From positions 1 through 37,766 of the forward strand of contig CALUYX010000006.1 in the NCBI GenBank assembly GCA_944325115.1: a DNA stretch of 37,766 nt. Direction: 5' to 3'. Shown here piece by piece: positions 1 to 37,766 of this stretch (its first letter is position 1; the number at the start of each line of letters is the position of its first letter). This DNA comes from Candidatus Gastranaerophilales bacterium. GTDB lineage: Bacteria > Cyanobacteriota > Vampirovibrionia > Gastranaerophilales > Gastranaerophilaceae. The notes under the pieces were generated by a model. The model did no database searches. It was not told where the DNA came from and was given only the letters and a program-made list of their open reading frames with translations. Made by a program: the position numbers and the translations under genes.

Positions 1-27
1 AGACCCGACATTAATAATATCGGGTCT
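1..27. terminator. Hairpin at the window edge, possible groESL terminator
   Basis: The arms AGACCCGA (1-8) and TCGGGTCT (20-27) pair perfectly around an 11-base AT-rich loop. The groESL operon is read leftward into this point, so on the minus strand any U-tract would lie before base 1 and cannot be seen. On the plus strand no T-run follows the hairpin. It is called a terminator candidate only from its position and stem. Confidence 0.4.
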
Positions 28-73
28 ATAATTATTGTCGCATTCGTCCGGCTGCAAAAAGGTACGGACTACA

Positions 74-110
74 GAAATGGTCGCCAAACACCTCGTTTGC
101 CGACCATTTC
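74..110. repeat. Large stem-loop in the groEL 3' region
   Basis: GAAATGGTCG (74-83) pairs with CGACCATTTC (101-110). Inside, CAAAC (85-89) pairs with GTTTG (95-99) around the loop ACCTC, with a single C-C mismatch between the two stems. There is no adjacent run of T long enough for a typical terminator on either strand. Its role is unknown; it could be an mRNA-stabilising 3'UTR structure of the groESL transcript. Confidence 0.6.
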
Positions 111-182
111 TTTCGCACACCTTAGCAAAACTTGTTTTTTCTAACATGGCACAAGCCACGTATGGAAAAAACTGCGTTTTGG

Positions 183-206
183 AAATTACATCATTCCCAT
201 TCCGCC
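183..206. repeat. Exact 24-bp duplicate of the groEL 3' end
   Basis: Bases 183-206 are identical to 336-359. The second copy is the genuine end of groEL: it contains the stop codon (TTA at 339-341 on the plus strand) and the codons for the terminal Gly-Met-Gly-Met-Met. Identity stops at both edges of the 24 bases. The duplicate is not attached to any reading frame and is followed at once by a CCGCC/GGCGG palindromic element. Confidence 0.85.
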
Positions 207-234
207 TGAGCAACTTCGTTGCACGGCGGCTCAG
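199..234. repeat. Short palindromic element, copy 1 (ATTCCGCCTG...CGGCGGCT)
   Basis: CCGCC (202-206) and GGCGG (225-229) bracket a small hairpin GCAAC-TTC-GTTGC (210-222). CTGAGC (206-211) can pair instead with GCTCAG (229-234). The edge words ATTCCGCCTG, GCAA and CGGCGGCT recur in the groES-groEL spacer at 2084-2147, next to a duplication there too. This suggests a small interspersed element. I do not recognise it as a named family. Confidence 0.5.
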
Positions 235-243
235 TACGGTTAC

Positions 244-281
244 TTTTTGACCCGCAAAACTCTCGTTTCACGGGTCAAAAA
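244..281. repeat. Long inverted repeat with GACCCG/CGGGTC core
   Basis: TTTTTGACCCG (244-254) is the exact reverse complement of CGGGTCAAAAA (271-281), separated by 16 bases. The T-tract precedes and the A-tract follows the stem on both strands, the reverse of an intrinsic terminator, so I do not call it one. The GGGTC/GACCC core also appears in the hairpins at 1-27 and 6662-6687. Confidence 0.65.
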
Positions 282-338
282 TTCACACACTTTTGGGTCA
301 TTCGTAATTTTTGTGCACTGCTGACGCTGCGTACAAAA

Positions 339-1988
<1,650 letters not shown>

Positions 1989-2024
1989 TTATATCTCCTT
2001 ATATTATCATTCGGTTAAAATTAC

Positions 2025-2087
2025 CAACAGTTACGTCTTTTGCTTTCTCAACGAAAGCTCAAGACTTCACTCTGTATAGGGTTATTC
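2025..2087. repeat. 63-bp direct repeat, copy A (groES-groEL spacer)
   Basis: This segment matches 2150-2212 at 62 of 63 positions; the only difference is A2033 versus G2158. It contains a stem-loop: GTCTT (2035-2039) with AAGAC (2061-2065), and GCTTTC (2042-2047) with GAAAGC (2053-2058). Copy A ends in TTATTC, which in copy B is the groES stop plus its last codon, so copy A carries a duplicated groES terminus. Confidence 0.85.
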
Positions 2088-2149
2088 CGCCTGTGCAATT
2101 AAAATTGCTTCGCTCACTTCGCTTGCGCTTCATTCGCAACGGCGGCTAA
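2084..2149. repeat. Palindromic element, copy 2 (ATTCCGCCTG...CGGCGGCT)
   Basis: The element sits exactly between the two 63-bp repeats, overlapping the last bases of copy A. CCGCC (2087-2091) and GGCGG (2141-2145) form its ends. Inside are the perfect hairpin GCAATT-AA-AATTGC (2095-2108) and a run of TTCGCT/TTGCGC-type words. Its edges share ATTCCGCCTG, GCAA and CGGCGGCT with the element at 199-234. The arrangement repeat-element-repeat looks like an insertion with target duplication. Confidence 0.5.
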
Positions 2150-2212
2150 CAACAGTTGCGTCTTTTGCTTTCTCAACGAAAGCTCAAGACTTCACTCTGT
2201 ATAGGGTTATTC
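2150..2212. repeat. 63-bp direct repeat, copy B (overlaps groES 3' end)
   Basis: This is the second copy of the repeat at 2025-2087. Its last six bases (2207-2212) are the stop codon and final Glu codon of groES, so this is probably the original locus. It has the same stem-loop at 2160-2190, placing one hairpin just after the groES stop and an identical one nearer groEL on the same mRNA. Confidence 0.85.
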
Positions 2213-2497
2213 AATGATTGCCAATACGTCTTTTACAGAGAGAATTTTATACTCAACTTCATCGATTTTTACATCTGTACCTGAATATTTTGCAAATAAA
2301 ACTTTATCCGCAACTTTAACATCCATTTCCTCTCTTGTTCCGTTGTCATTAAATTTACCGGGACCAACCGCAATTACTTCGCCTTTTTGAGGTTTTTCTT
2401 TTGCGCTGTCAGGTATAAAAATACCGCCTGATGTTTTTTCAACGTCATCGATAACTTTAATTACAATTTTGTCTGCCAACGGTTTAATTGTTGTCAT
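2207..2497 (-). CDS. groES: Co-chaperonin GroES (Hsp10)
   Basis: GroES is the heptameric lid of the GroEL folding chamber. The protein has 96 residues, the usual length, with the mobile loop ([18 protein letters not shown]) near residues 20-37 and the C-terminal KDVLAIIE. I place the start at the ATG at 2497 because GGAGG lies 7 bases upstream. A longer frame from a TTG at 2518 would translate the ribosome binding site itself and is rejected. I find no CIRCE element (TTAGCACTC-N9-GAGTGCTAA) upstream, so HrcA control is not supported by the sequence. An AT-rich segment at 2528-2600 could hold a promoter, but no convincing -35/-10 pair stands out. Confidence 0.97.
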
Positions 2498-2624
2498 GGT
2501 ATTTTCCTCCTTTTTCAACTTTATGAATAAATCATATAATCAAATTTTGCGCATGGGGGAATTGTTAACAAAAAATTAATTATTCAAAACGAATTAAAGC
2601 TTTTGAGAGGACAGAACTTTTTAT

Positions 2625-3335
2625 TTAAAAGAATCTTGAAAACACACTGTAGTATATGTATACAGCAGATAAAACCAAAAGTACGCCCATTATCTTCATA
2701 AATATTTCAGATACACCTGAAAATACACGTACTTTTTTAACAAAAGAAGTAAAGACTCCCGCAAGAACTATAATTAGCCCCTGCCCTAAAGAAAACATAA
2801 AGAGCATAAGTGCCGCATACACAAGATTAGCACTCAAAGATGCAAAACTCATAATGCCCACCAAAATTGGTGTTGAGCAAGGTGTAGCAGCAAGCGCAAA
2901 CAATGCTCCAAGAATAAAAGGGTAAATAAACAGACTATGCGCATCACCTTTTGGCATTTGCTTTACTATAACAGGCACACTAAATTGAAGCACGCCAAGT
3001 AAATTTAAACCAAAAAGCAAAATAACTGACGCAACAAAAAGAACCCAATATGAGCCGCCGATAGATACAAAGGCTCTGCCGCCAAGCGCACATATAACCC
3101 CTATTATGGTTAGAACAACCGAAAGCCCTACCACAAAAGAAACAAGCTGAAGAAAAGTCTTAAAGCCCGACTCTTCGCTATAACCCCCAACGTAACCCAC
3201 TACCATAGGTAAAACAGATAACGAACAGGGTGAGAGTGAAGCCAGCACGCCTCCTAAGAATGAAATTAAAAGAAAAATGTATGAGAACTCTTGCGTTTTA
3301 AGATACGCAGTTAAGTTTGAAACTAAAGACTCCAT
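2625..3335 (-). CDS. ccdA: CcdA-type thiol/disulfide membrane transporter
   Basis: This 236-residue protein is almost entirely hydrophobic, with about six membrane helices. It belongs to the CcdA/DsbD-transmembrane family, which carries electrons from cytoplasmic thioredoxin across the membrane to extracytoplasmic thiol proteins. The paired cysteine sites appear as SPCSLSVLP (helix 1) and ATPCSTPILVG (around helix 4), each with the family Pro-Cys. It starts 9 bases after a membrane-anchored thioredoxin-like gene, its likely redox partner. The downstream reducing pathway (cytochrome c maturation or oxidative protein repair) cannot be told from this window. Confidence 0.9.
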   Translation of the reverse strand: MESLVSNLTAYLKTQEFSYIFLLISFLGGVLASLSPCSLSVLPMVVGYVGGYSEESGFKTFLQLVSFVVGLSVVLTIIGVICALGGRAFVSIGGSYWVLFVASVILLFGLNLLGVLQFSVPVIVKQMPKGDAHSLFIYPFILGALFALAATPCSTPILVGIMSFASLSANLVYAALMLFMFSLGQGLIIVLAGVFTSFVKKVRVFSGVSEIFMKIMGVLLVLSAVYIYYSVFSRFF

Positions 3336-3344
3336 TTAAAACAC

Positions 3345-3743
3345 CTATTTAATTTTTACGACATTACTTTCTATTTCATCATCTTCAATAAAACCTTCTA
3401 CTTTTTTAAAGGTTTTTCCGTCTTTTGATTCAAAAATAAGTGTGGGAACAAGGGTGATTTTATATTTTTTAATTAATGCTTTGTTTTTATCAGTCTGCTC
3501 AGATACGTTAATCTCTTCAAAAGTTATGGCATCTTTGTAATCTTCAACGACACCCACCATTTCTTTTGAAATTTTCTTACAATCTGAGCACATAGGTGAA
3601 TAAAACTTAATAACCCTTGCTTTACCTGTTTGATTTGAAGTCATTTGTTCTTTTGCCGTTGCATCAAGCGAATTTGATTCAAAATAAGCATATAATCCCA
3701 AAGGAATCGCAAAAATTAACAATACTATAATCCAGTTTTTCAT
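3345..3743 (-). CDS. Membrane-anchored thioredoxin-fold protein
   Basis: This 132-residue protein has one N-terminal hydrophobic helix (about residues 3-20) serving as anchor or signal, then a thioredoxin fold. The redox motif is C-S-D-C (Cys52 and Cys55) in FYSPMCSDC, and a likely cis-proline follows in KITLVPTLIF. It probably sits on the outer face of the membrane and is kept reduced by the adjacent CcdA-like protein, with which it shares an operon. The ATG at 3743 is preceded by AGAGAGGTAATTTA, an acceptable SD. A strong sigma70-type promoter lies just upstream at 3772-3800. Confidence 0.85.
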   Translation of the reverse strand: MKNWIIVLLIFAIPLGLYAYFESNSLDATAKEQMTSNQTGKARVIKFYSPMCSDCKKISKEMVGVVEDYKDAITFEEINVSEQTDKNKALIKKYKITLVPTLIFESKDGKTFKKVEGFIEDDEIESNVVKIK

Positions 3744-3771
3744 TAAATTACCTCTCTATAATTACCCCTAA

Positions 3772-3800
3772 ATTATAATTGCATATTGCGAATAATTCAA
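3772..3800 (-). promoter_or_regulatory. Sigma70-type promoter of the thioredoxin-ccdA operon
   Basis: Read on the minus strand, TTGAAT (3800-3795) is followed by a 17-base spacer and a perfect TATAAT (3777-3772). Transcription would start near 3765, giving a leader of about 20 bases that contains the SD of the thioredoxin-like gene. The same -35 hexamer, TTGAAT, recurs before fliF. Confidence 0.75.
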
Positions 3801-3818
3801 TTTAACCGCTTGGGCTAA

Positions 3819-5342
3819 TTATATGTTACTTAACCCCCTAAATTGAAGAGCGCGGGCAATGTGAGATGAAGAAATATCCTTGCTTTCCTCAAGGTCTGCT
3901 ATAGTGCGTGAAATTTTTAAAATTCTTTCATAAGAACGAGCCGAGAGGTTAAATTTCGAAATTGCAAATCTCAGCATTTTTTGAGATTCGTCATCTATTT
4001 TACAGTATTTTTTAACAAGTTTTGCACTTAACTCGGAATTTGTCAAAATGCCTTCGTTTTTATACCTTTCAAGTTGGATTTTTCTTGCTTTTACTACCCT
4101 TTTTCTTATTGTTTTTGAATCCGTTTCGCTCTCACAGGTGCTTAGCAATTCATCTTCGCTTAACCTCGGGACTTCAATTTGAAGGTCAATTCTATCTAAA
4201 AGAGGACCCGAAAGACGCGAGCGGTAGCGCTTTATTTCATATTCGCTGCAAGAGCATTGTTTCTTTGGGTCGCCCAAAAAACCGCAAGGACAAGGGTTCA
4301 TTGCAGCAAGCAAAATAAAATTTGCAGGAAATTTCAAACTTCCTGACGCGCGAGAAATCGTAACAACCCCGTCTTCAAGCGGCTGCCTTAAAACCTCAAG
4401 AACCTGACGTGGAAATTCTACCATTTCATCCAAAAACAAAACCCCTCTGTGCGCAAGAGTAATTTCTCCGGGGCGAATTTTTGTACCCCCGCCTATTATA
4501 CCCACTGCAGAAGCACTGTGATGAGGAGAGCGAAAAGGTCTTTTAGAGATTAAAGGTTTATCGCAATCTATAAGTCCGCAAGCGGAATATATTTTTGTAA
4601 GCTCCATTGCCTCACTTTTCTCAAGAGGCGGCAAAATGGATAAAAAAGCCTTTGAAAGCATGGTCTTACCGGAGCCCGGGACTCCGCACATAAGGAGATT
4701 ATGCGCTCCTGAGGCTGCAATTTCAAGGGCATATTTTGCGTTTTTTTGTCCCTTAACATGTTTAAAATCTATTTCAAAATCATCTTCTATTGATAAAAAA
4801 TCATCAATTTTTTGGGTAAGGGCATGTAAATTTCCTTCGTTATTCAAAAAATTTACAAGCTCGTTTAAATTCTTTGCCCCCAGCGACTCTATACCCTCAA
4901 CAAAACTTGCTTCTTTAAGGTTTTGATAAGGAAGTATTACCCTTTTTACACCCAATTCACTTAGGGCGCAAACAATCGGCAAAATACCGCTTATTGGACG
5001 AATTGAGCCGTCAAGAGATAGCTCGCCCAAAAAAGCAGTGTTATTTGGAATATTTTTTATTATATTTTCTTTTGCCAAAATCCCAACAGCCATAGCAAGG
5101 TCGTAGCTTGTGCCTTCCTTTTTTAAATCAGCAGGGGCAAGGTTTATGACAACTTTTGTCTGGGGAAAATCATAAGAAGAATTTTTAATTGCAAGGCGCA
5201 GACGCTCTTTAGCCTCGCTAATTGCCGTATCGCCAAGTCCTATAATTGAAACTTGAGGAAGAGAATTTAGAACATCTACCTCAACATCTATTTTATATGC
5301 ATCCAGCCCGATAAGCGTTGCAGTTGTGATTTTTACTACCAT
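3819..5342 (-). CDS. YifB/ComM family Mg-chelatase-like AAA+ ATPase
   Basis: This is a hexameric AAA+ helicase-type protein of the YifB/ComM family. In some bacteria ComM drives branch migration during natural transformation; its role here is unproven. The N-terminal Lon-protease-like ChlI domain (about residues 1-170) precedes an ATPase core with Walker A GVPGSGKT and Walker B LFLDEM. A zinc-like Cys cluster follows (NPCPCGFLGDPKKQCSCS), then a C-terminal Mg_chelatase_C segment. From the ATG at 5342 the protein has 507 residues. A GTG at 5363 would extend it by 7 codons but would place the TATAAT promoter box inside the gene. There is no SD; the -10 box ends 6 bases before the ATG, so translation is probably leaderless. 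Confidence 0.93.
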   Translation of the reverse strand: MVVKITTATLIGLDAYKIDVEVDVLNSLPQVSIIGLGDTAISEAKERLRLAIKNSSYDFPQTKVVINLAPADLKKEGTSYDLAMAVGILAKENIIKNIPNNTAFLGELSLDGSIRPISGILPIVCALSELGVKRVILPYQNLKEASFVEGIESLGAKNLNELVNFLNNEGNLHALTQKIDDFLSIEDDFEIDFKHVKGQKNAKYALEIAASGAHNLLMCGVPGSGKTMLSKAFLSILPPLEKSEAMELTKIYSACGLIDCDKPLISKRPFRSPHHSASAVGIIGGGTKIRPGEITLAHRGVLFLDEMVEFPRQVLEVLRQPLEDGVVTISRASGSLKFPANFILLAAMNPCPCGFLGDPKKQCSCSEYEIKRYRSRLSGPLLDRIDLQIEVPRLSEDELLSTCESETDSKTIRKRVVKARKIQLERYKNEGILTNSELSAKLVKKYCKIDDESQKMLRFAISKFNLSARSYERILKISRTIADLEESKDISSSHIARALQFRGLSNI

Positions 5343-5348
5343 AGCTAG

Positions 5349-5357
5349 ATTATAGCA
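5349..5357 (-). promoter_or_regulatory. Extended -10 promoter, leaderless start of the yifB-type gene
   Basis: On the minus strand TGC-TATAAT forms an extended -10 box (TGnTATAAT). The last base of the hexamer is at 5349. If that base is -7, transcription begins at 5342, exactly the A of the ATG. No Shine-Dalgarno sequence exists between the two. A weak TTAACA lies 15 bases upstream of the -10. Confidence 0.65.
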
Positions 5358-5449
5358 CAACACAAGACCTGTTAATTTTTTGTTACAAATTTAAAAATAA
5401 TGTCAATATTTAATCTGCTTTGACTTAGTTAAAGAGGAAAGGGATAGAA

Positions 5450-6310
5450 ATGATTAACGGAATTGGTCAATTAGGAAAAGTTTTACCAAAATATCATATA
5501 CACGCAAAAAGGAGCGCTCTTAAACCCTTAAAAAGCGACTGTTTTGTAAAAACTGCAAAAACAAAAGCAAAAGAAGGTGTGCTGCAAAAAGCGAAAGAAA
5601 AAATAATCCAAGAAATTAAAGATAATGACATAGAATACGGCTTTATAATCGGCAAAAACGGAGAAATACTTGCACAATGCAAGGGTAACAAAAAATCTTG
5701 CAGTTTTGATTCAAGAAAAATCGCACCCGGCTCAAAGCTTCTTCATGGACACCCAAAAGCACTGCCCTTATCAAGTGCGGATATAGCCATGCTAATATCA
5801 ACACCTGCAGGTTCACAAGAAGCAATAATGCGTGATGGTAAATTTTCAAGAATGATAAAAGAAATTCCAAACGATGGTATTGGCGAATATCAAAAATTGT
5901 ATTGCGACTTAGAAAAAGAATTAAACATAATGGCGCTTGATAAACTCAAAATAGACTACAAGCCCAATCTTGATGATGCCGCACAAGTAGGCAAGGATTA
6001 CCTTGCAAATGTAGTTATGTTACCATACGCACAAGAAATGAGCAATGACAATGTTCTTGAATTTCTTGCAAATTTTGGAATAAATACAAAAGATGAACCT
6101 GAAAAAATAATTCAAAAATTAAAAGAAATGATGTTCTTCCAATTGCTGTCCAATCCTGATAAATACGACAAAATTCACAACTGCATAATTGAAAATAACG
6201 ATGCCATACAAAAGTTCTTAGACACCAAAGAAGGCGCAATTTTAAGACATGAATTTGCAAAAAAAATTTCAAGAAAATATAATCTGAAATACAAAACAAA
6301 TTTATTTTAA
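5450..6310 (+). CDS. Unrecognised protein with JAMM-like HxHP...D signature
   Basis: I do not recognise this 286-residue protein. The segment at about 60-135 looks like a JAB/JAMM (RadC/MPN-like) metallo-isopeptidase fold. Glu62 begins a beta-strand (EYGFIIGKNGEIL), then H-G-H-P (His99 and His101) and, after PLSSA, Asp111 (DIAML). The spacing His-x-His-x6-Ser-x2-Asp is one residue shorter than the classic JAMM motif with x7. The remainder (150-286) is charged and helical. There is no signal peptide or membrane helix. A strong SD (AGAGGAAAGGGATAGAA-ATG) supports the start. The gene is divergent from yifB and is followed by a small Cys-rich gene. The function could be a peptidase, a deubiquitinase-like effector or a conflict-system protein; this is inference only. 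Confidence 0.8.
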   Translation: MINGIGQLGKVLPKYHIHAKRSALKPLKSDCFVKTAKTKAKEGVLQKAKEKIIQEIKDNDIEYGFIIGKNGEILAQCKGNKKSCSFDSRKIAPGSKLLHGHPKALPLSSADIAMLISTPAGSQEAIMRDGKFSRMIKEIPNDGIGEYQKLYCDLEKELNIMALDKLKIDYKPNLDDAAQVGKDYLANVVMLPYAQEMSNDNVLEFLANFGINTKDEPEKIIQKLKEMMFFQLLSNPDKYDKIHNCIIENNDAIQKFLDTKEGAILRHEFAKKISRKYNLKYKTNLF

Positions 6311-6386
6311 AAAAGCGCAAAAAAAATTTTTCACAAGTTTTATACACGAGCGTGTTAAGAAGTAGAAGTAATAGAAAGGTGTTGTT

Positions 6387-6653
6387 ATGAATTTATCTAC
6401 TATTAGAGCAAACTTTACTTTTGGCAGATTACCCAAACTTGAAGATGGTCATGAATGGGCAAAAGACCCTGGTTGTCCCGAATGTGGTTTATACCCCAGG
6501 TCTAAATTCGAAAGAACTCCGGTTGCTGACGAATTTAGAAGACCGGAAACCATTAAAGTAGTATGCAAAGAACCTGACGATTGCCCAGAAGGATATCATG
6601 TCGATTACACAGACGACAACAGAAGAATCTTTGTTTCAAACCACAAAGGATAG
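6387..6653 (+). CDS. Small four-cysteine protein of unknown function
   Basis: This 88-residue soluble protein carries C30-x2-C33 in GCPECG and C60-x5-C66 in VCKEPDDCPEG, a pattern that could bind one zinc ion. The C-terminal half is acidic and aromatic (EGYHVDYTDDNRR). I know of no family for it. The ATG at 6387 is preceded by AGAAAGGTGTTGTT, a fair SD. It lies 76 bases after the JAMM-like gene on the same strand, and a strong terminator follows immediately, so the two genes may form one transcription unit. Confidence 0.7.
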   Translation: MNLSTIRANFTFGRLPKLEDGHEWAKDPGCPECGLYPRSKFERTPVADEFRRPETIKVVCKEPDDCPEGYHVDYTDDNRRIFVSNHKG

Positions 6654-6661
6654 AACAAATT

Positions 6662-6687
6662 AAAAACGGGTCATATGACCCGTTTTT

Positions 6688-6689
<2 letters not shown>
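6662..6689. terminator. Bidirectional intrinsic terminator
   Basis: AAAAACGGGTCAT (6662-6674) is the exact reverse complement of ATGACCCGTTTTT (6675-6687), giving a 13-bp stem with A-tract before and T-tract after on both strands. It serves the small Cys-rich gene from the left and gyrB from the right. The gyrB stop codon (6688-6690) falls at the start of the A-tract on the minus strand. Confidence 0.9.
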
Positions 6690-9174
<2,485 letters not shown>

Positions 9175-9211
9175 CTACTACAAAAAAGCACCTGTGCAAA
9201 TTTTTAAATAC

Positions 9212-9239
9212 TTGAAATTAAAAATGTTTAGCTAATAAT
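9212..9239 (+). promoter_or_regulatory. Promoter of trkAH giving a leaderless transcript
   Basis: TTGAAA (9212-9217) and AATAAT (9234-9239) are separated by 16 bases. If the last base of the -10 is -7, transcription starts at 9246, one base before the trkA ATG. There is no SD between the -10 box and the ATG. The -10 is one base off consensus, so the exact register is uncertain. Confidence 0.5.
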
Positions 9240-9246
9240 TATACAT

Positions 9247-10584
9247 ATGAAAATAATTATCTACGGCGCAAATGAAACAGGCTCGGTTATAGCTGCGGAA
9301 TTTTTTGAAGACCACGATATTATTGTAATCGACCCCGATGCAAAAAGTCTTGAAAAGTTTAATAATCTTGATTTGACTACAATGTGCGCCGATGCGTCAA
9401 ACATTAATATTTTGCGTGAAGCAGACATTAAAAACTGTGATGTCTTTATCGCCTGTACAAATATTGATGAGGGCAACATTGTTGCTTGTTTAATGGCAAA
9501 ACAACTATCAAGCGCTACAACGGTTTGTTTTGTTTCAAAAAAAGAATGCAGAGATTCTCTAAGAGCTATACGTGAAGAGCACAATAAAAATTATGCTCTC
9601 TATATTGATAACGTCATATGGCCCGAAAGACTTCTGACGCACGAAATTTTAAGGATAATAACAGTACCTGACGCGGTAGATGTTGAATATTTTTCAAACG
9701 GAAGAGCTAAACTGCTTGAGTACAGAATAAAAGAAAATTCCACCCTTAAAAACAAAAAACTCAAAGATTGCCCCTTTAACGATGAAACACTTGTAGTCGG
9801 TATCGTAAGAGATGAAGAGCTTTTTATTCCCAACGGAAACAGTGAATTTATGGTGGGCGACAAAGCTATTTTTATGGGAACGCCCGACGCGCTTGACAAT
9901 ACAGCGGGACAGTTTTTTATAGAAGAAAACAACCTGAAAAGCGTTGCAATTATTGGCGGCGGTTCCGTAGGTTACGAACTTGCAAAAAGCCTTGAGAGTA
10001 CAAAACTAAAAATTAAACTTATTGAAAACGACTACACAAGGTGCGAATTTTTATCCCAAAATCTTAAAAAAACCCTTGTACTGAATGCAGACGGCACAAA
10101 CCTTGAACTGCTTGAGCAAGAAGACATAGGAGATAGCGACGTTGCAATTTGTGTTACAAATAATGATGAAAAAAATCTTTTATGCTCTTTGCTTGTAAAA
10201 CAATTAGGCGTCAAAAGGGCAATTACAAGAGTAGGACAGCTTGCAACGGCAACACTTTTTGAAAAAGTAGGTGTTGACGTTGCAATTTCACCAAGAGAAG
10301 CTGCCGTAAACGAAATTAAAAACAGAATAATAGAATCCCATGCAGGAATTTTGGCAACGGTTGAGAGAGGACTGGCTGAAATTCTTGAACTAAAGATAAG
10401 AGAAGATTTTGAAAACACGGCTCTTATGAACTTAAAACTGCCATCAAGAGCAGTTATAGCCATAATTGAAAGAGCAGGAAAAGTAATTATTCCAAAAGGT
10501 CAAACACTTATAAAATCAGGCGATAATCTTTTAATATTCACTAAATCACAAGATGTCGCAGCTATTAAGGACTTCTTTAGATAA
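9247..10584 (+). CDS. trkA: Trk potassium uptake regulatory protein TrkA
   Basis: TrkA is the cytosolic, nucleotide-binding ring that gates the TrkH potassium channel. The 445-residue protein has the full duplicated layout: RCK_N Rossmann domain with GANETG near residue 8, first RCK_C, second RCK_N with IIGGGSVGYELA near residue 236, and second RCK_C ending near 445. Both Rossmann motifs look able to bind NAD(H) or ATP/ADP. Its stop overlaps the trkH start (TAATG), so the two are translationally coupled. No SD precedes the ATG, and a promoter box ends 7 bases upstream. Confidence 0.95.
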   Translation: MKIIIYGANETGSVIAAEFFEDHDIIVIDPDAKSLEKFNNLDLTTMCADASNINILREADIKNCDVFIACTNIDEGNIVACLMAKQLSSATTVCFVSKKECRDSLRAIREEHNKNYALYIDNVIWPERLLTHEILRIITVPDAVDVEYFSNGRAKLLEYRIKENSTLKNKKLKDCPFNDETLVVGIVRDEELFIPNGNSEFMVGDKAIFMGTPDALDNTAGQFFIEENNLKSVAIIGGGSVGYELAKSLESTKLKIKLIENDYTRCEFLSQNLKKTLVLNADGTNLELLEQEDIGDSDVAICVTNNDEKNLLCSLLVKQLGVKRAITRVGQLATATLFEKVGVDVAISPREAAVNEIKNRIIESHAGILATVERGLAEILELKIREDFENTALMNLKLPSRAVIAIIERAGKVIIPKGQTLIKSGDNLLIFTKSQDVAAIKDFFR

Positions 10585-12041
10585 TGAGATATAATATCGT
10601 TTCAAATATTATAGGTTCAAATTTAAGATATATTGGCATTGTGCTGCTTATACCGGTAATTTTTGCGATTCTATATAAAGAAGCATCACACACTCTGCCC
10701 TTTATTTGCGCTTCTTTTGTATCTATTGCCTTAGGATTTTTGTTTACGCTGCCCAAAGCAACAGAAAAAGATATAGACAGTATAAAAAAACCCGAAGCGC
10801 TAAGCGGAGTGTTTTTCTCTTGGGTGTTTTTTGCAATAGTCTGCGCCATACCCTATCTTTTCTATAATATAGGGGTAGTTGACGCCATATTTGAGTCAGT
10901 CTCAGGTATTACAACAACAGGTGCTACCATACTTCAAGATTATTCAATTTACCCTAAGACTTTTTTTATATATCGCGCGATGACGCAATGGCTCGGGGGC
11001 ATGGGAATTGTTGTGCTATTTATTGCCGTACTGCCTAAATTTGCCGTAGCAGGCAGGCAAATGTTCTCGGCAGAATCTCCGGGGCCTGTTGAAGAGAAAG
11101 TCACCCCGCGCATTCGCCACACCGCAAGCTGGCTATGGGGGATATATCTTGGACTTACGATAGTACAAATTATAATCTTAAAGTTTTTGGGTATGGATTT
11201 TTATAATGCCTTGTGTACTACATTATCCACCGTATCCACGGGTGGTTTATCACCAAATCCCGAAAGTATCATGGGTTATCACAATCAAAAAGTTGTTATA
11301 GTTGTGGCATTTTTTATGTTTTTGTCAGGTGCAAACTTTATTTTGCAGTACAAAGCTTTTATACAACACAAATGGGATGCCTTTATAAAAAGTGAAGAAT
11401 TTCTTACATATCTTGGTGTGACGGTATTTTTCAGTATAATAATAGCTTTGTTTTTATACTCCACTCAAGAAGGTAATTTTCTAAACCGCCTTATAGACGG
11501 GGCTTTTCAGACCATAAGTCTTATGACCTCAACAGGTTTTGCCTCGGTTGACTTCATAAAATGGTCGCCTGACGCCAAAATTATGCTCTTTGCCGCAATG
11601 TTTGCAAGCGGATGCGCGGCATCAACCGCAGGCGGTATAAAAATTATCAGATGGATTTTTCTTTTTAAATATCTAAAAAGAGAAGTAGCAAAAATCATCC
11701 ACCCAAGTGCCGTCTACCCTATAAAACTTGAGGGCAGAGCCATATCGAGCGATGTAGGCTCGCAGATGATAGCATTTTGTGTGTTCTACTTCTTTATCTT
11801 CGCACTCACATCTTTTATTGTAGCGTTGCTTGAAAAAAATCCCGCCATAGCGCTATCAGGTGCAATAACAACGCTGGGCAACGTAGGTCCCGGATTAAGT
11901 GCAAAAATAGGACCTATGGCAAGCTTTGCACCTCTTTGTGATATTACAAAATGGATATTTATTTTTAACATGCTAATAGGCAGACTCGAACTTGTGCCGT
12001 TTTTAGCACTGCTGCATAAAGATATGTGGAATTCAAAATAA
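10584..12041 (+). CDS. trkH: Trk potassium channel subunit TrkH
   Basis: This 485-residue membrane protein of the TrkH/KtrB superfamily forms the potassium-conducting pore. The four pore-loop motifs are recognisable: TTTGATIL, STVSTGGLSPN, STGFASVDF and TTLGNVGPGL, each with a filter glycine. About ten to twelve hydrophobic helices are spread over its length. The ATG overlaps the last base of trkA. It converges tail to tail with the LapA-like gene with only one base between the stops and no visible terminator. Confidence 0.95.
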   Translation: MRYNIVSNIIGSNLRYIGIVLLIPVIFAILYKEASHTLPFICASFVSIALGFLFTLPKATEKDIDSIKKPEALSGVFFSWVFFAIVCAIPYLFYNIGVVDAIFESVSGITTTGATILQDYSIYPKTFFIYRAMTQWLGGMGIVVLFIAVLPKFAVAGRQMFSAESPGPVEEKVTPRIRHTASWLWGIYLGLTIVQIIILKFLGMDFYNALCTTLSTVSTGGLSPNPESIMGYHNQKVVIVVAFFMFLSGANFILQYKAFIQHKWDAFIKSEEFLTYLGVTVFFSIIIALFLYSTQEGNFLNRLIDGAFQTISLMTSTGFASVDFIKWSPDAKIMLFAAMFASGCAASTAGGIKIIRWIFLFKYLKREVAKIIHPSAVYPIKLEGRAISSDVGSQMIAFCVFYFFIFALTSFIVALLEKNPAIALSGAITTLGNVGPGLSAKIGPMASFAPLCDITKWIFIFNMLIGRLELVPFLALLHKDMWNSK

Positions 12042-12042
12042 A

Positions 12043-12378
12043 CTATTTTTCAAGGGCTTTTTTAAGCGCTTCTTCAAGTGTATCAATTTTATTTTGCAGT
12101 GTTTTTACTCTTAAATCCGAATCATCCGCACCAATTGAAGTCTTTTCATATTGTCTTTTTAATTTTTTGTAATTATCTGAAGCATCAAACAAGCTTCCAA
12201 ACATCAAAAGTATACCAACCGCCATACCAAAGAAAAACGCAAAAGCAGAATATAAGAAAAGGTATATTGTATAGTGCGAATCGCCTATGTTAATGCCGAT
12301 AATTGAATTATTGTAACCAAAAAGATATACAAACGCCGCAGCAATAATGCAAGCTAAAAATAAAGTAAAACCTCTCAT
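12043..12378 (-). CDS. LapA-domain (DUF1049) membrane protein
   Basis: This 111-residue protein has two membrane helices (about residues 4-20 and 38-62) followed by a charged C-terminal coiled coil (KLKRQYEKT...LEEALKKALEK). That layout matches the LapA/YciS domain family, linked in Gram-negative bacteria to lipopolysaccharide assembly. Its start abuts the stop of the pseudouridine synthase gene (12379), so it is the last gene of that minus-strand operon. The role here is inferred from the fold only. Confidence 0.75.
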   Translation of the reverse strand: MRGFTLFLACIIAAAFVYLFGYNNSIIGINIGDSHYTIYLFLYSAFAFFFGMAVGILLMFGSLFDASDNYKKLKRQYEKTSIGADDSDLRVKTLQNKIDTLEEALKKALEK

Positions 12379-13320
12379 TTATGCTCCTCTCATTATTTTT
12401 AATACTCTTACTAAATCCTTGTCCCAATCTCTTGGCTCAAGTTCAAAAGTCATTATCTCATTATTTTTGGGATGTGTAAAGCTGAGATAATACGACTGCA
12501 AAATCTGCCCTTGCACTTTTATCCCTCTGTATTTCTCAATTAGTGAACCTTTTGCGCCGTAGAGATTGTCGCCAAAAACAGGGTGGTTAATGGATTTTAA
12601 ATGAACTCTAATCTGATGAGTTCTTCCTGTTTTCAATTCAAGCTCAACAAGTGCCGCCCCTCTGAATTGTTCAAGCACTCTATAGTGCGTAAGTGCCGAT
12701 TTACCTTCGCCCTCAGGCGCTATTTGCATTTTTACGGTACTATCCATATAATGCACAAGCGGCTTGTCAATTATTCCTTCCGTTTGGCTAAACTCGCCCA
12801 AAGCTATCGCCAAGTATTTTCTTTTTGCGCTCTTATCTCTTATTTGATTTCTCAAAGATTCTGCCGCAAAATCCGTTTTAGCAGCTAACATCAGCCCCGC
12901 AGTGTCTTTATCGAGCCTATGCACTATACCTTGCCTTAAAGGATTATCAGAATCCGAAAGTTTACCCTTGCAGTGATACAAAAGGGCGTTTACAAGCGTA
13001 TTTTCTCTTTGGTATGCGCTCGGATGAGTCAACATGCCTTTGGGCTTGTTTATAACCAACAAATCATCATCTTCGTATTTTATATCAAGCTCAATATCCT
13101 CGGGCAAAATTTCTTCTTTATGCAAAAGAAATTCCGGATTGTACTCGATAATCTCTTCACCTTTTAGCTTGTATGAAGGTTTTTTTATTTTCTTATCTAC
13201 AAGCACAAAACCTTCTTCTATGGCTTTTGTTGCGTTTTTTCTGCTTATTTTTAAAAAATCACAAAGAAAAATATCCAGCCTGAGTACGCTATCCTTTGGA
13301 CTAAGAGTTATTTTTTCCAT
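12379..13320 (-). CDS. RluD-family 23S rRNA pseudouridine synthase
   Basis: The enzyme isomerises uridine to pseudouridine in RNA. The 313-residue protein has an N-terminal S4 RNA-binding domain (about residues 10-60) and a PseudoU_synth_2 catalytic domain with HRLDKDTAG. Asp137 is the expected catalytic aspartate. The ending GRTHQIRVH motif is present. Length and layout match RluD (23S helix 69) most closely, but RluC-type specificity cannot be excluded. Its start codon overlaps the 3' end of lspA by 20 bases, implying coupled translation. Confidence 0.92.
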   Translation of the reverse strand: MEKITLSPKDSVLRLDIFLCDFLKISRKNATKAIEEGFVLVDKKIKKPSYKLKGEEIIEYNPEFLLHKEEILPEDIELDIKYEDDDLLVINKPKGMLTHPSAYQRENTLVNALLYHCKGKLSDSDNPLRQGIVHRLDKDTAGLMLAAKTDFAAESLRNQIRDKSAKRKYLAIALGEFSQTEGIIDKPLVHYMDSTVKMQIAPEGEGKSALTHYRVLEQFRGAALVELELKTGRTHQIRVHLKSINHPVFGDNLYGAKGSLIEKYRGIKVQGQILQSYYLSFTHPKNNEIMTFELEPRDWDKDLVRVLKIMRGA

Positions 13321-13804
13321 TTTTAACCCTTAAAGATAAAATATCTTCGTATAAGACCATAAATAAAAATATCAGCACCGAAGTGCAAATCATTACATCA
13401 AATGCGTTAAAAACCGCAAAATTGACAAAATTCAACTTAATATAGTCAACAACATACCCCAGAGTCATTCTCTCGTATAAATTTCCAAGAATTCCCGAAC
13501 TAAAAAAGACAAGGGCAAGAATCTTGTATTTATCATCAAAAGTAACTCTTTTATAAACATAAACAATAAGAGCACCCAAAACTAAAACTCCAAATATTGC
13601 CAAAAGATAAGGGTGACCTTCAAAAAGCGAAAATGCTCCGCCTGTATTTTTTGTAAAAACAAAAGAGGCTACTATGCTGTTTTGAGTACTCATTTGAGCA
13701 AAAGTATCTGTACATAAATCTCTTATTGTAGCACCTAATTGCCAAAGCATAACAACAGCTATGGCATAAAAAACAAACGCTCTTTTATCCTTTATTTTCA
13801 GCAT
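13301..13804 (-). CDS. lspA: Lipoprotein signal peptidase (signal peptidase II)
   Basis: LspA is an inner-membrane aspartyl protease that cleaves the signal peptide from prolipoproteins. The 167-residue protein has four hydrophobic helices. It shows NTGGAFS (the NxGxAF motif), GNLYER-type conserved segment, and the two catalytic aspartates Asp120 (VVDYI) and Asp136 (FNAFD). It overlaps the preceding secreted-protein gene by 20 bases and the rluD-type gene by 20 bases, so the three are tightly coupled. Confidence 0.95.
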   Translation of the reverse strand: MLKIKDKRAFVFYAIAVVMLWQLGATIRDLCTDTFAQMSTQNSIVASFVFTKNTGGAFSLFEGHPYLLAIFGVLVLGALIVYVYKRVTFDDKYKILALVFFSSGILGNLYERMTLGYVVDYIKLNFVNFAVFNAFDVMICTSVLIFLFMVLYEDILSLRVKNGKNNS

Positions 13805-14789
13805 TTTCCTTTTTGTCTTCTTTTTTGTTCTGTTCTGTTTTACGAATAGGGTTTATGTTGTGGTACATATTAACTCTTTGCAATAAAAACGCAAGCCCTG
13901 TCATTTCGATTTCTATCATGTTAAATTCAGGAACCTTGTCCATTTTTGTAATACCGACAGAAGCTATCGCATATTCATTGTATCCGTCTTTGTTGGCACG
14001 CACAACCCGCTCCAAAATGCCATCTTTAGGCATTTTCCTAAAGACATCTTTGGGTTCGGCACTTGGATATAAAATCTCTTCTTTACCAAGAGAAGCTACG
14101 ATTCTGCTTCCTTTTTTGGGCTTTATTTTTAATGTAAGGCAATAATCCTCGCCATATGGAGTTGAAAGAGGAGCACTAAACTCCATGGGATAATCTCTTG
14201 CAATGCCGTACTTTATTGAAGTGATTTCAGAAATTACATTATCACCGATTATTTTCCACTCGTTATTTATTTTTTGCAGATAAATAGAATAATTGCATAT
14301 GCCTTCAAGGTAGCCTGTTGATAAATCATACTCCGTAGAGATTCCCGAATTACTTTTTTCTCCTTTAACGGTTGCTCTTGTAGTATCTACAATGTTTACT
14401 ACCGCTTTATCACCATAAAAATCTATCTTTTCTACGTCAGTTTTATATGATAAATCTTCATACGCATCATATGCCTCCTGCATCATTTTTACCAACGTAT
14501 CATATTTAAAACCGTCAAAACTTCTGTAGTTTTTATCGTAAAGCTTTGCCAGTTCTTCAACATTGTGTTCGTTTGAATACTTATTCAGCTTCCATATTAC
14601 TTCTTTTACACCTTTTAAATCCTCTTTTGCGAGTTTTTTCTGCTCACGCTCAGCGTTTTTCTTTGCAATATGTTTTTCTATTTTATTTTTAAATGTTGCT
14701 TTCTCTTTTTCTTTATTAACAAAAGAATAAGCATATGCATTTGAAGTCAGCATAGATAGGATTATTAATGTTGTCAGAAGTTTTTTCAT
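13785..14789 (-). CDS. Secreted protein with an NTF2-like central region
   Basis: This 334-residue protein opens with a clear Sec signal peptide (MKKLLTTLIILSMLTSNAYA, likely cut after AYA). A Lys/Glu-rich helix follows, then a segment at about 60-190 resembling an NTF2/SnoaL-like cone: a helical start (KYSNEHNVEELAKLYDKNY), a DTLVKMM helix, and strands ending NNEWKIIGD. The C-terminal half is beta-rich, and the tail is highly charged (NKKEDKKENAENKG). I do not recognise a named family. The start has AAGGAAAATAAG upstream. It leads an operon with lspA and the rluD-type gene. Confidence 0.75.
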   Translation of the reverse strand: MKKLLTTLIILSMLTSNAYAYSFVNKEKEKATFKNKIEKHIAKKNAEREQKKLAKEDLKGVKEVIWKLNKYSNEHNVEELAKLYDKNYRSFDGFKYDTLVKMMQEAYDAYEDLSYKTDVEKIDFYGDKAVVNIVDTTRATVKGEKSNSGISTEYDLSTGYLEGICNYSIYLQKINNEWKIIGDNVISEITSIKYGIARDYPMEFSAPLSTPYGEDYCLTLKIKPKKGSRIVASLGKEEILYPSAEPKDVFRKMPKDGILERVVRANKDGYNEYAIASVGITKMDKVPEFNMIEIEMTGLAFLLQRVNMYHNINPIRKTEQNKKEDKKENAENKG

Positions 14790-14822
14790 CTTATTTTCCT
14801 TGTGGTATTAATATTGTCCTTA

Positions 14823-15437
14823 TTATCTCATAAAAATCATATAATACTTTGTTGCACCATAATATAGTATTACTTGCCAATAATCGGTACCTAACTCGTT
14901 TACATCAATGTATGATTTTGGCGGAGGCGTTCTTTGTGTTTGTTTTGAAAAAATTCTACCCACGGTATTTTTTGTCTTTTGGCAAATATTTTGCCATAGC
15001 GTAAGCTTGCGCTCAGGCACGTATCTTGCATAAAACGCAGGGTCTACAATGTCTTTTTCATAGACAGGAATAATGTATTTAACCTTGCCGTTTGTTTTAA
15101 ACAAAACATAAGATTTTCCGTCTTTTTCTCTTGGGGTTAAAAGATAATACCCGGGTTCAATCACGGTATTTTTAAAAACAAAGCGAATTGCCGTCCTAAA
15201 CAAAGGATAAGGTGCATACATGTATTTTGTATATTCTTCACTTTGATACGGGTCAAGATTAAAAATATATGAAAAATCAGCCTCAGGAAGCTTTTCATAA
15301 ATTTCCTGATACTTTTGGTTTTCTTTTTGAATTTGGTTCTCATTTGCTAAAACAGCATTTAAAGAAACAAAACTAAAGCTTAAAAATAAAAGCAAAGCTA
15401 ACAAAAATATTTTCTTGATTTTTATGAAGTTTGCCAT
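14823..15437 (-). CDS. Secreted or membrane-anchored protein of unknown function
   Basis: This 204-residue protein has an N-terminal hydrophobic signal (about residues 8-31, ending NAVLA). Aromatic-rich, mostly beta mature sequence follows (YLLTPREKDGKSYVLFK, DYWQVILYYGATKYYMIF). I recognise no family. An AAGGGGG precedes the ATG at 15437 and supports the start. The gene is 33 bases ahead of the other secreted protein on the same strand and probably shares its transcript. Its start region overlaps the promoter of the divergent Maf-type gene. Confidence 0.7.
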   Translation of the reverse strand: MANFIKIKKIFLLALLLFLSFSFVSLNAVLANENQIQKENQKYQEIYEKLPEADFSYIFNLDPYQSEEYTKYMYAPYPLFRTAIRFVFKNTVIEPGYYLLTPREKDGKSYVLFKTNGKVKYIIPVYEKDIVDPAFYARYVPERKLTLWQNICQKTKNTVGRIFSKQTQRTPPPKSYIDVNELGTDYWQVILYYGATKYYMIFMR

Positions 15438-15460
15438 ATCTACCCCCTTAATGGTAACAT
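15431..15460 (+). promoter_or_regulatory. Promoter of the Maf-type gene, leaderless transcript
   Basis: TTGCCA (15431-15436) and TAACAT (15455-15460) are 18 bases apart. The last -10 base lies 7 bases before the ATG at 15468, so transcription would begin at about 15467 and leave no leader. The -35 box overlaps the start codon of the divergent secreted-protein gene, which makes the two transcription units potentially competitive. Confidence 0.5.
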
Positions 15461-15467
15461 AAGAATT

Positions 15468-17375
15468 ATGGAAAATAAAGTGTTGAGCGCAAATCTTAAT
15501 GCCATAGCAAAATATGATAAAGCGCTTTGTGATGAAATTTTAAGAATAAATAAAGTAAAATCAACTTTTGAACTCATACAAAACCAAAACGGCGAATACA
15601 ACCTCGTTTTCAATTCTTGCGTATTACATTCAAGCGAAAACGCAAAAAAAGAAGCGTCGGATATTGTTGATAAAATCACTGACCCCGAAAACAAAAATTC
15701 CGTAAGAATAATCTGGGGCTTAGGGCTTGGCTATCTTGCAGATGAATTTATTTCAAAAGTTCAAGGGGTAATTATTATTTTTGAACCCAACCTTGAAATT
15801 TTAAGAAGCGTTTTTGAAATACTTGAATTTAGTGAAAATTTATCTAAAAAAAATGTGCTTGTAGTAAATACTATAGATAAACTTCTTGAATGGATTGACA
15901 TTTTGGCGGATAAAGAAACAAAAATTACAATTTCTTTTCTGACTTCATATTTAAACCTGTTTAAAGAAGATATATATAAAACAGCAAAAACAGTTGAACG
16001 CATAAGGGGTGAAAAGCAGGCAAATACAAACACTATAAACAAAATAGCCCCTCTTGCCACTATAAACACCCTCTTTAGTCTTGATAAAATACTAAAAACT
16101 CCCTTGGTAAAATCACTTGAGGGTATTTTTGACGGAAAATGCGCTCTTATTGCTTCATCGGGACCATCTCTTGAAGAGAACATTGAAACAATTAAACAAA
16201 ACAGAGATAAGTTTATACTTTTTGCGGTTGGTCCGTCTTTAAAATTACTTGATAATCACGGTATAAAACCTGATTTTCTGTGCATTGTAGAGGCAATGGA
16301 TACAAGAGGACAAATAGAGGGAATTGACATAAGCAGCACAAATCTCATATTTGAGCCTTTTTCAAATCCATACTTATGGGAACTGAATGTAAAAAACAGA
16401 TTTTTATTCTTTTCCCGTGACAATTTCTTAAACGACTGGTTAGCCCAGACTCTTAACATTGACATCTCAAACACAAAAAGTGTCGGAACCGTTTCGTATT
16501 GTGCACTATCGAGCGCTAAAATAATGGGATTTAAAAAAATCATACTCTGCGGTCAAAATTTAGCCTTTAAAGACGGCAAATGCTACGCAAAAGGTAGTGC
16601 CTATGAAGATTTAGAGTGCATATTAAACCCTGCAACCAATAAATTTGAAATAAGAGCGAAAGATTTTAAACAATACGAGCAAAAGCTTCTGGGCTCAAAA
16701 CTTGTAAACTTAAAGCGCGCAGAATCCTATGCAGAAAACTACATTACACGTCTAAATAAAACACTATATACTGTAGTCGGGCAAAAAGGCGAAATGCTGC
16801 CCACACAAGCTTGTTATGCACTTTTTATTAAGCATTTTGAACAATTTGCAAAGGATAATCCGCAAATTACATACATAAATTCTTCAACAGGAGGGGCTCA
16901 GATAAACGGCTTTGAAAACATGACTCTTGAAGAAGCGCTTGTAGATTGCAAAAATACGGAACGCGCAGACATAAAGTTTGAAATACCAAATTACGATATT
17001 GAAAAATTTAATCTTGCAAAAGAAAGCTTGCTGCAAAATCTGCTTAGGATTAAAAGTACTGTAGATATTGCGCTAAAATATCAGGATGAATACAACAGAG
17101 AGTTTGCAAGAAGAAAGGCATTTACAAAAAATACCGATAAAATTGAAGAAAAAATTATCAAAATTTTATCTGATTTTATAAAAAACAATTACCCAAACCC
17201 TACTATATATTTTCTTTGCGCATCATCCACCAACGGATATTTTGAAAATTTGAAAAAAATCAAGGCAAATCAAAACCCTATAGACGCAGAAGAACTTGTA
17301 TCTTTTAACCTAAAATTACTAAAAAATTTAAAAAGAAGGATTAACAGGGCAATAAGGTATCTATCTGATAAATAA
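15468..17375 (+). CDS. Motility-associated glycosyltransferase-like protein (Maf, DUF115)
   Basis: This 635-residue soluble protein has the DUF115/MAF_flag10 layout. An N-terminal Rossmann-like part carries WGLGLGYL near residue 83 and IIIFEPNLE near 102. The conserved core has SGPSLEENI near 231, FAVGPSLKLL and KPDFLCIVEAMD. A helical C-terminal region follows. Maf proteins transfer pseudaminic or legionaminic-type sugars to flagellin in Campylobacter, Helicobacter and Aeromonas, so flagellin glycosylation is the likely role. No nonulosonic-acid synthesis genes or flagellin gene are in the window to confirm it. The gene lacks an SD. Its last 15 bases overlap the 3' end of the convergent CheW-type gene. 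Confidence 0.88.
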   Translation: MENKVLSANLNAIAKYDKALCDEILRINKVKSTFELIQNQNGEYNLVFNSCVLHSSENAKKEASDIVDKITDPENKNSVRIIWGLGLGYLADEFISKVQGVIIIFEPNLEILRSVFEILEFSENLSKKNVLVVNTIDKLLEWIDILADKETKITISFLTSYLNLFKEDIYKTAKTVERIRGEKQANTNTINKIAPLATINTLFSLDKILKTPLVKSLEGIFDGKCALIASSGPSLEENIETIKQNRDKFILFAVGPSLKLLDNHGIKPDFLCIVEAMDTRGQIEGIDISSTNLIFEPFSNPYLWELNVKNRFLFFSRDNFLNDWLAQTLNIDISNTKSVGTVSYCALSSAKIMGFKKIILCGQNLAFKDGKCYAKGSAYEDLECILNPATNKFEIRAKDFKQYEQKLLGSKLVNLKRAESYAENYITRLNKTLYTVVGQKGEMLPTQACYALFIKHFEQFAKDNPQITYINSSTGGAQINGFENMTLEEALVDCKNTERADIKFEIPNYDIEKFNLAKESLLQNLLRIKSTVDIALKYQDEYNREFARRKAFTKNTDKIEEKIIKILSDFIKNNYPNPTIYFLCASSTNGYFENLKKIKANQNPIDAEELVSFNLKLLKNLKRRINRAIRYLSDK

Positions 17376-18404
17376 TTTGTCATTTGACAACATATCAGGA
17401 ACATTTATTACCAGATAAATTTCACCATCTTTTACATATTGAGTAATCTCACATCTGCCCTCTTGTTTTTTTAACAAGCGTAGTTCGTCAGGTTTTATTT
17501 GTATATTTTCGCTTATTGCATCGGCAAGAATTCCTATTTTAAACTCATCGGAATCCAGAATTATAATAGTTCCCGAACCGCTATAGGGCAGTTTTTGGGA
17601 ATGAAAATAATTTTTTATATCAACAATACAAACAAAATCTCCCTTTATATTTACAAGCCCCAGAATAAAATCAGGCGTACAGGGAACTTTTATCATTTTT
17701 GTTTCTTGCAGTTTATAAAAACCCCTGATATCGTTCATCCTTATACAGTATCTGTTTTCACCCACAAAGAAAGAAACAAATTCGTCATTGTCGTTTAATA
17801 CCGTATACGGATTTTTATTTGTTTTTTCAAGGTACTCGAGCTTTCTTTTGTGTAATATTTCCAATGATTTTTCATCTTTTGGCAAGAACTCGCCCGCATC
17901 AAATTGACCGTTCTCATCCGTATGCTCCAAAACTCTGTTACTCAACGCTTCCAGATTTATAATTCCGCAGTTGGTATTTTCACTGTTGTAGATGCACTCT
18001 ATAAAGTTACAAGCACTGTTATACGGAGTATTTTGAAGTTTTGAAAGCTCTACTCTTTTTATGTCGGTGACTTTATTTACTATTACGCCAAAAACATTTT
18101 CCCTAACTTTTAATATTACAATCATGGAATTTACATCATAAGGTTCTCTTTTGATGTTTAAAATCGACTTAATGTCAACTATACTTATTACCTTATCATC
18201 ATATTCAAACAGTCCTACTATATGCGAAGGAAGCTTCTCGGGTCTTGAAAGCTCCACAAATTTTAAAATTTCAAGAACATTTTTAGAATCAAAAGCATAC
18301 GAATCCTGCCCTATGGTAACTATTGTATATATCTTGTCACCTGTAGGAACAATACTGTTAATCTCATTATCCAGCGCAACTATATTGTTTTCAATTTCAC
18401 TCAC
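17361..18404 (-). CDS. Double CheW-domain coupling protein
   Basis: This 347-residue protein contains two CheW domains, at about residues 22-160 (DSYAFDSKNVLEILK...VGLFEYDDKVISIVDI) and 208-340 (RYCIRMNDIRGFYKL...LGLVNIKGDFVCIVDI). A charged linker joins them. CheW domains link chemoreceptors to CheA, so a double unit could bridge two array elements. The start is GTG, set by AAGG nine bases upstream, which lies in the stop region of the REC-GGDEF gene six bases away. The two form an operon facing away from the MCP-CheA genes. Confidence 0.9.
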   Translation of the reverse strand: MSEIENNIVALDNEINSIVPTGDKIYTIVTIGQDSYAFDSKNVLEILKFVELSRPEKLPSHIVGLFEYDDKVISIVDIKSILNIKREPYDVNSMIVILKVRENVFGVIVNKVTDIKRVELSKLQNTPYNSACNFIECIYNSENTNCGIINLEALSNRVLEHTDENGQFDAGEFLPKDEKSLEILHKRKLEYLEKTNKNPYTVLNDNDEFVSFFVGENRYCIRMNDIRGFYKLQETKMIKVPCTPDFILGLVNIKGDFVCIVDIKNYFHSQKLPYSGSGTIIILDSDEFKIGILADAISENIQIKPDELRLLKKQEGRCEITQYVKDGEIYLVINVPDMLSNDKLFIR

Positions 18405-18410
18405 GGTATT

Positions 18411-19808
18411 CTACCTTATAACTATGTCCTCTTTTGCATGCCTTACTTCATCCAGCACATCATAAACCGCATCAATATATTCATAGTAACTTTTGTGCTC
18501 TTCGGCAAGCATTAGCGCGCCTATTTTGACACTGACATCTCCATCTTCATTTATATTGGTCAAAGACGGGTCTTCGATTTGAGAAACTATATACTCAAGG
18601 GCTTCTTTTGACCTTTTGATATCAGAATTTGTCATCAGGATTGCAAAAATATCATCCTGATTTCTGTACACAAAGTCACCGTCACTTAAGTATCTGCTGA
18701 GCAAATTTGAAATTTTAGCAATTATGATATCGCAATACTCTCCGCCAAATTGCTTTTCAAGCCCCTCAAGAGAATCAATTTCCATAAAAGCAAGGCACAT
18801 GGGAGAAGAATTTCTCTTATGCCAGTTATACTCGTAACTCAAAATCCTGTCAAAGTCTAACTGGGTGTACATTTTTCTTGGGTTTGTGCCGTTTGGGTTA
18901 TCCTTGCTGTAAACCTTAAAATATCTGAGTCGCATTATATGCTCAACCAAATCTTTTATTGTGCCGACCAATTTAAGTTCTTGTGAGCCAAGATTATTTT
19001 TGGCATATATGCAAAAGTTTCCTATTATTTTCGAATTTGAATTAATTTCATATTCATATTTAATTGTAAAATCTTCAAGTTTTTCTACCTTAAAAGTCTT
19101 ATCTTTTTCCAGCAGAACATTCTCTGTGCAATTTTTGCAATTTATTCTGTTTTTTATATTTTCCACAACCTCATAACTTAATTCGGAATTAACGGTATCA
19201 AAAAACAATTCTGCCTTGCCGGCTTCATCCTTAAAACAAATAAGCGCAGTATCATACTTAAAATAATGATATAGTGTTTTAAAGATTTTTATGGAAAGAA
19301 TGTTTGAATCTCCATCTACTTCTTTGATAGAATTAAATTCTTTTATCAAATCTCCTTTTAAATTTGTTCCCTGCGGCAAAACGGTAAGATTTTTTGCCTT
19401 TTGATTTAAAAGAGAAGTCTTTACCTGCAAACTGACAGGCATCTGCTCCATAATATTATTGCAAACAGCTACAATATCCTCCTCGGAACTGTTTTTATCT
19501 ATATAAGCATTTGCGCCAGAACGATAAGCCCAGAACTTATCTATATTTTTATTTAAAACAGAATACATTATAACCGGAATATTTTTTGCACATTCATCAG
19601 ATTTTATCATTCTGCACAACTCATACCCTCCGGGCTCGGGCATAAGTATATCAAGAAGAATTAAATCCGGAACTTCCGAGTATACAAGATTTTGTATATC
19701 AAATGTGCTGCCTGAATAAACGCAGACCATACCTGCTTTTCGCAGCATATTTGAAACATTTAATGCATCATCACTGTTATCATCTATTATGAGTACTTTT
19801 TTTGCCAT
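18411..19808 (-). CDS. Response regulator with degenerate GGDEF domain
   Basis: The N-terminal receiver (about residues 3-120) is complete: Asp9/Asp10, phospho-acceptor Asp53 (LLDILMPEPG), Ser83 and Lys105. A middle region (about 150-290) may form a GAF-like sensor with a small Cys-rich patch (NCKNCTEN). The C-terminal GGDEF-like domain (about 310-460) keeps the first metal-site Asp (MEID, 345), but the signature GG[DE]EF reads NQDDI (383-387). It should therefore not make cyclic-di-GMP, and may bind nucleotide or act as an interaction domain. No clear SD precedes the ATG. It shares an operon with the CheW protein and is divergent from the MCP-CheA genes. Confidence 0.88.
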   Translation of the reverse strand: MAKKVLIIDDNSDDALNVSNMLRKAGMVCVYSGSTFDIQNLVYSEVPDLILLDILMPEPGGYELCRMIKSDECAKNIPVIMYSVLNKNIDKFWAYRSGANAYIDKNSSEEDIVAVCNNIMEQMPVSLQVKTSLLNQKAKNLTVLPQGTNLKGDLIKEFNSIKEVDGDSNILSIKIFKTLYHYFKYDTALICFKDEAGKAELFFDTVNSELSYEVVENIKNRINCKNCTENVLLEKDKTFKVEKLEDFTIKYEYEINSNSKIIGNFCIYAKNNLGSQELKLVGTIKDLVEHIMRLRYFKVYSKDNPNGTNPRKMYTQLDFDRILSYEYNWHKRNSSPMCLAFMEIDSLEGLEKQFGGEYCDIIIAKISNLLSRYLSDGDFVYRNQDDIFAILMTNSDIKRSKEALEYIVSQIEDPSLTNINEDGDVSVKIGALMLAEEHKSYYEYIDAVYDVLDEVRHAKEDIVIR

Positions 19809-19874
19809 TGATTTAAAAATTTTATATAATTAGTCGTATAAAATTATACATTATTTTTTAAAAAAAGGGGATTT

Positions 19875-20927
19875 ATGTCAAAACAAATCAAACAAAAGAA
19901 CGGTATAAATGACCATCTTGCAAATAAACAAACTATAGATTTAATAATTATTTTACTGATTTTTGTCTTTGTATTTTTTGTAGTAGAGTTCGCAAATATG
20001 TCCCCAACTATAACGGGCGGAACGCTTGTACTGCTGTTTTGTCTTACTATCGTTGCTTTTGAGGCAACCAAAAAGCAGTTCAAGAAAAAAGCAAGCAGCG
20101 CAATAAATGAACTTATAGAAAATGCTCTTGAAAATGCAAAAAAAATCGAGGGAGCAACTTCAATTCAAAAAGAAAACATAAATCTCACTTTTGCAAAACT
20201 CTCAAATATAAAATTGCTTATAGAAAATCTGAAAAACCAAGGCTCAGACTTGTGTGAAATAATAGGAAACACAAAACAAAAGGCGATTGATTCACTCAAC
20301 TATACAAATACAGAATACGATGCAGTTAAAGCAAACATAGAAAAAATGTTTACCATAAGGCATAAAATACAAACAATTGCAGAGTTAATCCTTGAATTAT
20401 CTGACTTTATTCAATCTATTTCATCCACAATCGGGCTTGTTGAAGACATAGCCGAACAAACCAACCTTCTTGCTCTAAACGCTGCGGTTGAGGCAGCTCG
20501 TGCAGGTGAGCACGGTAAGGGCTTTGCAATTGTAGCGGGTGAAATCAGAAAACTTGCCGACGAATCAAAACAGGCAACAACTAAAATCACATCGTTAATT
20601 ACTAACATTCAGCAAACTGCAAACTCAACCGTTCTTGCAACAGAAGAAGGTACAAAAGAAGTAGAATCAGGTATCGAACTTGCGCATAACATAGGCTCAA
20701 ACATTGAACAGCTTATTCTCTTAATGAATGAAATTTCTCAGGGAATAAACGATATGACAGGCTCTTCCAAAAAAATCACAAACGATACCACTACAACCGA
20801 AAATGCCGTATCTGAAATTAATTCAATGCTTGAAAATAACTACAAGGCAACTGAAGAAAGTTTCCAAAACATAGAAAGCCTTCAAACATTATCTAAAAAT
20901 TTCAGAGCCAACATAAGTGAGGAATAG
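19875..20927 (+). CDS. Methyl-accepting chemotaxis protein with short membrane hairpin
   Basis: This 350-residue chemoreceptor has two adjacent membrane helices (about 21-39 and 48-64) with only about eight residues between them. It therefore has no periplasmic ligand domain. The cytoplasmic signalling tip is unmistakable ([20 protein letters not shown] near 192-211, then [18 protein letters not shown]). With no outer sensor it probably reads a membrane or cytosolic cue, or serves as a scaffold for CheA. No HAMP domain is obvious. An AAAGGGGATTT supports the start. The cheA-type gene follows 9 bases after its stop. Confidence 0.93.
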
Positions 20928-20936
20928 CACTGAGAT

Positions 20937-23900
20937 ATGGATTTTCTGGATGATGAACTCGATGAGATTCTGAATATTTTCCAGCAGGAAGGCGGAGAAA
21001 TTCTGCAATCCATGGACAAAAATCTTTTTGCCCTTGAGAAAGACCCGCACAATCAGGATATCCTTATACAGCTTGCGCGCGATGCCCACAGCCTTAAGGG
21101 TTCGGCAAGAATGCTCGGTTTTGAGGATATACAAAAAGTTTCACACAAAATTGAAGACATTTTGGGTCTTATAAAAGACAATAAGATTGAATCCTCGCAA
21201 GAAATAACAGATACAATTTCCGAAGCACTTAATCATATACAGGTTTTAATAAATAAAACCGTTGAAAATAAACAAGAATACAAAACGCATGATACTCAGG
21301 ATTATATAGATAAACTTGAAAAAATTGCATCCTGCGCACCCGATGGAACTGTTCGCACAAAAGAATGCGTACAGTGTCCCGATGATGTAAAAAAACTTTT
21401 ATCAAAACTGAATAAAATTGAAGAACTAATCGTACAGATGATATACATATTCTCATCAGCACGACAAAATAACAATTTCTCCGAAATACAAATCATAAAA
21501 TCTCCGCTTGCAGAACTAAACGCCATAATCCGCGAACTCAATATAAAACCTTTATTGGAACTTGTGACAGACGCGGGAAGATACATATGTGCTTTTGGAG
21601 ATAAAAAACCCGATGAAAATGAAATCTTGCAGCTAAATTCAAAAATTGATTCAATTGAAGAATTTTTTACGGACTATTGCAAACAAAAAGGGATACAAAC
21701 ACAAAATTATTTTGAAATTGCAAATGAGCTTATATCCAATAATGACAGCAACGATATAAAGAAAAAAAAGTCTGAAGACAAAAAAATAATAGCAGATTTA
21801 ATCGACAGAATATACGAAAAATTAAGTCTGCTTGAGATAAATCTTGAATTCCTGCCGGATATAAAAGACCTGCTTTCTCAGGTTCTTACAAAAATCCAAA
21901 ACATAGAAATAAAAAAGATTTTCGAAACAACTCTAAGAATATTAAACCTATATCAAACCAATTCCAAAAATCTTGAAAGTGATACACTTGAAGCAATAAA
22001 AGAAATTTGTGAAAACACAAGAAAAATTTTTGAACCCGAAGGACTAAAGCCTGAAGAAAGAAAAATAGAGATTGAACTTTTGCTCCAAAAAATAACAATT
22101 GTTGAGCAAATGTCAAAACTAAACATTGCAAGACCAAAAGATACAAAAAAACTCCCTAAGACTGAAAAATCAGGTCAAGACTGGATAAGTGCGATTGATA
22201 CCAGCGACATAAAAACTCTTCGCATAGATTCATTTAAACTGGACAAACTGGTAAATCAAATCGGAGATTTGATTGTCACAAGAATAAAAACAAACGAACA
22301 TTTAAGCGTTGCAAAAAACATTCAAAATGAACTTCTCGAGTGGCAAAAAAGTTTCAACAAAATGGGCTATTATATAAAGTATTTTGACAGAAAATATATA
22401 ACAGGTCCTTCTTTCGGCACAGTAGTTGACCCTCGTGCCATAGCAGCGTTTAACAAACAACTTATGGTCTTACAAAATTACCATGCGGAAAAAATGGTAA
22501 GTCTGATTAAAGAAACATCAGATTTATTTAAACAAATGCAAGAGAATGACTCCAAATTAAACTCTGCAACAAGCGAAATAGAGGGCATGGTAAAGAACAT
22601 GCGCATTTTGCCTCTATCTACGATATTTCACCTTTTCCCGAGAATGGTACACAATATAGCCAAAGAAAAAGGTAAGCAAATAGAGTTTGTGACAGAGGGT
22701 TCAGATGTTGCAGCAGATAAAAAAATCATAGAAGAGATTAAAATTCCCCTGATTCATATACTCAGAAATTCAATAGACCACGGAATAGAGCTGCCAAAAG
22801 AAAGAAAAGAGCTTGGGAAAAATCCCGTGGGCAAAATTACAATAAGCGCAAAACACAGAGAAAATAAAATTGTAATCAATGTCACAGATGACGGCAGGGG
22901 GCTTGATGTTGAAAAAATTAAACAAAAAGCTCTTGAAAAAGGGTTATTAACACCTGAAGAATTAGAAAACATAGACGAAGAACACCTTGTGAATCTGGTA
23001 TTTTACCCCGGATTTACAACGGGAGACGCGGTAACGGAGCTGTCAGGAAGAGGCTTGGGACTTGATATAGTTCATACAAAAATTTCTCAGCTCAACGGCA
23101 GGGTAGATATTTTCAGCGAATTTAGAAAAGGAACCATGGTCACAATAGAGCTGCCTGCAACCATGGCAACAATAAAAACTTTTATTGTAAGCGAACAAAA
23201 CCAGCTCTACGCCATACCGACATCGTCAATTAAAACAGTTCTTAGAATTGATACAACAGATGTCTTTGAAAGAGACGGCAAAAATTATTTTGTACACAAT
23301 GACGATGTAATACCTGTGTACACGCTCTCACAAATACTTGAGCTTGAAAATAAGCCCCGTCAGGCAAACAAATATACTCTAATGATTGTAAGGTCAGAAA
23401 GCTCAACAATAGGAATAATAATAGAAAAACTTGTGTGCGACCAAGAAGTTTTACACAAAAAACTTGAAGCGCCTTTATTTAAAGTTAAAAATATTTCCGG
23501 CATAACGACTCTTGCAAACGGCGAAATTTGTCTGATTTTAAATGTCGGCGATATGTTCTCCGCAACTCTTCCAAAGAAAATAAGCTCAAGAATTATTGCC
23601 TCAAATAAAGCAATAAAAATGAAAGAAAACTACTCGCACAAAATTCTTGTAGTTGACGATTCTCTTACAACAAGGACACTGCAAAAAAATATCCTGACAA
23701 GCTACGGTTACAGAGTACAAATAGCCACAAATGCGCCGGATGCACTGACCAAAATGCAAAAAGAAAATTTTGACCTCATTATTACAGATAACGAAATGCC
23801 TATTATGAGCGGGCTTGATTTTGTAAAAGAAATAAGAAAAGAAGCCATATGGGAAAATATTCCCATAATAATTTTAACTTCCATGCCTGAATCCAAATGG

Positions 23901-24011
23901 GGCAAGCAATTTAAAGAAGCCGGAGCTCAAGCCTACATTCAAAAAGACCACTTTGAACAAGAAAGCTTCATAAGGTGTGTAGATAGTTTCTTAAAAAAGG
24001 CTGAGCGATGA
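20937..24011 (+). CDS. cheA: Hybrid CheA histidine kinase with C-terminal receiver
   Basis: The 1024-residue protein begins with an Hpt domain (AHSLKGSARM, phospho-His51). A long helical linker (about 110-410) follows, then a P3 dimerisation segment (about 420-560), and a CheA-type ATPase (N box ILRNSIDHGIELP, G1 TDDGRGL, G2 LSGRGLGLDIV). Next are a CheW-like P5 domain (about 740-870) and a receiver domain (about 901-1024, phospho-Asp951 in TDNEMP). Hybrid CheA-REC kinases occur in cyanobacterial phototaxis/pilus systems and in FrzE. Built-in REC could replace a separate CheY or act as a phosphate sink. The following HD gene overlaps its stop by ATGA. Confidence 0.94.
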   Translation: MDFLDDELDEILNIFQQEGGEILQSMDKNLFALEKDPHNQDILIQLARDAHSLKGSARMLGFEDIQKVSHKIEDILGLIKDNKIESSQEITDTISEALNHIQVLINKTVENKQEYKTHDTQDYIDKLEKIASCAPDGTVRTKECVQCPDDVKKLLSKLNKIEELIVQMIYIFSSARQNNNFSEIQIIKSPLAELNAIIRELNIKPLLELVTDAGRYICAFGDKKPDENEILQLNSKIDSIEEFFTDYCKQKGIQTQNYFEIANELISNNDSNDIKKKKSEDKKIIADLIDRIYEKLSLLEINLEFLPDIKDLLSQVLTKIQNIEIKKIFETTLRILNLYQTNSKNLESDTLEAIKEICENTRKIFEPEGLKPEERKIEIELLLQKITIVEQMSKLNIARPKDTKKLPKTEKSGQDWISAIDTSDIKTLRIDSFKLDKLVNQIGDLIVTRIKTNEHLSVAKNIQNELLEWQKSFNKMGYYIKYFDRKYITGPSFGTVVDPRAIAAFNKQLMVLQNYHAEKMVSLIKETSDLFKQMQENDSKLNSATSEIEGMVKNMRILPLSTIFHLFPRMVHNIAKEKGKQIEFVTEGSDVAADKKIIEEIKIPLIHILRNSIDHGIELPKERKELGKNPVGKITISAKHRENKIVINVTDDGRGLDVEKIKQKALEKGLLTPEELENIDEEHLVNLVFYPGFTTGDAVTELSGRGLGLDIVHTKISQLNGRVDIFSEFRKGTMVTIELPATMATIKTFIVSEQNQLYAIPTSSIKTVLRIDTTDVFERDGKNYFVHNDDVIPVYTLSQILELENKPRQANKYTLMIVRSESSTIGIIIEKLVCDQEVLHKKLEAPLFKVKNISGITTLANGEICLILNVGDMFSATLPKKISSRIIASNKAIKMKENYSHKILVVDDSLTTRTLQKNILTSYGYRVQIATNAPDALTKMQKENFDLIITDNEMPIMSGLDFVKEIRKEAIWENIPIIILTSMPESKWGKQFKEAGAQAYIQKDHFEQESFIRCVDSFLKKAER

Positions 24012-24619
24012 AAATTGAAGATTATATAAAAAACTATATTACTTCAAAAGACGAACTTGAACATGCAAACTATGTAAGTAATTTAAGCCTTAAACTATAT
24101 AGCGAATTAAATAAAATCTTTCCCGAAAATCAATTTTTAAAATTTGACAACGCACAAACTCTTATATCATACAGCGCATTATTGCATGATGTAGGCAATT
24201 TTTTTGGCGGATTAAATGCAAAAAAGCCTCATAACAAAACAGGAGCCAAACTTGTACTTGAAAACAAAATCGATAATCTGAAAGAAGATGAGGTAAAAAT
24301 AATAGCCGCTTCGATAAGATATCACAGAGGCTCAAAACCAAAAGACGGAAAACACAAACTTTATAGCTCACTAAAACAAGAAGATAAAAATACCGTTCTT
24401 TTAATAGCATCTATAATTCGAATAGCGGATTCTCTGGACAGATTTCATATGCAAACAGCCCAAAATATCGTCCTGACGTATGATTTTGACAATCGTATTT
24501 TGACTTTGAATCCGGGGGTAAATATAATGTTCAATGGGGAAATAAAAAGAGTTTTTAACAAAAAGAAGACTCTTTTTGAGGACGTATTTAGGCTAAAAAT
24601 TTACCTTAAAAATGAATGA
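24008..24619 (+). CDS. HD-domain protein (Ppx/GppA C-terminal-like)
   Basis: This 203-residue protein has an HD-superfamily core. SALLHDVGNF carries the His60-Asp61 pair, SIRYHRGSKP a further metal-ligand His106, and IASIIRIADSLDRF the conserved final Asp. The order and spacing resemble the HD domain attached to exopolyphosphatase/GppA proteins more than HD-GYP phosphodiesterases. The substrate is unknown; phosphohydrolysis of a nucleotide or polyphosphate-related compound is the family expectation. It overlaps the cheA-type gene by 4 bases and the TPR gene by 8, so it is part of the chemosensory operon. Confidence 0.82.
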   Translation: MKIEDYIKNYITSKDELEHANYVSNLSLKLYSELNKIFPENQFLKFDNAQTLISYSALLHDVGNFFGGLNAKKPHNKTGAKLVLENKIDNLKEDEVKIIAASIRYHRGSKPKDGKHKLYSSLKQEDKNTVLLIASIIRIADSLDRFHMQTAQNIVLTYDFDNRILTLNPGVNIMFNGEIKRVFNKKKTLFEDVFRLKIYLKNE

Positions 24620-25337
24620 TTTAGACAAAAAAACAGCTTGTATTATTTTTTCTGTAATGTTTTGCGGTTTTTCTATCACCAATCCGTCTTTTTGCACGGA
24701 AAAAATTAACGCCGGCGTAGTGTATGAATTTTATCTTGATTTAAAAAATCAAATTCCTTCCGCAAATAAAATAACAACCGAAAACCTCCCCAAAATAAGC
24801 GATGAAGATATAAATCTTGCATTCTACAATGGTTATCGCCCTCTTAATATGCTGTCGCTAAAAAATACATACACCATTATGAACACGGTAAAAAAACATC
24901 AAAGATACGAAACAATACCCGAACAATACACAATTTCACTAAAACCAAACAATGCCATTACAAAAGAAGCGCAACCCACATACGAGGAACTTTTCGCTCT
25001 GGCAATGAATTTAAAAAATAAAGAAAAGTACCACGATGCCATTGAAAATATAAATAAAGCGATTGAAAAAAATCCGCTCTCAATGGAGGCACATTTTCTA
25101 AAAGGAGATATATTAAGGCAAAACGGTAATTACAGAGATTCCATAACGGAATATGTGTCAGCGATAAATATTGACCCGTCTTGCACAGACGCCTATTTTA
25201 ATATTGCAAAAATTCTTGAGAACAGCGACAACAAAGAGCTGGCGCTTGAATATTACAGATATGCATATTCTACAAAACCTGACGATTACGAGATAAGAAA
25301 CATTATACTGAGCTACGAAAAAGCAAACATTAATTAG
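24612..25337 (+). CDS. Secreted or anchored TPR-repeat protein
   Basis: The 241-residue protein has an N-terminal hydrophobic stretch (about residues 9-24) that reads as a signal peptide or anchor. A linker follows, then about three tetratricopeptide repeats at 125-235 (AIENINKAIEKNP, DSITEYVSAINIDPS, LALEYYRYAYSTKPD). TPRs mediate protein contacts, so an envelope-located scaffold or pilotin-like part is plausible. It overlaps the HD gene by ATGAATGA and is the last gene of the MCP-CheA operon. It converges with the WYL-type gene with an 8-base overlap. Confidence 0.82.
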   Translation: MNDLDKKTACIIFSVMFCGFSITNPSFCTEKINAGVVYEFYLDLKNQIPSANKITTENLPKISDEDINLAFYNGYRPLNMLSLKNTYTIMNTVKKHQRYETIPEQYTISLKPNNAITKEAQPTYEELFALAMNLKNKEKYHDAIENINKAIEKNPLSMEAHFLKGDILRQNGNYRDSITEYVSAINIDPSCTDAYFNIAKILENSDNKELALEYYRYAYSTKPDDYEIRNIILSYEKANIN

Positions 25338-26220
25338 CTTTTACTTTAAAATTATCGCTCATTTTATCCAGCATATTTTTAAATTTTTCTATATCACCCT
25401 TAGGAGAAACTATTCTGCAAAGTTTTCCGTATCTTACGAGTCTTTTAAACAATTCGTTCTTATCTTCAAAGTTATTGGAAACAACCATAAAATCTTCGCC
25501 CGTTTTAATAACTCTTTCACCCTCATACAGGCTATAAGAGTTTTTCAATCTGCCTCTTAATTCAAATACGGTATAAGGTGCAAAATTCGAAGCAAGAGAA
25601 CTTTTAGGAGTAGAGTAAATTTCTTTTATGTTTTCCAACAGCAAAAGCTCGTAGTTTTTTGAATCTTCATTAAACACATGTACAAAAACAGCGTTGTCAC
25701 AATATTTAAAAGAAATATGAGAAATATTCATTTTTCTATCCCCATAGAGGACTTTGATTTTTGAGTTATCATAACCAAACTTCAAGAGTTTAGATATTTT
25801 ATCTCTAAACAAAAGAGAAATATGGTTTATCTTTGCAACTCCGTTTGAAAAACCTCTGTATTTCTCATAACCGCTGCCGTCAGTAAGAGAGAGTATCTTT
25901 GACAGAGCTGTTTTTAAATCATCTCTTATGTTTTCGCCATATAAGTTTAGTCCCAAATTTTCAAATGCGGCAAGGAAATAAAAATCCTCATCAGATAAAT
26001 CAAGCGAAAAAGGAACGCTTTCGAGCTCAAATTTTCCTCTTCTTTTTCTTATTACACATCCGGATTTCCTCAGAGTTTTAAAATATTTTGCAATTGTTTC
26101 TCTGCTTAGGATAATATCTTCACCATAAAGCTCATCACAAATTTCATCCAACGAATGAGGTCCTTTGTAGAGCATTTTAAATATTTTCATTATTCTGTAA
26201 GAAGCGTCAATTTTTCTCAA
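25330..26220 (-). CDS. HTH transcriptional regulator, WYL-type partner
   Basis: The N-terminal winged helix (about residues 5-60: SLDEICDELYGEDIILSRET, KYFKTLRKSGCVI) is followed by a body similar in layout to the upstream WYL protein (SDEDFYFLAAFENLG, KIKVLYGDRKMNISHISFKY). The C-terminal segment ends in FKRLVRYGKLCRIVSPKG. A canonical WYL triad is not clear, so it is a divergent member. The start is TTG at 26220, supported by AGGGAG eight bases upstream and by a TTGA overlap with the preceding stop. Such pairs resemble PafB/PafC. The ligand and target are unknown. Confidence 0.75.
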   Translation of the reverse strand: MRKIDASYRIMKIFKMLYKGPHSLDEICDELYGEDIILSRETIAKYFKTLRKSGCVIRKRRGKFELESVPFSLDLSDEDFYFLAAFENLGLNLYGENIRDDLKTALSKILSLTDGSGYEKYRGFSNGVAKINHISLLFRDKISKLLKFGYDNSKIKVLYGDRKMNISHISFKYCDNAVFVHVFNEDSKNYELLLLENIKEIYSTPKSSLASNFAPYTVFELRGRLKNSYSLYEGERVIKTGEDFMVVSNNFEDKNELFKRLVRYGKLCRIVSPKGDIEKFKNMLDKMSDNFKVKAN

Positions 26221-27134
26221 TTATACATCTCCCTTACATCTGAAATAATATTCTTTATTTTGGTCAAAATCTTCTTATCTTCAACATAAATAAGATTCTC
26301 GCCAAAAGAAAGAAGTCTTTGAACAAAATTAAATTCATTCAAATATTCAGCCCTTATCTGAACATAATCCGGAGTAATTTTTATAACTTTTTCATAATCT
26401 TCAAGCTCAAGAGGAGAATTCTTTGTCCTTAAAATACTATACACGCAGCTTTTCTGATTCACATTCGGTTCGCTGTTCATTTTAGTAATTTTAATAATTT
26501 TCTCTATCTTATCGGCTCTTAAATAAACAACACCCTTGTACTCATCACAACTGCACCATAGGTATAATTTATCGTTCTTTTTTGAATATTTTAACTCTAA
26601 ACACTTAAGCGTCATTTCCCTTGGCGGTCTTGAGGGAGAATTATACAAAATAACTATCTCGTTTTTGTGTTTACAGTGGACATCCAACTCTCTCAGTAAA
26701 TTAAAATCCGTTTTAAGAAAATTACCAAAATTTAAAAGCTCTTCCACATGTTCTTTTGAATCGATAAGCTTTGAAATTTTCTCAAAAGTTTTATATATGG
26801 ATATTATGTATCTGAAATCCATAAAATAAAACATTGCTTTCTTTGCAATAGAAAGTGCTTTTATTTCACTGTTTGTAAGTTTAATCTTAATCGGGTTCAG
26901 TTTGAGTTCGTAACAGTAATTATTACTCTTATCTCCTGATTTTATATCAAAACCAACGGCTTTAAGAGTATTTATATCAAGGGTAATTGTATCGGGTGTA
27001 ACATTTTTAAGATTAGGGTTCTTTGCTATCTGTTCCAATATTTGCGATTTTGAAACAGAGCCTTTTATCAAAAGCTGCAGCACAAATAATATTCTCAAAC
27101 CCGTCTGGGCAATGTTATTATTTGTTTTTAACAT
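26217..27134 (-). CDS. WYL-domain transcriptional regulator
   Basis: This 305-residue protein has an N-terminal HTH (about residues 8-65: SVSKSQILEQIAKNP, DTITLDINTLKAVGFDIK). A helical segment follows, then a WYL-like Sm-fold sensor (about 160-215: VILYNSPSRPPREMTLKCLE, KLYLWCSCDEYKGVVYLRAD) and a WCX-like C-terminal extension. The exact W-Y-L triad is altered (LYLWCSC). WYL regulators sense nucleic acid or nucleotide ligands in phage defence and DNA damage responses, but nothing nearby shows a defence locus. It is divergent from S1 and translationally coupled to the second HTH gene. A GGGG precedes the ATG. Confidence 0.78.
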   Translation of the reverse strand: MLKTNNNIAQTGLRILFVLQLLIKGSVSKSQILEQIAKNPNLKNVTPDTITLDINTLKAVGFDIKSGDKSNNYCYELKLNPIKIKLTNSEIKALSIAKKAMFYFMDFRYIISIYKTFEKISKLIDSKEHVEELLNFGNFLKTDFNLLRELDVHCKHKNEIVILYNSPSRPPREMTLKCLELKYSKKNDKLYLWCSCDEYKGVVYLRADKIEKIIKITKMNSEPNVNQKSCVYSILRTKNSPLELEDYEKVIKITPDYVQIRAEYLNEFNFVQRLLSFGENLIYVEDKKILTKIKNIISDVREMYN

Positions 27135-27288
27135 AAGATATACCCCAAAAAAATATAATACTAGCTTATCCCATAACTATAGTAACAAAAAATTTGTCAT
27201 ATAACATAAATTTTTACTTTTCTTCTCATCCATGCAACCTATTTATTAAGAAATATTAACCAAAAAACCTGTACTAAGTTCAAAAATT

Positions 27289-27297
27289 TGTTATAAT
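27289..27297 (+). promoter_or_regulatory. Extended -10 promoter of the S1 gene
   Basis: TG-T-TATAAT is an exact extended -10 box. Transcription would start near 27304, giving a leader of about 30 bases that carries the AAGGAG at 27316-27321. No good -35 box is needed or seen at 17 bases. The 198-base gap from 27135 also holds the promoter of the divergent WYL-type pair, which I cannot place with confidence. Confidence 0.7.
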
Positions 27298-27332
27298 CAT
27301 AATGGATGATAATACAAGGAGACTTTTTGACT

Positions 27333-28397
27333 ATGTGCCCATCAAACCAGCTTAGCGACAAAGAGTATGAAGAGCTTCTTAAAAAATATGAGTATAACTT
27401 TCAAAAGGGCGATTTGGTAAAAGGTGTTGTATGCACTTACGATAGCGAAGGTGCAATAGTTGACATTGGAGCAAAAACAAACGCCATATGCCCTGAAAAA
27501 GAAGCTAAACTTAACAAAGACGACAACATTGAAGAAATTCTTGAAAAAGGTAAAGAGTACGAATTTTTGATAATCAAAGAAGAGGACGAAGACGGAAGAT
27601 TTACCGTATCTTACAGAAAAGTTGCAATGGCATACAACTGGAAGGTTCTTGAAGAAGCAAAAACTCAAGATAAAGTTGTCGAAGGAACTGTGGTACAAGC
27701 AGTTAAAGGCGGCGTTTTGGTTGATGTTATGGGCATAAGAGGTTTCGTACCGTCAAGCCACTTAAGGTCAAAAGACCCTGATAACATAATCAATCAAAAA
27801 ATCGAGCTTAAAATATTAAGCATGGATATGTCACAAAATAACTTCATATTATCTAATAAAAAAGTTTATACGGATAATCTTGAAGAAATTAAAAAGGATG
27901 TATTCGGACAACTTGAAGTAGGTGCCGTTGTAAAAGGCGAAGTAGTAAGAATAGCAGACTTTGGCGCATTTATTGATATCGGCGGAATCGACGGACTTCT
28001 TCCGCTTTCACAAATCTCATGGCGTTGGGTAGACCATCCTTGCGACATTTTAAAAGTCGGAGAAAAAATAGATGTTGAAATCATAGGAATTGACCTGGAC
28101 AAACAAAGAGTTTCTCTGAGCCTCAAAAATCTTGAACCCGACCCGTGGGTTGAAGCCAAAGGCAAAATAACAGAAGGCGCAAAGGTAAAAGGCAAAATCA
28201 CACGTATCAAGCATTTTGGTGCTTTTGTTGAAGTTTACCCTTGTGTTGAAGCACTTTTACCTCAGGCAGAACTTGTTCAGTATCAAAATGAGCACGGAAC
28301 AATACTTGATGTAGGCGATGAAATAGATACTGTTATACTAAAATTCAACCCTGACGATAAAAGAATCTCCTTAAGCGTTACACAAAACGAAGAATAA
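27333..28397 (+). CDS. rpsA: 30S ribosomal protein S1
   Basis: S1 binds mRNA at the 30S subunit and helps unfold it for initiation. The protein has about four S1 RNA-binding domains, at roughly 25-90, 110-175, 194-265 and 280-354. Domain 3 (VVRIADFGAFIDIGGIDGLLPLSQIS) and domain 4 (KITRIKHFGAFVEVYP) are canonical. Four domains is shorter than the six of E. coli and nearer cyanobacterial or low-GC Gram-positive types. I prefer ATG 27333, which is 11 bases after AAGGAG. In-frame TTG 27327 (5 bases away) and ATG 27306 (upstream of the SD) are alternatives. Confidence 0.93.
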   Translation: MCPSNQLSDKEYEELLKKYEYNFQKGDLVKGVVCTYDSEGAIVDIGAKTNAICPEKEAKLNKDDNIEEILEKGKEYEFLIIKEEDEDGRFTVSYRKVAMAYNWKVLEEAKTQDKVVEGTVVQAVKGGVLVDVMGIRGFVPSSHLRSKDPDNIINQKIELKILSMDMSQNNFILSNKKVYTDNLEEIKKDVFGQLEVGAVVKGEVVRIADFGAFIDIGGIDGLLPLSQISWRWVDHPCDILKVGEKIDVEIIGIDLDKQRVSLSLKNLEPDPWVEAKGKITEGAKVKGKITRIKHFGAFVEVYPCVEALLPQAELVQYQNEHGTILDVGDEIDTVILKFNPDDKRISLSVTQNEE

Positions 28398-28412
28398 TGC
28401 GGTTAACAAATA

Positions 28413-28450
28413 AAAATTGGCACGGTTGTTTTTACGACTGTGCCAATTTT
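28413..28450. terminator. Bidirectional terminator between S1 and fliI
   Basis: AAAATTGGCAC (28413-28423) pairs with GTGCCAATTTT (28440-28450). The stem continues inward with G-T, G-C, T-A, T-G and G-C pairs to a six-base loop, giving 16 pairs in all. A-tract before and T-tract after occur on both strands. It ends the S1 transcript from the left and the flagellar operon from the right. It overlaps the last codons of fliI. Confidence 0.8.
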
Positions 28451-29754
28451 ATAAGCTCATTTACACTTACTTCATAACTTGCCTTATCATCAACCGATTG
28501 AGTTAAATAGGCATTAATTCTGTCCATAAGCATTATTGCCTTATCCGTTACAGGGTCTGCGCCCCTTTGATATGCGCCTATATTTATCAAATCCTCATTT
28601 TTTGCATATGCCGCAAGCAAAGAACGTACCTTGCCTGCTGCCTCCTTGTGTGCCGTTGAAACAACACTGTTCATAACACGAGATATACTCTGCAGAACAT
28701 CAATTGCGGGATAGTGATTCTTATGAGCCAAGGCACGTGATAACATAATATGCCCGTCTAATATACTTCTTGCAGTATCTGAAACAGGTTCATTAAAATC
28801 ATCACCCTCAACAAGGACGGTATAAAGACCGGTTATTGTACCAAATTCGTTACTTCCGGCTCTTTCCAAAAACTTTGGCATAAGTGCAAAAACAGAAGGT
28901 GTATAGCCCCTTGTAGCAGGAGGTTCGCCCACAGCCAAGCCGACTTCTCTTTGCGCAAGTGCAATACGGGTAACACTATCCAACATAAAAAGAACATCCT
29001 TGCCCTTGTCACGGAAATACTCAGCTATTGCACAAGCAACGAATGCTGCTTTTATCTTCACCAAAGACGGCTGCTCGGATGTTGCAACAACAACAATAGA
29101 GCGCTTCATACCCTCTGTGCCAAGGGTATTTTCTATAAACTCCCTGACCTCACGACCACGCTCACCGATTAGCGCAATTACATTTATATCGGCAGATGTA
29201 TTTTTTGCCATCATAGCAAGCGTTGTACTTTTGCCCACGCCTGAGCCTGCAAAAATACCCATACGCTGCCCCTTGCCTATGGTTATAAGTCCATCAACCG
29301 CCCTAATTCCAAGGCTCAATGGTTCATCAATCGGCTTTCTTTTAAGAGGATTAATTAATTTGCCTTTTGTAGAATAAAATTTTTCCGCATTTATCTCCCC
29401 TAGACCGTCTATCGGATTACCAAGACCATCTAATACTCTTCCTAAAAGTTCATCTGAAACTTTCACCTTCATATCAGAGCCCGTGTTAATGACTTTTGCA
29501 CCCGCCTTTAGACCTTCAATTGAGCCAAGAGGCATAAGAAGTATTCTGTCTTCTCTAAAACCCACAACTTCAGAGTGTATCGGCTCCATTGAATCCGAAA
29601 TAATGTAACATAAATCTCCAATAGAAGACTCAGGACCGTCGGCTTCAATTATCAGCCCTATTATCTCCACCACTCTTCCTATTTTTACTTGCGGCACAAT
29701 ATCATTAAGAATTTTTTTGTAAGGAGAAAAATCAAAATTATTCAACTGATTCAT
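28432..29754 (-). CDS. fliI: Flagellar export ATPase FliI
   Basis: FliI is the F1-beta-like ATPase of the flagellar type III export apparatus, held in check by FliH. The Walker A GIFAGSGVGKST, Walker B LFMLDSVTR, and the family segment GEPPATRGYTPSVF are present. The C-terminal helical export-specificity region ends SVNELIKLAQS. From ATG 29754 the protein has 440 residues. An ATG at 29772 would give 446 residues and a longer overlap with fliH. Neither start has a well-spaced SD, and translational coupling to fliH (stop at 29738) is likely. It is the last gene of the operon; fliJ does not follow. Confidence 0.95.
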   Translation of the reverse strand: MNQLNNFDFSPYKKILNDIVPQVKIGRVVEIIGLIIEADGPESSIGDLCYIISDSMEPIHSEVVGFREDRILLMPLGSIEGLKAGAKVINTGSDMKVKVSDELLGRVLDGLGNPIDGLGEINAEKFYSTKGKLINPLKRKPIDEPLSLGIRAVDGLITIGKGQRMGIFAGSGVGKSTTLAMMAKNTSADINVIALIGERGREVREFIENTLGTEGMKRSIVVVATSEQPSLVKIKAAFVACAIAEYFRDKGKDVLFMLDSVTRIALAQREVGLAVGEPPATRGYTPSVFALMPKFLERAGSNEFGTITGLYTVLVEGDDFNEPVSDTARSILDGHIMLSRALAHKNHYPAIDVLQSISRVMNSVVSTAHKEAAGKVRSLLAAYAKNEDLINIGAYQRGADPVTDKAIMLMDRINAYLTQSVDDKASYEVSVNELIKLAQS

Positions 29755-30637
29755 CCTCAATCTTTTCATCATGCATTGAATGCAATTCTTCGTGAAATTT
29801 TCTTGAAATATGATTCAAACGAGTCTCAAAACCCAAGTCAAGTCGCTCTTTTAAAGTCTGAATAATAAGGGTATCATCGTGCAAATTGGCATTATAGTGA
29901 AGTTTGATATTTTTTAATTTATCAATATCAACCCCCTCTAAATCGCCCGAATCCAAAACTTCACTAAAGAGTTTTGCATAATTTTCGCTAAGCGTCAACT
30001 CAATATTTTCCTTATCACTCAAAAGTTTTATCGACTCATCAACAATTCTTGCTATTGAATCTTTATCAATTGAGTCCATACACATTTTTCTTGCTATAAG
30101 AAGCACAAGCTCTATTATTTCATTTCTGGCAGAAATCATAATTTTATTTTTCATCTCAAAAGCATTTCCTACAATGTCATCCATTGTATTGACCTTGTGC
30201 AAAAGCTCTTCTTTTATATGCATCTGACCATCACTATAGCCTGCTTCATAGCCCTCTTTAGCTCCCTCTTGCATTGCAGTTTGCTTTATTTGCTCTGCTT
30301 CCTCTTGCGAATTTTTCAACAATTCACTCGACTCGTTTTGGGCATTTTTTAAAATTTCTTGGGCATTATTTTTTGCATCATCTAAAATCTTCTGTGCTTC
30401 TTCTTTTAATTTTGCCGCGCTTTCTTGCGCCTCTTCAATCAATCTTTGAGCCTTTGCATTTGCTTCGCTGAGAACAACTTTTGCCTTGTTAAGAACTTCT
30501 CGCTCAGTCAGATTAACTCTTTGTCCCACTTCTTGCGACAAATCATCTTCGTCTTGATTATTCTCCTGCTCCAAAGAAGACAAATCAACCACAATTGAAC
30601 TTGCAAGACTTATTTTATTTGATTCAATCCTACTCAA
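29738..30637 (-). CDS. fliH: Flagellar assembly protein FliH
   Basis: FliH is the stator-like regulator of FliI. The 299-residue protein has a long Ala/Glu/Lys-rich coiled coil (about 45-130). The glycine repeat EGAKEGYEAGYSDG, typical of FliH, follows near 125-138. The C-terminal FliH/V-ATPase-E-like domain runs from about 150 to 290. The coiled coil is longer than in short FliH proteins. The start codon is TTG at 30637, which has AGGGGA eight bases upstream and overlaps the fliG stop (TTGAGTAG), so both signals agree. Confidence 0.93.
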   Translation of the reverse strand: MSRIESNKISLASSIVVDLSSLEQENNQDEDDLSQEVGQRVNLTEREVLNKAKVVLSEANAKAQRLIEEAQESAAKLKEEAQKILDDAKNNAQEILKNAQNESSELLKNSQEEAEQIKQTAMQEGAKEGYEAGYSDGQMHIKEELLHKVNTMDDIVGNAFEMKNKIMISARNEIIELVLLIARKMCMDSIDKDSIARIVDESIKLLSDKENIELTLSENYAKLFSEVLDSGDLEGVDIDKLKNIKLHYNANLHDDTLIIQTLKERLDLGFETRLNHISRKFHEELHSMHDEKIEDESVE

Positions 30638-31652
30638 TTAATTCATCCCCTGTACCGTCACGTACAACAACAATGTCGCCGTTTTGTTCGAGCATTCTTA
30701 TTATACCGACAATTCTCGACTGAACTTCTTGAACTTCACGAGCTCTAACAGGACCCATATATTCCATATCTTCAAGCAAGATTGCCTGAGCACGCTCTGA
30801 CATGTTGCGAAGAATTTTATCTTTAACATCATCTCTTGAACCTTTAAGAGATAGTGCAAGGTCTTTTGAGTCAACCTCTCTAAGAACTCTTTGAATAGCT
30901 CTATCGTCAAGATTAACGATGTCTTCAAATACAAACATAAGACTTCTGACATCTTCTGCAAGTTGGGGAGTTTCTTCTTCCAACATTTCGATAACGTTTT
31001 TCTCTGTTGCACGGTCTGTTCTGTTCAAGATACTTGCAAGAGCTTCCGTACCTCCGGCTTTTGAAAAGTCTTGTATAACAACATTTGAGAATTTACTTTC
31101 CACAATTTTTTCCACCTCTGAAATAATTTCAGGGTTTGTAGTTTCCATCTGTGCAATCTTGAGCGCAACCCTGTGCTGAACAGCAGGAGGCAAGCAGTTA
31201 AGAACTTTTGCAGACTGCTCAGGTTTTAAGTAAGCAAGAATCAATGCAATAAGCTGAGGGTTTTCGTTCTGAAATGAAGTTGCAAGCTGAACAGGGTCGG
31301 CTTCATTAAAGAATTGGAACGGATTGGAATTTAAAATAGTAACCAATCTGTCAAGAATCCTGCTTGTTTCTTCAGAACCGTATGCTTTTTCAAGTAAAGT
31401 CTTAGCATAACTCATACCACCTGATGCCAACATGGAGTTAGCTTGAAAAATTGTATGGAACTCATCCACAACAGCCTCAAGCGTCTCAACCGGAAGTTTA
31501 TTCATAGAGGCAATATCAAGGGTTATTTGTTCCAATGCATCATCATCACTTATATTTCTCATAATTTCAGATGCAGTAGCAGGTCCCAGCACTATCATAA
31601 GCGCTGCTACTTTTTGTGAATGTGTCATTGCTTCTATTTGTATCGGGAGCAT
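30630..31652 (-). CDS. fliG: Flagellar motor switch protein FliG
   Basis: FliG sits on the MS ring and takes torque from the stator. The 340-residue protein has the three expected domains. FliG-N (KVAALMIVLGPATASEIMR) comes first. FliG-M has ENPQLIALIL, a variant of the usual EHPQ motif with His replaced by Asn. FliG-C has the MFVFEDI segment and the charged torque helix (RAIQRVLREVDSKDLALSLKG). The gene lies 27 bases after fliF and overlaps fliH by 8. Confidence 0.96.
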   Translation of the reverse strand: MLPIQIEAMTHSQKVAALMIVLGPATASEIMRNISDDDALEQITLDIASMNKLPVETLEAVVDEFHTIFQANSMLASGGMSYAKTLLEKAYGSEETSRILDRLVTILNSNPFQFFNEADPVQLATSFQNENPQLIALILAYLKPEQSAKVLNCLPPAVQHRVALKIAQMETTNPEIISEVEKIVESKFSNVVIQDFSKAGGTEALASILNRTDRATEKNVIEMLEEETPQLAEDVRSLMFVFEDIVNLDDRAIQRVLREVDSKDLALSLKGSRDDVKDKILRNMSERAQAILLEDMEYMGPVRAREVQEVQSRIVGIIRMLEQNGDIVVVRDGTGDELIE

Positions 31653-31679
31653 ATCTCTTTAATTCTTCTCTTTTTCTTT

Positions 31680-33398
31680 CTACTCTTTCATGTATGATGT
31701 CAACAATCTTGCCGCATCTTGAGGGTCGTTCATAATTATACCTGTAATCTCTGCACGCTTCTTATCAAGGTCAGAATTTTGTTTTGCCTCAATTGAATCA
31801 CCCTGTTCAATATATTCGCCATCAGGATTATCAATGTTACCCATAATTAAATACGGGTCAAAACCGCCATATTGATTTTCCTCAGGATATTGAGCCTTTG
31901 CAAGTTCCTGCTTTTTGAATATGGATGAAAATGTCGAAAGTGCAACCAAACCTAATATCAGAACTATTAAAAGCGGTGCGACATTTGTAAATAAAAACTC
32001 AAGTATCTCCATAGCTTTTGCGTACTTTTGCTCATTTTGCGTTTGAAGTTGTTCTGCTTTATCAATTCCCATAAACTTGAGACTTGAAACATTTACAACA
32101 TCGCCTCTTGAGATATCCATACCGGCTGCAGCTATTACAAGATTCTTGATATCTTCTTTTTCCGTATCGGTTAAAATTTTATTAACCGCAACTGCAACAG
32201 AAAGACGAGTAACCGAACCGGGAGCGTAAACTACCTGTTTTACTTCTTTTGTAACAGCATAATTAACGGCATTTTTTTCTTTTTCATAGCTAAGCTCTCT
32301 GCCTCTGACTTTATCTGTGACATTTCTTGCATTTTCATCAGCCTCACTAATGCCCGTTTGTTCTTCAACAACTGTCATAACATTTTGAGTTTGAGGATTT
32401 TGAGCATTTTGCCCTTGAGCCTGAGGATTTTGTTGAGCCTGAGGATTGTCAGGGTCAAGCGCCACTTCGTCTTTTTTAAGAACAATCGGTTGAGGCTTTT
32501 TATAAACTTCTTTTTCGCTTTGTTGTCCCACGACAACTCCACCCTGAGTGCCATCAGCAGGAATATAACTTTCAATAGTCGAGCGGGTAGAGTTAAAGTC
32601 CATTACAGCACTCACTTGAACGGAAACATTATCTTTACCCATTATTGTTTCAAGAGTATCTTGAATCTTTTTTGCGGCTTCTTTTTCAAAAGTAGTCCTG
32701 TATGATTGCATATCAGTGTTGTTTTTTGAAACATCCTCGCTTAGAGCATTTCCGTACTGGTCGGTCAAAAAGACTCTGTCATTTGTAAGTCTTGGAACAG
32801 AATATGCTACAAGATTTTTAATAGCAAGAATCTGAGCAGGCTTAAGTCTGTAACCCGGTTCCAGAATCAAAACAACACTGGCACTTGGCTCTTCATCATT
32901 ATCAGAAAACACCGAGCGCTCAGGCTCTGCAAGCTGTACCCTTGCTTTTTGAATGCCCGATATTTTCTCTATTGAGCGGGTTAGTTCACCTTGAAAAATT
33001 CTTTGCTTTGTCAGTTTATTTTTAAAATCAGTAGAACCCATCTGCAGGTCATCTAAAAGCTCAAAACCCGGGGAGGAGTCTTTTATAAGGTCATTTTCCG
33101 CAACAAAAATTCTTAGATTTTCTCTGTCTTGTTCCCTGACTAATATTGCAGATTTATCATCAGAGAGCTTAAATGCATAACCGCTTTTTTTAAGGCTTTC
33201 AGATATTGCAGCCACATCATCTTTTGATAAATCAGAATACAACACAGACCAATTGGGCTCAGTTGCTCTAAAAATAAAATAAACACAAACCACCATGGCA
33301 ACAACCATAAGTGCACCTATCAGGAATTTTTGATTTATATCAAATTTATCCCAGATTTTTTTTATATCAAGAGCCATTGCCTTAAGGTGTTCGTTCAC
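31680..33398 (-). CDS. fliF: Flagellar MS-ring protein FliF
   Basis: FliF builds the membrane ring that houses the export gate. The 572-residue protein has an N-terminal membrane helix (about 26-45), YscJ/FliF ring domains (WSVLYSDLSKDDVAAI, ARVQLAEPERSVFSDN) and a Gln/Asn/Pro-rich linker near 320-345 (AQQNPQAQGQNAQ). A second membrane helix lies near 475-495, and a FliG-binding tail at the end (DPQDAARLLTSYMKE). The first start is GTG 33398, with AGGGA about 11 bases upstream. ATG 33377 (MALDIKK) is an alternative. A sigma70-type promoter lies just upstream, inside the operon. Confidence 0.96.
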   Translation of the reverse strand: MNEHLKAMALDIKKIWDKFDINQKFLIGALMVVAMVVCVYFIFRATEPNWSVLYSDLSKDDVAAISESLKKSGYAFKLSDDKSAILVREQDRENLRIFVAENDLIKDSSPGFELLDDLQMGSTDFKNKLTKQRIFQGELTRSIEKISGIQKARVQLAEPERSVFSDNDEEPSASVVLILEPGYRLKPAQILAIKNLVAYSVPRLTNDRVFLTDQYGNALSEDVSKNNTDMQSYRTTFEKEAAKKIQDTLETIMGKDNVSVQVSAVMDFNSTRSTIESYIPADGTQGGVVVGQQSEKEVYKKPQPIVLKKDEVALDPDNPQAQQNPQAQGQNAQNPQTQNVMTVVEEQTGISEADENARNVTDKVRGRELSYEKEKNAVNYAVTKEVKQVVYAPGSVTRLSVAVAVNKILTDTEKEDIKNLVIAAAGMDISRGDVVNVSSLKFMGIDKAEQLQTQNEQKYAKAMEILEFLFTNVAPLLIVLILGLVALSTFSSIFKKQELAKAQYPEENQYGGFDPYLIMGNIDNPDGEYIEQGDSIEAKQNSDLDKKRAEITGIIMNDPQDAARLLTSYMKE

Positions 33399-33429
33399 TT
33401 TATTAAATATCCCTGTTAAATTTTTACGT

Positions 33430-33441
33430 ATACTATAGTAT
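33430..33441. promoter_or_regulatory. 12-bp perfect palindrome at the fliF promoter
   Basis: ATACTATAGTAT reads the same on both strands and covers the last two bases of the -10 box and the predicted start of transcription near 33433. Its position would suit a repressor operator, but an AT-rich palindrome of this length could also arise by chance. Confidence 0.35.
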
Positions 33442-33468
33442 TGTAGACTTTTTTAGCACGAAATTCAA
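33440..33468 (-). promoter_or_regulatory. Internal sigma70-type promoter for fliFGHI
   Basis: On the minus strand TTGAAT (33468-33463), a 17-base spacer and TACAAT (33445-33440) make a near-consensus promoter in the 84-base gap between fliE and fliF. It would let fliF, fliG, fliH and fliI be expressed apart from the upstream response regulator, kinase and rod genes. Confidence 0.65.
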
Positions 33469-33482
33469 TTTGTTAAGGTTTT

Positions 33483-33956
33483 TTAAACTCTTAAATTTTT
33501 AAATTCGGTGTATGCATTTATCATCTGGTTTCTCAGCTGAATTGCCATCTGCATTGCAAGAGATGATTTTTGAGAGGCTATCATTACTTCATGCACGCTT
33601 ATATCCCCGCCTGCAGCAAAGGTTTCCATAGCATCTTCAGCCTCTTTTTGCACGCCGCTTAAGTTGCCAAATCCCTGAGATAATCCTTCTCCTATGTCAT
33701 GCGCCATTCTTGCAGTGTCTGAAAGATTTTCCACTTTCTGAGCATTAATCGCATCTGCCCCCAAAAACATCTCGACACTGCCCTTTAGCCTTTGTGGCTC
33801 TTTTGAATTAGCGGGTTTTGATGAAGTCATTGAATTAAAAACTTCATTAAAATCAGAAGCATTTTCAATTTGTTTGTCAAAATTTTTAATGTTTCTGTCA
33901 AAACTTTTATTATAGCTCTCTATTGAACCTATGTTTGTATTAATTTCAAAATTCAT
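33483..33956 (-). CDS. fliE: Flagellar hook-basal body protein FliE
   Basis: FliE joins the MS ring to the rod. The C-terminal 60 residues are typical (EVMIASQKSSLAMQMAIQLRNQMINAYTEF). At 157 residues it is longer than the common 95-115. The extra length is a polar N-terminal region (about 1-70) with little predicted order. The gene begins 10 bases after flgC and ends the flgB-flgC-fliE block that is usual in flagellar operons. Confidence 0.9.
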   Translation of the reverse strand: MNFEINTNIGSIESYNKSFDRNIKNFDKQIENASDFNEVFNSMTSSKPANSKEPQRLKGSVEMFLGADAINAQKVENLSDTARMAHDIGEGLSQGFGNLSGVQKEAEDAMETFAAGGDISVHEVMIASQKSSLAMQMAIQLRNQMINAYTEFKNLRV

Positions 33957-33966
33957 TTTCTAAGCC

Positions 33967-34461
33967 CTATATTTGTAGTGCAGACTGAATCATGGTTTTT
34001 GTTGTCTGAGCTATCGTGACATTTGCCTCATATGCCTTTGAAGCGTTTACCATATTGACCATTTCTTCAACAACATTCACATTTGGCAAAGTCACCATAC
34101 CCTTTTCATCAGCATCAGGATGAGTCGGGTCATACACCATTCTGTATGGATTTTCAGATTCTGCGATTTTATCCACCATGACCCCTTGAGAAAGTCCGTC
34201 CTCTTCAAAAACCACTCTTCCTCTTAAATAAGGACCGTTTTCAATGTCCATTTGAGGTTTAACACCGCCCGTAGGAAGCGCGGGACGAAGAGAGTCTTTG
34301 TAAACCGCTTTAAAAGTAACTTCTTTTTTTGCGTAAACTTCTCTTTCACCTTTTGCATTTCTTGTGGTGTTAGCATTTGCAATGTTAGATGAAACAGTAT
34401 CCATCATTACACGCTGTGCGTGCATTCCTGAAGCTGCTATATCAAAAATATCAAAACTCAT
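33967..34461 (-). CDS. flgC: Flagellar proximal rod protein FlgC
   Basis: This rod component is secreted by the flagellar export system. The 164-residue protein has the N-terminal flg_bb_rod helix (FDIAASGMHAQRVMMDTVSS, NIANANT) and the C-terminal partner helix (VNVVEEMVNMVNASKAYEAN). Together these form the coiled coil of axial proteins. It is slightly longer than the common 135-150 residues. It lies 13 bases after flgB. Confidence 0.95.
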   Translation of the reverse strand: MSFDIFDIAASGMHAQRVMMDTVSSNIANANTTRNAKGEREVYAKKEVTFKAVYKDSLRPALPTGGVKPQMDIENGPYLRGRVVFEEDGLSQGVMVDKIAESENPYRMVYDPTHPDADEKGMVTLPNVNVVEEMVNMVNASKAYEANVTIAQTTKTMIQSALQI

Positions 34462-34474
34462 ATACTAAACCTCT

Positions 34475-34936
34475 TTATTGTCCTTTAATTACACTTTGCA
34501 AGCTTTGATAAGACCTTGCCATCAAAGTTGCAAGAATCGTATATTGCGTACCGGTTTTAGCCTCATCCATCATCTCTGATTCAAGATTTACATTATTTCC
34601 ATCCGCACTTATCGGGTCTGAATAATCGGCAATCACTTCCGGCGAAAAGTTATTGTTAACCGGACTTCTTAAAAATGCAATCTGCGCAGGGTCTTGTTTT
34701 TTTAGCGCTTCAAGCGGATTTTCCGTAATTTTTCTTGAATTTTCGACTTTAATTTTTTCCTTTAAATCCTCTCGTTCAATCATTTGTTGAATTTGGTCTT
34801 CAAAGGCAACATCTTTTCTTTGATACCCCGGAGTTGTCGCGTTTACGGTATTAGCCGAAATTGCCTTCGAGCGCTCATAAAGTCCGTCTAGCGCAAGTGC
34901 TGCTATATCTCTTGTTCTGTTGTTTATTAAATCCAT
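34475..34936 (-). CDS. flgB: Flagellar rod protein FlgB
   Basis: This 153-residue proximal rod protein shows the N-terminal axial motif (ALDGLYERSKAISANTVNA, TPGYQRKDVAFED) and C-terminal helix (NNVNLESEMMDEAKTGTQYT). It begins 15 bases after the histidine kinase gene, so the regulator pair and rod genes form one transcription unit. Confidence 0.95.
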   Translation of the reverse strand: MDLINNRTRDIAALALDGLYERSKAISANTVNATTPGYQRKDVAFEDQIQQMIEREDLKEKIKVENSRKITENPLEALKKQDPAQIAFLRSPVNNNFSPEVIADYSDPISADGNNVNLESEMMDEAKTGTQYTILATLMARSYQSLQSVIKGQ

Positions 34937-34951
34937 AAACTCACCTCTTTT

Positions 34952-36190
34952 TTAGTTTATTCCATCCTGGATTAAAGGAATGGTAACCAAAAATTCCGTT
35001 TCATCATCATCGCTTTTTACAAGCGAAATAGAACCAAGCTGAGCTGCAAGGTATTTTCTGCATATGCTCAAACCAAGTCCCCAGCCGTCTTTTTTAGTTG
35101 AGAAGCCTTCGGTAAAAAGCTTTGTTTTAATATCTTCAGCTATTTTTTCACCGTGATTTTTTATGAATATTTTCACATATTTATCATCAGCTTCTATTCT
35201 TATTTCTATTTCATCATCAAAAGTTGACTCTGCTGCGTTTTTAACAATATTGTTTAATACTGCAAAAAATCTGTCCTCATCTATTAATACAAGCGCTCTT
35301 CCTCTTATATTGTCTACAAATTTTATCTTGTTATTTCTCTCGGGCAAAATTTGTTCAAAAATTGAAATAGAAGATTTCACAACCTCTCTTATATCTTTTT
35401 CTTCAAAATTAAGGTTGTCACCCGCTCTTAAATCATCGAGCTGCAAACGGATAAGAGAAATTGATTTTTTAATTAAGCTTATATTCTTATCCTCGCCCAG
35501 ATTTTTCTCAAGAATTTTTGCGTATATATCAAGTACGCTCAATTGATTCTTTATCTCATGCGCGCAATTTTTAATATTTGCATTAATTTCATCTATTTTA
35601 TCTCTTGTCTGAAGTTTATCCGCAATTATTTCCTGCTCTTTAAAATTAAAATCGTTTTCTTTTATATTTTCGTTTAAAATCCTCAAAACGTTATATATTG
35701 CATCGTTTAAAAGAGCATTTTCACGGCGTTCCGGACGGAAAGAATAAAATTTTTCATCCAAATCTATCTTCAATCTGTCTTTTACGGTTTCAAAAACTTC
35801 ATTGACGTCTTTTGAATTAACTTTGATGCAAAGTCTTGTTTCATCTTTGTTTTGAGAATCGGAATAATCCCAAATTAAAACTGCGTTGTACCTGTGAGAA
35901 GTAATAATTACAAATTCAACCTCAACAAGGTCATCTCTTGAAACAATATCAAAGTCTAAAAAACTGTACATTTCAACATTTGAACAGTATTCAAGTCTTT
36001 TTATTATACCATTAAGACTGCTTGTATCTTTAAATCTTGTTAAAATAAGAGATTTGGCGTTATTGGCGGCAATTGGCTCAAGCAAGCTGCGAAGAATACC
36101 ATTGACGGTCTTTCTTGAAAAAAATTCTTCACTATTTTCGTATTCTGTATCTAAAAAACTTTTTATAGACTTTCTGTTGTTCTTATACAT
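34952..36190 (-). CDS. Cytosolic sensor histidine kinase of the flagellar operon
   Basis: This 412-residue kinase has no membrane helix or signal peptide, so it senses an internal cue. Residues 1-190 form an alpha/beta input region I do not recognise (SLILTRFKDTSSLNGIIKRL, FVIITSHRYNAVLIWDYSDS). The H-box is CAHEIKNQLS (His211). The HATPase domain has the N box NIVKNAAEST and G boxes FSTKKDGWGLGLSICRKY. The partner is almost surely the NarL-type regulator encoded 41 bases upstream. Because flgB follows 15 bases later, control of flagellar assembly is the likely job. A GGTGAG before the ATG supports the start. Confidence 0.92.
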   Translation of the reverse strand: MYKNNRKSIKSFLDTEYENSEEFFSRKTVNGILRSLLEPIAANNAKSLILTRFKDTSSLNGIIKRLEYCSNVEMYSFLDFDIVSRDDLVEVEFVIITSHRYNAVLIWDYSDSQNKDETRLCIKVNSKDVNEVFETVKDRLKIDLDEKFYSFRPERRENALLNDAIYNVLRILNENIKENDFNFKEQEIIADKLQTRDKIDEINANIKNCAHEIKNQLSVLDIYAKILEKNLGEDKNISLIKKSISLIRLQLDDLRAGDNLNFEEKDIREVVKSSISIFEQILPERNNKIKFVDNIRGRALVLIDEDRFFAVLNNIVKNAAESTFDDEIEIRIEADDKYVKIFIKNHGEKIAEDIKTKLFTEGFSTKKDGWGLGLSICRKYLAAQLGSISLVKSDDDETEFLVTIPLIQDGIN

Positions 36191-36231
36191 TTATAAACTC
36201 ACCATTTTAAACCTTGCCCAAATCAAAGAGC

Positions 36232-36942
36232 CTATGCAATTTTTACTTTTTTCTTTGTGCTAAAACCTTTATTTATTGCATATAGCACAGCTTGTGTTCT
36301 GTCATTTACCTGTAATTTTTGGAAGATATTGTTAACGTGTGTTTTAACGGTTGTTTCAGAGATAACTAGCTGTTGAGCTACACCTTTGTAAGTAATGCCT
36401 TCAGTTAAAAGTCCCAAAACTTCTTCTTCACGATTTGTCAGGTAGTTAAGCAGATTTTCTTCATCATCAGCAGCATCGTACGCCTTTTCATTTCTTTGCG
36501 CAGCTTGGAAATATTCGAAGAATTTAGAGCAAAGAATGGAGGGGAGGTATATTTTGCCCATTGAAACCTCATCAAGAGCACGAATAAGCTGAGCTGACGC
36601 CATGGTTTTTAGGATATAACCCTTAGCACCGATTTTCATGGCACGGTAGATTAAATCAGCGTCATCATAACCTGTAAGTGCAATTATTCTTGTTTTTAAA
36701 CCAAGTTTTTCAATTTCTGAAATTGCAGTTATACCGTCAATCTCAGGCATATTAATATCCATAAGGACAATATCGGGCTGATATTTTTTGATAAGAGAAA
36801 TTGCAACATTAACATTGCCGGCATTAGCTATAACTTCATAATCCTGTTCAAGATTAATAAGTTCTCTTATGCCCGAAGCATGGTCATAATTGTCATCTAC
36901 TACAATAACTCTTGTCTTTCTTTTAAAATCAGCTCTTCTCAT
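36232..36942 (-). CDS. NarL/FixJ-family response regulator
   Basis: This 236-residue DNA-binding regulator has a receiver domain (about 10-130, phospho-Asp62 in LMDINMPEIDG, Lys in YILKTM) and a LuxR-type HTH (about 165-230: LTNREEEVLGLLTEGITYKG, SETTVKTHVNNIFQKL). Receiver and HTH are joined by a linker with an acidic patch (DAADDEE). The start ATG at 36942 follows GGAGGAGAAT, a strong SD. It is the first gene of the flagellar operon and is paired with the kinase below it. The sequence does not show whether it activates its own operon. Confidence 0.94.
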   Translation of the reverse strand: MRRADFKRKTRVIVVDDNYDHASGIRELINLEQDYEVIANAGNVNVAISLIKKYQPDIVLMDINMPEIDGITAISEIEKLGLKTRIIALTGYDDADLIYRAMKIGAKGYILKTMASAQLIRALDEVSMGKIYLPSILCSKFFEYFQAAQRNEKAYDAADDEENLLNYLTNREEEVLGLLTEGITYKGVAQQLVISETTVKTHVNNIFQKLQVNDRTQAVLYAINKGFSTKKKVKIA

Positions 36943-37266
36943 ATTCTCCTCCGCTTATCCCTAATCATTTTTTACACTTTACGGGTTATCTTTTATCCCC
37001 TCACAGTTAAAATATACCCTCCCAAGATGATTTATTCATCAATTGAAAGATTTAATTTTAGGGCATTTAGGGTGGATAATAAGTTCTAAATCTAAAGATT
37101 GAAATCGAGCCCAAAAAGCTTGAAAAAACAAGAATTCAATACTTTGTCAATCCTCCCAAAATTAAAGATTGATAAAATTTATTATTTTTTCATCCAAATA
37201 GACCAGAACAAATAGCACTTTTGCGTGTATTATTGGACAGTAAGTTAATACGACAGGAAAATAACT
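36943..37266. other. Intergenic region between the flagellar and ATP synthase operons
   Basis: This 324-base AT-rich stretch carries divergent promoters and no gene that I can support. At its left edge is a sigma28-like pair (36955-36981, minus strand). TTTAATTTTAGGG (37051-37063) can pair with CCCAAAATTAAA (37155-37166) with one bulged A, which may fold the atpB leader if transcription starts before 37051. I see no clear atp promoter; TATTAT near 37228 is a weak -10 candidate. Confidence 0.5.
36955..36981 (-). promoter_or_regulatory. Possible sigma28-like flagellar promoter
   Basis: On the minus strand TAAAGTGT (36981-36974), an 11-base spacer and AGGGATAA (36962-36955) resemble the FliA/sigma28 consensus TAAAGTTT-N11-GCCGATAA, matching 7 of 8 and 5 of 8 positions with exact spacing. 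The predicted start would lie close to the SD of the response regulator, leaving a very short leader, which weakens the case. Confidence 0.35.
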
Positions 37267-37766
37267 ATGGGAGAGCATCTAAACGCTCAGTTTTTGGGAA
37301 TGCAAGTTAATTTGGACACACTTATTACAATGTGGTTCACAATGATACTGCTTATAGTCATATCTTTTATAGCAACAAGAAAGCTCTCTATTATACCTAC
37401 TAAAATCCAGCTGGTATTTGAAAAAATCATAGGATACTTTTCAGACATAACAACTTCAAATATGGGCGAAAAAGAAGGCGCAAAACACTTGCCGCTTCTG
37501 CTTACATTGTTTATGTTTATTTTAACGGCGAACTTAATCGGTCAGCTTCCTTGGAGATTAATACATTTACATCAAGGAGAACTTGCTTCGCCTAACAACG
37601 ATATAAATATGACGGCTGCAATGGCTATTGTGGTGTCAATTTATTATATATTCTACGGTATTAAAGCAAAAGGGTTTAAATTCTTTATACACAGTTTCAA
37701 AATTGACGGTATAATGATTGCCCTTGTTGATTTGCTTGAACTTTTTGTAAGACCTTTTTCGCTTGC
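37267..37766 (+). CDS. atpB: ATP synthase F0 subunit a (partial, cut by window end)
   Basis: About 166 codons are visible before the window ends. The product is the proton-channel a subunit. It begins MGEHLNAQFLGMQVN, followed by a first hydrophobic helix (about residues 20-37), GYFSDITTSNMGEKEG, a second helix ending NLIGQLPW, and the family segment LASPNNDINMTAAMA. The conserved C-terminal helix arginine lies beyond the window. The ATG at 37267 has AGGAAAATAACT upstream. The remaining atp genes would be expected to follow. Confidence 0.92.
   Translation, partial: MGEHLNAQFLGMQVNLDTLITMWFTMILLIVISFIATRKLSIIPTKIQLVFEKIIGYFSDITTSNMGEKEGAKHLPLLLTLFMFILTANLIGQLPWRLIHLHQGELASPNNDINMTAAMAIVVSIYYIFYGIKAKGFKFFIHSFKIDGIMIALVDLLELFVRPFSL

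Follow-up and report, generated by a model that had tools for sequence, protein, structure and literature searches.

A probable Wsp-like chemosensory module without adaptation enzymes in Gastranaerophilales, with a predicted pseudo-cyclase in one genus

The Wsp pathway of Pseudomonas (WspA to WspR) belongs to the ACF chemosensory class, with WspC as its CheR and WspF as its CheB. The roles of WspE, WspB/WspD and WspR in this pathway have been described, and in the H-system of Burkholderia WspR is replaced by WspH, a histidine kinase instead of a GGDEF protein (PMC8552884). CheAs of the ACF and Tfp (type IV pilus) classes are typified by CheY-like and multiple Hpt domains, and in the Tfp class CheA combines multiple Hpt domains with a C-terminal REC and an extended P3 (PMC10782961); cyanobacterial tax operons contain a PATAN-type regulator (PMC5812497). 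A six-gene island was analysed in a window of 37,766 nucleotides (the whole stretch of DNA examined) from an uncultured gut genome of Gastranaerophilales, an order of non-photosynthetic relatives of Cyanobacteria. Judged by its predicted domains, the parts list of the island is that of a Wsp-like (alternative-function) pathway minus adaptation. No description of the order-wide module was found in the literature searched, and the common gut bacteria of this order have barely been studied by experiment.

Gene order and signalling components of the island

The island is laid out divergently. On the minus strand, a REC-GAF-like-GGDEF output regulator (18411..19808; REC 1.5e-17, GGDEF 4.7e-14) is followed by a double CheW coupler (CheW-CheW, 347 aa, GTG start; 17361..18404; PF01584 x2, 1.6e-39). 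The plus strand carries, in succession, an MCP (19875..20927; MCPsignal 2.7e-37), a hybrid CheA of 1024 aa (20937..24011; Hpt, weak H-kinase_dim, HATPase, CheW and REC), an HD-domain protein of the Ppx/GppA domain-III type (24008..24619; Ppx-GppA_III 9.4e-11, HD 4.6e-9) and a TPR protein with an N-terminal hydrophobic, signal-like segment (24612..25337; TPR matches). The six-gene parts list of the initial annotation was confirmed in position and domain content, as were the tight overlaps it had described: ATGA between cheA and the HD gene (24008-24011) and ATGAATGA between the HD and TPR genes (24612-24619) were read directly in the sequence, and the boundaries match in relatives from the same genus, where CheA, HD and TPR stand in identical order. 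All six genes are intact in each fully readable locus of the genus (6/6), and the core gene order is kept across seven families (f1-f7) of the order. Flagellar and Maf-type glycosyltransferase genes are the neighbours. A promoter-like TTGCCA-17-TATAAT on the plus strand (19802-19830), at the 66-bp intergenic region between regulator and MCP (19809..19874), is only suggestive, because the number of promoter-like sites found there equals chance expectation. Scanning of the window for c-di-GMP riboswitches and other Rfam elements returned none.

Genome-wide, the assembly encodes one MCP, one CheA and one double CheW, the last being its sole CheW protein besides the P5 domain of CheA and kept at the island across the order. 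The MCP, the only chemoreceptor matched in the genome, has two TM helices and neither an extracytoplasmic nor a cytoplasmic sensor domain; within the genus its signalling tip is 99% identical and its dN/dS is 0.06. The strict enteric methylation consensus was not found in 45 of 46 MCP orthologues. The absence of cheR and cheB noted from the island was borne out by a genome-wide search, which found neither in the assembly, and CheB was present in 0/15 genomes of the genus. Six relatives from the genus gave CheR matches (68-108 bits), which were not accepted as canonical CheR; the four that were inspected are CheR-like methyltransferases of ~250 aa adjoining unrelated genes, away from che genes. 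A receptor with neither sensor domain nor methylation enzymes raises the question of how sensing and adaptation occur.

The hybrid CheA begins with an Hpt domain (H51), followed in its AlphaFold topology by two helix bundles without HxxKG, and continues with an extended P3 (residues 432-555), P4, P5 and a C-terminal REC (residues 903-1005). In the homologue alignment H51 and the N, G1, F and G2 boxes are invariant and D951 and K1003 are conserved; dN/dS in the genus is 0.06. In the CheA tree, taken without oxygenic cyanobacterial CheA sequences, the protein falls in a clade of its own (SH-aLRT 100), and the order's canonical CheAs with CheR/CheB systems form separate clades. Joining it to Wsp (AU test, p=0.12) or to Acinetobacter ChpA of the Tfp class (p=0.098) was neither rejected nor supported. 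Plain Wsp membership was rejected, as CheR and CheB are absent and neither the tree nor the AU test places the CheA with WspE.

The regulator and its HD and TPR neighbours

The regulator consists of a REC domain (residues 5-115), a middle domain (residues ~150-300) assigned as GAF-like from predicted topology only, and a degenerate GGDEF domain (residues 314-465). Foldseek searches with its AlphaFold model (pLDDT 81.5) gave PleD, WspR (3bre, 3i5a) and DgcR as best matches. The degeneracy reported in the initial annotation is real: on alignment with orthologues, YRNQDDIF replaces RYGGEE[FILV] (destroyed motif RNQDDIF, residues 382-388, 18645..18665 on the minus strand), and neither the Mg site nor the RxxD I-site is preserved. 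This alignment comprised 34 loci. Every motif of a cyclase (DIDxFKxxNDxYGH...GD, an RKTD-type I-site and RYGGEE) is present in the 21 orthologues from other genera, and the 13 readable genus copies all carry R[NS][QED][DE][DN][IVT]F with catalytic and I-sites destroyed. The restriction of the degeneracy to the window's genus is a point invisible from the window alone.

Because 21 orthologues keep a complete GGEEF active site and I-site, the ancestral output of the module was very probably c-di-GMP. In the GGDEF tree the genus copies sit on a long stem branch; within the genus the pseudo-GGDEF is the most conserved part of the regulator, and its dN/dS of about 0.13 shows purifying selection. 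Given destruction of the sites in 13/13 copies despite this selection, the genus regulator is predicted to be a constrained pseudo-cyclase. A REC-GAF-like-GGDEF regulator is encoded at the island in most loci of the order; some ten others carry the module with no regulator beside it, so that a cyclase is not the sole conceivable output.

The HD protein, which is free-standing, is related to the C-terminal HD domain of Ppx/GppA, and its metal ligands (H19, H60-D61, H75, H106 and D141) are invariant in 30/30 homologues. Of the two proteins claimed as true operon members, HD earned that description through order-wide linkage to the island; in other genera, roughly half of the loci with a hybrid CheA do not have HD adjacent. 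The TPR protein, which has a fast-evolving N terminus (dN/dS 0.26), earned it only locally, in all readable genus loci and in two further genera (G040 and G050, the latter with an intact GGDEF motif in the alignment). In 12/12 genomes of the family that hold HD and lack CheA, the HD gene lies next to, and divergent from, one for a truncated GGDEF that descends from the island regulator. These remnants nest within the island GGDEF clade (SH-aLRT 97), with a marginal AU test for island and remnant GGDEFs as one clade against all paralogues (p 0.08), and survival of the HD-GGDEF pair without the kit traces to one clade, that is, to one event. HD is a true, conserved partner of the module, and is a predicted partner for a GGDEF-based signal in gut bacteria.

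Nucleotide, flagellar and pilus outputs

The island probably represents a vertically inherited, adaptation-less, Wsp-like chemosensory module of Gastranaerophilales. The sensor-less membrane MCP and the fused double CheW would hold the hybrid CheA, which would pass phosphate to the REC domain of the divergently encoded regulator. In the ancestral form, seen in most other genera, REC phosphorylation would control c-di-GMP synthesis by the intact GGEEF, and HD would belong to that nucleotide pathway too, its role probably being that of a metal-dependent phosphohydrolase that opposes or shapes the signal. In the window's genus, where the catalytic and I-sites are lost, phosphorylated CheA most likely still drives REC, and the pseudo-GGDEF would have a regulatory or protein-interaction role, with HD or a flagellar or surface protein as its most plausible target. 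That the genus module has been rewired from c-di-GMP production to control of a nucleotide hydrolase, with CheA phosphorylating a pseudo-cyclase that binds and gates HD, is suggested tentatively and is rather unlikely; if true, it would define a chemosensory class that has neither adaptation nor a sensor domain and that acts by removing or reading a signalling nucleotide. The loci form a natural series for studying output change: some have the full kit with an intact cyclase, others the kit with a pseudo-cyclase or with no cyclase at all, and others again the pair of cyclase and HD without the kit. Decay would also account for a dead cyclase and missing adaptation and sensor, and loss of the catalytic and I-sites, an MCP without sensor domain and the absence of CheA from about half of the family are consistent with a relic in the course of being lost. 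This is very improbable, however, given six intact genes in every fully readable genus locus, low dN/dS for MCP and CheA (0.06 each) and the pseudo-GGDEF (0.13), and invariant HD ligands.

Control of something other than flagellar rotation, as initially proposed, must be set against a persisting flagellar link. The stated lack of a stand-alone cheY holds for the island and fails for the genome, in which lone REC proteins are present; two of ~120 aa (contigs C38 and C9) were rejected as the missing CheY, as each adjoins its own histidine kinase. A further candidate is a 202-aa protein, an N-terminal extension with REC, encoded directly after fliM-fliN in the genus. It is possible, if somewhat unlikely, that the island is disguised flagellar chemotaxis, with CheA phosphorylating this protein, which would act at the switch complex, and the degenerate GGDEF regulator serving as phosphate sink or scaffold. 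Outside the genus, hybrid CheA associates with FliM (15/20 vs 1/19 genera, Fisher p=1e-5, a test that ignores phylogeny), for which reason a flagellar role is allowed; the N-extended REC protein tracks FliM (12/12, p=5e-7), and the module adjoins the flagellar and Maf-type genes. The CheY-binding peptide at the FliM N terminus is LSQxEIDxLL. It is absent from FliM in the genus and nine other family genera examined (the N terminus of the genome's own FliM being cut by the contig end) but kept in most sister families, and because the family FliM lacks it, textbook CheY control of the motor appears unlikely. Moreover, five genera outside the genus have the CheA module without FliM or the REC protein (G016/G055, G026, G035, G040 and G050), and G053 has both of these and no CheA. 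The role of the island CheA as a flagellar kinase via FliM is weakened by the motif loss and by the CheA-positive, FliM-negative genomes; CheR, CheB, a CheA P2 and a classical P3, features of the flagellar (F) class, are not found in the island. A nucleotide signal, one of the outputs raised in the initial annotation, is supported for the ancestral module by the GGEEF that is intact by sequence in 21/34 loci and by the retention of HD with the cyclase after kit loss. The annotation's suggestion of pilus control would make the island a cyanobacterial-type Tfp system for twitching (Pix/Pil/Hmp-like) with the REC-GGDEF protein as a secondary regulator. The island CheA has the Tfp-like combination of several Hpt-like helix bundles, C-terminal REC and extended P3 (PMC10782961), and PilT occurs in nearly all module-bearing genomes. 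However, almost every genome of the order has PilT, whether or not it carries the module, so that PilT does not discriminate a pilus link, no PATAN-type regulator such as that of tax operons (PMC5812497) was recognised at the island, and the CheA tree, taken as above, neither supports nor rejects Tfp kinship. A pilus system is accordingly doubtful, and the Wsp-like module remains the preferred reading.

Comparison with described systems

With Wsp, the island shares an MCP, two CheW domains, a hybrid CheA with C-terminal REC and a co-encoded multidomain REC-GGDEF output; the regulator fold resembles WspR, and orthologues outside the genus have GGEEF and an I-site. It differs in lacking a dedicated CheR (WspC) and CheB (WspF), in its fused CheWs, its MCP without sensory domain and its divergent gene order, in the GAF-like middle domain of the regulator and the presence of the HD partner, and in a cyclase that is predicted to be dead in the window's genus and a CheA in its own clade. 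The Burkholderia H-system has a Wsp-type core whose output lacks diguanylate cyclase activity, as is predicted for the window's genus; there a histidine kinase takes the place of the GGDEF domain, whereas here the GGDEF fold is retained as a constrained pseudo-domain. PleD and DgcR, among the best structural matches, have the same REC-controlled GGDEF architecture but are active and not linked to chemosensory genes. The HD protein aligns with the C-terminal HD of Ppx/GppA proteins (e.g. the 8jgo exopolyphosphatase, 6.7e-11) but is free-standing, has the full H-HD-H-H-D ligand set and forms a clade apart from the Ppx proteins of the class (SH-aLRT 97). Cyanobacterial Pix/tax systems, from a related phylum, resemble the island in the make-up of their hybrid CheA-REC, which has an extended P3 and several Hpt-like bundles; they differ in that no PATAN response regulator was recognised at the island, where the regulator is a REC-GGDEF protein.

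Gene content and conservation of the island

Gastranaerophilales are non-photosynthetic gut relatives of the Cyanobacteria. The source assembly is a 1.54-Mb draft of 114 contigs (84% complete, 3% contaminated; the window is contig C6), and its nearest relatives in the genome collection carry the names Candidatus Gastranaerophilales or Candidatus Galligastranaerophilus. The genomes compared were drafts, presence and absence of genes were tabulated by hand from search output, and the trees were quick ones with SH-aLRT support.

The six-gene chemosensory island described in the initial annotation was present at 17361-25337 with the proposed domains: a double CheW and a REC-x-GGDEF regulator on the minus strand, and an MCP, a hybrid CheA with C-terminal REC, an HD protein, and a TPR protein on the plus strand. 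The tight ATGA and ATGAATGA overlaps could be read straight from the sequence, and gene order and boundaries were the same in genus relatives. The divergent order, CheW2 and REC-GGDEF against MCP, CheA, and optionally HD, was seen in the genus, in additional genera of its family, and in six more families of the order. The expected linkage of HD and TPR to the system was upheld for HD, which followed CheA at all readable genus loci and at 16 of ~32 informative loci elsewhere; TPR was found downstream of HD only in the genus and in two other genomes, G040 and G050. Flanking genes at 13301-17375 (lspA, two unknown proteins, and a Maf/MptE-like glycosyltransferase) and 25330-28397 (two WYL/HTH-like regulators and a four-S1-domain protein) keep their place beside the module across the genus, and G040 and G050 share part of this synteny.

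Genome-wide searches returned a single CheA, a single MCP, a single double CheW, and neither CheR nor CheB. CheB was missing from 15 of 15 genus genomes, several of them 99% complete, so its lack is more than a draft gap. Six genus genomes gave CheR-family matches of 68-108 bits; those fetched were ~250-aa CheR-like methyltransferases beside unrelated genes, differing from the canonical CheR-CheB pair of G046. These proteins (loci L297-L300) bear FFRDD and CSDGSEPYSLA-type motifs, occur in only some genus genomes, and show no linkage to che genes. The reported absence of a stand-alone cheY held for the island but not for the genome, which encodes two lone REC proteins, each adjoining its own histidine kinase, and a 202-aa REC protein after fliM-fliN.

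Receptor, kinase, and possible targets

All module MCPs were sensor-less (331-380 aa), with a virtually invariant tip in the alignment. The strict enteric methylation consensus was missing from 45 of 46, which, because some CheR-linked MCPs of other bacteria likewise lack it, would only be consistent with methylation-free working. CheA retained the phosphorylatable H51, the N, G1, F, and G2 boxes, and receiver residues D951 and K1003. Its AlphaFold model (pLDDT 77) placed three helix bundles ahead of P3, with the HxxKG signature in the first only, and an extended P3 at 432-555; solved CheA structures matched P4-P5. Multiple Hpt-like bundles together with a C-terminal REC characterize CheAs of the ACF and Tfp classes (PMC10782961). 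In trees of the P3-P5 core, built without oxygenic cyanobacterial CheAs, module CheAs formed one clade (SH-aLRT 100), separate from the order's canonical CheAs; AU tests neither supported nor rejected joining them with WspE (p 0.12) or ChpA (p 0.10).

The textbook route of motor control, from CheY to FliM, is unlikely, because the LSQxEIDxLL CheY-binding peptide is missing from the FliM N-terminus in the genus and in nine further genera of the family (loci L223-L241, L086-L112); the peptide is kept in most sister families. In the source genome the contig end truncates FliM, and the loss was read from genus relatives. Among non-genus genera, FliM was found in 15 of 20 with the hybrid CheA versus 1 of 19 without (p=1e-5, in a test that ignores phylogeny), yet five hold the module without FliM, so flagellar behaviour may be one downstream target, not an obligatory one. 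Outside the genus, G053 alone in the family combines FliM with a lack of CheA; it also lacks PilT and keeps the fliM-associated REC protein.

In the source genome (G000) this fliM-associated protein, 202 aa with an N-extension and a REC domain (G000:C12:1246-1854, L181:1246-1854, plus strand), lies directly 3' of fliM-fliN with an 8-bp overlap and has the full set of receiver residues. Strong homologues track FliM order-wide (p=5e-7 outside the genus, again ignoring phylogeny), with none where FliM is missing. Its conserved N-terminus, ETIDLIYKIA, vaguely resembles the peptide lost from FliM here. A second FliI/SctN-type ATPase, besides the window FliI, is encoded at G000:C12:18614-19900 (L181; T3SS_ATPase_C 1.6e-28); homologues lie a few kilobases 3' of the module in two FliM-less relatives, G016 (L143) and G055 (L157), hinting at a non-flagellar export ATPase.

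PilT was near-universal in the order and does not discriminate for the module. At G000:C38:7505-11301 (L179), a GAF/HisKA kinase, a lone 120-aa REC, and an MshEN + degenerate-looking T2SSE ATPase were noted, possibly a regulatory unit for a pilus ATPase that includes a dedicated kinase. Cyclic-di-GMP signalling very probably exists in the family, as each genome has 5-10 GGDEF matches.

The output regulator and its HD partner

Regulators were scored at island loci only, giving an alignment of 34 sequences (21 from outside the genus, 13 from within), nearly all with the REC phosphorylation residues. Fold searches placed PleD, WspR, and DgcR on top, and the middle domain is called GAF-like solely on its predicted topology. 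All 21 non-genus regulators had the full cyclase signature (D-I-D-x-F-K-x-x-N-D-x-Y-G-H ... G-D, an RKTD-type I-site, and RYGGEE); Pfam GGDEF scored 1e-42 to 1e-46 for those of G050 and G022. In all 13 genus regulators, the GGEEF motif, metal site, and I-site were lost together, and a long stem branch precedes these degenerate domains in the tree. Judged by the degenerate domain's dN/dS of 0.13 and its standing as the best-conserved part of the regulator, this is not free decay.

The HD protein aligns with the HD domain at the C-terminus of Ppx/GppA, all HD ligands being kept in 30 of 30 homologues, and the HD proteins form a clade distinct from the full-length Ppx proteins of the class. Most informative were the family genomes with HD and without hybrid CheA: in 12 of 12, a ~220-aa stand-alone GGDEF protein divergently adjoins HD. 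Eight of these proteins entered the tree, and a pattern search found R[YF]GGEE intact in seven of them. These GGDEFs nested within the island GGDEF clade (SH-aLRT 97), as did their HDs within island HDs (99); the AU test for a strict island-plus-remnant clade was marginal (p 0.08). The simplest interpretation is loss of the chemosensory kit and of the REC-GAF input part with survival of the cyclase-HD pair, which links HD with the cyclase and not with CheA. This was probably one evolutionary event, with the pair retained over about ten genera.

Proposed mechanism and comparison with Wsp

The best supported mechanism is a phosphorelay, the first part of which follows from the families involved and has its basis in Wsp components (PMC8552884): the receptor array would drive CheA autophosphorylation and phosphate would pass to the regulator's REC, CheA's own REC serving as phosphate sink or second acceptor. 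Ancestrally the output would be cyclic-di-GMP synthesis, with HD working on the same nucleotide pathway. In the genus it would have to be non-catalytic, the pseudo-GGDEF working by protein contact, plausibly on HD.

The module is Wsp-like in working, yet CheR and CheB, a defining Wsp feature, are missing; for this reason, and given the AU result for WspE, it is not counted as a Wsp member. Treatment of flagella and chemotaxis genes in published Gastranaerophilales genome papers is no more than general (PMC5877343, PMC4451040). Burkholderia WspH offers a parallel, a Wsp-like core whose output became non-cyclase through domain replacement (PMC8552884); the module differs from it in retaining a constrained pseudo-cyclase together with an HD partner.
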